Source of the DNA: Caldisericia bacterium
GTDB lineage: Bacteria; Caldisericota; Caldisericia; B22-G15
Direction of reading: 5' to 3'
Assembly (NCBI GenBank): GCA_030018355.1
Contig: JASEFN010000001.1
Coordinates: 248,001 to 312,000 of the forward strand
Length of the DNA stretch: 64,000 nucleotides
The translations under genes were made by a program, and so were the position numbers. Within the stretch, counting starts at the first letter, position 1. Every line of letters begins with the position of its first letter. The notes beneath the pieces were generated by a model. That model saw only the letters and a list, made by a program, of their open reading frames with translations, was not told the DNA's origin and ran no database searches. Shown piece after piece: positions 1-64,000 of the stretch.

Positions 1-1
1 T

Positions 2-463
2 TCTCAAGGTGAAGTTTTTTATACAACTATTCTTCTCGCTCAAATTGAGGGACTTGAAAGAGGACCTGCAGGAAACACATCTCTTGCAGCAGCAATTCCG
101 CTTGCAAGGGAATTACCCGAAGATAAAATAATTGTTGTTCAAGAAACTGAGTATACTGGGGCTGGAAAACATCCTTTTGCACAACTTACTTTTGCTAAAA
201 AAATGGGAATTGAGATTGTTAAAGGAAACCCAGAACAAAATGTTCCAGGTAAAAAAATTGTTATCCCAGAAGATGTAAGTGAACTTAGATATGAAAAAGT
301 TGATTTAGAAGAAATTAAAAAATCTTACCTTAAAAATGCTTTAAAAGATATAAATGAAATAACAAAAGAAGATCTTAAGTTTCTAAAAGAAGAGATAAAT
401 GAAAAAGATAGTGATTTTGTTGAAAGATATCTATATGAGAAAGGAGTAAAAATTTATGGTTAG
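2..463 (+). CDS. ortB: 2-amino-4-oxopentanoate thiolase beta subunit, C-terminal part
   Basis: The reading frame is open from base 2, so the gene begins outside the window; about 153 C-terminal residues are visible. The protein is the PLP-dependent (tryptophan-synthase-beta fold) subunit of the thiolase that splits 2-amino-4-ketopentanoate with CoA into acetyl-CoA and alanine, the last step of oxidative ornithine fermentation. The call rests on the sequence character (a GLERGPAGNTSLAAA-like stretch and VQETEYTGAGKHPF) and, above all, on context: the next two genes are the D-ornithine 4,5-aminomutase subunits, the usual ort/ora order. Its stop overlaps the start of the next gene by 8 bases, indicating translational coupling in one operon. 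Confidence 0.85.
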   Translation, partial: SQGEVFYTTILLAQIEGLERGPAGNTSLAAAIPLARELPEDKIIVVQETEYTGAGKHPFAQLTFAKKMGIEIVKGNPEQNVPGKKIVIPEDVSELRYEKVDLEEIKKSYLKNALKDINEITKEDLKFLKEEINEKDSDFVERYLYEKGVKIYG

Positions 464-833
464 AGAAGACGATTTTGAGAAAAGAAGAGAACATCTTAAA
501 AATATGAGTGAGGAAGAGTTAATTGACTATTTTTGGAAATTAACAGAAAAAATAGTTAATCCCCTTGTTGAACTTTCTTATACCCACACTTCGCCTTCGA
601 TTGAGAGAAGTGTTTTACTTAGAATGGGATTTTCAAGTATTGAGGCGAAAAATATTGTTAAGCATATGGTTGAGCATAATCTTTTATCACATGGAGCAGG
701 AAGAATAGTTCTTCTATATAGTGAAATGAAAAAAATTAACTACCTTGAAGCAGGAAGAGAACTTGCTAATGGAATTGGATGGGATGATATTTTAGATTAT
801 TATAGGAGGATGGAAGATGCTATCACCGAATGA
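456..833 (+). CDS. oraS: D-ornithine 4,5-aminomutase, small (S) subunit
   Basis: A 125-residue protein, close to the usual length of about 120 for OraS. It is the small accessory subunit of the adenosylcobalamin- and PLP-dependent enzyme that moves the terminal amino group of D-ornithine to C4, giving 2,4-diaminopentanoate. It is mostly helical and charged, with no catalytic residues of its own expected. Its start lies inside the end of ortB and its end overlaps the oraE start by 17 bases, so the three genes are coupled. Identification depends partly on position beside an unmistakable OraE, but the sequence type (PLVELSYTHTSPSIERSVLLRMGFSS) fits the family. Confidence 0.88.
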   Translation: MVREDDFEKRREHLKNMSEEELIDYFWKLTEKIVNPLVELSYTHTSPSIERSVLLRMGFSSIEAKNIVKHMVEHNLLSHGAGRIVLLYSEMKKINYLEAGRELANGIGWDDILDYYRRMEDAITE

Positions 834-3009
834 AAAAATTAATATAAGAGAAATTTTAAAAGATCTTGATAAATACAAACCAAAAAGATATGGTTGGACA
901 TTTAGAAAAAAAATAGAGAAACAAAATTTTTTAAATCTTCTTTATTTTGAAACAAGTGAACCACTTAAAAATTCAATTCCTCTTCCAGCAAGTAGACAGA
1001 TGGATTATATAGATCCTCAACCAGACATAACTATTACTGTAGAAATTGCATCTGGTAGATTTGAAGATGATATAAGAAGAATGAGAATGGCTGCATGGCA
1101 TGGTGCAGATCATATCATGGTAATAAGAACTTTAGGTCAAAGTCACTTTGATGGACTTATTGAAGGTACTCCTGAGGGAGTTGGGGGGATTCCTATTACA
1201 AGAAAACAAATTAGAGCAACAAGAAAAGCGCTAGACCTTATTGAAGAAGAGGTTGGAAGAGAAATTAATTTACACTCATATGTTTCTGGAATTGCAGGTC
1301 CTGAAATTGCAGTATTATTTGCTGAAGAAGGTGTAAATGGGGCTCATCAAGATCCCCAATACAACATTCTATATAGAAACATAAATCCAGTAAGATCTTT
1401 TGTTGATGCAGGAGTTAGTAAAAAAATAATGGCTGCATTTAATATGTTACAAATTGATGGAGCACACAATGCAAATGCAACTGCAAAATATGGATATAAA
1501 GTCATGCCTGAACTCTTAGTTCAACATGCAATAAATTCACTATTTTCTTTGAAAGTTGGGATGAAAAAAGAATATATTGCTCTCTCAACTGTCCCTCCAG
1601 ATGTAGCTCCATTTCCAGCATTAAGATTGGATATTCCTTATGCAAATTTATTAAGAAAAGTTTTTAAAGGCTTTAGATTTAGAGCACAAATGAATACAAA
1701 ATATGTAGAATCTTGCACAAGAGAAGCAACAGTAAATCACACACTTAATGCTTTAATATCACGAATAACTTCTGCTGATATTCAATCAACAATAACTCCA
1801 GATGAAGGAAGAAATGTTCCATGGCATTATAATTCAATTCATGCTGTAAACACTGCAAAACAAGTTTTAATTGCAGCAGATGGATTAAAGAAGGTTTTAA
1901 AAATTAATGAAGATGAGTATGAAAAAGAAAGGGAAAGAGAACTTCTTGAAAGAGCAATTTTGTTTTTAGAAGAAATAATTGAAGTTGGTGGATATTTCAA
2001 AGCGCTTGAAGAGGGATTTTTTGTAGATTCTGGTTATTATCCAGAAAGAGTTGGAGATGGAATAAAAAGACCACAAGATGGAGGAGATGAAGCTCATACA
2101 GTTGTAAAGAGAGCAAAAGATTATCTTGCTCCAGTTTGTCACCATTTTGGATATAACAACCTTCCTCAAGGATTAAACAAACCTTGTGATTTAATTGATG
2201 GTTGTACTTTTTGTAAAAGAGAAAAAATAGTTTATATAGATGAACTTGATCCAGAAGATAATGTTGAAGTAAGACTAAAAAAAATTGAACCTTATGAAAA
2301 AGAAGGAATGTTTAAACCAGAAGTTCAATGGAAAAATGATGGAGTAATTCTCGTTTCAATGTTTTTGCCAATTGATAAAGAAAAAGCACCCTATGCTGCA
2401 ATTGAGATTGGAAAAAGGTTAGGACTTTTGAATGTAGAAGTTATACATCAACAAGTTCTACATCCAGCAGAAGGTAGTTATATTGAAATAAAAGGTGAAG
2501 TTCCATTTTTTATCAAAGAAAGCGAAATTAAAATTCCAGAAAAAATTTTGCCACTTAAAGATGAAGAGATAACATATGAAATCAAAAAAAGAGGTGGTAT
2601 TAAATGTGTTGCTGCAACCTTAGGAGAAGATGAACATAATGTAGGACTTAAAGAGATAATTGATATTAAGCATGGTGGAATTGAAAAATGGGGTTTTCAG
2701 GTAACATATCTTGGAACAAGCGTTCCGCCAGAAAAAGTTGTTAATGCTGCAATTGAAGTTGGAGCAAAGGTAATTCTTGCATCAACAACAGTAACTCACG
2801 GAAATGTTCATAAAATTAACTTAAAAAAATTAAATGATACTGCTATTGAAAAGGGTGTAAGAGACAAACTTATAATTATTGGTGGGGGAACACAACTTTC
2901 TCAAGATACTGCAAAAGAAGTAGGAATTGACGCAACTTTTGGAAGAGGCACAAAAGGAATTGATGTTGCTTCATTTATAATAAGAAGACTAAGAGAAAAA
3001 GGAATGTAA
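817..3009 (+). CDS. oraE: D-ornithine 4,5-aminomutase, large catalytic (E) subunit
   Basis: A 730-residue protein, the full length expected for OraE. The N-terminal two thirds form the PLP-binding TIM barrel; the C-terminal part is a Rossmann-like cobalamin domain. The B12 signature DxHxxG is present as D605-E-H607-N-V-G610, with His607 the predicted lower cobalt ligand. Lys618, eleven residues later, occupies the position of the lysine that forms the internal aldimine with PLP in the Clostridium sticklandii enzyme (recalled as His618/Lys629). The enzyme converts D-ornithine to (2R,4S)-2,4-diaminopentanoate. It is the last visible gene of its operon; the convergent acpS stop codon lies one base away, with no terminator hairpin visible between them. 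Confidence 0.95.
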   Translation: MLSPNEKINIREILKDLDKYKPKRYGWTFRKKIEKQNFLNLLYFETSEPLKNSIPLPASRQMDYIDPQPDITITVEIASGRFEDDIRRMRMAAWHGADHIMVIRTLGQSHFDGLIEGTPEGVGGIPITRKQIRATRKALDLIEEEVGREINLHSYVSGIAGPEIAVLFAEEGVNGAHQDPQYNILYRNINPVRSFVDAGVSKKIMAAFNMLQIDGAHNANATAKYGYKVMPELLVQHAINSLFSLKVGMKKEYIALSTVPPDVAPFPALRLDIPYANLLRKVFKGFRFRAQMNTKYVESCTREATVNHTLNALISRITSADIQSTITPDEGRNVPWHYNSIHAVNTAKQVLIAADGLKKVLKINEDEYEKERERELLERAILFLEEIIEVGGYFKALEEGFFVDSGYYPERVGDGIKRPQDGGDEAHTVVKRAKDYLAPVCHHFGYNNLPQGLNKPCDLIDGCTFCKREKIVYIDELDPEDNVEVRLKKIEPYEKEGMFKPEVQWKNDGVILVSMFLPIDKEKAPYAAIEIGKRLGLLNVEVIHQQVLHPAEGSYIEIKGEVPFFIKESEIKIPEKILPLKDEEITYEIKKRGGIKCVAATLGEDEHNVGLKEIIDIKHGGIEKWGFQVTYLGTSVPPEKVVNAAIEVGAKVILASTTVTHGNVHKINLKKLNDTAIEKGVRDKLIIIGGGTQLSQDTAKEVGIDATFGRGTKGIDVASFIIRRLREKGM

Positions 3010-3010
3010 A

Positions 3011-3349
3011 TTATTCTTCAATTACAACTACAGATACAACATAATCTCCATCATGAGATAAAGATATAAAAATTTTGCCTTTGGGTTTTATAATAATTGG
3101 TTTATCCATTTCATCTTTTAAAATTTCAATATCTTTGAAACTCTTAATTTTCAAATAATCTTTTCCTGCTTTTATAATTGCTTCTTTAAGAGAAAATCTA
3201 CCTGCAAGATGAATATATTTTTCCCTATAACTTTCAAATAAATTTAATTCATTTTCAGTAAAAATTCTTTTCAATATCTCTCTATTATTTTCTACAATTT
3301 TTTTAAATCTTTTAATATTAACAATATCTATTCCAATTCCAATAATCAT
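3011..3349 (-). CDS. acpS: Holo-[acyl-carrier-protein] synthase
   Basis: A 112-residue protein, typical for AcpS, which transfers 4'-phosphopantetheine from CoA to acyl carrier protein. The two family motifs are clear: the N-terminal GIGIDIV with the metal-binding Asp8, and the central FSLKEAIIKA segment (WxxKEA-type) carrying the second metal-binding Glu. The C-terminal SLSHDGDYVVSVVV matches the family's SISHxxxyAxAxVI. The start chosen is the ATG at 3349: a TATAAT box (3356-3361, minus strand) ends six bases upstream and there is no Shine-Dalgarno sequence, so the mRNA is probably leaderless. Confidence 0.93.
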   Translation of the reverse strand: MIIGIGIDIVNIKRFKKIVENNREILKRIFTENELNLFESYREKYIHLAGRFSLKEAIIKAGKDYLKIKSFKDIEILKDEMDKPIIIKPKGKIFISLSHDGDYVVSVVVIEE

Positions 3350-3355
3350 AAATAA

Positions 3356-3383
3356 ATTATATCTTAAATTTTTAGAGTGATAA
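3356..3383 (-). promoter_or_regulatory. Predicted acpS promoter, leaderless type
   Basis: On the minus strand TATAAT occupies 3361-3356 and is separated from the acpS ATG by only six bases (AT-only). A weak -35 candidate TTATCA lies 16 bases upstream at 3383-3378. With a usual start point about seven bases after the -10 box, transcription would begin at the ATG itself. Prediction from sequence only. Confidence 0.5.
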
Positions 3384-3471
3384 GATGCCTTATGTAATTA
3401 TATCAATCTTTTCTTTTTATAAAAGGTCAAAATATCTCGTCTTTATTAAAATTCATCCTAAATTTATATAA

Positions 3472-5079
3472 TCATAAAATATGAAGTTTATTATAAATTC
3501 TTTTAATATCTTCTATTGTATTTATGTCCATTGGAGATTTATCTTCTCTTATTCTTAAAATTCTTGCAAATCTCAAAGCAAACCCACTTTCATATTTTTT
3601 ACTTTTCTGAATATCTTCAAAGCCAACCTCAACTACAATTTCTGGCTTAACTACTACTCCACCATCAATATCTTCTATCTTTATTTCAATTAACTTTTTT
3701 GTCATCTCTTCAAATTCTTCATCTGTTAAACCTTTAAATGTTTTTCCTAGAGGAAGAAAACTTTTTTTATCTTCTGAAAGACAATAAAGCATGTAATCCG
3801 AAAGCCAATTCAATCTTCTTCCATAGCCCCAAAATGCTTTAAGAATAACAAGATCAAGAGTTTCAACTTTTTTTAACTTAAACCAAAGTTTTCCCCTTCT
3901 TCCACTTTGATAAACACTTGATAATCTTTTTGCCACTATCCCTTCAAATCCATCTCTTATTGATTTTTCATAAAAATTTTCGCCCTCATCAATATCTTTT
4001 GGTATTATATATTTTACCCTCTCAAAATTTCCTTTTACTTTATCGAGAATCTCCATCCTTTTGAAATAAGGGGTTAAAGTTAAATCTTTGTTATTTAGAA
4101 AAAGAATATCAAAAAGAAAAACTCTTAAATCTAATAAATTTTCTTTTCTCTTTTTAAAAATAACACTCATTAGATCTTGAAATGGAACAATTTCTCCACT
4201 TTCTTTAAATCCAACTAACTCTCCTTCTAAAATTAAATTTTCATAAGAAGAGAAGTTTTCTTTTATTTTATTAACTAAATCTATCAAATATTCTGTTATA
4301 TCATTTAGGTTTCTTGAAAAAATTTTTATCTTTTCTTTATCTTTATGTATCTGAACTCTTATACCATCGTATTTATATTCAAAAGAGAAAAAATCACCTT
4401 CATTAAATATGTCTTTAACTGAATCCACCTTTTCAGCAAGCATCATAGGAATTGGTCTTAATGGTTCAATTTTTATATCACCCTTTTTATAATTTTCAAA
4501 AAATTTTCTAAAACTTCCAGATTTCAAAAAGAGTTCCTGAAATTTTTTATCATCTATATTAAAATAAAGAGAAAGAGCCTTTTTAAATAAACCCTCTTTA
4601 ATACCACCTCTTATCTCTTTTAAAACTATTTTTGTGAAATATTTTGCTTCAATATATGAAAGTTTTTCATAAATTGATTTTAATCTCTCAACTCTTTCTC
4701 TTTTCACCCCTTCCCCTTTTAATTCTTTAAATTTTAAAATTTCTGTGTAAATATCTTCTAATTCAAATTTTGATGCTTCATTTTTATTATTTTGAATAAA
4801 TATTAATTTTATCCACTCACCAAAATCTTCAGCATTAGAAAAGCCACTTAATTTACAATATGGAAATAAAGTTTTTATAGTCTCATAAATGGTACTTATT
4901 CCAATATTTAAATCTTTTTTCGAAAAATTTTCAAATTTTCCAAGTGAAAGTTCTATAAAAAGCGGAATCCTTTCATATTCAATATTCAAAAATAATTCTT
5001 TTATCTTTTGAACAATTTCATTTCTACTTTTTATCTTAGAAATAGATTCGTGAAAATTTGAAAAATCAAAGAATTTCAT
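3472..5079 (-). CDS. ATP-dependent DNA ligase
   Basis: A 535-residue protein of the archaeal/LigB type of ATP-dependent DNA ligase. It has an N-terminal helical DNA-binding domain (residues ~1-200), then the nucleotidyltransferase domain with motif I as EYKYDGIR (the lysine that becomes adenylated), motif III-like FDILFLN, motif IV EGIVAKR and motif V LWFKLKK, and an OB-fold C-terminus. It seals nicks using ATP. A complete NAD-dependent LigA is also encoded in this window (12491-14488), so this is probably a second, repair-related or lineage-specific ligase. The ATG at 5079 has no Shine-Dalgarno sequence; a TATAAT box at 5096-5091 predicts a leader of only a few bases. Confidence 0.93.
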   Translation of the reverse strand: MKFFDFSNFHESISKIKSRNEIVQKIKELFLNIEYERIPLFIELSLGKFENFSKKDLNIGISTIYETIKTLFPYCKLSGFSNAEDFGEWIKLIFIQNNKNEASKFELEDIYTEILKFKELKGEGVKRERVERLKSIYEKLSYIEAKYFTKIVLKEIRGGIKEGLFKKALSLYFNIDDKKFQELFLKSGSFRKFFENYKKGDIKIEPLRPIPMMLAEKVDSVKDIFNEGDFFSFEYKYDGIRVQIHKDKEKIKIFSRNLNDITEYLIDLVNKIKENFSSYENLILEGELVGFKESGEIVPFQDLMSVIFKKRKENLLDLRVFLFDILFLNNKDLTLTPYFKRMEILDKVKGNFERVKYIIPKDIDEGENFYEKSIRDGFEGIVAKRLSSVYQSGRRGKLWFKLKKVETLDLVILKAFWGYGRRLNWLSDYMLYCLSEDKKSFLPLGKTFKGLTDEEFEEMTKKLIEIKIEDIDGGVVVKPEIVVEVGFEDIQKSKKYESGFALRFARILRIREDKSPMDINTIEDIKRIYNKLHIL

Positions 5080-5121
5080 ATTATAATTAAATTATATAAT
5101 AATTATATTATTATAAACTCT

Positions 5122-5206
5122 GCCGAAGTGGCGGAACTGGAAGACGCGGTAGACTCAAAATCTACTGGGGGTAAACCCCATGAGGGTTCAACTCCCTCCT
5201 TCGGCA
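5122..5206 (+). tRNA. tRNA-Leu (anticodon CAA)
   Basis: A complete class II tRNA can be folded. The acceptor stem GCCGAAG (5122-5128) pairs with CTTCGGC (5199-5205), with discriminator A at 5206. The anticodon stem GTAGA/TCTAC encloses the loop CTCAAAA, giving anticodon CAA, which reads UUG. There is a long variable arm and a T-loop GGTTCAACTCC. CCA is not encoded (the next bases are CTA). An open reading frame runs straight through the gene into the downstream HD-GYP gene and could mislead start prediction. Confidence 0.95.
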
Positions 5207-5220
5207 CTATTATTAACAAA

Positions 5221-6351
5221 ATGAATTTGAAAGAGAGAATAAAAGAAGAGGTTCAAATTTTAACAAATTTAATCGATGAAGTATTCACAGGAAAGGAAAA
5301 AAATGAAGAAAAATTAAATACTCTTGTAACTTTACAAGGAATAATAAGAGGTATTAATCAACTTCTTTTAAGAATTAAAAATAAAAATGAACTTTTACAA
5401 GAAATTATCAATTTAGTTACAATTCAACCAAATATAATTGGTTCATTTATAAAAATTTTAGAAGATAATGAAATTAAAACTTATTCAAATTTTAAAGAAG
5501 AAAATTTAATTAAAGAAATTTTAACTTCAAAAGAAATAGAACTTTTTGAACCATATTATAGTGGAGAAATTAAAAAATTTGAAATAAATAACCATAAAAA
5601 TATTTCTGTGGTTTCAATTCCTATTTCAGATGAAAAAGGAAGAGTTGGAGTATTTGTTTTATTTTCTAATAAAAGAAGCTTTTTTGATAAAGAGGAAATG
5701 GATTATCTAAAAGAAGTAACAAGTGATATCCTAGTTGGACTTAGAACAATAAATTATGAAAATAGAATAAAAGACTCACTTTTAAATTTAGCAAGAGGAA
5801 TAACAAAAATTGTTGAATTAAGAGATCCAAGCACAAAAGGCCATGGAGAGACGGTTGCAAAACTTTCATATGAAATTGGGAAAAACCTGGGTTTTGATGA
5901 AGAAAGACTTGATATGTTATATATAGCAGCACTTATTCATGATATAGGAAAAATTTCTATTGCGATAGAAATTTTAAATAAACCATTTAAATTAAGAGAT
6001 GTTGAATATGAATGGGTAAAGCAACACACATATTATGGTTACGAATATTTAAAAGATTTAAATTTTCCAATACAAATTCCAGAAATAATACTTCAACATC
6101 ATGAAAGAGTAAATGGAAGTGGATATCCAAAAGGGTTAAAGGGAGAAGAAATTATGATTGAAGCAAAAATAATTGGAGTTGCAGAAGTTTTTCATGCTAT
6201 GATATCACATAAACCATATAGACCTGCACATTCAATAGAAGAAGCCCTTGATTACATAAAAACAAACAGGGGTGTTCTTTTTGATGAAAATGTTGTAGAT
6301 AAATTTTTTGAAGTTATAAATGAAGACTTTCAAATAAATGATAAAAATTGA
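5221..6351 (+). CDS. GAF and HD-GYP domain cyclic-di-GMP phosphodiesterase-like protein
   Basis: With the start at the ATG 5221 the protein has 376 residues. The frame is open further upstream to an ATG at 5128, but that lies within the tRNA-Leu gene and is rejected. Residues ~1-190 are a GAF-like sensory region. Residues ~195-370 form an HD-GYP domain with HD at His240-Asp241 and the diagnostic HHERxNGSGYP at 293-303. HD-GYP proteins hydrolyse c-di-GMP (some act on cGAMP). No membrane segment is seen, so it is probably cytosolic. The gene starts 14 bases after the tRNA 3' end with no clear Shine-Dalgarno sequence, so its mRNA 5' end may come from tRNA processing. It overlaps the next gene by 14 bases. 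Confidence 0.9.
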   Translation: MNLKERIKEEVQILTNLIDEVFTGKEKNEEKLNTLVTLQGIIRGINQLLLRIKNKNELLQEIINLVTIQPNIIGSFIKILEDNEIKTYSNFKEENLIKEILTSKEIELFEPYYSGEIKKFEINNHKNISVVSIPISDEKGRVGVFVLFSNKRSFFDKEEMDYLKEVTSDILVGLRTINYENRIKDSLLNLARGITKIVELRDPSTKGHGETVAKLSYEIGKNLGFDEERLDMLYIAALIHDIGKISIAIEILNKPFKLRDVEYEWVKQHTYYGYEYLKDLNFPIQIPEIILQHHERVNGSGYPKGLKGEEIMIEAKIIGVAEVFHAMISHKPYRPAHSIEEALDYIKTNRGVLFDENVVDKFFEVINEDFQINDKN

Positions 6352-7813
6352 AGTTTTAGATGGGAAAAATACAATAGGTGGGACAAAAATTTTAATAGGT
6401 GATAAGGAATTTTCATTTTTTCTTGATTTTGGAAAAAATTTTAAAACATATTCATTGTATTTTGAAGAGTTTTTGTCTCCAAGAACTTTAACTGGTATTT
6501 ATGATTTATGGAAACTAAATTTGATTCCAAAAATAAATAATATCTATAGAGAAGATATATTTCCTCCATATTTAAATGAAGAGAAAAGAGTTATTAATCT
6601 TTCAGGGGTTTTTTTATCGCATGCACATCTTGATCATAGTGGATTTATATCTTTAATTAAAGAAAATATTCCAATTATAACATCATCAATAACAAAAAAA
6701 TTTTTAGAAGCAATTGAAGTTATTAATCCAGAACTCTTTACACAATTCACATTAGTTAAAAAAAGATATTGGAATGAAGATTTTGGTGAAAAAGTATCTT
6801 TAAGTAATAAAAAGAAAAAGAAGGATGGTGATTTTAATGAAATCGAGGAGAAAAATAGAAATTTTATTGAAATTTGCGATGAAAAGTATGAAAATAAATT
6901 AGACAATATTAAATTTATATCTTTTAAAACAGATCACTCTATTTTAGGCTCCCTTGGTTTTTTTATTGAAATGAATGGAATTGGAATTGCATATACAGGA
7001 GATATAAGATTTCATGGAAAAAATTCAAAATATTCTTATTTATTTGTTAATGAATTAAAAAAATTGAAACCAACAATTTTAATAACAGAAGGAACAAGAG
7101 TGCGAAGTGAAAAAGGGAACAAAAAAGAAGAAGACGTTTTCAAAAGTTCTTTAAAAGTTATAAATGATTTTAAAGGAAAGGTTGTTATTTCAGATTTTGG
7201 TCCAAGAAATATTGAAAGGTTAGAGACCTTTTTAAATATTGCAAAAGAAACAAAAAGATATCTTTTAATAACATACAAAGATGCTTTACTTCTTGATCTA
7301 TTAAAAGATCATTTTAATTTAATTGATGATGATCATATTTTAATTATTCATGAGAAAAAAAGTGATGATAGAAAATATCTTAGAGAGTTAAAAGAAAAGT
7401 ATAAAAATAAAATTGTTACTCCTAAAATTATTAATGATAACCTTGGAGATTTTATTATCTGTTATAGTTTTTACGATTTTGTTAATTTAATTGATTTAGA
7501 AATAAACGATGGAGCATACATATATTCAACAAGTGAAGCATACACAGAAGAACAGGAAATTGATATAAAAAGACTCTTTAATTGGTTAAAATATTTTAAT
7601 TTAAAAATCTTTGGAGTAGAAATAAATGGTGATAAGCCAATTTTTTCTGGAGATTATCACTCTTCGGGTCACGCATCCTTTGATGATATTATTTGGATGA
7701 TAAATGAAATTAATCCTGAGTTTATTTTGCCAGTTCATACTGAAAACTTAGAAGAATTTGTTAAAATTTTTGGCGAGGGAAGAGTTATAAAAGAAGAGAC
7801 TTTTGAATTATAA
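6338..7813 (+). CDS. Metallo-beta-lactamase-fold hydrolase, RNase J/beta-CASP-like
   Basis: A 491-residue protein with the HxHxDH zinc motif as His95-Ala-His97-Leu-Asp99-His100, and later ligands in AYTGDIRFHG and at the C-terminal ILPVHTE segment. The central region (TEGTRVR..., FKGKVVISDFGPRN) and the final PVHTEN resemble the beta-CASP/RNase J arrangement, so an RNA-processing nuclease is the best guess. The insert at about residues 150-185 is rich in lysine and unusual. It is less similar to RNase J1 than an orthologue would be, and could be a lineage-specific paralogue. It lies in an operon with HD-GYP upstream and tRNA-Leu(CAG) 13 bases downstream. Confidence 0.75.
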   Translation: MIKIEVLDGKNTIGGTKILIGDKEFSFFLDFGKNFKTYSLYFEEFLSPRTLTGIYDLWKLNLIPKINNIYREDIFPPYLNEEKRVINLSGVFLSHAHLDHSGFISLIKENIPIITSSITKKFLEAIEVINPELFTQFTLVKKRYWNEDFGEKVSLSNKKKKKDGDFNEIEEKNRNFIEICDEKYENKLDNIKFISFKTDHSILGSLGFFIEMNGIGIAYTGDIRFHGKNSKYSYLFVNELKKLKPTILITEGTRVRSEKGNKKEEDVFKSSLKVINDFKGKVVISDFGPRNIERLETFLNIAKETKRYLLITYKDALLLDLLKDHFNLIDDDHILIIHEKKSDDRKYLRELKEKYKNKIVTPKIINDNLGDFIICYSFYDFVNLIDLEINDGAYIYSTSEAYTEEQEIDIKRLFNWLKYFNLKIFGVEINGDKPIFSGDYHSSGHASFDDIIWMINEINPEFILPVHTENLEEFVKIFGEGRVIKEETFEL

Positions 7814-7826
7814 TTTTAATTGATTT

Positions 7827-7910
7827 GCGGAAGTGGCGGAATGGCAGACGCGCTGGATTCAGGTTCCAGTGGGTTATCCCGTGAGGGTTCAAATCCCTCC
7901 TTCCGCACCA
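7827..7910 (+). tRNA. tRNA-Leu (anticodon CAG), CCA encoded
   Basis: A class II tRNA: acceptor GCGGAAG (7827-7833) pairs with CTTCCGC (7900-7906), discriminator A at 7907 and genomic CCA at 7908-7910. The anticodon stem CTGGA/TCCAG encloses TTCAGGT, giving anticodon CAG. A long variable arm and the T-loop GGTTCAAATCC are present. Unlike the CAA isoacceptor 2.6 kb upstream, CCA is encoded. The ribosome binding site of the next gene (AGAGG) begins directly after the CCA. Confidence 0.95.
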
Positions 7911-7920
7911 AGAGGTTTTA

Positions 7921-9045
7921 ATGGAAAACCTTAACTTTAGGGCAAAAATTGTTGAGAAAGGCAAAGAGAATGATAAATATTTTGTTATTCTTGATAATAC
8001 GGAGTTTTATCCAGATGGAAAAGGTGGGCAACTTGGAGATAGGGGTCAAATTGATGGAAAAGAGGTTCTTCTTGTTAAGGAAATTAATGGTAAAATTCTT
8101 CATTTTTTATATGAAATCCCTGAGGAAAATGAAGTTATTTGTAAAATAGATAAAGAGAGAAGATTAGAAATTTCCAGGGAGCACACTGCTCAACATATTC
8201 TTTCAAGAATTCTCTTAAATTTATATAATTTAGAAACCTTAAGTTTTCACATGGGAGATGAGTATTCAACAATAGATATACCCTATTTTAATTTTAAAGA
8301 CGAAGAATTAGAAAAAATTGAATTAAGTGTTATGAAAATTATTGATGAAGGAAGAGAGGTAAAAAAATATTTTATTGATGAAAGTGAATTGAAAAATTAT
8401 AAATTAAGAAAAGAGGAGGAAATAAGAGAAAAAAAGATAAGAATAGTTGAAATAGAAAACTTTGATATAACCATGTGTGGAGGAACTCATGTTGATAATA
8501 CTAAAGACATCCTCATTTTTAAAATAACAAAAATTGAAAAAATAAAAGGGAATAATTTAAGAATTTATTTTAAAACTGGATTCAGAGCATATTATGATTT
8601 TTTAAAAAAGGATTCCATTTTAAGAAAAATATCAAAAGAAAACAATGTAGGAATTGAAGAACTTGATAACTTTATATTTAAATTAAAGGATGAGAAAGAA
8701 GAAAATTATAAAAAACTTAAAAGTGTTAAAGAAGAGTTTTTAAAGATCTACTTGAAAACAAAAATTAATAAAAAAGTTTTTGAAAGCATTGAATTTTTAG
8801 ATCAAGAAGATCTTATATATCTTGGAAAGGAATTTATTAAAAATGGAGCCAATTTTGTATATTTATATAATAAAAATTTTGGTGTAATATTTCTAAATGA
8901 AATTAAAAACTTGAATTATGATATCATTTTAAGTAAACTAAAAGATAGTTTTAATATAAAAGGAGGAGGAAAAGATTTCATTTCAATAAAACTAAATGAA
9001 AATGGAAAGGAGATTGAAAAATTCTTATGGAAGATGATAGAATAG
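7921..9045 (+). CDS. AlaX-type alanyl-tRNA editing protein with DHHA1-like C-terminus
   Basis: A 374-residue free-standing relative of the editing half of alanyl-tRNA synthetase; such proteins hydrolyse mischarged Ser- or Gly-tRNA(Ala). Both zinc motifs are intact: HxxxH as His88-T-A-Q-His92 and CxxxH as Cys186-G-G-T-His190. Residues ~1-230 are the editing domain and the remainder is a coiled-coil plus DHHA1-like tail ending in the GGGKDF signature, so it is the long (AlaX-L) form. The start ATG follows an AGAGG site that begins immediately after the CCA of tRNA-Leu. The end overlaps the next gene by 19 bases. Confidence 0.88.
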   Translation: MENLNFRAKIVEKGKENDKYFVILDNTEFYPDGKGGQLGDRGQIDGKEVLLVKEINGKILHFLYEIPEENEVICKIDKERRLEISREHTAQHILSRILLNLYNLETLSFHMGDEYSTIDIPYFNFKDEELEKIELSVMKIIDEGREVKKYFIDESELKNYKLRKEEEIREKKIRIVEIENFDITMCGGTHVDNTKDILIFKITKIEKIKGNNLRIYFKTGFRAYYDFLKKDSILRKISKENNVGIEELDNFIFKLKDEKEENYKKLKSVKEEFLKIYLKTKINKKVFESIEFLDQEDLIYLGKEFIKNGANFVYLYNKNFGVIFLNEIKNLNYDIILSKLKDSFNIKGGGKDFISIKLNENGKEIEKFLWKMIE

Positions 9046-9758
9046 CAATCATTTCAGATATTCATGCTAACATTGAAGCACTTAATGCTGTTTTAGAAGA
9101 TATTAAAAAAGAAGATATTAAAAACATAATTTGCTTGGGTGATATAGTTGGTTATGGACCAAATCCACATGAAGCAATTGAAATAATAAAAGATAACGCT
9201 GAGTATATTATTAGAGGAAATCATGATGAAGGTCTAATTGATGAATCTATAACCTTTGATTTTAATTCCTATGCAATTGATGCATTGAAATGGCAAAGAA
9301 AAGTTTTAGATGAAAAAGATAAACTTTTTTTAAAAAATCTTCCATATTTTCTTAAATTTGACACATTTGAAATTGTTCACGGGGCATTATCTGATTTCTT
9401 TAAATATATAACAAATATTGATGAGGCTCTTCTTGAAAAGAGTTTTATGAAAAGAAATATTTTATTTATAGGACATACTCACAGAGCAGGAGTTTTTGAT
9501 TTATATGAAAAAAAATTTATTCCATTTACTTATGGAGGAGAATTTACAATTTTAAAAGATAGATTCTACATTATAAATCCTGGAAGTGTTGGTCAGCCAA
9601 GAGACTTTAACCCTCTTTCATCTTACCTTATCTATTTTAAAAAAGAAAATAAAATTAAATTTAAGAGAATAAATTATCCTTCAGAAATAACAAGAGATAA
9701 AATTATAAAAAATAATTTGCCACAATTTCTTGGAGATCGATTAATTGTTGGATATTAA
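9027..9758 (+). CDS. Metallophosphoesterase, YfcE/MJ0936-like
   Basis: A 243-residue calcineurin-like phosphoesterase. The metal-binding blocks are all present: DIHAN near residue 11, GDIVGYGPNP near 39-48, GNHD near 67-70, VHGAL near 117 and GHTHRAG near 148-154, followed by NPGSVGQPRD near 191. Family members act on phosphodiesters or phosphomonoesters in the cytosol; the substrate here cannot be told. It is the last gene of the plus-strand tRNA-containing operon, and its end overlaps the convergent HAD gene by 18 bases. Confidence 0.88.
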   Translation: MEDDRIAIISDIHANIEALNAVLEDIKKEDIKNIICLGDIVGYGPNPHEAIEIIKDNAEYIIRGNHDEGLIDESITFDFNSYAIDALKWQRKVLDEKDKLFLKNLPYFLKFDTFEIVHGALSDFFKYITNIDEALLEKSFMKRNILFIGHTHRAGVFDLYEKKFIPFTYGGEFTILKDRFYIINPGSVGQPRDFNPLSSYLIYFKKENKIKFKRINYPSEITRDKIIKNNLPQFLGDRLIVGY

Positions 9759-10403
9759 ATTTATAATTTCTTTTATTTCTTTTATATCAACTCCAAAATG
9801 AACTGTTTTAATACCTAATTTTTTTGCTGGTAATATATCCATTTCTAAGTCATCCCCAATCATAATTGAATCTTCTGGTTTTGAATTTAGTTTCTCAAGA
9901 ATTTCAATATAATACTCAACATTTGGTTTTGCATAATGCATATTTTCCATTGTTGTAACTAAAGAAAAGTTTATGTCACTCAAATTTGCCCATTCTATTC
10001 TTTGCATTATTGCAATTTCAGGAAAAATTGAATTTGTAGCAATAACTACTTTATATCCCATTTTAATTAAATTTAAAACTGTTTCTCTGCCACCTTCTCT
10101 TGGTTTTCCATAAATTTTAAGTTTTGGAAAATCATTAATATAAAAATCTAAAAAAACTTCTTTTAAAATCTTTCGATCAACCTGAGAAAGTTCAACAAAT
10201 TTTTTATAAAATTTATCAACATTTAACTCACCATTTTTTTCATAAATCATATAATCAACTGATACTTGAAGTATTTTTAATGGATCTTTATCTTTTAAAA
10301 CTCTTACAAGTTTTGGTATAAGTAGTGCAAAATAAGATTTTAGAAATTCATCAAAATTTATATCAAGTAGGGTTTTATCTAGATCAAATAAAATAAGTTT
10401 CAT
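9741..10403 (-). CDS. HAD-family phosphatase
   Basis: A 220-residue haloacid-dehalogenase-superfamily hydrolase. The catalytic motif I is FDLDKTLLD at the N-terminus, motif II is VIATNS around residue 120, and motif III/IV is MIGDDLEMDILPAKKLG near 180-197. A helical cap lies between motifs I and II (C1 type). Its physiological substrate is unknown; small phosphate esters are typical. The ATG at 10403 lacks a Shine-Dalgarno sequence, and a TATAAT box six bases upstream indicates a leaderless transcript. Confidence 0.85.
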   Translation of the reverse strand: MKLILFDLDKTLLDINFDEFLKSYFALLIPKLVRVLKDKDPLKILQVSVDYMIYEKNGELNVDKFYKKFVELSQVDRKILKEVFLDFYINDFPKLKIYGKPREGGRETVLNLIKMGYKVVIATNSIFPEIAIMQRIEWANLSDINFSLVTTMENMHYAKPNVEYYIEILEKLNSKPEDSIMIGDDLEMDILPAKKLGIKTVHFGVDIKEIKEIINLISNN

Positions 10404-10409
10404 ATTTTT

Positions 10410-10438
10410 ATTATAATTTATGTTGAAATAAAAAGCAA
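10410..10438 (-). promoter_or_regulatory. Predicted promoter of HAD gene, leaderless; -10 shared with the opposite strand
   Basis: Minus-strand TATAAT at 10415-10410 with a candidate -35 TTGCTT at 10438-10433, spacer 17. The ATG follows after six bases. The sequence ATTATAAT at 10410-10417 also reads TATAAT on the plus strand (10412-10417), which can serve as the -10 of the divergent cdaA gene. Confidence 0.5.
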
Positions 10439-10460
10439 AAAGATTTAGAATTAATTAAGG

Positions 10461-11295
10461 ATGTTAAACTATTTGATAGAGTTTTTTAAAGGTTTCAGTA
10501 TATGGAACTATTTGGTAAGTTTATTTGATATTTTAATTATTACAATTATTTTATATTTTATAATTTCAGCACTTCAAAAAACAAGAGTTTGGCAATTAAT
10601 ACAGGGTTTAGTAATATTTTTTGTTTTTGTTTTAATCGCATCTAGAATTTCAAGTATGCTTGGTCTAATAGCATTAAATTATGTTTTAAGAGGAATTTTA
10701 TCAATTGGTAGCATGTTACCTATTATAATTATTGTTTTATTTCAACCAGAAATAAGAAAATTTATGGGTTCTCTTGGTAGAAGAAAAATATTTGGTGAAT
10801 CATTTGATTTTTTTACTGGCACTGAAGTAAATCCAATTAAAATAATTGATGAAATTGTAAAATCAATAAAATATTTATCTTTAAATAAAATTGGTGCATT
10901 AATTGTAATAAAAAGAAAGGATAATTTAAATGAAGTAATTGAGACAGGTATCCCAATAAATTCAAATGTTACATCAGAACTTATATCAACAATTTTTTAT
11001 CCAAATTCACCCCTTCATGATGGAGCCATTGTTATTGAGGAAGACAAAATAGTTGCAGCAAGATGTCTTCTCCCACTTTCAGAAAATGAAGCACTTGAAA
11101 AAGAGTTAGGAACAAGACATAGAGCAGGAGTTGGAATAACAGAGGTAACTGATGCAATTTCAATTATTGTTTCAGAAGAAACTGGTATAATTTCAATTGC
11201 AATTGAAGGAAAAATAACAAGGTATCTATCTGTACTTGAATTAAGAGGAATGTTAATTCTTCTTTTAAAGAAAGAAAAAGGAGGGAAAATAAAAG

Positions 11296-11309
<14 letters not shown>
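10461..11309 (+). CDS. cdaA: Diadenylate cyclase CdaA
   Basis: A 282-residue membrane-bound diadenylate cyclase that makes the second messenger c-di-AMP from two ATP. Three N-terminal membrane segments fill residues ~15-100. The DAC domain follows, with the two active-site motifs intact: Asp187-Gly-Ala and Arg219-His-Arg221. Length and order match CdaA of Firmicutes. The start is the ATG at 10461, preceded by a weak AAGG that lies unusually close. The gene overlaps cdaR by 14 bases, the standard cdaA-cdaR pair. Confidence 0.95.
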
Positions 11310-16691
<5,382 letters not shown>

Positions 16692-16700
16692 GGAGGAGAA

Positions 16701-17042
16701 ATGGAAGAGATTTTAAAAAAATTAAAATCACTACCTGGAGTAATTGGAGTAATGATTGTTGAGGCTGATGGACTTCTTATAAACAGTTTAGTTGATTCAA
16801 ATATAGATCCTGAAGCAATATCAGGATTGTGCGCCTCAGTATTTAGAAATTCAAGATCAATTCTTTCAACTACTAATTTAGGAGACCTTGAAATTGCAAT
16901 GCTTGAAGCAGATAATGGTAATTTATTTATAAAAAGAGTGGAAGAAGTTTTTCTAGCACTATTAACAAAAAAAGACATTAATTTAGGACTTATAAGATTA
17001 TCTATTAAAAATGCATCGAAAGAATTAATCTCCTTTTTATAA
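16701..17042 (+). CDS. Roadblock/LC7-domain protein
   Basis: A 113-residue single-domain protein of the Roadblock/LC7 fold, recognisable from the LKSLPGVIGVMIVEADGLLI opening and the following short helix and strand pattern. Bacterial members, such as MglB, usually act as partners or GAPs of small Ras-like GTPases. No such GTPase gene is in this window. A strong AAGGAGGAG precedes the ATG. It sits between the C25 peptidase and hutU in one operon; its link to either is unclear. Confidence 0.8.
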   Translation: MEEILKKLKSLPGVIGVMIVEADGLLINSLVDSNIDPEAISGLCASVFRNSRSILSTTNLGDLEIAMLEADNGNLFIKRVEEVFLALLTKKDINLGLIRLSIKNASKELISFL

Positions 17043-17057
17043 AAAGGAGGGATAATT

Positions 17058-18713
17058 ATGAATGAGTATAAAGAGATAAGAGCACCAAGAGGAAAAGAAT
17101 TAAACACTAAAGGTTGGGGGCAAGAAGCAGCATTAAGGATGCTTATGAATAATCTTGATCCTGATGTTGCAGAAAAGCCAGAAGAACTTATAGTTTATGG
17201 TGGAACTGGTAAAGCAGCAAGAAATTGGGAGGCATTTTGGAATATTGTAAAGGCATTAAAAACACTCGAAAATGATGAAACTCTTTTAATTCAATCTGGA
17301 AAGCCAGTTGGTATTTTTAAAACCCATGAATTTGCGCCAAGAGTATTAATTTCAAATGCAATGCTTGTTCCAAAATGGGCTACTTGGGATGAATTTAGAA
17401 AACTTGAGGCAATGGGTCTTACAATGTATGGTCAAATGACAGCAGGAAGTTGGATTTATATTGGTACTCAAGGAATTCTACAAGGGACTTATGAAACTTT
17501 TGCTCAAGTTGCAAAAAAACATTTTAATGGTTCTCTAAAAGGAAAATTTGTCTTATCTGCAGGTCTTGGAGGAATGGGTGGAGCACAACCGCTTGCAATT
17601 ACAATGAATGAAGGAGTTTGTATAATAGCAGAAGTGGATAAAAATAGAATTGAAAGAAGAATTAAAACTAATTATCTTGAATATTATACAGAGTCTATTG
17701 ATGAGGCGATTAAATTAATGGAAGAGGCGAAAAATAAAGGAATACCAAGATCAATTGGTGTATTAACTAATGCTGTAATTCTTTATAAAGAACTTTTAAG
17801 AAGAGGAATAATTCCAGATGTTGTTACAGATCAAACATCTGCACACGATGAATTAAATGGCTATGTTCCATATCAAATTGATTATAATGAGGCTCTTAAA
17901 TTAAGAAAAGAAAAACCAGAAGAATACATTAAACTCTCTTATGAATCTATAATTGAACATGTTAATGCTATGGTTGAATTTCAAAAAAGAGGTGCAGTTG
18001 TATTTGATTATGGAAATAATATAAGAGGACAAGCCTTTAAAGCAGGGTATAAAGATGCATATTCTTTTCCAGGTTTCATCCAAGCCTATATTAGGCCATT
18101 ATTTTTTGTTGGTAAAGGACCTTTTAGATGGGTTGCTTTATCTGGAGATCCTAATGATATTTATTTAACAGATGAAGTTGTAATAAAAGAGTTTAGTTAT
18201 GATGAACATCTCGTTAGATGGATAAAAATGGCGAGAGAAAAAGTAAAATTTCAAGGACTTCCTGCAAGAATCTGTTGGCTTGGTTATGGAGAAAGAGAAA
18301 AGTTTGGTTTAATCATAAATGACCTTGTAAGGAAAGGTAAAATATCAGCACCAATTGTTATTGGAAGAGATCATCTTGACACAGGATCTGTTGCATCACC
18401 AAATAGAGAAACAGAAGGAATGAAAGATGGATCAGATGCTATTGCTGACTGGCCAATCTTAAACGGACTTTTAAATGCTGTTTCAGGTGCCACATGGGTT
18501 GCAATTCATCATGGTGGAGGGGTTGGAATTGGTTATTCAATACATGCTGGAATGGTCATTGTTGCAGATGGAACTGAACTATCTGATAAAAAACTTAAAC
18601 TTGTTTTAACTTGTGATCCTGGAATTGGTATTGTAAGACACGCAGATGCAGGATATGAAGATGCTATAAAATTTGCAAAAGAGAAGGGTATAAAACTTCC
18701 AAGTATCTATTAG
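17058..18713 (+). CDS. hutU: Urocanate hydratase
   Basis: A 551-residue protein, the normal urocanase length. It converts urocanate to 4-imidazolone-5-propionate in histidine breakdown, using tightly bound NAD+ as electrophile. Family blocks are clear: [10 protein letters not shown] near residue 50, [13 protein letters not shown] near 79, [14 protein letters not shown] near 167 (nucleotide site), [13 protein letters not shown] near 257, and [16 protein letters not shown] near 396, which carries the conserved cysteine. The start has a strong AAAAAGGAGGG. No hutH, hutI or formiminotransferase gene is adjacent. It is the last gene of its operon and its stop overlaps the convergent radical SAM stop by 4 bases. 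Confidence 0.96.
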
Positions 18714-20134
18714 AATAAAGAGTTTTTTACCAGTTTAAATCCATAATAAATATAATTTTTAAGAGTTCTTGGATTTTGTCTAATTAATGTTTTAAATATG
18801 TAATTTGGTCTTAAATAAAATTTTAGAAGAGCCTTTTTTCTTAAAGAAAGAACTTTTTCTCGAGTTAAATATTTTGTTCCACCAATTGGATTTGAGAAAT
18901 AGTTGTGACCTTCTATATCATTTTGAAGCAAATTTTCTTCTTTCATCATTTTATAAAGTTCTGTTCCATAATAAGGAGTTGCAATATGAAATTCAACAAA
19001 ATCAGATGGAATTTTTAAAGAAAAGTTAATAGTTTCCATTATATCATCTTCATTCTCCCATGGAAATCCTATTATAAAAAAAGAATAAATTTTAAAACCA
19101 ATTTCTTTTGCTAGTTTAACAGCATTTAAATTATCTTCTACACTCACTCCTTTTTTCATAAGTTTTAAACTTTTTTCACTACCAGATTCAAGACCAAATG
19201 CAATTAAATAACAACCCGACTTTCTCATCCACAATAACATCTCTTTATCAATTGGTTTTGTTCTTGAATTTGCAACCCACTTCACTTTTAAATTTCTTTT
19301 TATTATTTCCTTTGAAATCTCAATAACCCAATCTTTATCAATAGTGAAAGTATCTGCTCTTAAAAAGAAATTATCAATTTTATATTTTTTAACACACTCT
19401 TCTATTTCATCCACTATATTCTTAGGACTTCTTTTTCTAACAATTTTGCCAGAAACTATCGGAGCAAGACAATAGATACAATTTCCAGGACAACCTCGAG
19501 ATGCTTGAATTGTTGCAATTGGTTTATCTGTATCGGGGTTTTTATAAAGTTCATTTCTAATAAGATCCCTTGCAGGAAAAGGGAGAGAATCAAGATCTTC
19601 TATAAATGGCGGGTTTTCGTTTTTTATCCAAAATCCATTTTTTTTATAAATTAATCCCTTAACTTTTTCTAAATCTTTGCTTCCTTCATAAACTTCTAAA
19701 AAATTTTTCAAAACATATTCACTTTCACCATAAAAAGCAAAATCTAAATATTTATAAATTTCTTTATTAAAAGAAGACAAGGGTGCTGTTATAAAATGAG
19801 CACCTTCTGCAATTGTAATTATATTTTTGTCATACTCTTTAACAAGTTTAAAAATTTCTAAATCCTTTTCAATTGTTCCTGTGGTTATACTCATTATTAT
19901 CATTTGAGGGTTAAATTCTTTCAAATCTTTTTCAAAACTTTTATCTTTTTCAACTGGATAATCTCTAACAATTACTTCCTTTTTGTATAATCTCAAGATA
20001 GAAGCAAGATATAGAAGATTATTTGGAGGTCTTATAGAAATTGCACTACCCCCTTCAATGTCTGCCTGACACCTTTCTTCTCCTCTTTGAAATTTACCAA
20101 TTGGGGGATTCATTAATAAAACTTTTTTAATCAT
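18710..20134 (-). CDS. B12-binding-domain radical SAM protein
   Basis: A 474-residue protein. Residues ~1-160 are a cobalamin-binding-like Rossmann domain; the core radical SAM domain carries the cluster motif CxxxCxxC at Cys215, Cys219 and Cys222 in [11 protein letters not shown]. Later blocks ([16 protein letters not shown] near 313, [13 protein letters not shown] near 345) match the Elp3/MiaB-like subgroup of class B radical SAM proteins. Such enzymes often methylate or rearrange lipids, cofactors or antibiotics; the substrate is unknown. The ATG at 20134 has a TATAAT box seven bases upstream and no Shine-Dalgarno sequence, so it is probably leaderless. Confidence 0.85.
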
Positions 20135-20141
20135 TATTTAA

Positions 20142-20147
20142 ATTATA
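20142..20147 (-). promoter_or_regulatory. Predicted -10 box of the radical SAM gene, leaderless type
   Basis: Minus-strand TATAAT followed by seven A/T bases and the ATG at 20134. No convincing -35 is seen because the upstream sequence is the terminator of the aminotransferase gene. Confidence 0.4.
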
Positions 20148-20161
20148 TAAAAAATTAAAAA

Positions 20162-20183
20162 GAGGAGAGTTTTATCTCTCCTC
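20162..20183 (-). terminator. Intrinsic terminator after the aminotransferase gene
   Basis: Perfect 8-bp stem GAGGAGAG/CTCTCCTC with a 6-base loop. On the minus strand it is followed by CTTTTTAATTTTTT, a good U tract, so it ends the transcript of the aminotransferase gene that stops at 20206. Confidence 0.8.
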
Positions 20184-20205
20184 AAAAATTAATTTAATTT
20201 TAAAA

Positions 20206-21438
20206 TTATTTACCTAATTTTCTTTTAAGTAAATTTCCTAATCTTTTTATACCTTCTTCAATCTGTTCAAGTGTTGGAAGTGAGAAGTTAATTCTCATAC
20301 AGTTATGTATATTTCTATAAGCATAAAATGATGCACCTATTACATACGCAACCTTTTCCTCTATTGCTTCATAAAATAGTTCCTCAGTATTTATTGATTT
20401 TGGACATGTGACCCATATGAATAACCCACCTTCTGGTCTTGTAAATTTTACTTCTTCTGGAAAATATTTTTCCATACATTCAATCATTACATCTCTTTTC
20501 TTTTTATAATGAACTTTAACTTTTTCAAGATACGGCTCAAGATAACCTCTTTTTAAAAATTCATTAACAATATACTGAGTTATTGATGGTGAACATAAAT
20601 CTGCCGCTTGTTTTGCAATAACAATTTTCCTTATTACTTCAGGATCTCCAACAATCCAACCTAATCTTAAACCAGGTGATAAAATTTTTGAAAAAGTTCT
20701 TAATGTAATAACATGTGTCCTATTCATTGAAATAAGTGATGGTATGGAGACGCCTTCAAATCTTACCTCACCATATGGATCATCTTCTATAATTGGTATT
20801 TGATATTTTTCAGAAATTTCAATCAATCTTTTTCTTCTTTCATAAGATAAAGTAACTCCAGTTGGATTATGGAAATTTGGAACTGTATAAATAAATTTTG
20901 GCTTAATTCTTTTTTTAAAAATTAATTCTTTTAAAGTTTCTTCAAGAATTTCTGTATCCATTCCATCTTTATTTATTCTTATATCAACATATTGAGCCTC
21001 AAATGCATTAAATGCTTGAAGGGCACCAAGATATGAAGGAGACTCAACTATAATAGTATCTCCTGGATCAATAAATACTTTTGCAACTAAATCTAATCCT
21101 TGTTGTGATGCAGTTGTAATAATAAGATTATCTATTCCAATATCAACTCCTTCATTTTTCATTCTTGCAACAAGTGTTTCTCTTAACTCTTTTAGACCTT
21201 CTGTAACTCCATATTGAAGAGCATCTTTTCCATAATTTTTTAATACAAAATCTGTAACTTCATTAATCTCATCTGCTGGAAATAGTGTCGGATCAGGAAA
21301 ACCACCTGCAAAAGAGATCACTCCTGGCTGTTTTGCGACTTTTAAAAGTTCTCTAATCTCTGAGGCCTTCATACTCTTTGCTCTTGTTGCATAAACCCTC
21401 TCCCACTCAATGCCAATCTCGTTAGGTGTTACCCCCAT
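20206..21438 (-). CDS. PLP-dependent aminotransferase, class I (LysN/MocR-related group)
   Basis: A 410-residue fold-type I aminotransferase. The PLP-binding lysine is Lys251 in RTFSKILSPGLRLGW; YTVPNFHNPTG (~184-194) and EDDPYGE (~218-224) are further PLP contacts. The sequence type (SFAGGFPDPTLFP near residue 42) is that of 2-aminoadipate or broad-range branched-chain/aromatic aminotransferases. The amino donor cannot be told from sequence. It is transcribed from a good promoter (TTGACA, 17 bases, TAAAAT) divergent from the 21607 gene, with a palindrome between. The RBS is AAGGAAGGTGA before ATG 21438. Confidence 0.9.
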   Translation of the reverse strand: MGVTPNEIGIEWERVYATRAKSMKASEIRELLKVAKQPGVISFAGGFPDPTLFPADEINEVTDFVLKNYGKDALQYGVTEGLKELRETLVARMKNEGVDIGIDNLIITTASQQGLDLVAKVFIDPGDTIIVESPSYLGALQAFNAFEAQYVDIRINKDGMDTEILEETLKELIFKKRIKPKFIYTVPNFHNPTGVTLSYERRKRLIEISEKYQIPIIEDDPYGEVRFEGVSIPSLISMNRTHVITLRTFSKILSPGLRLGWIVGDPEVIRKIVIAKQAADLCSPSITQYIVNEFLKRGYLEPYLEKVKVHYKKKRDVMIECMEKYFPEEVKFTRPEGGLFIWVTCPKSINTEELFYEAIEEKVAYVIGASFYAYRNIHNCMRINFSLPTLEQIEEGIKRLGNLLKRKLGK

Positions 21439-21485
21439 AGGTCACCTTCCTTTCAAAGATATTGTGATTCATTAATGCCTATAAA

Positions 21486-21514
21486 ATTTTATCTAATTGA
21501 AAATAATTTGTCAA
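21486..21514 (-). promoter_or_regulatory. Predicted promoter of the aminotransferase gene
   Basis: Minus-strand TTGACA (21514-21509), spacer exactly 17, TAAAAT (21491-21486). The start point is expected near 21479, leaving a leader of about 40 bases. The -35 box overlaps the left arm of the palindrome at 21511-21533. Confidence 0.7.
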
Positions 21515-21533
21515 GAGAAAAATTTTCTCTTGA
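21511..21533. promoter_or_regulatory. Perfect 23-bp palindrome between two divergent promoters (candidate operator)
   Basis: Arms of 11 bases (TCAAGAGAAAA and its exact reverse complement) surround a single central A. The left end overlaps the -35 box of the minus-strand aminotransferase promoter and the right end overlaps TTGAAA, the -35 of the plus-strand promoter. No T-tract or gene end fits a terminator, so a shared binding site for a dimeric regulator is the best reading. Confidence 0.65.
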
Positions 21534-21557
21534 AATGTTAATTTTTAAACATATAAT
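21530..21557 (+). promoter_or_regulatory. Predicted promoter of the 244-residue protein gene
   Basis: TTGAAA (21530-21535), spacer 16, TATAAT (21552-21557). The leader to ATG 21607 is about 40 bases and ends in AAGGAGGAACAT, a strong ribosome binding site. Confidence 0.6.
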
Positions 21558-21606
21558 AATTTTTAGTGTTATATTATATTATATTTAAAAACTTAAGGAG
21601 GAACAT

Positions 21607-22341
21607 ATGAAAAAGCAAGTCCCAACAAAATTAAGAAAGTCTGAGTACACATTTGATGCTGAGTGGCTTGAGGGAATGTTACAAGCACCATTAAATGCAC
21701 CCCCAATGAAACCATATTACACAGAGATTACAAATAAAGAGGGAAATAAATTTCAAGTTTTAATAAGACCCATTAAAGAGGAAGAAATTGACCCAGTTTT
21801 AAATTTCCTCAAATTAACACTTGATGCAGAGTATGATTTTTATGATATTGTAGGTGCAAGAGTTTTTGCAGAACTTCTTGCAATAAAAAGAAAGAGAATG
21901 AAAGATGAGTATTTCTTTGTAGGTCTTCATGACGGAAAACTTCTAGGAATTGCAAATGGAAGACTTATGAATGAAGATATAAATATTTCACTTCATACAA
22001 TGACATTTGAAAGACAAATTAATGCTGGAGCAGTTCTTTTTTATTCAAAAGCATGGTATACTTTTGAGGTTTGCCATCAGCAAGAATTTTGGGCAACATT
22101 CGAAAGTTACAATGGATGGGTTTTAGGTGGACTCAGAATGGCTCTTCCAACATATCCATGGCCAGACTATCAACATGAATTAGGTGGAGCAAAAATTTAT
22201 TATCTTACAAAAAAGATGTGGGAAGAAGAGATAAGAGATAACTATCTCCAACAAGTAATGAGAGGATTCTTTAAGGAAGCACCAGAAGAATTGATTAAAA
22301 GAAACGAAAAACTTATTGTTCCAGATAAACTTGAAATTTAA
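21607..22341 (+). CDS. Conserved hypothetical protein, possibly GNAT-like
   Basis: A 244-residue soluble protein I do not recognise with confidence. The segment from residue ~50 (VLIRPIKEEEIDPVLNFLKL) through FFVGLHDGKLLGIANGRL (~100-118) resembles the first half of an acetyltransferase (GNAT) fold, but the acetyl-CoA loop R/QxxGxG/A is not evident. The C-terminal half is rich in aromatic residues (tryptophan, tyrosine) and has one cysteine-histidine pair in EVCHQQ. It is a single-gene transcript with its own promoter and terminator. Sharing a palindrome with the divergent aminotransferase gene suggests common regulation and a related amino-compound role. Confidence 0.55.
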   Translation: MKKQVPTKLRKSEYTFDAEWLEGMLQAPLNAPPMKPYYTEITNKEGNKFQVLIRPIKEEEIDPVLNFLKLTLDAEYDFYDIVGARVFAELLAIKRKRMKDEYFFVGLHDGKLLGIANGRLMNEDINISLHTMTFERQINAGAVLFYSKAWYTFEVCHQQEFWATFESYNGWVLGGLRMALPTYPWPDYQHELGGAKIYYLTKKMWEEEIRDNYLQQVMRGFFKEAPEELIKRNEKLIVPDKLEI

Positions 22342-22353
22342 AAAAAGTAATTT

Positions 22354-22379
22354 AAAAGGGGGTAGTTCTACCCCCTTTT
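22354..22379. terminator. Bidirectional intrinsic terminator between convergent genes
   Basis: A 12-bp stem AAAAGGGGGTAG/CTACCCCCTTTT around TT. It is followed by ATTTTTTATTT on the plus strand and by TTAAATTACTTTTTTT on the minus strand, so it can end both the 21607 gene and the lipoate-ligase-like gene. The TAG stop codon of the minus-strand gene lies within the stem. Confidence 0.85.
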
Positions 22380-23399
22380 ATTTTTTATTTCGTTTATAAT
22401 CTCAATTAGTCCATTTTGCAACTCTGAATTTAAATTTAAACTTTTTATTATATTTATTGCCTCATCATAACTTCTCATATTTAAATTATTTTCTAACTCT
22501 TCAATTTTTTCTCTTTCAGCAATTAAAAAATCTCCATAAATTTTTATTTTCTCTATCTTTTCTTGGAAATTTCCTCTTAATATAATTAAGCCACTCCTAA
22601 TTTTTTTAGTATAAATCTCTTCAAATTCTTTTTCTTCTCCAAAAGTCCATTCCCAATTTTTATACTTTTTATTATAAAGTTCAAACATTAATTTTTTTTC
22701 TTTTTTTGTAATTTTTCCTTTAAATAAACTTACATTGAATTTTTCTTTAAAAGCATCTATAAAATTTTTATACGCTTCTTTTATTTTAACTTTTCTATTC
22801 AACTCAATTGAAATAGTTGTTAAAGCATCTTTTAAACTCTTAAAATTTTTATCAGAAAATTTAGGTTTAATAAATTTTAAAACTTTTGATAAAAACTCGA
22901 GATCCATATCAACAAGAATTGTACCAGTATAAGATATAGAATCTCCAATCTTTGTAAAAGAGGAGCCAAAAATTTTTTTATCATTCACTACTACATCATT
23001 TAATCCTCTCCTTTTTCCTTCAATTCCAAATTTTTTTAAAAATAATATAATTAAATTACTAAATTCATTATAAGTTTCTTCTTCACTCAATTTTGATAAG
23101 AAAGTACCGTTTCTATATAAACATGTAAACATAAAACTTCCTAAATCTTGATAAACTGTACCACCAAGATTATGCCTTCTAACTATCTTAACTCTATTTT
23201 TTAATGCAATATCTACATTTACAGTATCATATGGATTTTCTAAAAATCCAATAAGAACACTTCTTTTAACTCTTCTCAATCTAAGAGTATTTGGAAAAGA
23301 GTCATTTTCATCCATTAGTCTCATCATTGCTTCTTCTAAAGCATAATGTTTTGCTGGATCAAAAATTTTATCAATTATTAATCTAAAATTATCCCCCAT
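22368..23399 (-). CDS. Lipoate-protein ligase A / octanoyltransferase-like protein
   Basis: A BPL/LplA-family protein of about 343 residues from the ATG at 23399. A GTG 17 codons upstream (23450) is in frame, but it would overlap the preceding gene by 62 bases, so the ATG, which overlaps by 11, is preferred. The family core is visible: LRLRRVKRSVLIGF, then VRRHNLGGTVYQDLGSFMFT in place of the usual RRxSGGGxVxHDxG, and KKIFGSSFTKIG with the lipoyl-adenylate lysine. The Asn-Leu change in the glycine motif makes the exact activity uncertain (ligase or acyl transferase). A C-terminal domain of ~100 residues resembles the LplA accessory domain. The stop codon lies in the terminator stem. Confidence 0.78.
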   Translation of the reverse strand: MGDNFRLIIDKIFDPAKHYALEEAMMRLMDENDSFPNTLRLRRVKRSVLIGFLENPYDTVNVDIALKNRVKIVRRHNLGGTVYQDLGSFMFTCLYRNGTFLSKLSEEETYNEFSNLIILFLKKFGIEGKRRGLNDVVVNDKKIFGSSFTKIGDSISYTGTILVDMDLEFLSKVLKFIKPKFSDKNFKSLKDALTTISIELNRKVKIKEAYKNFIDAFKEKFNVSLFKGKITKKEKKLMFELYNKKYKNWEWTFGEEKEFEEIYTKKIRSGLIILRGNFQEKIEKIKIYGDFLIAEREKIEELENNLNMRSYDEAINIIKSLNLNSELQNGLIEIINEIKNKRG

Positions 23400-24081
23400 A
23401 AAATTCACATCTTTCTTTCTTACACTCTTTATTATCTTCACTAAATTCACATATAATTTCTTTAGGTAAACCTAAATCTCTATTAAACAACTCTTTAAAA
23501 TATTTTTCTAAAATTTTTAAACCAACATAAATTGATTCTTTACAACACCTTGGGCCACCTCTTTTTCCTAATTCTTCAAGACACTCTCCTGTTGCTCTCA
23601 AAATTATACTTCTTTCTTTATCACTTAAATATGTTGCTTTAAGTAAAGTTGATAGAGTAGCTCCAACACTTGAACAAACCCCACATGTTCCAATAGTTCC
23701 ACAAATTCCGTATGGCATAAATGAAGTCCTTTTTATCAATGCAACATTTCTTCGTGAATCCCATTTTAACATCCCTTTATTATTTAAAGAAGTTAAAACA
23801 ACTGGCCCTAGAACAAAATGGTGCTCTTTTCCAAAAAAATTAAATGATGGATGTCTTAATAAAAGGTTCAAATTTTTTAAAATATCTCCCTCTTTAGTAT
23901 AATTTAAAAATTTAATAGTTATATCTTCTTGGTTTAAAATTCTACAATCTTCACAAATATAGTGTCCATTTGGACAGATATACTCACTTTTTTCTTCTTT
24001 TCCACAATAAATACACTTATAAACTCCTTCTTTTTCTAAAAGTTCACTTTTACAGAGAGGACAATAAAACTTAACTTCCAT
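23389..24081 (-). CDS. Cysteine-rich DUF5714-like protein
   Basis: About 230 residues from the ATG at 24081; a second in-frame ATG at 24102 adds seven residues but increases overlap with the upstream gene. The N-terminus has two zinc-ribbon-like pairs (CPLC and CIYC, then CPNG and CEDC). The C-terminal part has YGICGTIGTCGVCSS and GGPRCCKESIY, a pattern I associate with DUF5714, whose function is unknown. The many cysteines suggest metal or Fe-S binding. It sits between a thioredoxin-fold gene and a lipoate-ligase-like gene, all overlapping, so the three may act together on a thiol cofactor. Function is not assigned. Confidence 0.6.
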   Translation of the reverse strand: MEVKFYCPLCKSELLEKEGVYKCIYCGKEEKSEYICPNGHYICEDCRILNQEDITIKFLNYTKEGDILKNLNLLLRHPSFNFFGKEHHFVLGPVVLTSLNNKGMLKWDSRRNVALIKRTSFMPYGICGTIGTCGVCSSVGATLSTLLKATYLSDKERSIILRATGECLEELGKRGGPRCCKESIYVGLKILEKYFKELFNRDLGLPKEIICEFSEDNKECKKERCEFYGG

Positions 24082-24394
24082 GTTTTTCAAAATATTCATC
24101 AATCATTTTTATGTGTTCACTAACAATGTCTCTAACTTTTTCATATGGAGGAGGATTAGTTGAGGCAACCCATATTCCATCAATAAAAATTGTAGGAATA
24201 CCAATTGATTTTAAACTTGCTCTAAATCCAGGAGATGAGTCTTCTGGTATAGGTTGACCTTTATAATATATTCTAATTAAAACTCTTTCAGGAAATTCTT
24301 CGCTAACTTCCTCAGCAATTCTTAACATCTCCTTACATTTAAAAGTTGGGGGAGATGCAAGATAAAGTTCAATAATTATTTTTGGTTTTTCCAT
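24071..24394 (-). CDS. Small thioredoxin-fold protein
   Basis: A 107-residue protein with the outline of a thioredoxin/glutaredoxin fold: a first beta strand, a helix after the segment SPPTFKCKEM, and the cis-proline loop GIPTIFIDG near residue 65. Only one cysteine (in TFKCKEM) is present, at the position of the usual redox motif, so a CxxC dithiol is missing. It heads a three-gene overlapping set with the DUF5714-like and lipoate-ligase-like genes. A role in thiol or metal delivery is possible but is inference. Confidence 0.6.
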   Translation of the reverse strand: MEKPKIIIELYLASPPTFKCKEMLRIAEEVSEEFPERVLIRIYYKGQPIPEDSSPGFRASLKSIGIPTIFIDGIWVASTNPPPYEKVRDIVSEHIKMIDEYFEKHGS

Positions 24395-24410
24395 AATATT
24401 TAAAATTTTT

Positions 24411-24433
24411 AAGGGGTCCTTAGAGGACCCCTT
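24411..24433 (-). terminator. Hairpin downstream of the molybdenum-subunit gene (probable terminator)
   Basis: Perfect 10-bp stem AAGGGGTCCT/AGGACCCCTT with a 3-base loop, between the molybdenum-subunit stop (24437) and the next minus-strand gene (24394). The minus-strand tail is TTAAAAATTTT, a weak U tract, so termination may be partial and some read-through into the thioredoxin-fold gene is likely. Confidence 0.6.
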
Positions 24434-24436
24434 GTT

Positions 24437-26809
24437 TTATTTCATTATGTGCCAGTAATAATCTGGCTCCTTTTCACCCTTTGCTAAAGCAAGAGCAATT
24501 TTCTCTGCTGTAATTGGAAGTGCTTTTATTCTAACACCAACAGCGTCTTCAACTGCATTCGCAATCATAGGAGCAGCAGGGATCATTGGATGCTCTGCCA
24601 TACCTCTTGCACCAAATGGTCCGTCTGGTTGAGCAACCTCAACAATTATTGGTACAACTTCCTCAGGAATATCAAGAGATGTTGGAATCTTATAATCTGT
24701 AAAGTTTGGATTTAGTATCTTTCCATTTTTATCAAATCTCATATCCTCATAGAGTGCTGTTGCAAGTCCTTGTAATAAACCTCCTATAATTTGATCTTTG
24801 ACATTGAGAGGATTTATTGCTTTTCCACAATCTATTGCTTCCACAGCCTTAAGAATTTTAACCTTTCCTGTCTCTTTATCAACTTCAATTTTTACAGCAG
24901 CAGCACCAACTGTATAATGAACATTTGGATGTCCTCCTTGGCTTGTTTCTGGATCTTGTAATGCTGAACAAAAATCTACAAAGAATTGACCACTTGCAAC
25001 AATATTTTGTCCCACATAATATCCATCTTCTTTCATAATTCCATTAATAACAAAATCTTTTAGATCTAATTCAAAATCTGGTTTTAAGTAACATTTTACC
25101 TTACCATTTTCAAGATAAAGTGAGTCTTTATTAAAATGATATGCTCTTGATACTACTTCAAATATTTTGTCTCTTGCTTCAAGTGCTGCTCTTTTAACTG
25201 CATTACCACTAGCCCATGTAACATGTGATGCAACAGTTTGCCAGTGATATGGATTTCTATCTGTATCAGGAAGTTCTACTCTAATTTTTTCAATTGGAAT
25301 TGTTAAAATTTCTGCAGCAATTTGAGCCATTGCTGTATGATATCCTTGCCCAATTTCCATACCAGAAACAAGAATATTAACACTTCCGTCCCCGCTAAAC
25401 TTTAAAAATGCTGTTGTTGAAACGTTTGGAGGCATCGCAGGTGCCTTCCAGAAAATAGCAAATCCTTTTCCAATAGCCTTTTTAGGATCCTTAGACTCCT
25501 CTTTTTTACCCCATTCAATCTCTTCAGCAACCTTATCAATTGCCTCAATGAGTCCATTTGGATTCATTGGAGCGCCATAGGCAAGAGAATCTCCTTCTCT
25601 TATAGCATTCTTTCTTCTAAATTCAACTGGATCCATGCCAATTGCTTTTGCAATTCTTGTCATATGTGATTCAACTGAGAAAAGCATTTCAGAGTATCCA
25701 AAACCTCTATAAGGTCCTGCTGCAGGTAGATTTGTATAAATACAATAAGAATCTATTTTTACATTTGGAATTCTATATGGTCCTGTTGCAGAAAGACCTG
25801 AAGCATTAACAACATTAGCACCATATTCTACATATGGACCAGCATCCCAGAAATTCTCAATTTGAAAAGCAGTTATAGTTCCATCTTTTTTAACCCCAAC
25901 TTTTATTTTCGAAATTACCTGTTGTCTCATGTATGTGTTATAAAATTCTTGATCTCTCCTCCATCTAACTTTTACAGGATTTCCTTTGCAAGCAACTGCA
26001 AGAGCAGCAGCAATAACTTCCATTGTTACTCCTGCTTTACCACCAAATCCTCCTCCAACATATGGTGTTATTACTCTTACATCTTTTTCTGTAATACCAA
26101 GAGGTGATAATGCATCTGCAATAAGAGCCTTTTGCACATGAGGAGATTGTGAAGAATTCCACAGTGTAAGTCTTCCTGAAAGATCATAATATGCAACTGA
26201 AATATGAGTTTCCATACAACAATGAGCATATCTTGGAATTTTATATGTATCTTCGAAAACATAATCTGCTTCTTTAAAACCTTTCTCAACATCTCCTTTT
26301 CTTACTTTTCTATGATGTGCAATATTAGTTCCACCCTTAGGGAAAAACCATGGAACATGAGAATATTGACCAAGTTCTGGATGAATAATTGGTGCTCCTT
26401 CTTTAATAGCCTCAAGTGGATCAAATACTGCTGGAAGGGGTTCATATTCAACTTTAACCAACTTTGCAGCCTTTTGGGCTATTTTTGGATCTCTTGCAAC
26501 AACAGCAGCAACTTGCTCTCCAACAAATCTAACTCTATCTTGAGCAAAAATGTATCTATCTTTCATGTATAGACCAAATTTGAATGGAAAATCTTTTCCA
26601 GTAACTACCTTCACAACTCCTTCAACTTTTTCTGCTTCACTTGTATCAATCTTTTTTATTAGAGCATGTGGATAAGGTGATTCAACTATTTCTGCATAAA
26701 GTAGATTTGGTCCAAAATCAAGATCATCAACATATCTTGCTGCTCCCGTTATTTTTTCTTTCTCATCTATTCTTGGTATATCTTTTCCAACAAATTTTAA
26801 TTCTTCCAT
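24437..26809 (-). CDS. Xanthine-dehydrogenase-type molybdenum-binding subunit
   Basis: A 790-residue large subunit of the molybdenum hydroxylase (xanthine dehydrogenase/aldehyde oxidase) family. It binds the molybdopterin cofactor and hydroxylates an N-heterocycle or aldehyde. Motifs: GGGFGGKAG (~252-260), GPYRGFGYSE (~356), SGMEIGQGYHTAMAQIAAE (~478), and the C-terminal FGARGMAEHP in which the Glu is the catalytic base. A Gly to Ala change in the usual GxGE is noted. Hypoxanthine or xanthine is the likeliest substrate given the NCS2 permease and ureide genes nearby. It is the last gene in a set of three with the FeS and FAD subunit genes. RBS AGGAGG. Confidence 0.9.
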   Translation of the reverse strand: MEELKFVGKDIPRIDEKEKITGAARYVDDLDFGPNLLYAEIVESPYPHALIKKIDTSEAEKVEGVVKVVTGKDFPFKFGLYMKDRYIFAQDRVRFVGEQVAAVVARDPKIAQKAAKLVKVEYEPLPAVFDPLEAIKEGAPIIHPELGQYSHVPWFFPKGGTNIAHHRKVRKGDVEKGFKEADYVFEDTYKIPRYAHCCMETHISVAYYDLSGRLTLWNSSQSPHVQKALIADALSPLGITEKDVRVITPYVGGGFGGKAGVTMEVIAAALAVACKGNPVKVRWRRDQEFYNTYMRQQVISKIKVGVKKDGTITAFQIENFWDAGPYVEYGANVVNASGLSATGPYRIPNVKIDSYCIYTNLPAAGPYRGFGYSEMLFSVESHMTRIAKAIGMDPVEFRRKNAIREGDSLAYGAPMNPNGLIEAIDKVAEEIEWGKKEESKDPKKAIGKGFAIFWKAPAMPPNVSTTAFLKFSGDGSVNILVSGMEIGQGYHTAMAQIAAEILTIPIEKIRVELPDTDRNPYHWQTVASHVTWASGNAVKRAALEARDKIFEVVSRAYHFNKDSLYLENGKVKCYLKPDFELDLKDFVINGIMKEDGYYVGQNIVASGQFFVDFCSALQDPETSQGGHPNVHYTVGAAAVKIEVDKETGKVKILKAVEAIDCGKAINPLNVKDQIIGGLLQGLATALYEDMRFDKNGKILNPNFTDYKIPTSLDIPEEVVPIIVEVAQPDGPFGARGMAEHPMIPAAPMIANAVEDAVGVRIKALPITAEKIALALAKGEKEPDYYWHIMK

Positions 26810-26821
26810 CTTTAACCTCCT

Positions 26822-27280
26822 CTATTTATTTTTTACATAATCCATAACTGCTCTAATAATTGGAACATAACCTGTACATCTACATAAATTTCCTGAGATT
26901 GCCTCTTTAACTTCTTCTTCATCTGGCTTTGGATTTTTCTTTAAAAATTCTTCTAATGTTACAATCATCCCTGGAGCACAGAATCCACACTGAAATGAAT
27001 TGTGTTTTAAAAAGTATTTTTGAAGTTCTGTTAAACCACCCTTTGAAATTCCTTCAAGAGTTGTAATTTCTTGTCCATCAACCTCAACTGCTAAAATAAG
27101 ACAACTTCTAACAGATTTACCATTTAATAAAACTGTACATGTACCACAATCGCCTCTTCCACAACCATATTTAGGAGTTTTATCTCCGAGTTTATCTCTT
27201 AAAACATCCAATAATAAATCATTAGGTTCAACATAAACACTTCTCTTTTCTCCATTCAAAATAAAAGATATTTTTCTCAT
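26822..27280 (-). CDS. Xanthine-dehydrogenase-type 2Fe-2S subunit
   Basis: A 152-residue electron-transfer subunit with two [2Fe-2S] clusters. The plant-ferredoxin-type cluster is bound by CGRGDCGTC and a later Cys in VRSC; the second, helical cluster by CGFCAPGM and CRCTGY near the C-terminus. It passes electrons from the molybdenum site to the FAD subunit encoded just upstream. The spacing to both neighbours is 9-12 bases, each with a GGAGG site. Confidence 0.95.
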   Translation of the reverse strand: MRKISFILNGEKRSVYVEPNDLLLDVLRDKLGDKTPKYGCGRGDCGTCTVLLNGKSVRSCLILAVEVDGQEITTLEGISKGGLTELQKYFLKHNSFQCGFCAPGMIVTLEEFLKKNPKPDEEEVKEAISGNLCRCTGYVPIIRAVMDYVKNK

Positions 27281-27289
27281 CTTCTCCTC

Positions 27290-28186
27290 CTAAATTAATC
27301 TCTCTCCATACTTTGGACCTTTACCATTTAATCTATCAACTGCTGCCTTAAGTCCTCTTTCAAGCATAATCTTTGCCATATGAATTCTATATTCTTTTGT
27401 TGCTCTTATATCTGTTATTGGTGAAATTTCTTCAACAATTAACTTTTTTGCTTCTTCAATCAATGAGTCATTCAAATCTTTTCCATTTAAAAGTTGTTCA
27501 ACTTTTCTTGCTCTTGCAGCAACTGGACCCACAGCACAATGTGCAACTCTATATTCTTTTCCTTCAACAACAAGAATACCAATCCCAACTTGAGCAAGAT
27601 CTTCACCATTATATCTTCCTAACTTTACATACGCACTACCATTTTTTCTATTTATAAAAGGAATCAAAACACCATAAACAAATTCATCCTCTTTTAAAAC
27701 TGTCTTCCTTGGCCCTAAAAAGAATTCATTTATATTTACTTTTCTTTCTCCATTTCTGCTTTTTAAAATAACCTCTGCCTCATAGTCTAAAAGTGCAGGG
27801 CCAGAATCAAGAGAAGGTACTGCAGAACAAATATTACCAACAAGTGTTGCCCTATTTCTTATTGCAGTTGATGCTACACTCTTTGAGGCCTCCCATAAAA
27901 GTGGATAGCGCTCTCTTACAACTTCTGAATCGATTAATTCATTAAAAGTCACAGATGCACCAATAAAGAGTGAGTTTCCATTAAATTTTAACTCTTTGAG
28001 TTCGCCTATTCCTTTAATATCAATTAAAACTTCTGGAGATTCAAAACCATCTTTAATTCTCACAATTAAATCTGTTCCACCAGAAAGAATTTTTGCTTTT
28101 GTTTTATATTGAGTAAGAAAATCAACTAACTCATCTAAATTTTTAGGTTTTAAATATTCAAATTCATGTGAAATTACTCCTGACAT
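27290..28186 (-). CDS. Xanthine-dehydrogenase-type FAD-binding subunit
   Basis: A 298-residue member of the CO-dehydrogenase/xanthine-dehydrogenase FAD-binding family. The FAD pyrophosphate loop is ILSGGTDL (~34-41), and AIRNRATLVGNI (~111-122) is the second FAD motif. The C-terminal CODH_C domain covers ~180-285. It hands electrons to NAD+ or another acceptor. Its ATG lies just after a strong intrinsic terminator (28208-28240), so expression of the three-subunit enzyme must depend on read-through or an unseen promoter. Confidence 0.92.
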   Translation of the reverse strand: MSGVISHEFEYLKPKNLDELVDFLTQYKTKAKILSGGTDLIVRIKDGFESPEVLIDIKGIGELKELKFNGNSLFIGASVTFNELIDSEVVRERYPLLWEASKSVASTAIRNRATLVGNICSAVPSLDSGPALLDYEAEVILKSRNGERKVNINEFFLGPRKTVLKEDEFVYGVLIPFINRKNGSAYVKLGRYNGEDLAQVGIGILVVEGKEYRVAHCAVGPVAARARKVEQLLNGKDLNDSLIEEAKKLIVEEISPITDIRATKEYRIHMAKIMLERGLKAAVDRLNGKGPKYGERLI

Positions 28187-28207
28187 ATCTCCTCCTTAAA
28201 AATAAAA

Positions 28208-28240
28208 AAAGCGGAAGGATTTGTATAATCCTTCCGCTTT
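28208..28240 (-). terminator. Strong intrinsic terminator inside the gene cluster, before the xdh-type genes
   Basis: Perfect 13-bp stem AAAGCGGAAGGAT/ATCCTTCCGCTTT with a 7-base loop. On the minus strand it is followed by a run of seven Ts, then ATTTTT. It separates the double cyclase gene (stop 28251) from the FAD-subunit gene (start 28186) and lies about 22 bases before that start codon. Confidence 0.85.
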
Positions 28241-28250
28241 ACTTTTTAAA

Positions 28251-29888
28251 TTATTTCATCTTCCAAGCAATAAACCTACCCCACATTGATTCTGCTTCCA
28301 TTGCTTTTGCAAGAAAACAGCCAAGATAATATCTACCACTTGGGAGGTGAGCAATATCACCTGCAAGATTTTCTGCATGAACAAGATGTTTTGGAAATAG
28401 TTTAAGGTGCATCACTTGATAAAATTCATCAATTGGGTACATTTCATCCCAATCTTTACCAAATTGTTCTTTGAGTTTTCTATTTGCTTCTTCAAAAGTT
28501 TTTGGATGCCATATTCTCATAATGGTGTTCATAGGATGATCTGCACTTACTGCATCAACTCCAATCCATTTAATTTTCATATCTAATGCCCATTGAGCAA
28601 AATCTGGTGATGGTCCAGGGTGTCTTACCATATATTTAAATTCGTCAGAATCTGGTGAATTCCATCCATATTTATGCCAACCAGTTTTAATTATTAAAAT
28701 ATCGCCTGGCCTTATATCAACGACCTTCTTTATCATTTCTGGTGTATAAACACTGACATCACTTACCATATCTGAAATATCTGCAATTACACCTGGTCCA
28801 ACCCATTCTTCAAGCGGTGTTTCACCAATTGTTCTTCCAGCTGGATAGAAATGTTTTTCTCCATCCATATGTGTTGCAAGGTGAATACTTGCATTGCAAA
28901 TTGATGTATTTCTTCCTAAACCAAATTGTTGTTGTCCAACTCTCTTAAAGAACCTAACACTTAGTGGTTCATAATTTAACCATTGTGGTGTTCTAACAGA
29001 AAATGGAATTGTAAGATCATATTGTTCCATCTCTTCCATCATTTTAATGAATTCTTCATTATCCATTCCTTCTGGTGCTTGATATGCAACAACTCTTGCC
29101 CATGATGCCTCTGTTTCCATAAATGGAATTACACCTGCAAATATCCATGCTCTTTGATTAAGAAGTTTATCTACATCACCACCAATGCTTTCAACAAAAA
29201 CAAGATGTGATTTTGGAACTTTAATGTGCATTAATTTATAATATTCATCTGGTGGAAACATCTCATCCCACTCTTTACCCCATTCTTTTCTTAACTTTGC
29301 TTTTGCTTTTTCAAATTCACCTGCATGCCAATATCTTATTGGGGTATTCATAGGGTGTTCTATACAACCAGCATCAATTCCAACCCATTTAAGCTTCATC
29401 TTCATTGCCCATTCGAAAAATTCCATATTTGGTCCTGGATGTCTTACAAGATATCCAAATTCAGAAGATGTTGGTTTTTCCCATGAATATTTGCTATAAC
29501 CAGTGTAAATAATAAGAATATCTCCTTCTTTTACATTTACTTTTTTCGTGATCATTTCTGGAGTAATTATGCTATAATCTGATACCATATCTGAAATATC
29601 AACAATCACTCCTGGACCCGAAAGTTCTTTAAGTGGAATATCTGAAATTGCTCTACCACCTGAATGATATGCTGTTTCGCCAACAAGATGAGTACCAGTT
29701 GTGTTACTCCAGTTTAAAATTTGACCATTTGCACCCTGTCCTCCACCATAAGCACCTGTTACTCTTTTAAAGAAATGAACTTCAAGTGCTTTATCATGGG
29801 GCCACGGTGGAGTAAAAATACTTAAAGGTTGAGTTAGATCATAAAGTTTTGCTTTACTTAAAGTTTCAATAAATTTTTCATTATTCAT
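28251..29888 (-). CDS. Tandem cyclase-family (PF04199-type) hydrolase fusion
   Basis: A 545-residue protein made of two homologous cyclase/kynurenine-formamidase-like domains (~1-280 and ~285-545). The family's metal-binding motif is HxGTHxDxxxH. In the C-terminal domain it is kept as IHLATHMDGEKHF (Gly to Ala only). In the N-terminal domain it reads NTTGTHLVGETAYH, with the first His, the Asp and the last His replaced, so that half is probably catalytically dead. Both halves keep HPMNT and the KHLVHAEN/SHLVFVES-type segment. Family members hydrolyse amide or ring bonds with zinc or manganese. The substrate is unknown; a cyclic ureide or acyl-amide is plausible from context. The single-domain paralogue is at 31187-31999. 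Confidence 0.85.
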   Translation of the reverse strand: MNNEKFIETLSKAKLYDLTQPLSIFTPPWPHDKALEVHFFKRVTGAYGGGQGANGQILNWSNTTGTHLVGETAYHSGGRAISDIPLKELSGPGVIVDISDMVSDYSIITPEMITKKVNVKEGDILIIYTGYSKYSWEKPTSSEFGYLVRHPGPNMEFFEWAMKMKLKWVGIDAGCIEHPMNTPIRYWHAGEFEKAKAKLRKEWGKEWDEMFPPDEYYKLMHIKVPKSHLVFVESIGGDVDKLLNQRAWIFAGVIPFMETEASWARVVAYQAPEGMDNEEFIKMMEEMEQYDLTIPFSVRTPQWLNYEPLSVRFFKRVGQQQFGLGRNTSICNASIHLATHMDGEKHFYPAGRTIGETPLEEWVGPGVIADISDMVSDVSVYTPEMIKKVVDIRPGDILIIKTGWHKYGWNSPDSDEFKYMVRHPGPSPDFAQWALDMKIKWIGVDAVSADHPMNTIMRIWHPKTFEEANRKLKEQFGKDWDEMYPIDEFYQVMHLKLFPKHLVHAENLAGDIAHLPSGRYYLGCFLAKAMEAESMWGRFIAWKMK

Positions 29889-29916
29889 ATAAAACCTCCT
29901 TTTATTTTAATAATTT

Positions 29917-31161
29917 TTAACCAGCATATTTTTTAGCAAATGCAATGAGAGCCTTCTTGAAACACTCCATTGGAGCATCAAGAAGTCCTGCACCAACTTG
30001 ACCAACTCCAGGATCTTTATGAGCAACACCAGTATCAATAAATGGGGTTAAATTTTTCTCAACAACTTTTCTTATATCAATTCCAGTTGGAGTACCTCTG
30101 AAATCAAAATATGGAATAAGATATGAATTATTTTCACCTATTGTTATTTCATACATCTCAAGGTTTTTCTTAATAGCAAGTTGAGTTGTTCCACCAACAA
30201 ATTTAATTATTGCTGGTGCTGCAGCAATTGCTAAACCTCCAAGACCTATTGTCTCCATAATAGCACTATCACCCATATCACGACCAACATCTTCTTTCTT
30301 AAATCCAGGGAAAAGAAGAACATCTGGAATAGGTGATTCAGTTATAAACCATTCATTCCCCATTCCTGAAACTCTTATTCCCCAATCAGTTCCATTTCTT
30401 GTCATAACTGTTACCATTGTGCTTCCTTCAATCCCTTCACATGGCTCAATGCTTGCTTTACAACTTGCCATAATAAAAGGAAGGTAAGCGTGAATATTTT
30501 GCTGAATAAATGTTATTGAATCATTTGTATTTTTCAAGTCTTCCATAGTCGCAAGAAGATATGGAACAAGTTTCGAAAATAGAAGATATGAAGCAGCCCT
30601 TGTTCTATTATGAAGTTCATCACCCATTGTTAATGCTTCTGCGTTTATAGGTTTTAATTCAATCTTTCCTGCTTTTCTTATTGCTTTTTGTAAAACTGGG
30701 AAAAACACATTCTCCATCCACTTAAGTCTTGCTATTACATCTTCTGAATATGCACCCATTCTTAAAACTTTTCCTATACCTTCGCTTAAGTTACAGAAAG
30801 CCTTATTACCAAATGCTTCATTTTCTACAACAATAACTGGCATTGACGGAGTAATTATTCCAGCCATTGGTGCAACTGCACTATGATGATGATTAGGCTC
30901 AAATATAATTTCTCCTGATGCTGCTAATTTTTCTGCTTCTTCTGGAGTTTTTGCCCATCCTTCATAAAGGATACCACCGATAACAGCTCCCCTTTGAGCT
31001 CCACACATTCTATCCCATGTTATTGGAGGACCTGCATGAAGAAACATGTTTTTCTTCATCCCAGGTATTACATCAATTGCTCTCTGAACATCAACCCATA
31101 CAGGTTGAGCATCAAGAAGTCTCTTAAGAGCCTCTTGATTTGCCTTTTCAATGTCTACCAT
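29917..31161 (-). CDS. allG: DUF1116 protein, AllG/YlbE-like subunit of oxamate carbamoyltransferase
   Basis: A 414-residue protein that follows E. coli YlbE (AllG) along its length: LHAGPPITWDRMCGAQRGA (~42), EPNHHHSAVAPMAGI (~89), NLSEGIGKVLRMGAY (~122), GDSAIMETIGLGG (~296) and GVAHKDPGVGQVGAG (~379). In E. coli AllF, AllG and AllH together form the enzyme that transfers carbamoyl between oxalurate and phosphate, giving oxamate and carbamoyl phosphate. All three relatives are in this operon. The symbol is given by homology; the real substrate may differ because no allantoin-pathway enzymes are seen. RBS AGGAGG. Confidence 0.82.
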   Translation of the reverse strand: MVDIEKANQEALKRLLDAQPVWVDVQRAIDVIPGMKKNMFLHAGPPITWDRMCGAQRGAVIGGILYEGWAKTPEEAEKLAASGEIIFEPNHHHSAVAPMAGIITPSMPVIVVENEAFGNKAFCNLSEGIGKVLRMGAYSEDVIARLKWMENVFFPVLQKAIRKAGKIELKPINAEALTMGDELHNRTRAASYLLFSKLVPYLLATMEDLKNTNDSITFIQQNIHAYLPFIMASCKASIEPCEGIEGSTMVTVMTRNGTDWGIRVSGMGNEWFITESPIPDVLLFPGFKKEDVGRDMGDSAIMETIGLGGLAIAAAPAIIKFVGGTTQLAIKKNLEMYEITIGENNSYLIPYFDFRGTPTGIDIRKVVEKNLTPFIDTGVAHKDPGVGQVGAGLLDAPMECFKKALIAFAKKYAG

Positions 31162-31186
31162 TTTAACCTCCTTTTAATTTTTGTTT

Positions 31187-31999
31187 TTATGGTTCAATTG
31201 CAATAATTCTACATTGAGAGGATTCAAATTCCATCCCTTTCAATGGAAAGCACCCAATCCAAACTCTTTTATTTTTAACTTTATCTATATCACCACCAAG
31301 GTTTTCTGCATGAACTAAACCTTTTGGGAAAAGTTTGAGATGCATAATTTGATAATATACTTCAGGTGGAAACATTTCATCCCAACTTTTTCCATATTTT
31401 TCCTTTAGTTTTTTTTCTGCCTCTTGAAACGCTTTTGGGTGCCACTGTCTTATTATTGTATTCATGGGATGATCTGCGCTTCCGCAATCAACACCAATCC
31501 ATTTAAATTTCATTTTAAGAGCCCACTCATCAAATCCAGGACCTGGCCCAGGATGTTTAACAAAATATCTTACTTCATCTGCTTCAGGTTCATACCATGC
31601 ATATTTATGATATCCAGTGTTTATAATCAAAATATCACCTGGTCTAATTTCAACTTTTTTCTCAAGCATTTCTGGAAAATACAAATCATAATCACCAACT
31701 TCATCAGATATATCAACAACAACTCCAGGACCTATCCACTCTTCAATTGGAACTTCTCCTATTGATCTTCCATGTCCATAAAAATGTATTTCACCATCCA
31801 TATGAGTTCCGACATGATGACTCATAGTAATTATTTGACCATTTGCACCTTGTCCCATATGTGCACCTGCGATTCTTTTAAAATATTGAATAGAAAGGGG
31901 AACATAACTTGGCCATGGAGGTGTATGAACACTTAAAGGTTGAGTCAAATCATACACTTTTACCTTGCTCATTAAATCTAAAAATTCATTTATATTCAT
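31187..31999 (-). CDS. Cyclase-family metal-dependent hydrolase
   Basis: A 270-residue single-domain member of the cyclase/kynurenine-formamidase family. The metal motif is complete: MSHHVGTHMDGEIHF (about residues 60-75). The ADHPMNT block near 175 and the C-terminal GLVHAENLGGD are also kept. It is clearly related to both halves of the 545-residue fusion encoded two genes downstream, so the operon carries three copies of the domain. It probably hydrolyses an amide or lactam in the pathway of this operon. RBS GGAGG before the ATG. Confidence 0.88.
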   Translation of the reverse strand: MNINEFLDLMSKVKVYDLTQPLSVHTPPWPSYVPLSIQYFKRIAGAHMGQGANGQIITMSHHVGTHMDGEIHFYGHGRSIGEVPIEEWIGPGVVVDISDEVGDYDLYFPEMLEKKVEIRPGDILIINTGYHKYAWYEPEADEVRYFVKHPGPGPGFDEWALKMKFKWIGVDCGSADHPMNTIIRQWHPKAFQEAEKKLKEKYGKSWDEMFPPEVYYQIMHLKLFPKGLVHAENLGGDIDKVKNKRVWIGCFPLKGMEFESSQCRIIAIEP

Positions 32000-32010
32000 C
32001 TTTTACCTCC

Positions 32011-32190
32011 TTATTTTCCTAAATTCATGAGTTTCTTTAGTGCCTCTAGTGCTTCTTCATCACCACCTGCTGGTGGTTTCCAGTCCACTTGAATCACTTT
32101 AAAACCCGTTTGTTCTAAACTCTCTTTAAACGAAACTAACCCAACATTTATAACTTTTAATTCTTTTTTAAATAAATCACTAACCGCCAT
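32011..32190 (-). CDS. 59-residue protein equivalent to the C-terminal tail of FdrA/AllF
   Basis: A short open frame of 59 codons with its own GGAGG site, starting two bases after the fdrA-like stop codon and ending 11 bases before the next gene. The segment LKVINVGLVSFKESL, then FKVIQVDWKPPAGGDEE and a terminal helix, matches the last ~50 residues of E. coli FdrA (AVINIGLRSFALEL ... VVHYQWSPVAGGNKK), which the 517-residue neighbour lacks. Here the tail is therefore a separate polypeptide. It presumably associates with the AllF-like and AllG-like subunits. Easily missed by annotation because of its length. Confidence 0.8.
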   Translation of the reverse strand: MAVSDLFKKELKVINVGLVSFKESLEQTGFKVIQVDWKPPAGGDEEALEALKKLMNLGK

Positions 32191-32192
32191 AA

Positions 32193-33746
32193 TTAACCTC
32201 CTATTTTCTTTAATACATAACCTGCAAATTTTGTTGCAGATGCATTTGATTCAAATACAATGGCACCTACATCTTTTAATCCTTGAATTAAATCCTTTTT
32301 ATTTTGTGGATCTTTATCAGTTGCACAAACAGTTATAACAAAAAGTGCATTTGAGTTTTTCATCGCTTCTTTTAATGCGGGAACAAGATCTTCTTTTGGT
32401 TTTGGATTTGTACCATAACCAACCACTACATCAAGGTAAAATATCGCGACATCAGGTAGTTTACTTTCTTCAATTAATCTTTTGTTTCTTAAACTAAAAT
32501 CAATTTGAGGATGTGGTCTACCAACAGTAAATTCATCCTCTCCAAAATCAATGACAGTATGGCCCTCGCTCTTCCAAGAATCTTTTAATTTGTATTTCTC
32601 ATCAAGAGGAACATTTGAATTGACAAACCCAATAAAATCTTTAAGAATAACCTGAGTCTCGTAGGTGAGGGTACCTCCTTGGAAGAAACCTCTAAAATAT
32701 TTCTGAGTTGGTTTTAATTTTTTAGATAACTCTTCTGCAAGTTTTTTGATCTCTTCTTCTTTTTCTTGTAATTCTTTTTTAAATTTATCCATTGGTATAC
32801 CCTTAGATATGCTAACTGCAAGAAGCGCTCCCTCTTCTAATGTTGGGGCAGGAATTGCCCCAATTGATTTAACTAATTCTGGATCTGCACCTAATAAAAT
32901 TCCAACTATTGGTTTTTTAATTGTTTTTGTTAAACTTCCAATCTTTTCTAAAATTTCTGGATGTGGTGGTTTTGAAATTAAAACAATAACTTTTGTCTCT
33001 GGATCATCTTTTAATGCTTCAATACCTTTCATAAATGAGAGTGCACCATACTCTTTTTTAACATCAATTCCTCCAGTTCCAATTCCTTGAGAAATTCCGC
33101 CTCCATTATTAGAAATTATTGTGCTAACCTCTTGAAGGCCTGTTCCTGCTGCAGAAACAATCCCAATATCTCCTCTATTTACAACATTTGCAAAACCCAA
33201 TGGAGCGCCATTTATAATTGCAGTTCCACAATCTGGACCCATAACAAGAAGGTCATGTTCATAACCATATTTTTTTACTTCAATTGCTTTTTCTTTTGGG
33301 ACATTATCTGAAAATATCATCACATGAAGTCCTCTTTTAAGAGCATCCATAGCTACATCACCTGCATACCTTCCTGCCACTGAGATCAAACATAGATTTG
33401 CATCTGGCATAATTTGAAGAGCACCTTCAATACTTTTTGGTAGAAATTCAGTAGTTGCTGAGATTCTCTCCTTACTTTTCTTAAGCATCTCAACAATTTT
33501 ATTTACACTCTCCTCAGCCACTCTCTCGTCTTCACTTTTCACTGCAATAATTAAATCTGTATCTTTTGCATTTACAAACTCTGGAAGAAGCATTTGAGAG
33601 TCTTGAAGTATAGATTTATTTTCTTTTGTTCCCATAACAACAGCTGCTTCAATAACTCCAGGAAGTGATGAGGCATCCTTTGAAACAAGCATAAGAGTTA
33701 CTGAATCATAATATTCACCACTTTTAATTAAACCTTTTACATACAT
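32193..33746 (-). CDS. allF: FdrA/AllF-like acyl-CoA-synthetase-fold subunit
   Basis: A 517-residue relative of E. coli FdrA (555 residues), now named AllF, a succinyl-CoA-synthetase-fold subunit of oxamate carbamoyltransferase. Shared blocks: GLIKSGEYYDSVTLMLVS at the start, MPDANLCLISVAGRYAG (~113), LLVMGPDCGTAIINGAPLGFANV (~166), GIVSAAGTGLQEV (~194), FFQGGTLTYE (~354), FTVGRPHPQIDFSLRN (~407). It stops before the conserved VINVGL...PAGG tail, which is encoded by the next small gene. Overlaps the allH-like gene by 23 bases. Together with that gene and DUF1116 it probably makes carbamoyl phosphate from a ureide. Confidence 0.85.
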   Translation of the reverse strand: MYVKGLIKSGEYYDSVTLMLVSKDASSLPGVIEAAVVMGTKENKSILQDSQMLLPEFVNAKDTDLIIAVKSEDERVAEESVNKIVEMLKKSKERISATTEFLPKSIEGALQIMPDANLCLISVAGRYAGDVAMDALKRGLHVMIFSDNVPKEKAIEVKKYGYEHDLLVMGPDCGTAIINGAPLGFANVVNRGDIGIVSAAGTGLQEVSTIISNNGGGISQGIGTGGIDVKKEYGALSFMKGIEALKDDPETKVIVLISKPPHPEILEKIGSLTKTIKKPIVGILLGADPELVKSIGAIPAPTLEEGALLAVSISKGIPMDKFKKELQEKEEEIKKLAEELSKKLKPTQKYFRGFFQGGTLTYETQVILKDFIGFVNSNVPLDEKYKLKDSWKSEGHTVIDFGEDEFTVGRPHPQIDFSLRNKRLIEESKLPDVAIFYLDVVVGYGTNPKPKEDLVPALKEAMKNSNALFVITVCATDKDPQNKKDLIQGLKDVGAIVFESNASATKFAGYVLKKIGG

Positions 33747-34593
33747 CTTCTCCTCCTTTTTTAAGCGTTAAAATTAAACCTACACTAAAATCTACTCCAG
33801 ATGTTTCACCAATCTGGAGTATATCTCTAGTACGCTCTAAAATCTCTCTCTCATCTTCAAAAAAGAGTGAATAAATCAATTTTTTTGTTTTTTCAAAAAA
33901 CATTCCCCTACTTGCTAAAAAAAGAAAATTATTTGAAATTAAATTTTCTCCTTTGGCGCTCTCATATATTAAATTTTTAAGATAATCCAAATTTTTATTA
34001 TATAGAATCTCTATTATGTTTACTCCAGTAATGAATCCATAAATAAAATCATCACCGCTTGGTGTCAAACCAACTCCTACACCTTTTATTTCATTTATTC
34101 CATCAATTAAATCACCATTAAAAATTTTTTCACTTCCACTTTTAATTTTAAGTATAAATTTATAAAATAAAGAGTTATCATCTGAAAAGTTATTAGTTAA
34201 TAAAGGAGAAAGTCCTTTTCCATTAGAAATTAATATAAGATAAGTCTCAAACAAATTTAAATTATAATAAAACTTTTTATAATCAAATTTTTCAACTTTG
34301 AGTCGCGAATTATAAATTTTATCTTCTTGAAGTGTAAATTCTAAATCACAAATAAAAAGTTTTTTATTTTCTTTTATAATAGATTTACATCTTTTAAATA
34401 GAGAGATATCGTTAAAAATTATATTTGTTGGACCATTTCCAATACTCTTGTTTCCAATTGTTAAAATTTTATCATTATTATAAAAATTAATTGAATTCTT
34501 AAAAGTAGAATGCAAAAAATATTCTCCATCAAAAATATAATCTCCAAAACCAACAATTATTAATTGTCTCTCTTTTCCTTCAATTACTTTCAA
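33724..34593 (-). CDS. allH: DUF2877 protein, AllH/YlbF-like subunit
   Basis: A 289-residue protein with the DUF2877 signature GVGVGLTPSGDDFIYGFITG (~171-190) and DVDFSVG-like C-terminal stretch (SGVDFSVGLI, ~264). E. coli YlbF (AllH, 271 residues) is the third component of oxamate carbamoyltransferase with AllF and AllG. The initiation codon is TTG at 34593, seen after AAGAGGTTATC; no better ATG is near. It lies between the HutP-like gene and the fdrA-like gene and overlaps the latter. Confidence 0.78.
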   Translation of the reverse strand: MKVIEGKERQLIIVGFGDYIFDGEYFLHSTFKNSINFYNNDKILTIGNKSIGNGPTNIIFNDISLFKRCKSIIKENKKLFICDLEFTLQEDKIYNSRLKVEKFDYKKFYYNLNLFETYLILISNGKGLSPLLTNNFSDDNSLFYKFILKIKSGSEKIFNGDLIDGINEIKGVGVGLTPSGDDFIYGFITGVNIIEILYNKNLDYLKNLIYESAKGENLISNNFLFLASRGMFFEKTKKLIYSLFFEDEREILERTRDILQIGETSGVDFSVGLILTLKKGGEDVCKRFN

Positions 34594-34608
34594 GATAACC
34601 TCTTATTA

Positions 34609-35058
34609 TTATTTAATGTGCATTATTCCTAATGCACTTTTTTCATGATTTGTAATAGGATAAAATGCAGAATCACCAAAAATACCAACACAAATCCATT
34701 TTCCATCAGAAACAACAGAAACTTTTAATGAAAGAGAGGAATCAAGTGATTCGCTATGAATTATTGCATTTAATGCTTCAAGAGATGCATGAAGTAAAGC
34801 ATGAACTTCGGGTGTTGTTTTATTTATTACATTACAATTTAGTGCTGCACCTAAAACTGCTGGTGCAAATTTTCTTCTAATTTCTGAAGCAAAACCTGCG
34901 ACCCTTGTTACTCCTACCTTATAATTTGTAGACTCAAGAATTTTTTTCTTTATTTCATTTTCTTCTTCATCTGATGACATTGAAAGAAGAAGCGCAACCT
35001 TACCAATTCTATCTATGTCCATTTTAAACTCAATTTCTTTTCTCTCTTTTTTCTCCAT
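34609..35058 (-). CDS. HutP-family RNA-binding antiterminator
   Basis: A 149-residue protein matching HutP, the histidine- and metal-activated antitermination protein of the Bacillus hut operon (148 residues). The metal and ligand residues are kept: His86 and His90 in VHALLHASLEAL and His138 in NHEKSALGIMHI correspond to His73, His77 and His138 of B. subtilis HutP, and Glu94 corresponds to Glu81. Here it heads the ureide/purine-type operon rather than a histidine operon, with its own consensus promoter and only ~15 bases of leader. Its target RNA is not obvious. The effector may be histidine or another compound. RBS AAGGAG. Confidence 0.82.
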   Translation of the reverse strand: MEKKERKEIEFKMDIDRIGKVALLLSMSSDEEENEIKKKILESTNYKVGVTRVAGFASEIRRKFAPAVLGAALNCNVINKTTPEVHALLHASLEALNAIIHSESLDSSLSLKVSVVSDGKWICVGIFGDSAFYPITNHEKSALGIMHIK

Positions 35059-35079
35059 ACTATACTCCTTAATAAATTA

Positions 35080-35108
35080 ATTATAATTATTAATCGTTTA
35101 AATGTCAA
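35080..35108 (-). promoter_or_regulatory. Consensus promoter of the hutP-like gene and following operon
   Basis: Minus strand: TTGACA at 35108-35103, spacer exactly 17, TATAAT at 35085-35080; both hexamers match the housekeeping sigma consensus completely. Start expected near 35073, giving a short leader with AAGGAG before ATG 35058. Confidence 0.85.
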
Positions 35109-35112
35109 CAAT

Positions 35113-35604
35113 TTAATACAAATTTTCTTCACTTAAAATTTCTCTTCTGATGCTAAAAAATTTATCTAAAATAAGGTTTTCTTTTATTCCTTTTACCCAA
35201 ATTTCTGGATATGGAATGGAAAAAGCTGCTCTATCTATTTCTCCATTTTCATTTTCAAAATAGAAGGCAAGGCATTCTTTTTCAAGAATTTCACCCTTGT
35301 GATGATCTGTAATTGCTATTGAAAAAATTTTCCCTTTTGGAATAAAAACTTCTCTTTTATCAAAACTTCCAACATAATAAAGTCCATTTTTAAGTAAAAT
35401 CATGAAGCCTTCTGAATTTAATATTTTCCCTTTTTCTGACTCTTTCCCAAAATATTTAACACCAAAAGTTTTAAGAAGAATATCTTTTTCATTAAATTTT
35501 GAAATAATTTTTCTGTAATCTTTTTGTTTTAACCAGTTGTAAAAAACAAGTCCAAATAAAAAAATACCGGCAATTAAATAATAATAGAAATTAAGATACT
35601 TCAT
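35113..35604 (-). CDS. Hypothetical membrane-anchored protein
   Basis: A 163-residue protein with one N-terminal membrane segment (residues ~5-23) followed by a soluble, beta-rich domain. The pattern (FMILLKNGLYYVGSFDKREVFIPKGKIFSIAI) faintly resembles bacterial PH-like domains, but this is not a firm match. It overlaps the upstream 136-residue membrane protein gene by 14 bases, so the two are a coupled pair lying between the permease gene and the hutP-like gene. Function unknown. Confidence 0.6.
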   Translation of the reverse strand: MKYLNFYYYLIAGIFLFGLVFYNWLKQKDYRKIISKFNEKDILLKTFGVKYFGKESEKGKILNSEGFMILLKNGLYYVGSFDKREVFIPKGKIFSIAITDHHKGEILEKECLAFYFENENGEIDRAAFSIPYPEIWVKGIKENLILDKFFSIRREILSEENLY

Positions 35605-36001
35605 CTTTTTCTAATTTAATTTTATCAAGTTTTGATAAAAGATAAATTAATTTTCTATATGCATAATTGTATCTATAACCCTTTTTTATATTTAATGCCT
35701 TTAAAATATCTTTTGCAATATTCTCATCACTCCATCCTTTATCTTTAAGTTTCTTTATTTTTTTTATATTTAATCTAATAATTTCTTCAAATCCTTTTGT
35801 TTCAATTAACATTGAATAATAAAAACTCATAAAAAGAACTGTTGCACCACTTAACAAAGCAGCAATAATATCAATCCATATATTGTCAGTAAATTTTCTA
35901 AAAGGTGATTTATCTGTTCCTGCAGTAAATATTAAAAATACAGTTAGAATTGTGAAAAAAATCATAAAAAAGGTAAAAATTCCTTGACTTCTCTTATCCA
36001 A
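35591..36001 (-). CDS. Hypothetical protein with two membrane segments
   Basis: A 136-residue protein with hydrophobic helices at about 8-28 and 43-63 and a charged cytosolic C-terminal half rich in lysine (IKKIKKLKDKGWSDENIAKDILKAL), which could be a short helical binding domain. The initiation codon is TTG at 36001, five bases after AGGAGGGAGAT; no in-frame ATG fits better. The gene follows the permease terminator directly. Function unknown. Confidence 0.6.
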   Translation of the reverse strand: MDKRSQGIFTFFMIFFTILTVFLIFTAGTDKSPFRKFTDNIWIDIIAALLSGATVLFMSFYYSMLIETKGFEEIIRLNIKKIKKLKDKGWSDENIAKDILKALNIKKGYRYNYAYRKLIYLLSKLDKIKLEKDEVS

Positions 36002-36021
36002 ATCTCCCTCCTAAAAATAAA

Positions 36022-36050
36022 AAGGGCAGGGATACTTACTCCCTGCCCTT
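36022..36050 (-). terminator. Intrinsic terminator after the NCS2 permease gene
   Basis: Ten-base stem AAGGGCAGGG/CCCTGCCCTT (plus one A-T pair) with a 7-base loop. The minus-strand tail is TTTTTATTTTTAGG. It ends the permease transcript (stop 36067) and lies directly before the RBS of the next gene. Confidence 0.85.
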
Positions 36051-36066
36051 ATAAAACTTTTATACT

Positions 36067-37614
36067 TTATTGTTGTGATGCTTCGAATCCAGCAAGTTTT
36101 CTTTCTTCACCCTCTTTCATCTTTGCCCATTCAGCTTCTGCTTTCTGCCATGCTTCTTCTGTTGCTTCTCTCTCCCAATATCCAAATCCTCTCTCTTCTC
36201 TTGTTGCACCAGGAAGCAGGTTATCAAGTAAAATACCAATTATTGCAGAAACAGCCATTGGTGTTGAAAGAATTGTGAAGACAATTAAACCTAAAACTAC
36301 TCCAAAAGATGCACCTTGTTCTGCTAATTTCTTTGAAAAACTATCTCTAATTGGAGAGAAGGCTGCTGGGAATGAAAGACCACCAAATAGTGATAATCCT
36401 AAAATAAAGAGGTTTCTTGAGTTATTAAGATTAACATATTGAAGGTTATTTAATCCAACTGCTGCAATTAAACCAAATAGTCCAACATACATTGCACCAA
36501 CAACTGGTTGTGGAAGTGAAGCAAAGACTGCAAATAGTTTACCAATAAGTGGTAATATAAGCATTATTATTGCTCCTGCTCTAATAACTCTACGAGCAGC
36601 AACTCTTGTTAATCCTATTGCTCCAATGTTTTCAGAGTAAGATGTAGAACTATTTCCTGACTGAAGTATACCTGCTATTAAGCATCCAACTCCTTCTGCA
36701 CCAAGACCACGAGAAATCATTCTTTCAGTTGGAGGTGGTGCCTCTGAAATTTTTGCACAAGAGTGATAATCTCCAATTGATTCAACCATTGATGCAAGAT
36801 ATGCAGCAAGCATTCCAAATGAACCTGCAACTAAAATACCTGTATTTGATGGGAAACCCCATCTAAATGGAATATATGGTTTAATTGTGAACCAAGGTGC
36901 TTCTGCAATATTTTTGAATGCTTGAGTTAAGTTTGCAGCATTACCTTCTGGAATTAATCCTGTCAATGTTCCAATAACTGCTGCTATCCAACCAGTTGCA
37001 ATTGCTGATATAACTGGAAAGAGAAGGAAGAATCTACTCTTTCTTGAGAAAACTTGAGAATAAACAATTAACGCAATAAGTGTAATTAATGAAATTGTCC
37101 AGTTAGTTGCCATATATGGAGCACCTACTGAGTAAAGAGCAAGTCCTATCATTGTAATTGTTGGACCAATTGAGAGAGGACCAATAAGTCTTTTAACTTT
37201 ACCCATAATTCCTGAATAACCAAGAATAATTTCAAAGAAAGAAGCAAACATAATTGCGCCAGCAACATGCTGAATACACATTTTCCAGTCTCCACCTTGT
37301 GCTTGAACCATTCCAATAATTGCAAATGTTGGACCTAAAAATGAGAATGAACCTCCTTGGACAATTGGTAATTTATTACCAATTAGTTGCTGACACCATG
37401 TTGTGATTCCTGAATTTAAAAATACTGCTGCAATAAGAATTGCAAGTTGATCTGGTGGAAATCCCATTGCATTTCCTACAAGAAGAGGAATTGAAATTGT
37501 TGCGCCAAACATTGTTAAGAAATGCTGGAAACCCAAGAAAAATGCAAGACCCCATCTTGGCTTACTGCCAATTGGGTAAATAACCCAACCTACTTGTTGT
37601 GTACCATTTGACAT
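36067..37614 (-). CDS. NCS2-family xanthine/uracil-type permease
   Basis: A 515-residue integral membrane protein with about 12-14 membrane helices, of the NCS2 (nucleobase-cation symporter 2) family. The family blocks are visible: FFLGFQHFLTMFGATISIPLLV at the N-terminus, QGGSFSFLGPTFAI (~84), and the signature SGNSSTSYSENIGAIGLTRVAARRVI (~318). It probably imports xanthine, hypoxanthine or uracil with protons. Placement upstream of the ureide and molybdenum hydroxylase genes on the same strand supports a purine-type substrate. It has its own promoter and terminator. Confidence 0.9.
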   Translation of the reverse strand: MSNGTQQVGWVIYPIGSKPRWGLAFFLGFQHFLTMFGATISIPLLVGNAMGFPPDQLAILIAAVFLNSGITTWCQQLIGNKLPIVQGGSFSFLGPTFAIIGMVQAQGGDWKMCIQHVAGAIMFASFFEIILGYSGIMGKVKRLIGPLSIGPTITMIGLALYSVGAPYMATNWTISLITLIALIVYSQVFSRKSRFFLLFPVISAIATGWIAAVIGTLTGLIPEGNAANLTQAFKNIAEAPWFTIKPYIPFRWGFPSNTGILVAGSFGMLAAYLASMVESIGDYHSCAKISEAPPPTERMISRGLGAEGVGCLIAGILQSGNSSTSYSENIGAIGLTRVAARRVIRAGAIIMLILPLIGKLFAVFASLPQPVVGAMYVGLFGLIAAVGLNNLQYVNLNNSRNLFILGLSLFGGLSFPAAFSPIRDSFSKKLAEQGASFGVVLGLIVFTILSTPMAVSAIIGILLDNLLPGATREERGFGYWEREATEEAWQKAEAEWAKMKEGEERKLAGFEASQQ

Positions 37615-37680
37615 AGCAATACCCTCCTTTTAAAAGTTTTTAAAATTTTTAAAGTTTAAAATAATAATTTTTATTACTTT

Positions 37681-37693
37681 TTCACCTCCTTTT
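37681..37693 (-). promoter_or_regulatory. Orphan perfect Shine-Dalgarno sequence in the permease leader (STAB-SD-like)
   Basis: The minus strand reads AAAAGGAGGTGAA, fully complementary to the 16S rRNA 3' end, about 25-35 bases after the predicted start point. No ATG, GTG or TTG follows at a useful distance. The real ribosome binding site AAAAGGAGGG is ~60 bases further on at 37621-37630. Position and sequence resemble 5' mRNA-stabilising SD elements. Confidence 0.5.
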
Positions 37694-37724
37694 AGAAAAA
37701 TTAATTAATAAAAATATATAATTT

Positions 37725-37753
37725 TATATAAAACAAAATTTCTCGATTGTCAA
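37725..37753 (-). promoter_or_regulatory. Predicted promoter of the NCS2 permease gene
   Basis: Minus-strand TTGACA (37753-37748), spacer 17, TATATA (37730-37725). Start expected near 37718, giving a leader of about 105 bases with two Shine-Dalgarno-like sequences. No purine riboswitch core was recognised in the leader. Confidence 0.7.
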
Positions 37754-37756
37754 TCT

Positions 37757-38701
37757 TTATCTATTTTCAAGTCCAGGAAGATAAGATGTTGGATCTACTG
37801 GAACACCGTTTATTCTTACTTCATAATGTAAATGTGGATCTGTAGCAATTCCTGTCATTCCAACAAGAGCAATAACTTGACCTTTTTTAACTTCATCACC
37901 TACATTTACCAAAACTTTTGAACAATGAGCATAAACAGTTACTATTCCATCTCTATGATAAATTTCAACTTCTAATCCATAACCACCATTCCATCCAACT
38001 TTTGTAACAACCCCTGATGCTGCAGCAGCAATTTGAGTTCCCTCAACTGCATCAATATCTATTCCTTTATGAAAATCTGGCTTCTTTGTAATTGGATGTA
38101 TTCTCCAACCATAATATGACATAATTGGACCTACAACAGGCCAAATGTTTGGTGTATGCTCTAAAATAGAATTGTATTCTTTTGTTGACTCTCTTAGAAC
38201 AAGGAGAGTTAATTCTACACTTTTAGATTTACTCTCAAATGCTTTTATTTTTTTATCATTTTCATCCACTTTTGCAGCTAAAGATTCTAATGTATATGTG
38301 TATTCTTTTTTCTTTTCTTCAATTAATTTGTTTATGTTAACAGGAGCACCTGGTATCATTGCAAGTTTTCTTATCTCAGTATCAAGAGATGAAAGATAAG
38401 CAATATATTCAAAATAGGCATCTATTTTTGCTGATTGTTCATTTACTTTTTTCTCTAAAATTTCAATCTGTTTATCCTTAACTTCAGAAAGATTATATAG
38501 ATTTTTTGAAGCAAGAATATTAAAACTCTCTCTTAATTTAGTGTAATCGATTATAAAATAAGTTAAAGTAATTGAAAATGATACGATAAAAAATATAAAA
38601 AGGAAATATAAAATTCTATTTAATTTTATTATTTTAACTTTACCTCTTCCATGAGGAACAATTATAATTGATATATCTTTATCCTTCCTCTTATCAACCA
38701 T
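37757..38701 (-). CDS. M23-family metallopeptidase with coiled coil and membrane anchor
   Basis: A 314-residue protein: one membrane segment (residues ~29-50), a coiled-coil region (~60-175) and a C-terminal LytM/M23 peptidase domain. Zinc ligands are seen in DFHKGIDID (HxxxD, ~211) and HLHYEVR (HxH, ~292). It is expected to cut peptidoglycan cross-links or to act as a divisome/hydrolase activator in the cell wall. The ATG at 38701 follows a TAAAAT box by seven bases and lacks a Shine-Dalgarno sequence, so its mRNA is probably leaderless. Confidence 0.88.
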   Translation of the reverse strand: MVDKRKDKDISIIIVPHGRGKVKIIKLNRILYFLFIFFIVSFSITLTYFIIDYTKLRESFNILASKNLYNLSEVKDKQIEILEKKVNEQSAKIDAYFEYIAYLSSLDTEIRKLAMIPGAPVNINKLIEEKKKEYTYTLESLAAKVDENDKKIKAFESKSKSVELTLLVLRESTKEYNSILEHTPNIWPVVGPIMSYYGWRIHPITKKPDFHKGIDIDAVEGTQIAAAASGVVTKVGWNGGYGLEVEIYHRDGIVTVYAHCSKVLVNVGDEVKKGQVIALVGMTGIATDPHLHYEVRINGVPVDPTSYLPGLENR

Positions 38702-38708
38702 TTTTTTT

Positions 38709-38737
38709 ATTTTACTAACTCACTTTAAATTTGTCAA
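38709..38737 (-). promoter_or_regulatory. Predicted promoter of the M23 gene, leaderless type
   Basis: Minus-strand TTGACA (38737-38732), spacer exactly 17, TAAAAT (38714-38709), then seven A residues and the ATG. The -35 box lies inside the 3' end of the upstream solute-binding-protein gene. Confidence 0.7.
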
Positions 38738-39737
38738 GAGGATAAAACCATCTATTATAAATCTTATAGAATTCTTGAGTTTCAATTAAATTTGAAATAA
38801 TTTCATCAATTTTTTTTAATATTTCTTCATCTTCTTTTCTTAAGATAATAGAATAGCCTTTCATATCATATACAAAATCAACTATTTTTATTTTTTTATA
38901 TCTTTTAGCATAATAGGAAGCAGTTGAAAATTTTGTAATAATTGCATCAGCAACAACTCTCTCTAAATCTTCAAGACAATACTCTAAACATGTTTCAACT
39001 TCAATTTTTTTTATATTTGGAGAAAAATTTTTAACTACATCTATTAAATTTTTTTCTGTTAAATAAACCCTTTTTCCGTTTAGTGTTGAAAGGTCTTTTA
39101 TTTTTTCTTCATTATCCCTAACTATAATCACATATCCATCAATAAAATATGGTCTAGAAAATATCAATTTTTCTTTTAATTCAAAATTTATGTCTTTCTC
39201 TGATATTCCAGATATCACTAAATCAATATCTCTATTAATTAAACTTTCTAAGAGTTTGTCTTTATCAATTCTCAAAATTGTAGGAGATAATGCAAGCATT
39301 TCTGAAATTTTTCTTATTAAATCAACCTCAAAACCAAGTTTTTTACCACCCTCACTATAAGAAAGAGGTTTGTCATTCAATGAGGTACCTATTAAAATTG
39401 TTCCTTTTTTTGTTATCTTCTCGAATGTATTGTATGTTAACACAACCTCTATTTCTTCTTCAGAATCAATTAAATCAACCTTTTTCTCTTCATCCACAAA
39501 TCCTTCTTTATGAAATAAAAGTGTGTATGTTCTTTTTTCAAAAGGATAACTTATATAAAATGTTCCATCTTCATGAGTTTTGAAACTTAATCCATTCTCT
39601 AAGATTAAGATTTCAACATCAGAAATAGGTGAACCATTTTCATCTAATACCCTTCCCTTTAAAACACTATCTTTGGGCTTCTTTTCACATGAAATAAAAA
39701 GAAGAAATAAAATTAATAAAATTACCAGTTTTTTCAT
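38715..39737 (-). CDS. Lipoprotein with carboxypeptidase-regulatory-like and solute-binding (family 3) domains
   Basis: A 340-residue lipoprotein: the signal ends in the lipobox LFISC with Cys17. Residues ~28-95 (LKGRVLDENGSPISDVEILI) form a CarboxypepD_reg-like beta domain. Residues ~110-335 match the periplasmic amino-acid-binding fold of ABC transporters (ILIGTSLNDKPLSY, GFEVDLIRKISEML, DLVISGISE, RVYLTEKN). The fusion of the two is unusual. No ABC permease gene is nearby, so it may be a surface sensor or binding protein instead. Its ATG overlaps the stop of the upstream gene as ATGA. Confidence 0.82.
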   Translation of the reverse strand: MKKLVILLILFLLFISCEKKPKDSVLKGRVLDENGSPISDVEILILENGLSFKTHEDGTFYISYPFEKRTYTLLFHKEGFVDEEKKVDLIDSEEEIEVVLTYNTFEKITKKGTILIGTSLNDKPLSYSEGGKKLGFEVDLIRKISEMLALSPTILRIDKDKLLESLINRDIDLVISGISEKDINFELKEKLIFSRPYFIDGYVIIVRDNEEKIKDLSTLNGKRVYLTEKNLIDVVKNFSPNIKKIEVETCLEYCLEDLERVVADAIITKFSTASYYAKRYKKIKIVDFVYDMKGYSIILRKEDEEILKKIDEIISNLIETQEFYKIYNRWFYPLDKFKVS

Positions 39738-41818
39738 TGAATACTATATGGATTTGAAATAGTTGGATTTGGTGTTTTATTTGTTGTTACTATTAAAGTA
39801 TAATTTCCAGGAGATGAAGGATTTCTTATATTCGCAAAATACGATATAGCAATATCTACTCGTCCATTTGGTGGAACATTTGTTGGAAGATACAAAAGAA
39901 TAGATCTAGATGATAGATAAATTATTGGGTATGAGTTTAATTGAATTCCATTTATTGTGATATATTGAGGTGAAATAAAAGAAGGAAGATATGTATCATT
40001 TGGAAATGTTAATAAAATATAATCTCCTAAATTTAGTGAATATGAAGAAATATTAAATGAAATAATATATGAGGCTATATAACCTGCAATAGGGGGATAA
40101 ACAGATACATTCACACCATAAATTGGAGGAGTTAATGGAACATAAGAATTTATATATGCATATCCAGTTAAACCTAAAGAGATAACTTCACACTTAAGAG
40201 TTACAGATGTGCCACCTGTTAATGTAAAATAAATTGTTGACGAATCTGATGATGGTGTTATAAATCCACTTCCTGAGATAATTGTCCAATTGTATGTTAA
40301 ACCATATATAGGATTTCCAAAATTGTTATATGCTTGAGCAGTAAAAATTTTTGTTTCACCAACTGACATTGTAGTAGTTTGAGGAGTAATTACTATTGTA
40401 TTTATATATGGATAATAAGGTGGATATGGTTGTTGAATTGTTGATATTGTTGCATAACCATAAATTATTTTAGGAGGAGATCCATAACTTGTAGAACATG
40501 AAACTATTGCAGTTCCAGAAAATGAGGAATTTAAATAAAATGTTGCAAGAGATGTATCAGAAGAAGAGATAGTTAAATTACCTGCAACAGATGGGTTTAA
40601 ACTCCAACTAAATGTAACTCCTGATAAAACATTACCACTTGAATCATAGGCAACTGCTTTAAAAGTTTGAATTGGATTTGAATAAGAAAGATATACATTG
40701 GATGGTGTAATGATAATTTTATCAATAAAATTTGGCTGTATAGAATTTATATAAGCAAAATTATAAACATTTGTTCCTAAAACCTCACATTTTATAGTTA
40801 CAACACCATAATAAGATCCTAAAGTGAAACTTAAATTTTTTGTATCAGGGGAAACAGTAAAGGTGCCAGAAGATATTGGAAAAACTGTCCATATATATGT
40901 TAAATTTGGTATAGGATTTCCAAGAGAATCAAATGCTTGTGCTGAGAAAATTTGAGTTGCTCCTTGTGATAAATTTACATTATTTGGTGTAATAATTAAA
41001 TTACTTATATAATATGGATAGTATGGATAAGGATAAGTGTAATATGAATTTACATATGCTAAGCCAAAAATATTTGTTCCTAAAACCTCACATTTTATAG
41101 TTACAGAACCAAAAGAAGTTAAAGTAAAATATCCATTCTGATTTATAATTCCGTTTCCAGTCCCGGGAAGTACGCTCCAATAAAAGTTAACATTTGTTAA
41201 AATGTTTCCATAAATATCATAAGCTCTTGCAATAAAAAGTTGAGATGAACCAACATTTAAATTAACTAAATTTGGAATTATTTCAACTTTTGAAATAGTA
41301 GATTGAGGTGGTTGAGTAGCAGAAACAATTAAAATTGATTGAGAATAAGTTGGTCCATCAAGAATAATTCCTGTTGAAGTGGTTGTCCAAACCCTACCCA
41401 TATATGTTCCTGAGGGTGTTGAAGGATTCCTTACACCACCAATTCTCACTTTAAAACTACCAAGTGATGTCTGATTAGAAGTTATTGGTATAATAATTTG
41501 TGATCCACCTATGATGACTCCACTACCTGTTGCAGAAATTCCACTTGCAGTTATTGGAATCAAAGAAACAAAATTACTATATGTTAAATCAAAACCAGAA
41601 GGAAATTCAATGTAAATTCTATCACCAGATATTAATAAGTTTCCTCCTGTATTATCAATCAAAATCTCCCAATTTGCGTTATTGTTATTTATTAAATTAT
41701 CAACTTGAGGATTAACGGGTATAAATTTAACCTCTCTTAAGTTATTGGCAGAAACTGTAAGAATATTAATTGAGAATAGCAAGATAAAAATAATTGAGAA
41801 AATTAAAAATTTTTTCAT
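39734..41818 (-). CDS. Secreted multi-module Ig-like surface protein (694 residues)
   Basis: A signal peptide (~1-24) is followed by an N-terminal beta module (~25-165) homologous to the start of the 1186-residue protein encoded at 60417-56857, then about four Ig-like (Big_2-like) repeats (~170-566) each opening with a phrase such as NLIITPNNVNLSQGATQIF, and a C-terminal ~125-residue module (SVYPPIAGYIASYIISFN ... RNPSSPGNYTLIVTTNK). Tyr/Pro linkers such as YPYPYYPYY join the repeats. Unlike its three neighbours it has no copper-amine-oxidase-like domain. Probably an extracellular or envelope structural protein. RBS AAAGGAGG. Confidence 0.75.
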   Translation of the reverse strand: MKKFLIFSIIFILLFSINILTVSANNLREVKFIPVNPQVDNLINNNNANWEILIDNTGGNLLISGDRIYIEFPSGFDLTYSNFVSLIPITASGISATGSGVIIGGSQIIIPITSNQTSLGSFKVRIGGVRNPSTPSGTYMGRVWTTTSTGIILDGPTYSQSILIVSATQPPQSTISKVEIIPNLVNLNVGSSQLFIARAYDIYGNILTNVNFYWSVLPGTGNGIINQNGYFTLTSFGSVTIKCEVLGTNIFGLAYVNSYYTYPYPYYPYYISNLIITPNNVNLSQGATQIFSAQAFDSLGNPIPNLTYIWTVFPISSGTFTVSPDTKNLSFTLGSYYGVVTIKCEVLGTNVYNFAYINSIQPNFIDKIIITPSNVYLSYSNPIQTFKAVAYDSSGNVLSGVTFSWSLNPSVAGNLTISSSDTSLATFYLNSSFSGTAIVSCSTSYGSPPKIIYGYATISTIQQPYPPYYPYINTIVITPQTTTMSVGETKIFTAQAYNNFGNPIYGLTYNWTIISGSGFITPSSDSSTIYFTLTGGTSVTLKCEVISLGLTGYAYINSYVPLTPPIYGVNVSVYPPIAGYIASYIISFNISSYSLNLGDYILLTFPNDTYLPSFISPQYITINGIQLNSYPIIYLSSRSILLYLPTNVPPNGRVDIAISYFANIRNPSSPGNYTLIVTTNKTPNPTISNPYSIQ

Positions 41819-41847
41819 TATCTCCTCCTTTAGGTCAATTATAACAT

Positions 41848-41873
41848 AAAAGGGGGAGAGACCTCCCCCTTTT
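41848..41873 (-). terminator. Intrinsic terminator after the 2206-residue surface protein gene
   Basis: An 11-bp stem AAAAGGGGGAG/CTCCCCCTTTT with a 4-base loop lies between the stop at 41892 and the next gene. The minus-strand tail is TTTTATGTTATAATT, moderately T-rich. A TATAAT (41843-41838) directly after it may be the -10 of the 41818 gene. Confidence 0.7.
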
Positions 41874-41891
41874 AATTTTTACTCTCCAAAA

Positions 41892-44800
41892 CTAAAGAGT
41901 TATAGTTATCTTTCTTTCAGTTGCGTCCCATTTAACATCTGCACCAAATGCTTCAGAAATGAATCTAATTGGAACAAAAGTTCTACCTTCTCTTATAATT
42001 GGAGCAACATCAAGTTTTACATCCTTTCCATCAACTTTTGCTATGTAAACTCCAATTGTAAGTTTTATAGTTTTACTACCCCATGTAATTGTTACTGTTT
42101 TTGTTGTCCCATCCCATTCAACTTTTGCACCAAATGCTTCAGATATAAATCTTAAAGGAACCATTGTTCTACCTGGTGGCAAAATAAATGGAGTTACTGC
42201 TTTATTATCAGGGTCAACATACGTCTGTTCATTATCAATTTGTGCTTCAGGTTTTCCAACCCAAAGGAGTATTGTTTGCTTGTGTATGAAATTAAGAGTA
42301 CCTTTTCCAATATTACCTGCTTGATCTGTAACCTCAACTGTAACTCCAATAAAACCTGGTGGAAGATTTTTAATTTCAATTTCAAATGCACCTTTTGAAT
42401 CAGAAATTAACTCCTCTTCTTTAAATGTTCCAATTACTCCACTGACTTTAACTTTCATTTTAGAATTTGGTTCTGTTTCTCCAGTCACCTTTATACTTCT
42501 TGTAGTTATAATTTGACCTGATGTAGGAGATGTAAATTTGACTTGAGGTGGTGTTTTATCAAGATAAATTTTAAATGTAATCTCTTGAGTGTTACCTGCA
42601 AGATCTCTACCTTTTATAACAAGAATATTTTCACCCTCTTTTACTGTTATTGTTATTGAGTATCTAAATCCGGTTTGCTTAACCATTTTATTATTGTTTA
42701 ATGTAATATCTAAAAGTTCTTCTTTTGATTCAACAACAACAGTAACTTGTTCTATTTTTACAAAACCACCTTCCTTTGGTTCAATAAGAGAAAGTACCGG
42801 AGGTGTTGTATCAACTTTTATTTCAATTGTTCTTTCGTCTTCTTTATTTCCAAATTTATCTTCAGCATAAAAGTAAAGTTTATTAATTCCCTCTGGTGCT
42901 GTTAATGGCCCTGTGTAAAGTTTATATTGTTCGTTTCCCCATTTATAGTATATTTTTGGAGTTGGATCATAGTTTGACACAGCACTTAAAGTTATTACAG
43001 GTTTTGTTATGTAAAATCCTGATAAGCCATTTGGATTTGCTGGATCAATTTTGTATGAGGATGAGGGTGGTTGATAAATTGTAAATGGATCTGATTCAAC
43101 AGGAGTTTGTTCTGCTGTTGTTGAAAGTTTTATTTTATATGTTGAAGATGGAGAACTTGGATTTTTAATTCCTGCATCCTCGGTTATAACAATATTCACT
43201 GTAGAATTTGGAAGAATTTCTTTTGGAGTTGTAATTTCAATTTTAAGTGAAAGTATTTTTTGTGTTATTGCTGTAAGTCCATCAATAGTAACAGAACCAG
43301 AAGGAATTGTTCCAGGAATAGTTGTTCCAGATGGAAATTCAATCCAAATTTTTCCACCTATTCCTAAACCACCTAGGGTTCCAGTTTTAAATGAAATTTC
43401 CCATCTTGAAATTTTATTAACAGTTGGAGGTGAAACTACACATTTAACATCTTTAATTTGAGATTCAGTTAAAATATCAAATAAAGGAGAGTCAACAGGA
43501 TTACTATCTTGAGATGTATAAACTGTTAATTTATATTTACCTGCTTTACTTGGATTTTTAATTTTTGCATCTTTACTTATAACTATTTCAACAGTGCCAG
43601 CCTTTGCAAAATCTCTTGGAGTTATCATAGTAATTGTCCTTGTGCCAGAATCAATTGTAGGTGCTTCAGATAAGGGTGTTCCACCAACTGTTATTAAATT
43701 TGGAGAAATGTTGGGTGGAACATCAAAGCCGGATGGGAAAATAATTGTTATTGTATGAACATCCTTAACAAGAGCGTTTGCTATTTTAAATCCAACTGTT
43801 ATATCTCCATATGAATTTGCCCCTGGTGGATTAATTGATACAGTTACATTTACAACACTTGTTTTTGATGTAATTGAGTATGCAGTAGACAATTTATGAG
43901 TTGGATCTTTATCTGTCCATAATTCAACTTGATAATTTGTACTAGTTGATGATGGGTTTTTAATTTTTGCCTTATGTGTAAACTTAATTGTAACATCTGA
44001 ATTTGCACCAATATCAACAGGAGTTATAAGTGTTACTTCTCTTTTTGGAACATCAATTGATGGTGGAGAATTTAATGAAACTGTATTAATTAAAATATTC
44101 TGAGCATCTATTACTCCTGGAACTTCTGTTCCACTTGGGAATTTAATATAAATTTTATCTACATTTGATAATAATTGACCAACAGTTGATGTTTTAAATG
44201 TAATTGTGTATTCTGAATAAGCAGATGCAGATGTTGGATCAAGAGAAACTTTAACATCTGAAACACTTGTTAAGGTTATTGTAACTTTTGGCATTGTTGC
44301 GATTGGAGTTAAAGTACCACCTGGACCTCTTGTTTTTACATCAAATGTATAATCGCCAGTAGAAGATGGACAAGTTACTTTCTTATAATTTATTGTTATT
44401 GTTCTATCTTTGGGCATAACATTTATTGGAATATTTATTGTGTATCCCGAAATTGTCCAATCTCCAATTGTAACTCCTGTCCCTGGTGTTATAGAAATAT
44501 ATCCCTCACCTGCAGGTGATGTTTTTTGTGGTTGAGAAAAAGCGTTAGGGACTATTATCTGTATTTCTCCTCCATCCATTGTTGCTTTTGATGTGAAGGT
44601 TAGAGTAAAATCTTTATTTGTCTCTCTTACAAATGCAGAATCTGGAGAAATTTTACACTCACCACTTCCATCAACAGATACTCTTATTGTTTGATTACCA
44701 TCTCTTAAACCTGTCGCTTTTGCAGTGAGGGTATGAACGCCTGGAGTAGTATCTTTATAATAAAATGTTACTTGATTTTGGCCAGATTGAATTGTTACTG

Positions 44801-47800
44801 TAAATGTATTAGATGTACTCCATGTGTTTTTATCAGAAGAAAACCTTCCAGTTGTTGAACTTGAAGAGAGATTAACACTAACATTCGTTGTTGCATTAAC
44901 TGGATTTCCATCTTGATCTTGAATCTGCACCTTTATATCACCTGATGCTGTATCTATAGGAATAACCTGTTCTCCTGAAATAAATACAAGTTTATTTCCT
45001 TCCTTAACTTCAAAAGTGTTACTTGTTCCTGAAATTGTTGTTCCATAAATTGTTGCCTGAACTGTAAGTGTTACTCCAGTTGCTCTTTGTGAAATTTTAA
45101 TGTTTTCTGTGGCTATTCCATTTGTCATTGTTAAACTTGTTTTATCTATTTTATCATTTCCAATTGAACAAGAAAGCGACAAAGTCCCGCTCCATGTTGC
45201 TTGTGTTCCAGAAGGTGTCTTTGCTTTAACTGTTATTGAAAATGGCACATCAACATATTGAGGAGAAGAAATATTAGGTTCAAATATAAGTTGAGAGAAG
45301 GGAAGTATTGTAAATGGATCTGAAAAACCAGTTTTACTTCCATAAGTTGCTTGAATTCTTATATTTTGACCTTCTGCATTTATCTTTACATTTCCACTCC
45401 ACATCCCACCAACAAAATTAACAGATGTTGGTGTTATGGTTCCTGCGGTTGATGAAAGATTTACTGTTCCATTAAATCCTGTAACTATATCTCCATTAAC
45501 ATCAATTGCTTGTATGGAAATATAAATATTTTCATTTTTATATTGTGGTGATGCTATTGTTGAAAATTTAAAACTTTCAACTCCACCTGTTACTTGAAAT
45601 GAATTTGAAGTACCCATTGCAGAAGTAGATGGATCATAACATGTTATAACAACAGATGGATTTGGTGTTGTTAAGGTTACATTTCCTGTCCAAACACCAT
45701 TTGTGAAGGTAATATTTGTTGGTGATATAGTACCAGGCCCAGTCGATGCTGAAAGTATTGCATTTCCATTATAATTTATAACTGGTGAATTATAATAATC
45801 AACTGCTCTTATTGTTATTTGAAATGGAGTTCCAGCAATTTTTGGCGAAGTTATTGTATCAAAAATAAACTTAGTTGGTGCATTATCAGCAACTGAAAAC
45901 CAATTTGATAAACCATATTGTGGATTTCCTCCAGTCCTTTGACCTCTAATTCTAACTTGAGGGTTTGGAGTATTTATTGCAACATTTCCTTGCCAAACAC
46001 CGTTTACAAGTTGAATTGGGTTTCCTCCAGACACAGTTAAGGTTATTGGGGTTCCATCGTTAGCTTCTGCAGAAAGTTGTACCCATTCATTATTATTAAT
46101 TAGAGTATTACCCACCATATCTTTTGCATATACTTTTATAGAAAATTGTAAATTTTTTACTTGAGGACCTATTGTATCAAATTCATAATGATCAATTGAT
46201 CCAAAAACAGGAAATGAATTTGATGTACCTGTTTTATTTAGAGTTGTATCAGTTGCAGTAATTGTTACAGATGTTCCTGGATAGGTTATAGTAATAGAGG
46301 GTGCTACCATACCATCGGTTGGGGTTGCATCATTAAAACTTACAGTTGTGGGAGTAATTTTATCAATTCCTAATGAACATGTAAGATTAACTGTTCCTGT
46401 ATACGGTGTTGCACCTGCAGTATTATCAATTAAATTTCCCCATTGATCTTCTGCATAAATTGTTACTGAAAAAGGCACATTTTGTTCTACATAAGGTGAA
46501 ATTGTACTAAATCTAAAATGGTGTAAATCTCCATGCCAAATATCTATTGCAGAAGAGTATCCAATTTGTGTTCCATCATGATTTTGTGCTTTAATATAAG
46601 CATCATCATAAGATTTATAAATTGTAACCTGAACTGTTTTTGATGTTTCATTATTAAAAGTAACTGAAGTGGGAGACATCAAAGGAGATGGAGGAGGTGA
46701 GATTGGAATACCTCCTGAATCAACTAATGACAAATCAACAGTACCCGAAAATTTAGTTGGATTTTGATATTGATCATAACAACCTATAATTAGAGGAAAA
46801 GATTGCCCTGCAATTTTTGTTCCAACAACAGGGAATTGCATCGCAAAGTAATTTAATGAACCACCATTAACTATTAAATTTGATGAATCACCAGAATAGG
46901 TTAAATCTGTTACATGAATTATTGTAGTTTCTGCTTTATATAATGTCACATTAATCGCTCCAGACACACCATTTGTAAAATTTATAGTAGGTTGATACGG
47001 TGATGAATTATCTCCATGAAAATTTGGTGTTGTTCCATCTGGTGCGGGGTTAGGTCCACTAAATGTTAGAGTTATGGCACCATTCCAAGAAGGTACAACA
47101 TTAAAATATGCATCGCAATATCTAACCCTAATTTGAAATTGAACTCCTGCGGTTTGTGAAGTTGGTGTTCCTGTATTGCCCTTTCCATTTTCAAAAGTCT
47201 CACCAGGTAAAGTTATAACTAACTGAGTTGTTGTACTTGGATTAACAGTTATATTTTGTGTTGCAGAAGTTAAACCAGTTGCAGATGCTGTAATTGTCCA
47301 AACACCTGCTGTTTCATCATAATAATAAAAGTTTACTGTACTACTACCATCTGGAATTGTAACTTGAGTTACTGTAGGTCCACCACTTGTTAAACTAAAT
47401 TTTCCTTTACCATATGGTGAGTTTGTGGATAAATTAACTGTTAAATTTCCACTTGTTACAGGATTACCTGATGAATCTTGCCTTTGAACAGTTAAAGGAC
47501 CAGCCCAATTTCCAGCAGTTAAACTCCAAGGGGGTGGGGGAGAAGTAAAAACTAATTTTGTTGCTGGAGGTGGTGCAATTACATTAACAGTTGGTTGAAC
47601 TGAAATATTTGTTAAAGTTTGACCAGATTCAACTCTTGATTTAGTAGTAAATGTTTTAGCCCCAGTCGTTGATGGCGCAGTAACATTTTCGTATTTTATC
47701 TTAATCCAACCACCTGTTGTTATAGAAAGAAACCTTACTCTAATATCCATTCCAGAAATAAATACATTTCCTGGTGAAATTAATAAATCATCAATCCATA

Positions 47801-48512
47801 TTGTTCCTAAAGATGTTCCGAAATAATCTGAATTATAAATAAATCCATATGTTTTAACGTTCGCAATACCTACAATTGGAATTTTTACATAAGTCCATGT
47901 ATTTGCGGAGATTGATCCAATTGAATAAGTTGTTGCTCCTGATAAATCATTTGAAGTTGCAAAAGCGAACTGAAGTGCTCCAGACGGTACATAGGTGGAT
48001 GATCTTATCCAGAATCCAACAGCAGTATAAGGACTCCAGTTTTCTGTAGACAGAAGTTGATAATAAACTCTTTCATTTGTTGCATTGGCATTAGCAGCAA
48101 CACTAATTTTTAAAGAAGATCCCTCTTTTTTAGTTGTAGAGTCAGTAGAAATTGTTAAATCTGGATCAGATGAAAACCAACTTGATGATGAATCCATATT
48201 ATTGATTAATCTCGCAACATAAACATCTGAAGATTTGGAATCAATAGTAACATACCCTGATCCAGCAGGATTAGTTGTTTGTGGTAAACTAAAACCAGTT
48301 GGAACTGTTATAGAAATTTCACCACTTTCCATGGGTTCTGCTGCTGTAAATGTAAAATAAAGTGTATTTCCTGTTGAATTTTGTATAACTTGAGTTGGAT
48401 CAACAATACAAGTTCCTGAACCTGCAGCACTCAAAGAGAGTTTCAATGGATAAGAAAATATCAATACAAATAGTAGAGGTAGAATAAAACATAATTTAAT
48501 TTTTTTGTTCAT
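41892..48512 (-). CDS. Giant secreted surface protein with Ig-like repeats and copper-amine-oxidase-like C-terminus (about 2206 residues)
   Basis: The start is taken as ATG 48512, which follows AAAGGAGG by about eight bases; an in-frame TTG at 48533 would include that RBS in the coding region. Layout: signal peptide (~1-28); a first beta module interrupted at about residues 83-245 by a jelly-roll-like insert; around nine Ig-like repeats (~315-1285) with FVNGVWTGNV-type phrases; four ~130-residue modules (~1287-1810) with the IKNPS...YKL signature; a YYKW...EGINKLYFYAEDKFG Ig-like domain (~1817-1894); TTPP-linked Ig domains; and two copies of the copper-amine-oxidase N-terminal-type domain (VPLRFISEAFGAKVEW, VPIRFISEAFGADVKW). 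Likely surface or S-layer-like. No LPXTG or SLH motif is seen. Confidence 0.82.
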   Translation of the reverse strand: MNKKIKLCFILPLLFVLIFSYPLKLSLSAAGSGTCIVDPTQVIQNSTGNTLYFTFTAAEPMESGEISITVPTGFSLPQTTNPAGSGYVTIDSKSSDVYVARLINNMDSSSSWFSSDPDLTISTDSTTKKEGSSLKISVAANANATNERVYYQLLSTENWSPYTAVGFWIRSSTYVPSGALQFAFATSNDLSGATTYSIGSISANTWTYVKIPIVGIANVKTYGFIYNSDYFGTSLGTIWIDDLLISPGNVFISGMDIRVRFLSITTGGWIKIKYENVTAPSTTGAKTFTTKSRVESGQTLTNISVQPTVNVIAPPPATKLVFTSPPPPWSLTAGNWAGPLTVQRQDSSGNPVTSGNLTVNLSTNSPYGKGKFSLTSGGPTVTQVTIPDGSSTVNFYYYDETAGVWTITASATGLTSATQNITVNPSTTTQLVITLPGETFENGKGNTGTPTSQTAGVQFQIRVRYCDAYFNVVPSWNGAITLTFSGPNPAPDGTTPNFHGDNSSPYQPTINFTNGVSGAINVTLYKAETTIIHVTDLTYSGDSSNLIVNGGSLNYFAMQFPVVGTKIAGQSFPLIIGCYDQYQNPTKFSGTVDLSLVDSGGIPISPPPSPLMSPTSVTFNNETSKTVQVTIYKSYDDAYIKAQNHDGTQIGYSSAIDIWHGDLHHFRFSTISPYVEQNVPFSVTIYAEDQWGNLIDNTAGATPYTGTVNLTCSLGIDKITPTTVSFNDATPTDGMVAPSITITYPGTSVTITATDTTLNKTGTSNSFPVFGSIDHYEFDTIGPQVKNLQFSIKVYAKDMVGNTLINNNEWVQLSAEANDGTPITLTVSGGNPIQLVNGVWQGNVAINTPNPQVRIRGQRTGGNPQYGLSNWFSVADNAPTKFIFDTITSPKIAGTPFQITIRAVDYYNSPVINYNGNAILSASTGPGTISPTNITFTNGVWTGNVTLTTPNPSVVITCYDPSTSAMGTSNSFQVTGGVESFKFSTIASPQYKNENIYISIQAIDVNGDIVTGFNGTVNLSSTAGTITPTSVNFVGGMWSGNVKINAEGQNIRIQATYGSKTGFSDPFTILPFSQLIFEPNISSPQYVDVPFSITVKAKTPSGTQATWSGTLSLSCSIGNDKIDKTSLTMTNGIATENIKISQRATGVTLTVQATIYGTTISGTSNTFEVKEGNKLVFISGEQVIPIDTASGDIKVQIQDQDGNPVNATTNVSVNLSSSSTTGRFSSDKNTWSTSNTFTVTIQSGQNQVTFYYKDTTPGVHTLTAKATGLRDGNQTIRVSVDGSGECKISPDSAFVRETNKDFTLTFTSKATMDGGEIQIIVPNAFSQPQKTSPAGEGYISITPGTGVTIGDWTISGYTINIPINVMPKDRTITINYKKVTCPSSTGDYTFDVKTRGPGGTLTPIATMPKVTITLTSVSDVKVSLDPTSASAYSEYTITFKTSTVGQLLSNVDKIYIKFPSGTEVPGVIDAQNILINTVSLNSPPSIDVPKREVTLITPVDIGANSDVTIKFTHKAKIKNPSSTSTNYQVELWTDKDPTHKLSTAYSITSKTSVVNVTVSINPPGANSYGDITVGFKIANALVKDVHTITIIFPSGFDVPPNISPNLITVGGTPLSEAPTIDSGTRTITMITPRDFAKAGTVEIVISKDAKIKNPSKAGKYKLTVYTSQDSNPVDSPLFDILTESQIKDVKCVVSPPTVNKISRWEISFKTGTLGGLGIGGKIWIEFPSGTTIPGTIPSGSVTIDGLTAITQKILSLKIEITTPKEILPNSTVNIVITEDAGIKNPSSPSSTYKIKLSTTAEQTPVESDPFTIYQPPSSSYKIDPANPNGLSGFYITKPVITLSAVSNYDPTPKIYYKWGNEQYKLYTGPLTAPEGINKLYFYAEDKFGNKEDERTIEIKVDTTPPVLSLIEPKEGGFVKIEQVTVVVESKEELLDITLNNNKMVKQTGFRYSITITVKEGENILVIKGRDLAGNTQEITFKIYLDKTPPQVKFTSPTSGQIITTRSIKVTGETEPNSKMKVKVSGVIGTFKEEELISDSKGAFEIEIKNLPPGFIGVTVEVTDQAGNIGKGTLNFIHKQTILLWVGKPEAQIDNEQTYVDPDNKAVTPFILPPGRTMVPLRFISEAFGAKVEWDGTTKTVTITWGSKTIKLTIGVYIAKVDGKDVKLDVAPIIREGRTFVPIRFISEAFGADVKWDATERKITITL

Positions 48513-48588
48513 AAAATATCCTCCTTTTATCAATTTTATAAATTAATTCTTTATATAAAAATCCAAACAAAATTTCATCTACTTCAAA

Positions 48589-51500
48589 TTATGGTGCAGG
48601 ATATGTAATTGTTATTTCGCTTGAAAATGGATCCCAATCAACTTTTGCACCAAATGTTTCCATAATAAATCTTATTGGAACAAAGGTTCTTCCATTTATA
48701 ATAACAGGAGGAGCATCAAGTCTTACTGGTAATCCCTCTACATATGCAATATTTGACCCAATTCTTAAATCTATTCTCTTTAACTTAAATATAATTGAAA
48801 CTCTTTCATCTCCAAAAGAAATATATCTATATTCTACTGTTGCACCAAAGGCTTCAACTATAACCCTTAGAGGCACCATTGCTCTACCAGATTTTTTATC
48901 TATCCAGGGAGCCGCTTCTATTTGAACAGGTTTATCATTTACATAAACTGTTTTTGAACCAATTTTTATTTTTAAAACTGTTCTTTTAATGTATTTAATT
49001 GGTAAATAAATTGAATTTTCATTTCCTGCTCTATCAACTGCTACAATTGAAATTGAATTATTTCCTTCCTGTAATCTCACACTATAAGAAAAGTTTCCTT
49101 GTAAATCATATGAAACTTCAATACCATTAATTGAAAGTTTTGCACCCACTTCAACTTTTCCCTTTACTTCAAAGGTTTCTGTAAAAACTTCCATCCATTT
49201 TGTTATTGAGGGATCAAGTTCAAGATATGGCGGAGTTGTATCAAGTGTAATACTTAATGTAACCTCACTAATATTACCAGCAGAATCAATTGCTTGAACT
49301 TTTATTGTATTTAAACCAGGCACAAGTTTAATTAGTAAATTAAATTGACCTTTTGTATTTGATGTTGTTCTTGAAGTTTGTGCTGAAACCAGAATTGTTG
49401 GTTCTGTTATTCCTGAAATAACTAAATCTTGTCTGTTTGTATATTCAAATTTTGGTTCTAAAATTGTAATTTTTGGTGGAGTTGTATCTACTTTAAATGT
49501 TCTTGATCTAACTTGTTCTGCATTATCTAATCCTTTCGTCTTTGAATAGAAGTATAAAATGTGCTCTCCCTCTTTTGCATAAAACTCTTGTGTGTAAAGT
49601 TGAGGTTCTTCGTCGTCCCAGTAGTAATAAGTTTCAATAACTCCTTCTCCCTTTCCCTCAAGTTTTATTTTTGGTTTTGTTACATACCAACCGTTTATAC
49701 CATCAGGTAATTCAGGAGTTACTGTTATTATTGTATATGGAGTTCCAACTATCTCATAAGGTTTTGATGGAACTTCATTAAGATCTCTTGAGGTGTAAAG
49801 ATATAAAATATATTTATCTGGAATTTCAGGATTTTTTATTTTCGCACTTTTTGATATTATAATTGAATTTTCACCTTTTACAATTGGTGCTGAAAGGGTT
49901 AAAACAAGTAATCTTCCTATAACAAGCGGTTCATATCTTATTGGAACTCCTGAAACTTGAATTGCTGTTGGAAGAATTGATTGAGGTATATTTGTACCCA
50001 ATGGGAATTTAATATAAATTTTATCTCCCTCAAGTAAGTTTATATTTATTCTAAATAAAATATTATATTCAGCTTCTTTTCCAGCGCTTTGTGGCTTTAC
50101 ATTTACCTCAATATCACTAATCGGTGGTGCTGGAGATAAAACAAAGTTATAAGTTGCAGGTTTTGTTTCTTTATTTGTAGTAACTTCAATTGTATAATTA
50201 CCTGCTTGTGGTGGATTAATTATTCCTGCTTGAGGAGAAATTTCAATTTTTGCTGTTGTTTCTTTTGGAAGTGGAATTGGGGTTTTAATTGTAATTGTAT
50301 TTGCAGATTGATTAACAATCGGTGAAGTTGTAATTTGAGTGTCATTTAGTTTTATTAAATTAGTATTTATAGTGGCGGGAATAAATGTTCCTATTGGGAA
50401 TTTTATATTTATTTCATCAGAAACAGATAGTTCTCCTTTAGTTCCAACTCTAATTATAATTGTATAACCTGCGTTAGTTGATGCAGTTTGAGGAGATACT
50501 GTTAAAGATAATATCTCCAAACTGAATCCTTTATCAACTCTAAATTGAGGCTGATTTGCAATAGGTGTAAATGTTCCTCCTTGACCCATTGTGAAGAATG
50601 AGAATGTATAATTTCCTTCTATAGAAGGCAATGTAACATTATTTAATTTTATTGTGAGTTTATTACCAGAAGCCATTGTTTGAATATTAATTATTAAATT
50701 ATTTAATTGAGTTTGTATTGTTCCAAGAGAAACTCCTGTATCAGGAGTTACTGAAACAAAACAATCTCCGTTGGGGTCAGTAAGTTGAGGATTTGGAAAA
50801 CCTACTGGCATAGTTAATTTAATCGCACCCCCAGATAAACTAAATGTCGCTGTAAATGTAAAAGTTATATTTATTTTTTCATTTGTTAATCCTGATGAAG
50901 GATTAATAGATACTTGACCTGAACCATTTGCAATTTTTCCAGAAACAACTATTCTTTGAGTTGCACTTTCATAATTTGTTGCTGAAACAGTAATATCCCA
51001 AGCACCAGGAGTAGAGTCTTTGTAATAAAATGATTTTTCTGAACTTCCAGATGTAAATATTATTGATGTTATTCCCCAATTAACTCCATCTTCAGAAAAT
51101 TTTCCAGTAGGAGAATTAGTTGTAAGATTGACTGTAATATTTGTAGGAGCAATTAATGGGTTCCCTTGAGGGTCAACTAAACCTATAACAATTGCTGAAG
51201 ATTTTTGTTCAAGATCTATTGTTTGAGGTGATGATTTGAAAATAATTTTATCCCCAAAAACTTTAAATGCATTTGAGGTTCCAGTTTTTCCTGAAACAGG
51301 ATCTGTGACAGTAATTGTTACATTATCTCCGGCTCTATTTATTTTTATATTTCCAGTATATGTTCCATTCACAAATGGACCTAAAGTAATAGGTTCTATA
51401 GTTCCAACACCAAGAGAACATGTCAAATTAACTGTTCCATTAAAACTTGAAACAGTTGAATTATCTTCATCTTTTGCAGTAACAGTTATCTCAAATGGTA

Positions 51501-54500
51501 TTCCTTTGTTTTGATTTCCAATTGTTGATATTAAGAAGTGGTGAAGTCCTTTTGCAACAGTAAATTTATTTGATAGTGATGTTACAGATGGGGTTGTAAG
51601 TATAACTTTAAGTTGAACATCTGTTCCATGAGTTCCAAGTTTTACATTACCTGTCCAAACACCGCTTATAAAAGTAATTGATGTTGGCTCTAAAACCGTT
51701 GAATTTACAGCAGATAAAGTAGCAGAACCATTAAAGTTTGTACACAAATTTCCAAACTCATCATAAGCCTTAATTGTTACACTAAAAGGAACATTTACTG
51801 TTTGTGCACCAATAGTTGAAAATACAAAATTGTTAACTGGTGCTGGAAGTAGAGTTATAGCATTTGACTCTCCTATTTTACCATCTTTTTCAGCAATTAA
51901 TTTTATATTTGTTCCAGCCTTTGTTAGTGTTACACTTCCAATCCAAACACCATTATTAAAGAAACCAGTTATTTGAGGAGTTATAGTTCCATCTGAAACA
52001 GATAAATTAACTTGAGATACAAAATTTGGAATTGTGTAATTAAGTGAATCTTTAGCATAAATTTTTATTGTGAAAGAAGTTCCAGCAACTTGTGGAGATG
52101 GTATTGTATCAAAGGTAAAGTGGTCAAGCGCACCGAAAACTGAAAATATATTACTCATTCCCATTTTATGAGTTATAGGATCCTCAGCAAAAATTTGAAC
52201 AGATGGATTTGGAGTGTTTATTGTGACACTCCCAGTCCATCTACCATTAATAAATGAAGTTGTTGAAGAAGGAGAAATTGTACCAGGCCCTGTTGAAGAA
52301 GTAAGAAGCGCTGTTCCATTCCATGTTGTAATCAAAGAACCAGCAAGATCAACAGCTTTTATAGTTATATTAAATGGTATACCTGCGGTTTGATTTGATA
52401 TTAATTCAAATTCAAATCTACCTAAAACATTTGATGCACAAGTAAATGAGTTTGAAGTCCCAGTTATTGGTCCATTGTTTGCAGTTATTTTCATACTTGA
52501 GTGAGGAGTATAAAGTGTGACGCTTCCAGTCCATTTGCCTAATGTAAAGTTTCCTGTTGTTATTGGAGAAATTCCACCTGTTGAGGCAGTTAAATTAACG
52601 TTACAAGCTCCTCCTCCATAAATTCCCCATGTATCAGTATTATCCCAAGCACTTACAATATATCCATTTATATCTTTTGCATAAATAGTTATATTAAATG
52701 GATTATTTATTGTTTGAGGACCTATAATATCAAAATCAAAATGGTGAATTGTTTGGCTTGCAACAGTAAATGGATTTGATGTTCCTTTAATTCCTGGATT
52801 TGAGGTATCAGTCACAGTAATTGTGTGAATACCGACAGTTCCCATTTCCATTGAATTTACAACTCTTACACCAGAGGAAAAACCAGTTAAAGTATAGGGT
52901 AAAGGAAAACCAGCAATTTGGGCATTTGGATCAGTGGAAGTAACAATAACTGAATAACCTGCACCTGAATATGTTGTTACAGTATTATCCCATTGATCAA
53001 CTGCAGTAATTCTTAATGCATTTTCAGGATGAGCTCCAGGATTAAAGACACATCCAACTGTTTGTGGACCAACTGGTTTATAATCTCCAGTAACAGGGTC
53101 TAAGTCATTTGAAGTGACTTTAAAGTGGTGAAGTGGCCCTGGTAAAACATTAAATTGATTAGATAATCCATATTTTGATGCATATTCAACTTTAAGTTGT
53201 ACATTTGTACCAGTTTTATATAAAGTTATGTAGCCACTCCATACTCCATTAACAAAATTTACTGAAGTAGGCTCAATTACAAAATTAGCAGGAACTGTTG
53301 CTGAAATAGGAACTGTTGCATTAAAGTTTGAAATTATATTATCTAAACTATCTTTTGCATATATTTTAACTAAAAAGGGAGTTCCTGCTGTTTGAGGCGA
53401 TGCTATTAAATCAAAAGTGAAATGATGTAATCCTGCAGAAACAGAAAAGTTGTTAGAAGTTCCGAACTTTGAAAGGGCAGATGCTGTAATAAATACTGAT
53501 GGTGTAGGAGTATCAAGAGTAATATTACCCTCAAAAACTCCATTCACCATATTAACAGAGGTTGGAATTATATTTCCCACTGAAGATGAAAGGGTTAAAG
53601 TGGTATTTAAGTCTGAAATTAGATTGTGTTGAGAGTCATGTGCTTCAATTCTTATTAAGAAAGGAACTCCAGAAACTTGTGGTGCAATTGGAGAAAAATG
53701 GAAGTGATCTAGTGGACCTACAACTGAAAATGAATTTGAGTAACCATTCATCCCACTTCCCCCTGCATCTGTTGCAACTATTTGAACACTTGAAAATGGG
53801 GCATTAATTGTTATATATCCACTCCACTTTCCATTTACAAACGGACCAACAGTTCCTGGTGAAATAGGTCCTGATGGATTTAATGTTAAATTAACATTTC
53901 CTGTAAAGTTTGTAACAATATTCTCATTACCATCTCTTGCAGTTATTTCAACAAAGAAACTTTGATTTACCTTTTGAGGAGAAGGAATTAATGAAAAAGA
54001 AAAGTGATTCAATGTTCCTTGAAGTGCAAATAAATTTGATTCACCGGTCACACTTCCATAAGTTGCTACAAGTTTTACTGCAGTTGAAGGAGTATTTAAA
54101 GTAACTGTTCCAGACCATATTCCATTTACAAATACTACTGGAGAAGGATTTGTTGAAACTCCCATTGTTGGTAAGGAAGAAATTATAACTTGTTGATTGA
54201 AAGATGTAACAATCATTCCAAAAGAATCTTTTGCATAGATAGTTACAGAAAAAGGTACACCCGCAGTTTGAGGAGAAGCAATTGGTAGAAATTCAAAATG
54301 ATCTACCACACTTGATGATACAGAAAATATATTAGATTCACCAAAAATAATATCATATGTACTATTCGAAATTATGTGTTCTGTATGTTTTTCTAATGAA
54401 TTAAATGTTATTAAATTTATATTTAAATCTGAATCTCCACTTTGAACGTAAGTATTTGCTCTATAATTTCCATATGGTGTTAATCTTTTGTCACCTACAC

Positions 54501-56766
54501 TTACTTTGTTATCACCATCTATGTCTACATAAATATATTCTCCAAAATCAAACAAATTATTTACACTAACATTTTCTGTATGTTTCTCATTAGAAGCAAA
54601 TGTTATAAGTAATAAACCTATATCTGTATTTCCTGATGCAACAAAAGTATTATAATTATAATTTCTAACATTAGTTAATCTTTTATCACCAACATTTACA
54701 CTATTACTATTATCAATATCATAATAAATATATTCTCCATATTGTGAATTTGCATAAATTTTAGCTCCTGAATCTGATGTACTTAAAGTAACATTTCCAG
54801 TCCATATTCCATTAGTTAAATTTATTATATTTGGTGTTATTGTTCCACCTGGAGTTGAAACAAAAAGTTTTATAGGCCCATTATATGATGTAACTATTCT
54901 TCCAGCGCTATCCACAGCCTTAACTGTTATTTGAAATGGAGTATTTTTGCTTTGATTTCCAATTGGTTCAAATTGAAAAGAAATAGGATCTGGATCTGAA
55001 ACAGTGAATGTATTAGAAATACCTGGATTAATATTTGGATCAGCCGGTGCAGGTGGAAGTGTTGGAGGTGTTTCATCATCACAATAAATATAAGCGGCAC
55101 TTGATGAAGTAGTTAAAATCACATTGCCTGTCCAAACTCCATTAGTAAATGTTATTGAGGTTGGAGATATTCCTACTGGAGATGAAGCTAAATATGCAAC
55201 TCCATTAAAAGATGTATTAAGATTTCCAAAACTATCTTTTACTTTAATTGTTATTTGAAATGAATTTCCTACTGTCTGTGGACCTATTGATTCAAATACA
55301 AATGTACAATTATCTAAAATTTGAGGTTGAACGTTAAAAGTTGCACTTCCCTTTATTGTTGGATTTGATGTATCTTCAACATAAATTGTTTGAGGTCCAG
55401 CAGTTATTAAAGTTGCGTTAAAGGGTCTGTCTCCATTATCTGCCGGAACATATGTAGTGTCAGGCGGAAGAATTAAGGGTGGTGATGAGTAAGTATCTGT
55501 TGTTGAAAAGTGAACTGTTCCAGTATAATTTGTTATAGTATTTCCAAATTCATCAACTGCTTTTACTCTAAAACTAAAATTTGTTCCAGCAACAGGTGTA
55601 GTTGTAGAAAAATTATAAAACTCGAAATGGTGCAAAGTTGAAACTCCAACTTTAATTTTAGGTGGCATTAAATCTTGAAGGCCAGATCCATCTAAAGCAT
55701 TGATTGTTTGAGTACCAGAAGTTTTTAAGATTACTCCATTAGTAAAGGTGTGTTTTCCATTGTCTGAAGAGTTAAAGGTATAATTTGAGGGTGAGAAGGT
55801 GGCAAGGGGATCACTTGAATTAAAAACAACATTTTTATTATAATCACATACAATATTTCTCCATTCATCATAAATTCTTACTTCATAAGTTATTGGATTT
55901 CCAGCAGTTGTTGTATAAAATCCAGGAGTGGTTGATCTTCTTGTATCACCAAAATCTACAGTATTGTTAGTATTAGAATCTAAATATAATAATTCTCCAT
56001 AATTATACTTTCCATCTGCTTTAACATTTTCAAGATGTTTTAAATTGCTTCCAAAAAAAATAGTTAGAGATGCGCCTAAATCAGTATCTCCACTTTTTAC
56101 AATCGAACCAGCAGGATATGTAACAGACCCCCAAGTTACTGGTGTAATTCTAACATCTCCTGATGAAACATTGTTGCTTCCATCAATATCAATATAATAA
56201 TAATCTATTTCTGTAAATGTTCCAGAGGCATCTTGATCCCAACCTTTTTCATTTGCATTGAAAGGTATTAATGTCAATCCGTCATCAGCATCATTTGTAG
56301 CAACAACTGAAAAAACAGAATAAGTAGATCCACTTATTGATAAAGGTAGAACTTCAATAAAAGAGGGGTTTCCACCTGTTATTGAAAATCCAGATGAAAT
56401 GCCGTCTGTTAATCCTGTTTTAGTTGCTTTTATTTGAATTGTTGCCCAGTTTGTTAAATCATTTGAAGAAATTGTAACTGATACTATTTTTTGACCACCT
56501 TCAGATCCATTAAAAATGACCTCATAAGGATATATAGCAAAACCCGATTGAACTACTGATAAATTAACTGTCCCACTAAATGATGAATCCAAAACATCGC
56601 TTGCATCAAGAGCCTTTATTGTAATATTAAATGGCACTCCAACTTTTGCACTCAAAGGAACTTCCACTTTTAATTTAACAGCTGGACCACCATAAACTCT
56701 TGGAATATACATTGATAAAAGTAAAAAAATTATAAATGATAGAAGGACTACCCTTCCTTTTTTCAT
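48589..56766 (-). CDS. Giant secreted surface protein with Ig-like repeats and EF-hand-like inserts (about 2725 residues)
   Basis: The start is taken as ATG 56766, placed after AAAAGGAGG; a GTG at 56796 would put the RBS inside the gene. After a signal peptide come about 14 Ig-like repeats of ~90-110 residues, most opening with HHFxFxxIxxPQ and containing a NGxWxGxVTL strand. Two inserted regions (~160-280 and ~669-807) hold a repeated calcium-loop unit (DIDGDNKVSVGDKRLT). The C-terminal third has three ~130-residue modules shared with the neighbours (~1939-2342), an EGEHILYFYSKTKG-type domain, TTPP-linked Ig domains and two copper-amine-oxidase-like domains (~2599-2725). Extracellular structural or adhesive role presumed. 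Confidence 0.82.
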   Translation of the reverse strand: MKKGRVVLLSFIIFLLLSMYIPRVYGGPAVKLKVEVPLSAKVGVPFNITIKALDASDVLDSSFSGTVNLSVVQSGFAIYPYEVIFNGSEGGQKIVSVTISSNDLTNWATIQIKATKTGLTDGISSGFSITGGNPSFIEVLPLSISGSTYSVFSVVATNDADDGLTLIPFNANEKGWDQDASGTFTEIDYYYIDIDGSNNVSSGDVRITPVTWGSVTYPAGSIVKSGDTDLGASLTIFFGSNLKHLENVKADGKYNYGELLYLDSNTNNTVDFGDTRRSTTPGFYTTTAGNPITYEVRIYDEWRNIVCDYNKNVVFNSSDPLATFSPSNYTFNSSDNGKHTFTNGVILKTSGTQTINALDGSGLQDLMPPKIKVGVSTLHHFEFYNFSTTTPVAGTNFSFRVKAVDEFGNTITNYTGTVHFSTTDTYSSPPLILPPDTTYVPADNGDRPFNATLITAGPQTIYVEDTSNPTIKGSATFNVQPQILDNCTFVFESIGPQTVGNSFQITIKVKDSFGNLNTSFNGVAYLASSPVGISPTSITFTNGVWTGNVILTTSSSAAYIYCDDETPPTLPPAPADPNINPGISNTFTVSDPDPISFQFEPIGNQSKNTPFQITVKAVDSAGRIVTSYNGPIKLFVSTPGGTITPNIINLTNGIWTGNVTLSTSDSGAKIYANSQYGEYIYYDIDNSNSVNVGDKRLTNVRNYNYNTFVASGNTDIGLLLITFASNEKHTENVSVNNLFDFGEYIYVDIDGDNKVSVGDKRLTPYGNYRANTYVQSGDSDLNINLITFNSLEKHTEHIISNSTYDIIFGESNIFSVSSSVVDHFEFLPIASPQTAGVPFSVTIYAKDSFGMIVTSFNQQVIISSLPTMGVSTNPSPVVFVNGIWSGTVTLNTPSTAVKLVATYGSVTGESNLFALQGTLNHFSFSLIPSPQKVNQSFFVEITARDGNENIVTNFTGNVNLTLNPSGPISPGTVGPFVNGKWSGYITINAPFSSVQIVATDAGGSGMNGYSNSFSVVGPLDHFHFSPIAPQVSGVPFLIRIEAHDSQHNLISDLNTTLTLSSSVGNIIPTSVNMVNGVFEGNITLDTPTPSVFITASALSKFGTSNNFSVSAGLHHFTFDLIASPQTAGTPFLVKIYAKDSLDNIISNFNATVPISATVPANFVIEPTSVNFVNGVWSGYITLYKTGTNVQLKVEYASKYGLSNQFNVLPGPLHHFKVTSNDLDPVTGDYKPVGPQTVGCVFNPGAHPENALRITAVDQWDNTVTTYSGAGYSVIVTSTDPNAQIAGFPLPYTLTGFSSGVRVVNSMEMGTVGIHTITVTDTSNPGIKGTSNPFTVASQTIHHFDFDIIGPQTINNPFNITIYAKDINGYIVSAWDNTDTWGIYGGGACNVNLTASTGGISPITTGNFTLGKWTGSVTLYTPHSSMKITANNGPITGTSNSFTCASNVLGRFEFELISNQTAGIPFNITIKAVDLAGSLITTWNGTALLTSSTGPGTISPSSTTSFINGRWTGSVTINTPNPSVQIFAEDPITHKMGMSNIFSVFGALDHFTFDTIPSPQVAGTSFTIKIYAKDSLNYTIPNFVSQVNLSVSDGTITPQITGFFNNGVWIGSVTLTKAGTNIKLIAEKDGKIGESNAITLLPAPVNNFVFSTIGAQTVNVPFSVTIKAYDEFGNLCTNFNGSATLSAVNSTVLEPTSITFISGVWTGNVKLGTHGTDVQLKVILTTPSVTSLSNKFTVAKGLHHFLISTIGNQNKGIPFEITVTAKDEDNSTVSSFNGTVNLTCSLGVGTIEPITLGPFVNGTYTGNIKINRAGDNVTITVTDPVSGKTGTSNAFKVFGDKIIFKSSPQTIDLEQKSSAIVIGLVDPQGNPLIAPTNITVNLTTNSPTGKFSEDGVNWGITSIIFTSGSSEKSFYYKDSTPGAWDITVSATNYESATQRIVVSGKIANGSGQVSINPSSGLTNEKINITFTFTATFSLSGGAIKLTMPVGFPNPQLTDPNGDCFVSVTPDTGVSLGTIQTQLNNLIINIQTMASGNKLTIKLNNVTLPSIEGNYTFSFFTMGQGGTFTPIANQPQFRVDKGFSLEILSLTVSPQTASTNAGYTIIIRVGTKGELSVSDEINIKFPIGTFIPATINTNLIKLNDTQITTSPIVNQSANTITIKTPIPLPKETTAKIEISPQAGIINPPQAGNYTIEVTTNKETKPATYNFVLSPAPPISDIEVNVKPQSAGKEAEYNILFRININLLEGDKIYIKFPLGTNIPQSILPTAIQVSGVPIRYEPLVIGRLLVLTLSAPIVKGENSIIISKSAKIKNPEIPDKYILYLYTSRDLNEVPSKPYEIVGTPYTIITVTPELPDGINGWYVTKPKIKLEGKGEGVIETYYYWDDEEPQLYTQEFYAKEGEHILYFYSKTKGLDNAEQVRSRTFKVDTTPPKITILEPKFEYTNRQDLVISGITEPTILVSAQTSRTTSNTKGQFNLLIKLVPGLNTIKVQAIDSAGNISEVTLSITLDTTPPYLELDPSITKWMEVFTETFEVKGKVEVGAKLSINGIEVSYDLQGNFSYSVRLQEGNNSISIVAVDRAGNENSIYLPIKYIKRTVLKIKIGSKTVYVNDKPVQIEAAPWIDKKSGRAMVPLRVIVEAFGATVEYRYISFGDERVSIIFKLKRIDLRIGSNIAYVEGLPVRLDAPPVIINGRTFVPIRFIMETFGAKVDWDPFSSEITITYPAP

Positions 56767-56847
56767 TAGTTTAAAAACCTCCTTTTCTTGTTTCACTAAA
56801 TTCCCCTTGTTTATAAACTATTTTTACTATTAAATTTAAAAAAATCA

Positions 56848-56869
56848 AGGGGAGAATTAACTCTCCCCT
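56848..56869 (-). terminator. Intrinsic terminator overlapping the stop codon of the 1186-residue protein gene
   Basis: Eight-bp stem AGGGGAGA/TCTCCCCT with a 6-base loop that contains the TAA stop codon at 56859-56857. The minus-strand tail is TGATTTTTTTAAATTT. Confidence 0.8.
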
Positions 56870-59800
56870 GGGTAAGTAATTAAAACTTTCTTTTCTAGAG
56901 CCCTCCACTCAACCTTTGCGCCAAATACTTCCATGATAAACCTAATTGGCACATAAACTCTATCATTTTTTATAATAGGTGGTGTATCCATTTGATATGG
57001 TTTACCATTTAATGATGCAATTGAAGAATCAGGTGAAAGTTTCAAAATTTTCTTTGTTCCTTCAATATCTTCAATGGTTATAGTTACAATTCTTACTACA
57101 GGATCCCACTCAATAGTTGCACCAATAGATTCACTTATAAATCTCAATGGAACCATAGTTCTATTATTATAAATAAATGGTGGATAATCTAAAATTTTTG
57201 ATAACTCATTTACCTTTGCTTCAACTTTTCCAATTGTAAGTTCTATTTTAACCCTTGGATTCCAAATTATACCAATATTTTTTCTTGTTATATTACCTGC
57301 TTTATCAATTAATATAAAATCTAAAACATTCGTTCCAGATTTTTTAAGTTCATATTTTCCTTCAAACCTTCCATCTTCTCTTATTAAAATCTCCTCACCA
57401 TTAACCGTAAGTTTTCCTCCTACCTCTCCCTTACCTTTTATTTCTATAATTTTATCATAAACAACAACCCATGGAGTTGGATATTCAATAATTAATTCTG
57501 GAGGTATTGTATCTCTTATAACTTTAATAACTTCAAAAGATTCGTTTCCTGCAATATCAATTATTATAAAAGTTATTGAATTTGTTCCTTCAAAAAGATT
57601 AACCTCTGTTTTAAATGTTCCGTCCTCTTTTATATTTACTCTTTTTCCTTGAATTAATAATATTGAATTAATTTCAGAAATAGAACCAACTATTTCAATA
57701 ATTTCTCTATTAATATATATATCATTTTGAATATTTATAGACAAAATTTTGGGAAATGTTGTGTCAAGTTTAAAGGTTTTTTCTTTGATATCTTCTTTAC
57801 TTCCAAGTTTATCTTTTGCATAATAGTAAAGTGTATGAATCCCTTCTGGTGGAGTTACTAAACCTTTATATTCAATCCATGGACCATTATCCCATCTATA
57901 AAATACTATTGGCTCTTTGTCATACTTTGATGAGGATGAAAAAGTTATAATTGGTGTAGTTTTATAATATCCATTCATTCCATCTGGTTCAGGTATTGAA
58001 AGAATAATTTTTGTCTCAGGTTGAGGATAAACAAGAAAAGATTTTGTATTTATTGGGTTTGTCTCTCTTGATGTATAAATTATTAAAAAGTATTCTCCCT
58101 CTTCAACAAATTTTATGTTTGCATCTTGTGAAATGTATATAACAAATTCCTCTTCTTTAGCAATCGGTACAGGTGTTTGAAGTATTAACATAAGTTTATC
58201 TTTTGAAATAGATGGCATTTTTATTAAAGGAATGCCTTTCACTGTAATTGAAGATGGTTTGATATTTAGTGGAATCTCAACCTTCTGTGGGAATTTGATA
58301 TAAATATAGTCATTTACATTTAATGAGCCACCAGGACCAGTTTTTAACCTTATTTCAAAAGATACTGCCCTTTTAATTGATGGGGGCATTACTTTTGTTG
58401 AAATTGAAGTTAAAATTGATTCAATAAGTGTATATGATGTTGATATTTCAGTTTTTTCTTTCTCAGTCCATACTTTTAATTTATATTCACCAGGATTATC
58501 TGGATTTTTAATTCCAACTTCTTTAGAAATTATAATCTCTACTTTTTCCTCATTTTCAATTTTTATGGGAGTTTTTATTGTTAAAATTTTATTAGAAAAA
58601 TCGATTATTACACTTTTTGTTAAATTAACTCCATTAACAGTTATTAAATTTTTGTCAATTTCAGAAGGAAGTTTTGTATAGGTTGGAAATTTAATGTAAA
58701 TACTTTCTCCTTCATTAAGTAAACCATGTTTTCCAGTTTTAAAACTTATTTTATATTCTGCTTCAACTTTTGTAACAGAAGGATTAACTTCAACTTTTAA
58801 ATCAGAAATAATTGACTCAACAATTTTATAAGAATAGGATGTTACATAAGTTGGTTCTTTACTTGTGGCAACTTGAAGTGTATAATCACCACTTTTTGTT
58901 GGATTTTTTATTCCAAAATTCTCTGTAAAAATAACTATTACATTTGAATTATTTGGAATGTTTATTGGTACTTTTAATGTAATTTTTCTTTCTAAAGAAA
59001 TAATTATATCAGTTGGATTATAACCATTAATTGTAACATCATTCTTATCAAAAGTTATTGGTAAAAATGTATCATCAGGAAATTTTATTGCAATTAAATC
59101 ATAATCTTTAATTAATGCACCCGCTGTTCCAGTTCTAAATTCAATTGTATATTTTGCTTTAGTATCAACAACATTTGGTTCAACTTCAACTTTAGGTCGA
59201 GAAATAACTGAATAGTAAATTGCATAGGGTAAAGACGTAACTGGTGTTGGTTCTTTAGATGTATAAACTTGTAAAGTATATGTTCCAGATTTTGTTGGAT
59301 TAATTATTCCTGTGTTTATTGGAAATGTAACAACAACAAATGCTCCATTTGGTAATGAATATGGAAATATTAATCTAACAGTTCTTACTGCAACATAATA
59401 AATAGTAACTGGATAGCCATTAATGAGTGCTCCAAAAAATGGATAACCAAAAGGAACAAAAGTATCATAAGGAAAAGTAATTGTTACATAATCAATACCA
59501 CCAACTACACTTCCATTTGGACCAAGATTAAATCTTATTGTGTATTCAGCAGGAGAACCTGCATAAGGTGGATCAACATCTACTTTTGGAGTTGAAATTT
59601 GACTAATAATATAAATGTCTCCGACACCAAAATGAGTATATGGTCCACTTGGTGGGAATTCAGCTTTTAGTTGAATATGACCCCAATCAGTCATTTGAAT
59701 AGTAACATTATCAACATTTGTATTAGGAGTTGTAAAAATTGCAGCACCTGGGTCTGGATCTGAAATAGGAACAATAGACCAATCGAATTTATCCTCCCAT

Positions 59801-60417
59801 CCATATATTAAAAAAACATCTGTCCTTTTATTTCCATAACCATCAAAACTATTTGCTTCAAAATTTCTTATCTCTCCTACAAAACTATTATATGGATTAG
59901 GCGAAATAGTTATGTAGTTGATTAAATCTGGTATAACTTTTACATTACCATTAATATTTATAATAAAGGAAAAACCTCTTTTTACTTTTAGATTACCAGT
60001 TAAATTTCCTGCTTTTGTTGTATTTGTAGCATTGGTTATATCTACTTGTACTTGACCACCTGAAGTTTGATTTCCTGTTACAGGTATATTAATAATATTT
60101 AAAGATTTTGTTATTGTTCCAAATGTTGCACCTGTGGTATTTGTTGTAATAGTAATAATTGCACTGTTAAAATTAAAACCTATAGGAAAGGTGATTATTA
60201 AAGTATCTCCATTTTGAAGAAAAGGAATATTATTATCAAAATTAATTGTAACAATCCAATGTGTGTTATTTTTTCCTGCAGTATCATCTCCCTGAGTTAC
60301 CTGATTTCCTGGTGAGTTTGGTGAAAATGTAACACTAGTAATGTTTGCATAAACTTTTTGTGTTAGGAAATTTAACCCTAATAAAATTAAAAGCATAAAA
60401 ATTAAAATTTTTTTCAT
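56857..60417 (-). CDS. Secreted surface protein with copper-amine-oxidase-like C-terminus (1186 residues)
   Basis: A signal peptide (~1-24) and an N-terminal module (~25-165) paralogous to that of the 694-residue protein, then an Ig-like domain (~166-262), four ~130-residue modules (~270-800) with the signature phrases IxIKFP...P, IKNP and GxYxLxVxTSKE, a FYRW...EGIHTLYYYAKDKLG domain (~806-880), TTFP/IPP-linked Ig domains (~882-1056) and two copper-amine-oxidase-like domains (VPLRFISESIGATIEW and VPIRFIMEVFGAKVEW). It is the first of four tandem genes on this strand. RBS AAAGGAGG; a TATAAT box lies just upstream in the divergent region. Confidence 0.83.
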   Translation of the reverse strand: MKKILIFMLLILLGLNFLTQKVYANITSVTFSPNSPGNQVTQGDDTAGKNNTHWIVTINFDNNIPFLQNGDTLIITFPIGFNFNSAIITITTNTTGATFGTITKSLNIINIPVTGNQTSGGQVQVDITNATNTTKAGNLTGNLKVKRGFSFIININGNVKVIPDLINYITISPNPYNSFVGEIRNFEANSFDGYGNKRTDVFLIYGWEDKFDWSIVPISDPDPGAAIFTTPNTNVDNVTIQMTDWGHIQLKAEFPPSGPYTHFGVGDIYIISQISTPKVDVDPPYAGSPAEYTIRFNLGPNGSVVGGIDYVTITFPYDTFVPFGYPFFGALINGYPVTIYYVAVRTVRLIFPYSLPNGAFVVVTFPINTGIINPTKSGTYTLQVYTSKEPTPVTSLPYAIYYSVISRPKVEVEPNVVDTKAKYTIEFRTGTAGALIKDYDLIAIKFPDDTFLPITFDKNDVTINGYNPTDIIISLERKITLKVPINIPNNSNVIVIFTENFGIKNPTKSGDYTLQVATSKEPTYVTSYSYKIVESIISDLKVEVNPSVTKVEAEYKISFKTGKHGLLNEGESIYIKFPTYTKLPSEIDKNLITVNGVNLTKSVIIDFSNKILTIKTPIKIENEEKVEIIISKEVGIKNPDNPGEYKLKVWTEKEKTEISTSYTLIESILTSISTKVMPPSIKRAVSFEIRLKTGPGGSLNVNDYIYIKFPQKVEIPLNIKPSSITVKGIPLIKMPSISKDKLMLILQTPVPIAKEEEFVIYISQDANIKFVEEGEYFLIIYTSRETNPINTKSFLVYPQPETKIILSIPEPDGMNGYYKTTPIITFSSSSKYDKEPIVFYRWDNGPWIEYKGLVTPPEGIHTLYYYAKDKLGSKEDIKEKTFKLDTTFPKILSINIQNDIYINREIIEIVGSISEINSILLIQGKRVNIKEDGTFKTEVNLFEGTNSITFIIIDIAGNESFEVIKVIRDTIPPELIIEYPTPWVVVYDKIIEIKGKGEVGGKLTVNGEEILIREDGRFEGKYELKKSGTNVLDFILIDKAGNITRKNIGIIWNPRVKIELTIGKVEAKVNELSKILDYPPFIYNNRTMVPLRFISESIGATIEWDPVVRIVTITIEDIEGTKKILKLSPDSSIASLNGKPYQMDTPPIIKNDRVYVPIRFIMEVFGAKVEWRALEKKVLITYPGES

Positions 60418-60502
60418 ATATTCCTCCTTTTAATTATAAACTTCAAATTCTCTTTTTTGTTTCAAAAATTTAGAGAGTAGATAAATTTATTTTGTTCCAT
60501 TG

Positions 60503-60508
60503 TATAAT
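60503..60508 (+). promoter_or_regulatory. -10 box of the helicase gene, leaderless type
   Basis: TATAAT followed by six bases (TGTAAT) and the ATG at 60515. No -35 match and no Shine-Dalgarno sequence is visible. Transcription should begin at or next to the initiation codon. Confidence 0.5.
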
Positions 60509-60514
60509 TGTAAT

Positions 60515-62062
60515 ATGAGTACTGAAATTGAGAAAAAAATTTTAAAAGGTTTTATTACTGATAGATTTACAATATCAAAATCATTATCAGAAGGTTTTAA
60601 AGTAGATTATTTTGAAGATCCAAAAACAATTACTATTCTAAATGCTGTACTTGACATTTATGAAGGAAGAGGTGAAGTAGATTATATTGATTTTCAAACG
60701 GTTAAAAGACATCTTGAGAAAAAGGGTGTTTTTGATGATGAAATAAAAAGAACTTTGTTAGAAATTGAAAATTTAGAGACTCCAACTCTCGCAATGATTT
60801 TATCTTATATAGATATTTTAAGAATAAAAAATGGAGAAAGAAGATTAATTAACATTTCAAATGAAATAAAAGATTTCGTTGAAAGAAGAGGACCTCATAA
60901 ACTCGAAGATATTGCTACATTTGCAGTTACAATGTCTGAAGAACTTCAAAAAATTGCTCTAGAAAGATTGCATAAAAAGTTGGTTCCATCAGAAAATATA
61001 ATTAAGAACATAGTAAGGGATGTTTTTGAGAGAAGAAAATATCATGGCTTTTCAATTGAACCATTTACTTCATTAAATAAATCTCTCCTTGGTTTAAGAC
61101 CAGGTTTTTATTATGCAATGGCTGGTGCTCCAAGAAGAGGTAAAACGAATTTTTTACTTCATTTAGCAGTCAATATAATTGCGAACGAGAGAGTGCCTGT
61201 TCTTTATTATTCATGGGAACAAACTTCAAGAATTCTAAATTTGAGAATTCTTTCTCAAGAATCTGGCCTTAATCCAGTTAAAATAATTTCTGGTGAATTA
61301 AATGAAGAAGAGTTTAAAAAGTTTGAAAACGCTTATAAAAAACTCCAAGATATATTTTCATTTCTATATATAATTGAAGGAAGTAGCAATGATACTTTAG
61401 AGAAAATTGAGGCGCATGCTTACAATGTAATGCAGAGTCATAGATGTGATACTGTAGTGATTTTTCTTGATTATATTCAAAAAATACCTGTTGAATCAAA
61501 AGGATACATAACATTAGAAGAAAAAGTTGATGAAGTTTCGGGTAAGATAGCTATGCTTTCTCTTTCTTTAAAATCTCCAATAGTTGCAATTTCTGCTCTG
61601 GATAAAGAAGGATGCAAATTAGATGAAGAGGGGATTGAAAGACCTACTATGTTTCATTCTACTGGTGGTGGAGATATCGAATATGATTCAGATGTCGCTA
61701 TGGTTCTTGTTAAAAATCATAAAGAGACAAATGAATTAAAAGAAAAACTCATAAATCTTGTAAAAAACGGACAACTTCTGCCAGAAGATATGCCAAATAT
61801 TGATATAATTGACCTTTACATTGATAAAAATAGAGATGCTCCTGAAGGTACATCAAATGTTATTCAATATCTATTTTTTATTGATTCAAACAAATTTGTT
61901 GAGATTGGATATAAAGACCCAACTGAAAAATATACTTATGCAAAAATTAGTGAAATTGTTGAGAGATTAAGAAGAGAGGGATATTTAAAATTAATAACAA
62001 AGGATGAACAGATAAAAGAGAAAACAGATAAACCAAAATTTTCTGGTTTTGAACCAATATAA
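60515..62062 (+). CDS. DnaB-like replicative helicase family protein
   Basis: A protein of 515 residues from ATG 60515; an in-frame TTG at 60500 lies across the -10 box and is rejected. Residues ~1-110 resemble the DnaB N-terminal domain (LKGFITDRFT, ILNAVLDIYEGRGEVDYIDFQTVKRHL). The RecA-like C-terminal domain has a Walker A AGAPRRGKTNFLLHLA (~203), then YYSWEQTSRILNLRILSQESG, a Walker B-like VVIFLDYIQK (~318), and a GGGDIEYDSDVAMVL block (~385). The Walker A differs from the usual GRPSMGKT. It is either the main replicative helicase of a divergent lineage or a paralogue. serS follows after 14 bases. Confidence 0.75.
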   Translation: MSTEIEKKILKGFITDRFTISKSLSEGFKVDYFEDPKTITILNAVLDIYEGRGEVDYIDFQTVKRHLEKKGVFDDEIKRTLLEIENLETPTLAMILSYIDILRIKNGERRLINISNEIKDFVERRGPHKLEDIATFAVTMSEELQKIALERLHKKLVPSENIIKNIVRDVFERRKYHGFSIEPFTSLNKSLLGLRPGFYYAMAGAPRRGKTNFLLHLAVNIIANERVPVLYYSWEQTSRILNLRILSQESGLNPVKIISGELNEEEFKKFENAYKKLQDIFSFLYIIEGSSNDTLEKIEAHAYNVMQSHRCDTVVIFLDYIQKIPVESKGYITLEEKVDEVSGKIAMLSLSLKSPIVAISALDKEGCKLDEEGIERPTMFHSTGGGDIEYDSDVAMVLVKNHKETNELKEKLINLVKNGQLLPEDMPNIDIIDLYIDKNRDAPEGTSNVIQYLFFIDSNKFVEIGYKDPTEKYTYAKISEIVERLRREGYLKLITKDEQIKEKTDKPKFSGFEPI

Positions 62063-62067
62063 GTTAA

Positions 62068-63354
<1,287 letters not shown>

Positions 63355-63363
63355 GAGGTATTT

Positions 63364-63519
63364 ATGATAAAGGTTATTAAGAATAAACCTTTTTTGAAAA
63401 AGAAAAATTTAAATTGTAGAGAATGTGCAACTCCTTGTAAATCTGCTTGTAAAACATCAATGACTGTTGGAAATCAAATTTGTGAAAAAGATAGAGAAGA
63501 TAGAAAGTTTGTCTTTTAA
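63364..63519 (+). CDS. SCIFF-type ranthipeptide precursor with five cysteines
   Basis: A 51-residue peptide with a strong AGGAGG site, nine bases after serS. The core NCRECATPCKSACKTS, then MTVGNQICEK, matches the SCIFF family (six cysteines in forty-five residues). Cysteines are at 18, 21, 25, 29 and 40; the fifth family cysteine is replaced by Met33. Cys29 and Thr34 are kept, the spacing of the Cys-Thr thioether described for a clostridial SCIFF. The next gene is the radical SAM maturase, which overlaps this one. The role of SCIFF peptides is unknown. The gene is short and easily missed. Confidence 0.88.
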   Translation: MIKVIKNKPFLKKKNLNCRECATPCKSACKTSMTVGNQICEKDREDRKFVF

Positions 63520-64000
63520 ACCTCCTTTATTTCACAAATTTTCTTTTTTAAACAGATTTTTTGTTTTTTTTCCAATTACGGGTAGTCTTATTGAAGTTGA
63601 TAAAGATTTTTATTTTAATTTAAATGAAAATTCTTTAATAGATGAGCCATTTTTAAATGAAGAGAAAAAAATATGGGAAAAATATGATGTAAAATTTAAT
63701 CCACCAAAATACTTAAAATCTTTATGTCTTCTTATCTCTCAAACCTGTAATATGAAATGTGATTATTGCTTTGTTAATGATGGAACTTTTGGAGATAATG
63801 AGAGTTTGATGGATGAAAATGTAAGTTTAAAAGCAGTTGACTTTTTAATTGAGAATTCAAAAACGAAACATATTGAAATTGATTTTTTTGGTGGTGAACC
63901 ACTAATAAATTGGAAAGTTGTAAGAAAAACAATTGAATATGGTGGTAAAAGGAGCAAAGAGTATGGAAAAATTTTAAGATTTTCTTTAACAACAAATGGA
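63482..64000 (+). CDS. SCIFF peptide radical SAM maturase, N-terminal part
   Basis: An open frame runs to the window edge. It has no ATG before the cluster motif; GTG 63482 or TTG 63509 are the possible starts, both overlapping the SCIFF gene by 11-38 bases, so translation is probably coupled. The radical SAM motif is SQTCNMKCDYCF (CxxxCxxC), followed by DFFGGEPLINWKVV and the AdoMet-binding stretch, which match the SCIFF maturases (CteB-like, SPASM type). The N-terminal ~75 residues (PITGSLIEVDKDFYFNL) are the peptide-recognition-like region. It should form Cys-to-Thr thioether links in the preceding peptide. The C-terminal Fe-S domain lies outside the window. Confidence 0.88.
   Translation, partial: MKKIEKIESLSFKPPLFHKFSFLNRFFVFFPITGSLIEVDKDFYFNLNENSLIDEPFLNEEKKIWEKYDVKFNPPKYLKSLCLLISQTCNMKCDYCFVNDGTFGDNESLMDENVSLKAVDFLIENSKTKHIEIDFFGGEPLINWKVVRKTIEYGGKRSKEYGKILRFSLTTNG

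Follow-up and report, generated by a model that had tools for sequence, protein, structure and literature searches.

The operon described here probably serves to degrade pyrimidine bases (uracil, perhaps thymine) oxidatively while conserving energy, a reading that draws on gene content and conserved residues and to which we assign a probability of about 0.58. In the proposed route, an NCS2 carrier, judging by its residues, would import the base, a three-subunit Mo hydroxylase would oxidize uracil to barbiturate, and a metal-dependent cyclase, replacing an AtzD-type barbiturase, would open barbiturate to ureidomalonate. An AllFGH-type carbamoyltransferase, clear in its family and predicted in its substrate, would then use phosphate to split ureidomalonate, the CH2-homologue of oxalurate, into carbamoyl phosphate and malonamate, in the way that E. 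coli AllFGH acts on oxalurate. A carbamate kinase whose gene lies in another part of the genome may make ATP from carbamoyl phosphate, and malonamate would be converted to malonate, in related clusters by an amidase together with a CoA-transferase or by an omega-amidase-like enzyme. HutP would be a lineage-specific addition to this scheme.

The host of the operon is a Caldisericota bacterium, and the window is the whole stretch of 64,000 nucleotides that was analyzed. The genes for HutP, AllH, AllF, a 59-residue piece, a cyclase, AllG, a double cyclase, and the three-subunit Mo hydroxylase are closely spaced on one strand (Table 1); gene coordinates and Pfam and NCBIfam matches confirm the gene list, order, and strand given in the first-pass annotation. 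A perfect TTGACA-N17-TATAAT promoter lies directly ahead of hutP, and in G003, G002, and G001 the region upstream of hutP has TTGACA and then an AT-rich box resembling a –10 element. The position of the hairpin before the FAD subunit gene is kept in relatives, but its sequence is not. The NCS2 gene, which has a terminator-like site (36050-36022) behind it, is probably a separate transcription unit from the hutP operon. The GNAT-fold protein was considered as a malonyl-CoA decarboxylase; the fold is supported, but each of the 50 best structures listed is an acetyltransferase or an unassigned GNAT protein, and the idea was set aside as unsupported. The pyrimidine scheme does not account for the GNAT-thiolase-OB module.

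Table 1. Features of the hutP operon and its flanks (positions in the window)
Feature	Position	Strand	Evidence
GNAT-fold protein	21607..22341	+	Family without a Pfam model; many phyla have homologues within or next to the cluster
Mo hydroxylase molybdopterin subunit (XdhA-like)	24437..26809	-	Pfam and NCBIfam; XDH-type active-site Glu200, Arg295, Glu739
Mo hydroxylase [2Fe-2S] subunit (XdhC-like)	26822..27280	-	Pfam and NCBIfam
Mo hydroxylase FAD subunit (XdhB-like)	27290..28186	-	Pfam and NCBIfam
Terminator-like hairpin	28208..28240	-	Intra-operon, in the double cyclase/FAD subunit gap
Double cyclase	28251..29888	-	PF04199, 209 bits over two stretches; C-terminal domain intact
AllG-like subunit (DUF1116/PF06545)	29917..31161	-	PF06545, 292 bits; 44% identity to E. 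coli AllG
Single cyclase-family hydrolase	31187..31999	-	PF04199, 117 bits; intact HxGTHxDxxxH metal motif
Free-standing AllF C-terminal segment	32011..32190	-	59 aa; elsewhere fused to AllG
AllF/FdrA-like subunit	32193..33746	-	35% identity to E. coli AllF
AllH-like subunit	33724..34593	-	PF11392, 76.8 bits; listed start TTG
HutP-family regulator	34609..35058	-	First operon gene; PF09021, 110 bits; three metal-ligand His positions kept
Sigma-70-type promoter of hutP operon	35080..35108	-	12/12 consensus matches; leader only ~20-25 nt
Two small overlapping genes	35591-36001, 35113-35604	-	Kept beside NCS2 in relatives
NCS2 nucleobase permease	36067..37614	-	PF00860, 246 bits; uracil-type ENxG motif

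The operon is real, widely conserved, and so far unstudied. Its core (AllHFG, the cyclase, and the Mo hydroxylase) recurs in about 12 phylum-level lineages, mostly as metagenome-assembled genomes, and the association is therefore more than chance. Among 80 related cyclase loci, Mo-hydroxylase genes adjoin 74 and All genes 66, and 447 of the 450 labelled genes share the strand of the cyclase. Lack of a conserved association would, by the first-pass annotation, have refuted its reading, but the association is very strong.

Homologues of all three AllFGH subunits are encoded together, with the tail ORF and the cyclase gene between AllF and AllG. AllF and AllG resemble their E. coli counterparts over nearly their full length, AllH is recognized by Pfam, and AllF passes the cut-off of NCBIfam PRK06091 (454 versus 433 bits). 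The tail protein aligns to the C terminus of E. coli AllF (residues 509-554); this segment is joined to the N terminus of AllG in other genomes, and here it forms a separate ORF, unlike in E. coli. The E. coli enzyme (oxamic transcarbamylase) converts oxalurate and phosphate to oxamate and carbamoyl phosphate (PMC11326118). Whereas the E. coli allFGHK system belongs to allantoin breakdown, ureidoglycolate dehydrogenase (AllD), the source of oxalurate in that pathway, exceeded the TIGR03175 cut-off in none of the 45 cluster genomes, with E. coli as a positive control, and the partners here are a Mo hydroxylase and a cyclase instead. The missing allantoin genes and the suggestion that the substrate need not be that of E. 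coli were both anticipated from the sequence alone, and a route ending in carbamoyl phosphate, hence ATP, is likewise supported at the level of gene content. A carbamate kinase gene, which had been reported as missing, is indeed absent from the window, but a search of the rest of the genome located one (at C2), outside the operon unlike in E. coli; 42 of the 45 cluster genomes have the kinase. Since Caldisericota that lack AllG commonly have it too, we regard it as necessary, not diagnostic.

The single cyclase is predicted to be a ring-opening, barbiturase-like enzyme. The metal motif of the family is intact in all 121 single cyclases, and the best fold match of the structure model, itself of low confidence (mean pLDDT 70), is isatin hydrolase, which opens a cyclic amide; both results support the earlier proposal of a ring opener. 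Isatin hydrolase and kynurenine formamidase (PF04199) share the fold and the metal-binding motif, but identity in the structural alignment is only 17-19%, and this operon also has a double form in which one site is dead. In that double cyclase, the N-terminal half failed the motif test, since three of the four residues of the metal motif are gone, so that, as read from its residues, the protein has one dead site and one intact site. AtzD/Bar-family barbiturases matched in none of the 45 cluster genomes, a weak negative, as the control genomes likewise gave no match. In the open-access literature searched, we found neither a barbiturase tied to the cyclase family or to ureidomalonate nor an isatin hydrolase tied to barbiturate.

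The first-pass annotation placed these genes in purine or ureide breakdown. On a purine reading, which can be widened to other fused azaheterocycles, the Mo hydroxylase would be a xanthine dehydrogenase, the cyclase would open a purine-derived ring, and AllFGH would cleave a purine-derived ureide. Xanthine dehydrogenase subunits are indeed among the NCBIfam models that fit the Mo hydroxylase subunits best, and the XDH-type Glu/Arg/Glu residues are kept in 77 to 78 of the 79 Mo subunits; however, the Mo subunit lies far under the XDH cut-off (559.6 versus 780 bits), and the remaining subunits also miss their XdhABC equivalog cut-offs. By sequence, the nearest match to the NCS2 protein of the window is SLC23A1, and the model that gives this protein its best score is the xanthine-permease model pbuX, ahead of the uracil model, yet in an alignment with 18 other cluster NCS2 proteins the uracil-type ENxG motif, with Glu at the position of UraA E290, is present in 19 of 19 carriers from three NCS2 lineages, whereas XanQ and UacT have Gln. 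The Cloacimonadota carrier (L123) is far closer to UraA (1e-73) than to a urate-xanthine permease (2e-17). The lack of AllD above its cut-off in all cluster genomes also counts against purine degradation, which we consider unlikely. Because of the uracil-type Glu in the cluster-linked NCS2 carriers, together with the half-amide hydrolases and malonate-type genes of related clusters, the ring is better read as a pyrimidine; of the earlier interpretation, the carbamoyl phosphate route and the ring-opening cyclase are retained, but the purine substrate is not.

These hydrolases differ among lineages. Cloacimonadota clusters combine a close UraA relative with a malonamidase-like amidase and a CoA-transferase. 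The amidase of the Cloacimonadota and Bacteroidales clusters, whose best solved relative is malonamidase E2, only slightly ahead of GatA, travels with a family III CoA-transferase; in Elusimicrobia, an omega-amidase-like enzyme of the nitrilase superfamily (best model PRK10438) adjoins the cluster. The nearest match to the Cloacimonadota CoA-transferase is YfdE, of the oxalate type, and, since oxalurate is the known AllFGH substrate (PMC11326118), a parabanate- or hydantoin-type ring could instead be opened to oxalurate, split by AllFGH into oxamate and carbamoyl phosphate, and the oxamate converted by the amidase and CoA-transferase to oxalyl-CoA. We consider this very improbable: oxalyl-CoA decarboxylase above the cut-off was found in none of 27 cluster genomes, including 14 with the CoA-transferase, and the oxalate branch was rejected; in addition, the cluster carriers are of the uracil type. 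Also against it, the homologue of the cluster CoA-transferase in this genome (52% identical) is nearest to a succinate--hydroxymethylglutarate CoA-transferase and lies beside malonate transporter subunits MadL/MadM and a Na+ decarboxylase, behind the second HutP. The malonate genes were rejected as a phylum-wide partner of the pyrimidine route, and this link is treated as local because MadL occurs in only one of 54 Caldisericota, namely this genome, and just two genomes of this genus carry the own-type CoA-transferase. The GatA-like amidase behind the second hutP was likewise rejected as a malonamidase; its score exceeds the GatA cut-off (626 versus 481 bits), it adjoins GatC, and it is probably the tRNA enzyme. 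No gene of this genome is assigned to hydrolysis of the half-amide, which, like the narrow range of MadL and of the own-type CoA-transferase, counts against the pyrimidine reading.

The regulator heading the operon is a HutP family member like Bacillus subtilis HutP, with a Pfam score above the cut-off and the metal-ligand His positions kept, but it misses the cut-off of the NCBIfam HutP equivalog (45 versus 155 bits) and heads a nucleobase-type operon without a leader terminator at this promoter. The placing of HutP on such genes, pointed out in the first-pass annotation, is real but local: HutP is absent from all 80 related loci, and its position on such an operon is lineage-specific, confined to this family. 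Compatible with any reading of the pathway is a role as a histidine-responsive antiterminator that ties the operon to histidine breakdown. Family membership with the conserved His ligands, urocanate hydratase gene hutU in the same window (17058-18713), the terminator-like hairpin within the operon, and a second hutP locus, where a promoter and then a leader terminator lie downstream of hutP, all speak for such a role, but we judge it rather improbable. No HutP-controlled leader terminator was found at this operon, where the hutP-allH gap is 15 bp; Bacillus-type antitermination is unsupported at this promoter because the leader is too short for an attenuator. The cyc2-xdhB hairpin was rejected as a HutP target, since relatives in which HutP was not found have a hairpin at this position too, and the absence of HutP from the related loci also argues against this role.

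The oxidative pyrimidine pathway described previously leads from a pyrimidine to barbiturate, from which barbiturase and ureidomalonase produce malonic acid and urea (PMC3758960). The route proposed here would share its intermediates barbiturate, ureidomalonate, and malonate, but it would use a cyclase-fold enzyme instead of an AtzD/Bar barbiturase and would release carbamoyl phosphate by phosphorolysis rather than urea by hydrolysis. Phosphate cleavage of a ureido group to carbamoyl phosphate and ATP is also the principle of the reductive urate pathway (YgeW and YqeA; PMC12507026); however, its carbamoyltransferase family is unrelated, and none of its genes is in this operon. In the part of the open-access literature that was covered, malonamate, barbiturate, carbamoyl phosphate, and uracil together led only to trypanosomatid and cancer work.

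Whether the clusters represent a widespread, undescribed pyrimidine fermentation, in which the Mo hydroxylase would form barbiturate, a cyclase-fold new barbiturase would open it, AllFGH would act on ureidomalonate to yield ATP, and exchangeable modules would handle the half-amide in each phylum, is in our view an evenly balanced question. If true, a function would be assigned to an operon conserved in about 12 mostly uncultured lineages, a pyrimidine route with ATP gain and a second barbiturase family, unrelated to the first, would be added, and the AllFGH carbamoyltransferase would reach beyond allantoin breakdown. The scheme would also offer testable substrates for the DUF1116 (AllG), AllH, FdrA-like, and cyclase proteins, whose present annotation is vague or misleading.

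The genes listed for the operon by the first-pass annotation were all found on the minus strand, tightly spaced and in the expected order (hutP, allH, allF, tail ORF, single cyclase, allG, double cyclase [cyc2], xdhB, xdhC, xdhA). Since the C-terminal segment of AllF is fused to the N terminus of AllG in the second AllG of the same 1.41-Mb Caldisericota genome and in one Cloacimonadota AllG, the tail ORF represents a mobile segment of the complex, not a new gene.

Positions of operon features and of other genes in the window
Feature	Position	Strand	Remark
Promoter TTGACA-N17-TATAAT, perfect match	35108-35080	minus	precedes hutP
hutP	34609-35058	minus	first operon gene; allH starts 15 bp after
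Tail ORF	32011-32190	minus	matches the C terminus of E. coli AllF (residues 509-554)
cyc2-xdhB hairpin	28208-28240
Thioredoxin-like, DUF5714 and lipoate-protein-ligase-like genes	22368-24394	minus	just downstream of operon
GNAT-fold protein	21607-22341		family without Pfam or NCBIfam match; in or beside these clusters in several phyla
D-ornithine aminomutase OraE	817-3009		with urocanate hydratase, points to amino-acid fermentation
Urocanate hydratase	17058-18713		see OraE
Three very large, repetitive, secreted-type proteins	41892-60417		in a row

A cyclase scan of genome contigs gave 556 confirmed relatives, and the best 80, which are the closest relatives of the window's cyclase rather than all cyclases, were kept as comparison loci. 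The association is conserved among these best 80 of 556, where molybdenum (Mo)-hydroxylase genes adjoin the cyclase at 74 loci and All genes at 66; 447 of the 450 labelled genes share its strand, and more than a dozen phylum-level names are represented, nearly all by metagenome-assembled genomes. AllG is present in 24/54 Caldisericota genomes, and the AllH-AllF-AllG-cyclase-XdhB-XdhC-XdhA-NCS2 neighborhood is seen in several genera of the phylum. HutP is found in 4/54 Caldisericota genomes, always of the window's family, and at none of the best 80 of 556 loci; a GNAT-fold gene occupies the slot before allH in related Caldisericota. The short leader of the first hutP argues against a Bacillus-type attenuator there. 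The cyc2-xdhB hairpin is conserved in position, differs in sequence between genera, and also occurs in relatives where HutP was not found.

The earlier count of three cyclase domains stands, but only two of them are likely active sites, because one half of the double cyclase lacks the metal motif (the other half being intact) in all seven doubles examined; the motif is kept in 121/121 single cyclases examined. The best structural match of the predicted cyclase model, which is of low confidence (mean pLDDT, 70), is isatin hydrolase. In the alignment of Mo subunits, XDH-type Glu, Arg, and Glu residues, which we take to be the bovine XDH active-site positions, are conserved in 77 to 78 of 79, and the subunits do not reach the xanthine dehydrogenase equivalog cutoffs.

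NCS2 carriers are encoded at 12 of the best 80 of 556 loci and in several Caldisericota. Uracil and purine carriers are told apart by Glu versus Gln at the site of UraA E290. When 19 cluster-linked carriers, belonging to three separate NCS2 lineages, were aligned with E. coli UraA, RutG, XanQ, UacT, and YbbY, all 19 had Glu at this position, as in RutG, whereas XanQ and UacT have Gln. The carrier of a Cloacimonadota cluster matches UraA at 1e-73; because the window's own carrier has SLC23A1 as its nearest match, the main argument there is the motif. Degradation of a purine-type ring, as first proposed, could accommodate the XDH-type residues but sits poorly with the carrier motif and is unlikely. 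From the observed gene content, conservation, and motif states, we infer every substrate of a pyrimidine route (probability, roughly 0.58), which would lead from uracil through barbiturate and ureidomalonate to malonamate and carbamoyl phosphate. Malonic acid and urea are the end products of the known oxidative pyrimidine route (PMC3758960), and a 2025 urate-degradation paper names oxidative, reductive, Rut, and URC routes for pyrimidines in its introduction (PMC12507026). No account of this operon was found in the open-access literature, judged mostly from titles and abstract openings.

Three alternative downstream modules are seen among related clusters. Module A combines an amidase, whose best solved relative is malonamidase E2 (7e-47, versus 9e-45 for GatA), with a family III CoA-transferase at 14 of the best 80 of 556 loci; in module B, seen at 13 of them, a thiolase-like protein accompanies a GNAT-fold protein, often along with a Zn-ribbon/OB protein. 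Within this set, the GNAT protein never shares a locus with the CoA-transferase of module A. Module C, from Elusimicrobia loci, is a nitrilase-superfamily enzyme with PRK10438, presumably the YafV omega-amidase, as its best NCBIfam model (147 bits against a cutoff of 249). A dicarboxylic half-amide, for example malonamate or oxamate, would fit modules A and C alike. AllFGH is known to split oxalurate into oxamate and carbamoyl phosphate (PMC11326118); an oxalurate route appears very improbable here, with oxalyl-CoA decarboxylase above cutoff in 0/27 cluster genomes. AllD was above cutoff in 0/45 cluster genomes (E. coli control positive). AtzD/Bar matches in 0/45 cluster genomes are a weak negative, as control genomes gave none either.

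A second HutP, whose locus spans L003:3074-11990, lies about 42 kb from the first and is followed by a CoA-transferase (sharing 52% identity with the module A enzyme), MadL, MadM, GatC, GatA, and subunits of a biotin-dependent Na+ decarboxylase, with BioY also present; this GatA is probably the tRNA enzyme. The promoter and terminator between hutP and the CoA-transferase gene would suit antitermination. The malonate link is local, because a search of the other 53 Caldisericota genomes found no MadL. A second AllF-AllG pair (within C4:62900-82800), with no AllH recognized beside it, neighbors genes for a BMP/ABC nucleoside-type transporter, an NCS1 permease, and a BiuH-like isochorismatase hydrolase. 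The AllG of this pair branches within the Caldisericota AllG clade (support, 0.95). Carbamate kinase, of which the first-pass annotation saw none in the window, is matched in 42/45 cluster genomes and is common as well in Caldisericota that lack AllG. In this genome it is present at C2, as a divergent 361-residue protein encoded between two OTCase-family genes with a PLP enzyme beside them (whole group, L090:8068-12732). The kinase, the OTCase-family carbamoyltransferases, and the PLP enzyme together suggest that the organism has a further carbamoyl-phosphate-yielding route.

Follow-up and report, generated by a model that had tools for sequence, protein, structure and literature searches.

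SCIFF peptides take their name from six cysteines, and the closest described relatives of the peptide studied here are CteA (thermocellin) of Clostridium thermocellum and Tte1186a of Caldanaerobacter. All three share a CxxCxxxCxxxCKTxxT core, a leader, an adjacent radical SAM/SPASM maturase and the assignment to TIGR03973. Unlike CteA and Tte1186a, our peptide carries methionine in place of the fifth cysteine, has an 11-residue tail with an aromatic end and is encoded by a gene that overlaps the maturase gene. Among characterized maturases CteB (structures 5WGG and 5WHY, TIGR03974) is the nearest counterpart. The enzyme encoded at our locus shares with it the predicted full-length fold, the radical SAM motif and the SPASM cysteines, whereas the two proteins are about 36-37% identical, the N-terminal 70-80 residues have diverged and our enzyme scores below the curated cut-off of the family. 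Maturases of the PapB/freyrasin and QhpD types are likewise radical SAM/SPASM enzymes that form non-alpha thioethers, but their substrates differ. Regarding function, clostridial SCIFFs are reported to have a regulatory role: according to the summary in PMC8102284, disruption of a SCIFF system in C. beijerinckii led to reduced expression of sporulation genes and increased expression of agr. Our literature search, which reached few subscription journals, returned no paper describing SCIFFs from Caldisericota, Coprothermobacterota or Dictyoglomota and none describing SCIFFs that lack the donor cysteine; no paper on CteA variants at Cys36 was found either.

In the 64,000 nucleotides of Caldisericia DNA analyzed in our study, referred to as the window, the SCIFF (ScfA) precursor gene is located at positions 63364..63519 and is preceded by a Shine-Dalgarno-like AGGAGGT at 63353..63359. 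These and all further features of peptide and maturase lie on the forward strand. The gene encodes 51 residues, MIKVIKNKPFLKKKNLNCRECATPCKSACKTSMTVGNQICEKDREDRKFVF, with five cysteines (Cys18, 21, 25, 29 and 40). Residues 1-17 (MIKVIKNKPFLKKKNLN, 63364..63414) are the putative leader, as judged from the alignment with relatives and by analogy to CteA. In a protein search the peptide reached 51.1 bits against TIGR03973, which is above the curated cut-off of 50 and agrees with the preliminary description of a 51-residue SCIFF with methionine at position 33; searching from DNA gave 50.2 bits. The TIGR03973 search revealed no second copy in the genome, 63364-63519 being the sole match. The name of this family refers to six cysteines in the C-terminal 45 residues, of which the window peptide has five. 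Nevertheless, the literal count does not define the SCIFF family, as 82 GTDB records depart from it alike. Besides, a SCIFF precursor is expected beside its maturase, and TIGR03974 was the best family of the overlapping open reading frame.

The maturase gene (scfB) was located by its open reading frame, by profiles and by a structural model. It covers 63467..64000 and continues to the window-equivalent position 64771 (L032:6772), which gives 434 amino acids from the first TTG (L032:5468-6772). In-frame starts are found at 63467 (TTG), 63482 (GTG) and 63509 (TTG), all within the peptide gene, and no start codon is found between the stop of the peptide and the point where the conserved maturase sequence begins. 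Therefore, the maturase begins inside the 3' end of the peptide gene, as had been proposed from the sequence of the window. Relative to the peptide stop codon, the TTG at -50 and the GTG at -35 are kept throughout the four genomes of the genus, a conservation that is at least partly forced by the codons of the peptide, and two of the four also have the TTG at -8. At four other loci (L021, L037, L013 and L038) the likely maturase start is an ATG, GTG or CTG at -10, which is made from the tryptophan codon of the tail, so that two frames share the same bases. In L042 no ATG, GTG or TTG fits the maturase; a CTG is found at -10 from the peptide stop in L042 and L044.

The best family of the maturase was TIGR03974 with 392.1 bits over profile positions 81-449. 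This is below the curated cut-off of 425 because the first 70-80 residues do not match the profile, and strictly the protein is best regarded as a TIGR03974-like enzyme. As regards the PapB/freyrasin and QhpD types, it also stayed below the cut-off of NF047865 (299 bits, cut-off 340). Moreover, PF04055 (Radical_SAM) and PF13186 (SPASM) were detected, and all 12 cysteines that are conserved among SCIFF maturases are present. They comprise the SPASM cysteines and the CxxxCxxC motif that binds the radical SAM cluster (CNMKCDYC, 63746..63769). An AlphaFold model based on an alignment of 52 sequences reached a mean pLDDT of 92.8. Its best solved matches were the CteB structures 5WHY and 5WGG, with TM scores of 0.82-0.86 over the whole length, and the match of the whole model to 5WGG comprised 453 alignment columns. 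In this model residues 9-58, the candidate region for an RRE leader-binding domain, form three strands and two helices.

The methionine codon of the window peptide (ATG, 63460..63462) is located in the column of the fifth cysteine, as the cores of the peptide and its relatives align without gaps. Each of the four genomes of the genus (G000-G003) carries the same methionine, so that a base error is excluded. Thus both objections that could have been raised against the assignment, a sequencing error and a misalignment, were ruled out.

The missing fifth cysteine is widespread. A pattern scan of GTDB returned 82 records with a residue other than cysteine in column 33 (A18 I18 L16 S14 V14 M2), which is a lower bound since Ser (AGY), Arg and Gly codons escape the pattern. 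These include Moorella, Caloramator, Sarcina ventriculi, Clostridium mediterraneense and C. tarantellae, and likewise Desulfovirgula, Tepidibacillus, Vulcanibacillus, Cryosericum, Caldisericum, Armatimonadetes bins and Coprothermobacter. The preliminary description had inferred that Cys33 may not be essential, and the six residues found in its place support this. Met33 as a unique loss was ruled out by the same scan, and the idea of a singular natural variant had to be given up: the count of methionine proposed there as a check came to two of the 82, and in a tree of 107 maturases column 33 showed at least 8 switches between cysteine and other residues and 15 state changes. The tree was quick, unrooted and based on a sample enriched for variants, so that gain and loss of Cys33 are not distinguished; an earlier tree, which lacked the cysteine members from deep Bacillota, gave only 4 switches. 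Within the Clostridia 246 of 391 evenly drawn genomes matched the SCIFF core with Thr34, and among the matches listed column 33 was cysteine in all except the centre genome, which had been picked as a variant. Of 250 genomes from the phylum to which Moorella belongs 192 matched, and among the matches listed the cases without cysteine were nine with isoleucine and six with leucine. The claim that SCIFFs are nearly invariant therefore holds for column 33 among the listed matches within Clostridia and fails for the family as a whole. In Caldisericia the residue varies by family, with Met in the genus of the window, Ser or Cys in f2, Val in f3, Asn in f4 and Cys in f5 and f6. The fifth cysteine is thus the most easily replaced cysteine of the SCIFFs, and the window is one of many cases across many lineages.

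The SCIFFs of Cryosericum (Ser33), Caldisericaceae (Val33) and f4 (Asn33 together with Ala29) belong to the same class as the window peptide and share its kind of tail and the adjacent maturase. However, they differ from it in column 33, and f4 additionally lacks the published donor cysteine. In the window peptide the 11-residue tail (63484..63516) ends with F-V-F. In all examined Caldisericia SCIFFs as well as in G098, 11 (rarely 12) residues follow the last cysteine and end with [WFY][IVT][WFL]. Other SCIFFs mostly stop 2-7 residues past the last cysteine; the 11-residue class seen in this group stems from duplicate Caldisericia records of the GTDB scan. A tail of fixed length with an aromatic or hydrophobic end triplet is absent from the clostridial SCIFFs and specific to this class. 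Since it is also kept in f2 and f3, whose maturase frames do not reach into it, overlap of the genes alone does not account for the tail. G098 (locus L013), a genome from another phylum, also has Met33 together with a W-T-W tail, which suggests a transfer of a Caldisericia-type SCIFF between phyla. Directly upstream of the peptide gene the window encodes a DnaB-helicase-like protein (60500-62062) and a seryl-tRNA synthetase (62077-63354), an order that is kept in the genus and not in the other families compared. We also considered a conserved partner gene beyond the maturase. The order serS-scfA-scfB-preT-preA holds within the genus but fails in the other families compared, and the candidate was rejected.

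The acceptor of the crosslink is a matter of debate. In vitro, a Cys32-Thr37 crosslink was mapped in Tte1186a and CteA, whereas Hudson 2019 found Cys32-Thr34 with an S-C-gamma bond in CteA co-expressed in E. coli, and two reviews call this discrepancy unresolved (PMC8172795, PMC8326336). In the numbering of the window peptide CteA Cys32, Thr34 and Thr37 correspond to Cys29, Thr31 and Thr34. The preliminary description had assumed that Cys29-Thr34 is retained as the crosslink pair and that the window peptide is a rare variant in which the crosslink is uncoupled from whatever the other cysteines do. This is in line with the in vitro mapping and with the presence of Thr34 (63463..63465) in the window peptide and in every Caldisericia member found. 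Nevertheless, 69 of the 391 Clostridia genomes have Gly (Ala in one case) instead of Thr at position 34, usually beside a maturase. We inspected ten of these loci (L213-L222). Eight of them encode an adjacent, complete or nearly full-length maturase that is 56-60% identical to CteB; L216 contains a maturase fragment, and at L217 no maturase was detected within the stretch examined. Glycine has no side-chain carbon for a thioether bond, so with Gly at position 34 the acceptor must be elsewhere, and Thr31 is the fixed candidate. No replacement of Thr31 was found in the 391 genomes when scanning for codons with C, G or T as the first base (Thr34 kept as Thr) or for codons with A as the first and A, G or T as the second base (any residue 34). 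Given the Cys32-Thr34 mapping in E. coli and the wide spread of residues other than Cys33, we consider the assumption of a Cys29-Thr34 bond in a rare variant unlikely, and Cys29-Thr34 is doubtful as the crosslink pair. Cys29-Lys30-Thr31 (63448..63456) would instead contain both the donor, by homology with CteA, and the preferred acceptor.

The donor has been replaced as well. Using the family model to search relatives, we identified family f4 in five Caldisericia genomes of two genera, with the peptide CRECQTPCKSAAKTANT. In f4 Cys29 is replaced by Ala and Cys33 by Asn, while Cys18, 21, 25 and 40 and both threonines are kept. The loci lacking the published donor cysteine (SAAKTANT) are L041, L042, L043, L044 and L049. 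All 12 conserved cysteines were present in the three of three f4 maturases checked, and dN/dS between near relatives was 0.07-0.09. Similar results were obtained in Clostridia. In 44 genomes that matched no pattern the family model detected a SCIFF in six, three of which (L234-L236) read CQSASKTSCS, with Ser29, Ser34 and an extra cysteine after Cys40. Their maturases adjoin the peptide and are 56-62% identical to CteB. Two unrelated lineages have thus lost the published donor Cys29 while their maturases are intact, and the Cys29-Thr31 pair is therefore not universal.

On the other hand, no peptide retrieved with the family model lacks Cys25 or Thr31. In an alignment of 16 members that covers the extremes and includes the Ala29 form, both are among the invariant core positions, together with Ala28, Lys30 and Asn37. 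Cys25 and Thr31 might thus be the universal pair, with Cys25 as a second or as the true in vivo donor and Cys29 as replaceable, which would fit the intact maturases next to Ala29 in five Caldisericia genomes and Ser29 in three Clostridia genomes. However, the biochemistry of Tte1186a and CteA maps Cys32, the equivalent of Cys29. The constancy of Cys25 is unbiased for the model-found set only, as the DNA patterns demanded this residue, and the maturase may just be permissive as to the donor. A universal Cys25-Thr31 pair is therefore distinctly unlikely. Cys25 and Thr31 are nevertheless the only cysteine and threonine kept in all lineages examined, and in at least some of these the maturase might make a crosslink other than the one mapped in vitro, such as Cys25-Thr31, an idea that we regard as rather unlikely.

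The remaining cysteines vary in another way. In the SCIFFs of Coprothermobacter and Dictyoglomota Cys25 and Cys29 are the only cysteines left, and columns 21 and 40 are occupied by Phe/Phe in Coprothermobacter and Tyr/Tyr in Dictyoglomota. This joint loss, seen in two lineages only, suggests that Cys21 and Cys40 are partners. The maturases of both groups have Ser at the position of CteB Cys339. The two-cysteine loci comprise L050, L059, L070 and L131 in the Coprothermobacter group and L071 and L072 in Dictyoglomota. Tandem SCIFF cores were also observed, both in one precursor in L215 (G127), and G285 and G447 contain two core matches about 130 bases apart. The parts of the core thus seem to change separately: Cys29-Lys-Thr31 at Cys29 only and in two lineages, column 33 freely, Thr34 in a large clostridial group, and Cys18, 21 and 40 together. 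The separation of the crosslink from the other cysteines, which had been expected from the window variant, is provided instead by the Ala29, Ser29 and two-cysteine lineages, which distinguish the cysteine roles more than the window does.

Taken together, we favour a Caldisericota SCIFF ranthipeptide system in which a leader-bound maturase forms a thioether between Cys29 and a threonine, column 33 is outside the chemistry and four cysteines act together, and we hold this to be probable, with some reserve. The putative N-terminal RRE-like domain of the maturase would bind the leader, and the enzyme would then link Cys29 through its sulfur to a threonine, Thr31 being likelier than Thr34. Column 33 would tolerate small or hydrophobic residues, here Met. 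The spare Cys18, 21, 25 and 40 probably act jointly, either in two disulfides or in one metal site, and Cys21 would be the partner of Cys40. Methionine can bind soft metals, and in a cysteine-rich peptide whose Met33 is kept in four genomes of the genus it could stand in for Cys33 as a metal ligand. This is highly improbable, as the column contains Ala, Ile, Leu, Val, Ser or Asn elsewhere, most of which cannot be such ligands.

Peptide and maturase genes are under purifying selection. Within the genus dN/dS was 0.06-0.13 for the peptide, where computable, and 0.16-0.30 for the maturase; against the nearest relative (G003) the values were 0.09 and 0.18, respectively, and are rough as synonymous sites are well diverged. 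In relatives that have no SCIFF the maturase is missing too. A decaying gene pair that loses cysteines by drift, for which the maturase score under the family cut-off and the relatives without the system could be quoted, is hardly credible in view of these ratios, the fixation of Met in the genus and the presence of all catalytic cysteines.

SCIFFs are very common RiPPs in Clostridia, but there is no agreement yet on the structure and purpose of the product or on the crosslink acceptor. For these questions the variation surrounding the window is more informative than the window itself. The replacements at Cys29, Cys33, Thr34 and Cys18/21/40 occur beside intact maturases and represent matched pairs of substrate and enzyme. 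With such natural pairs it can be decided which residues take part in the crosslink and which have another role.
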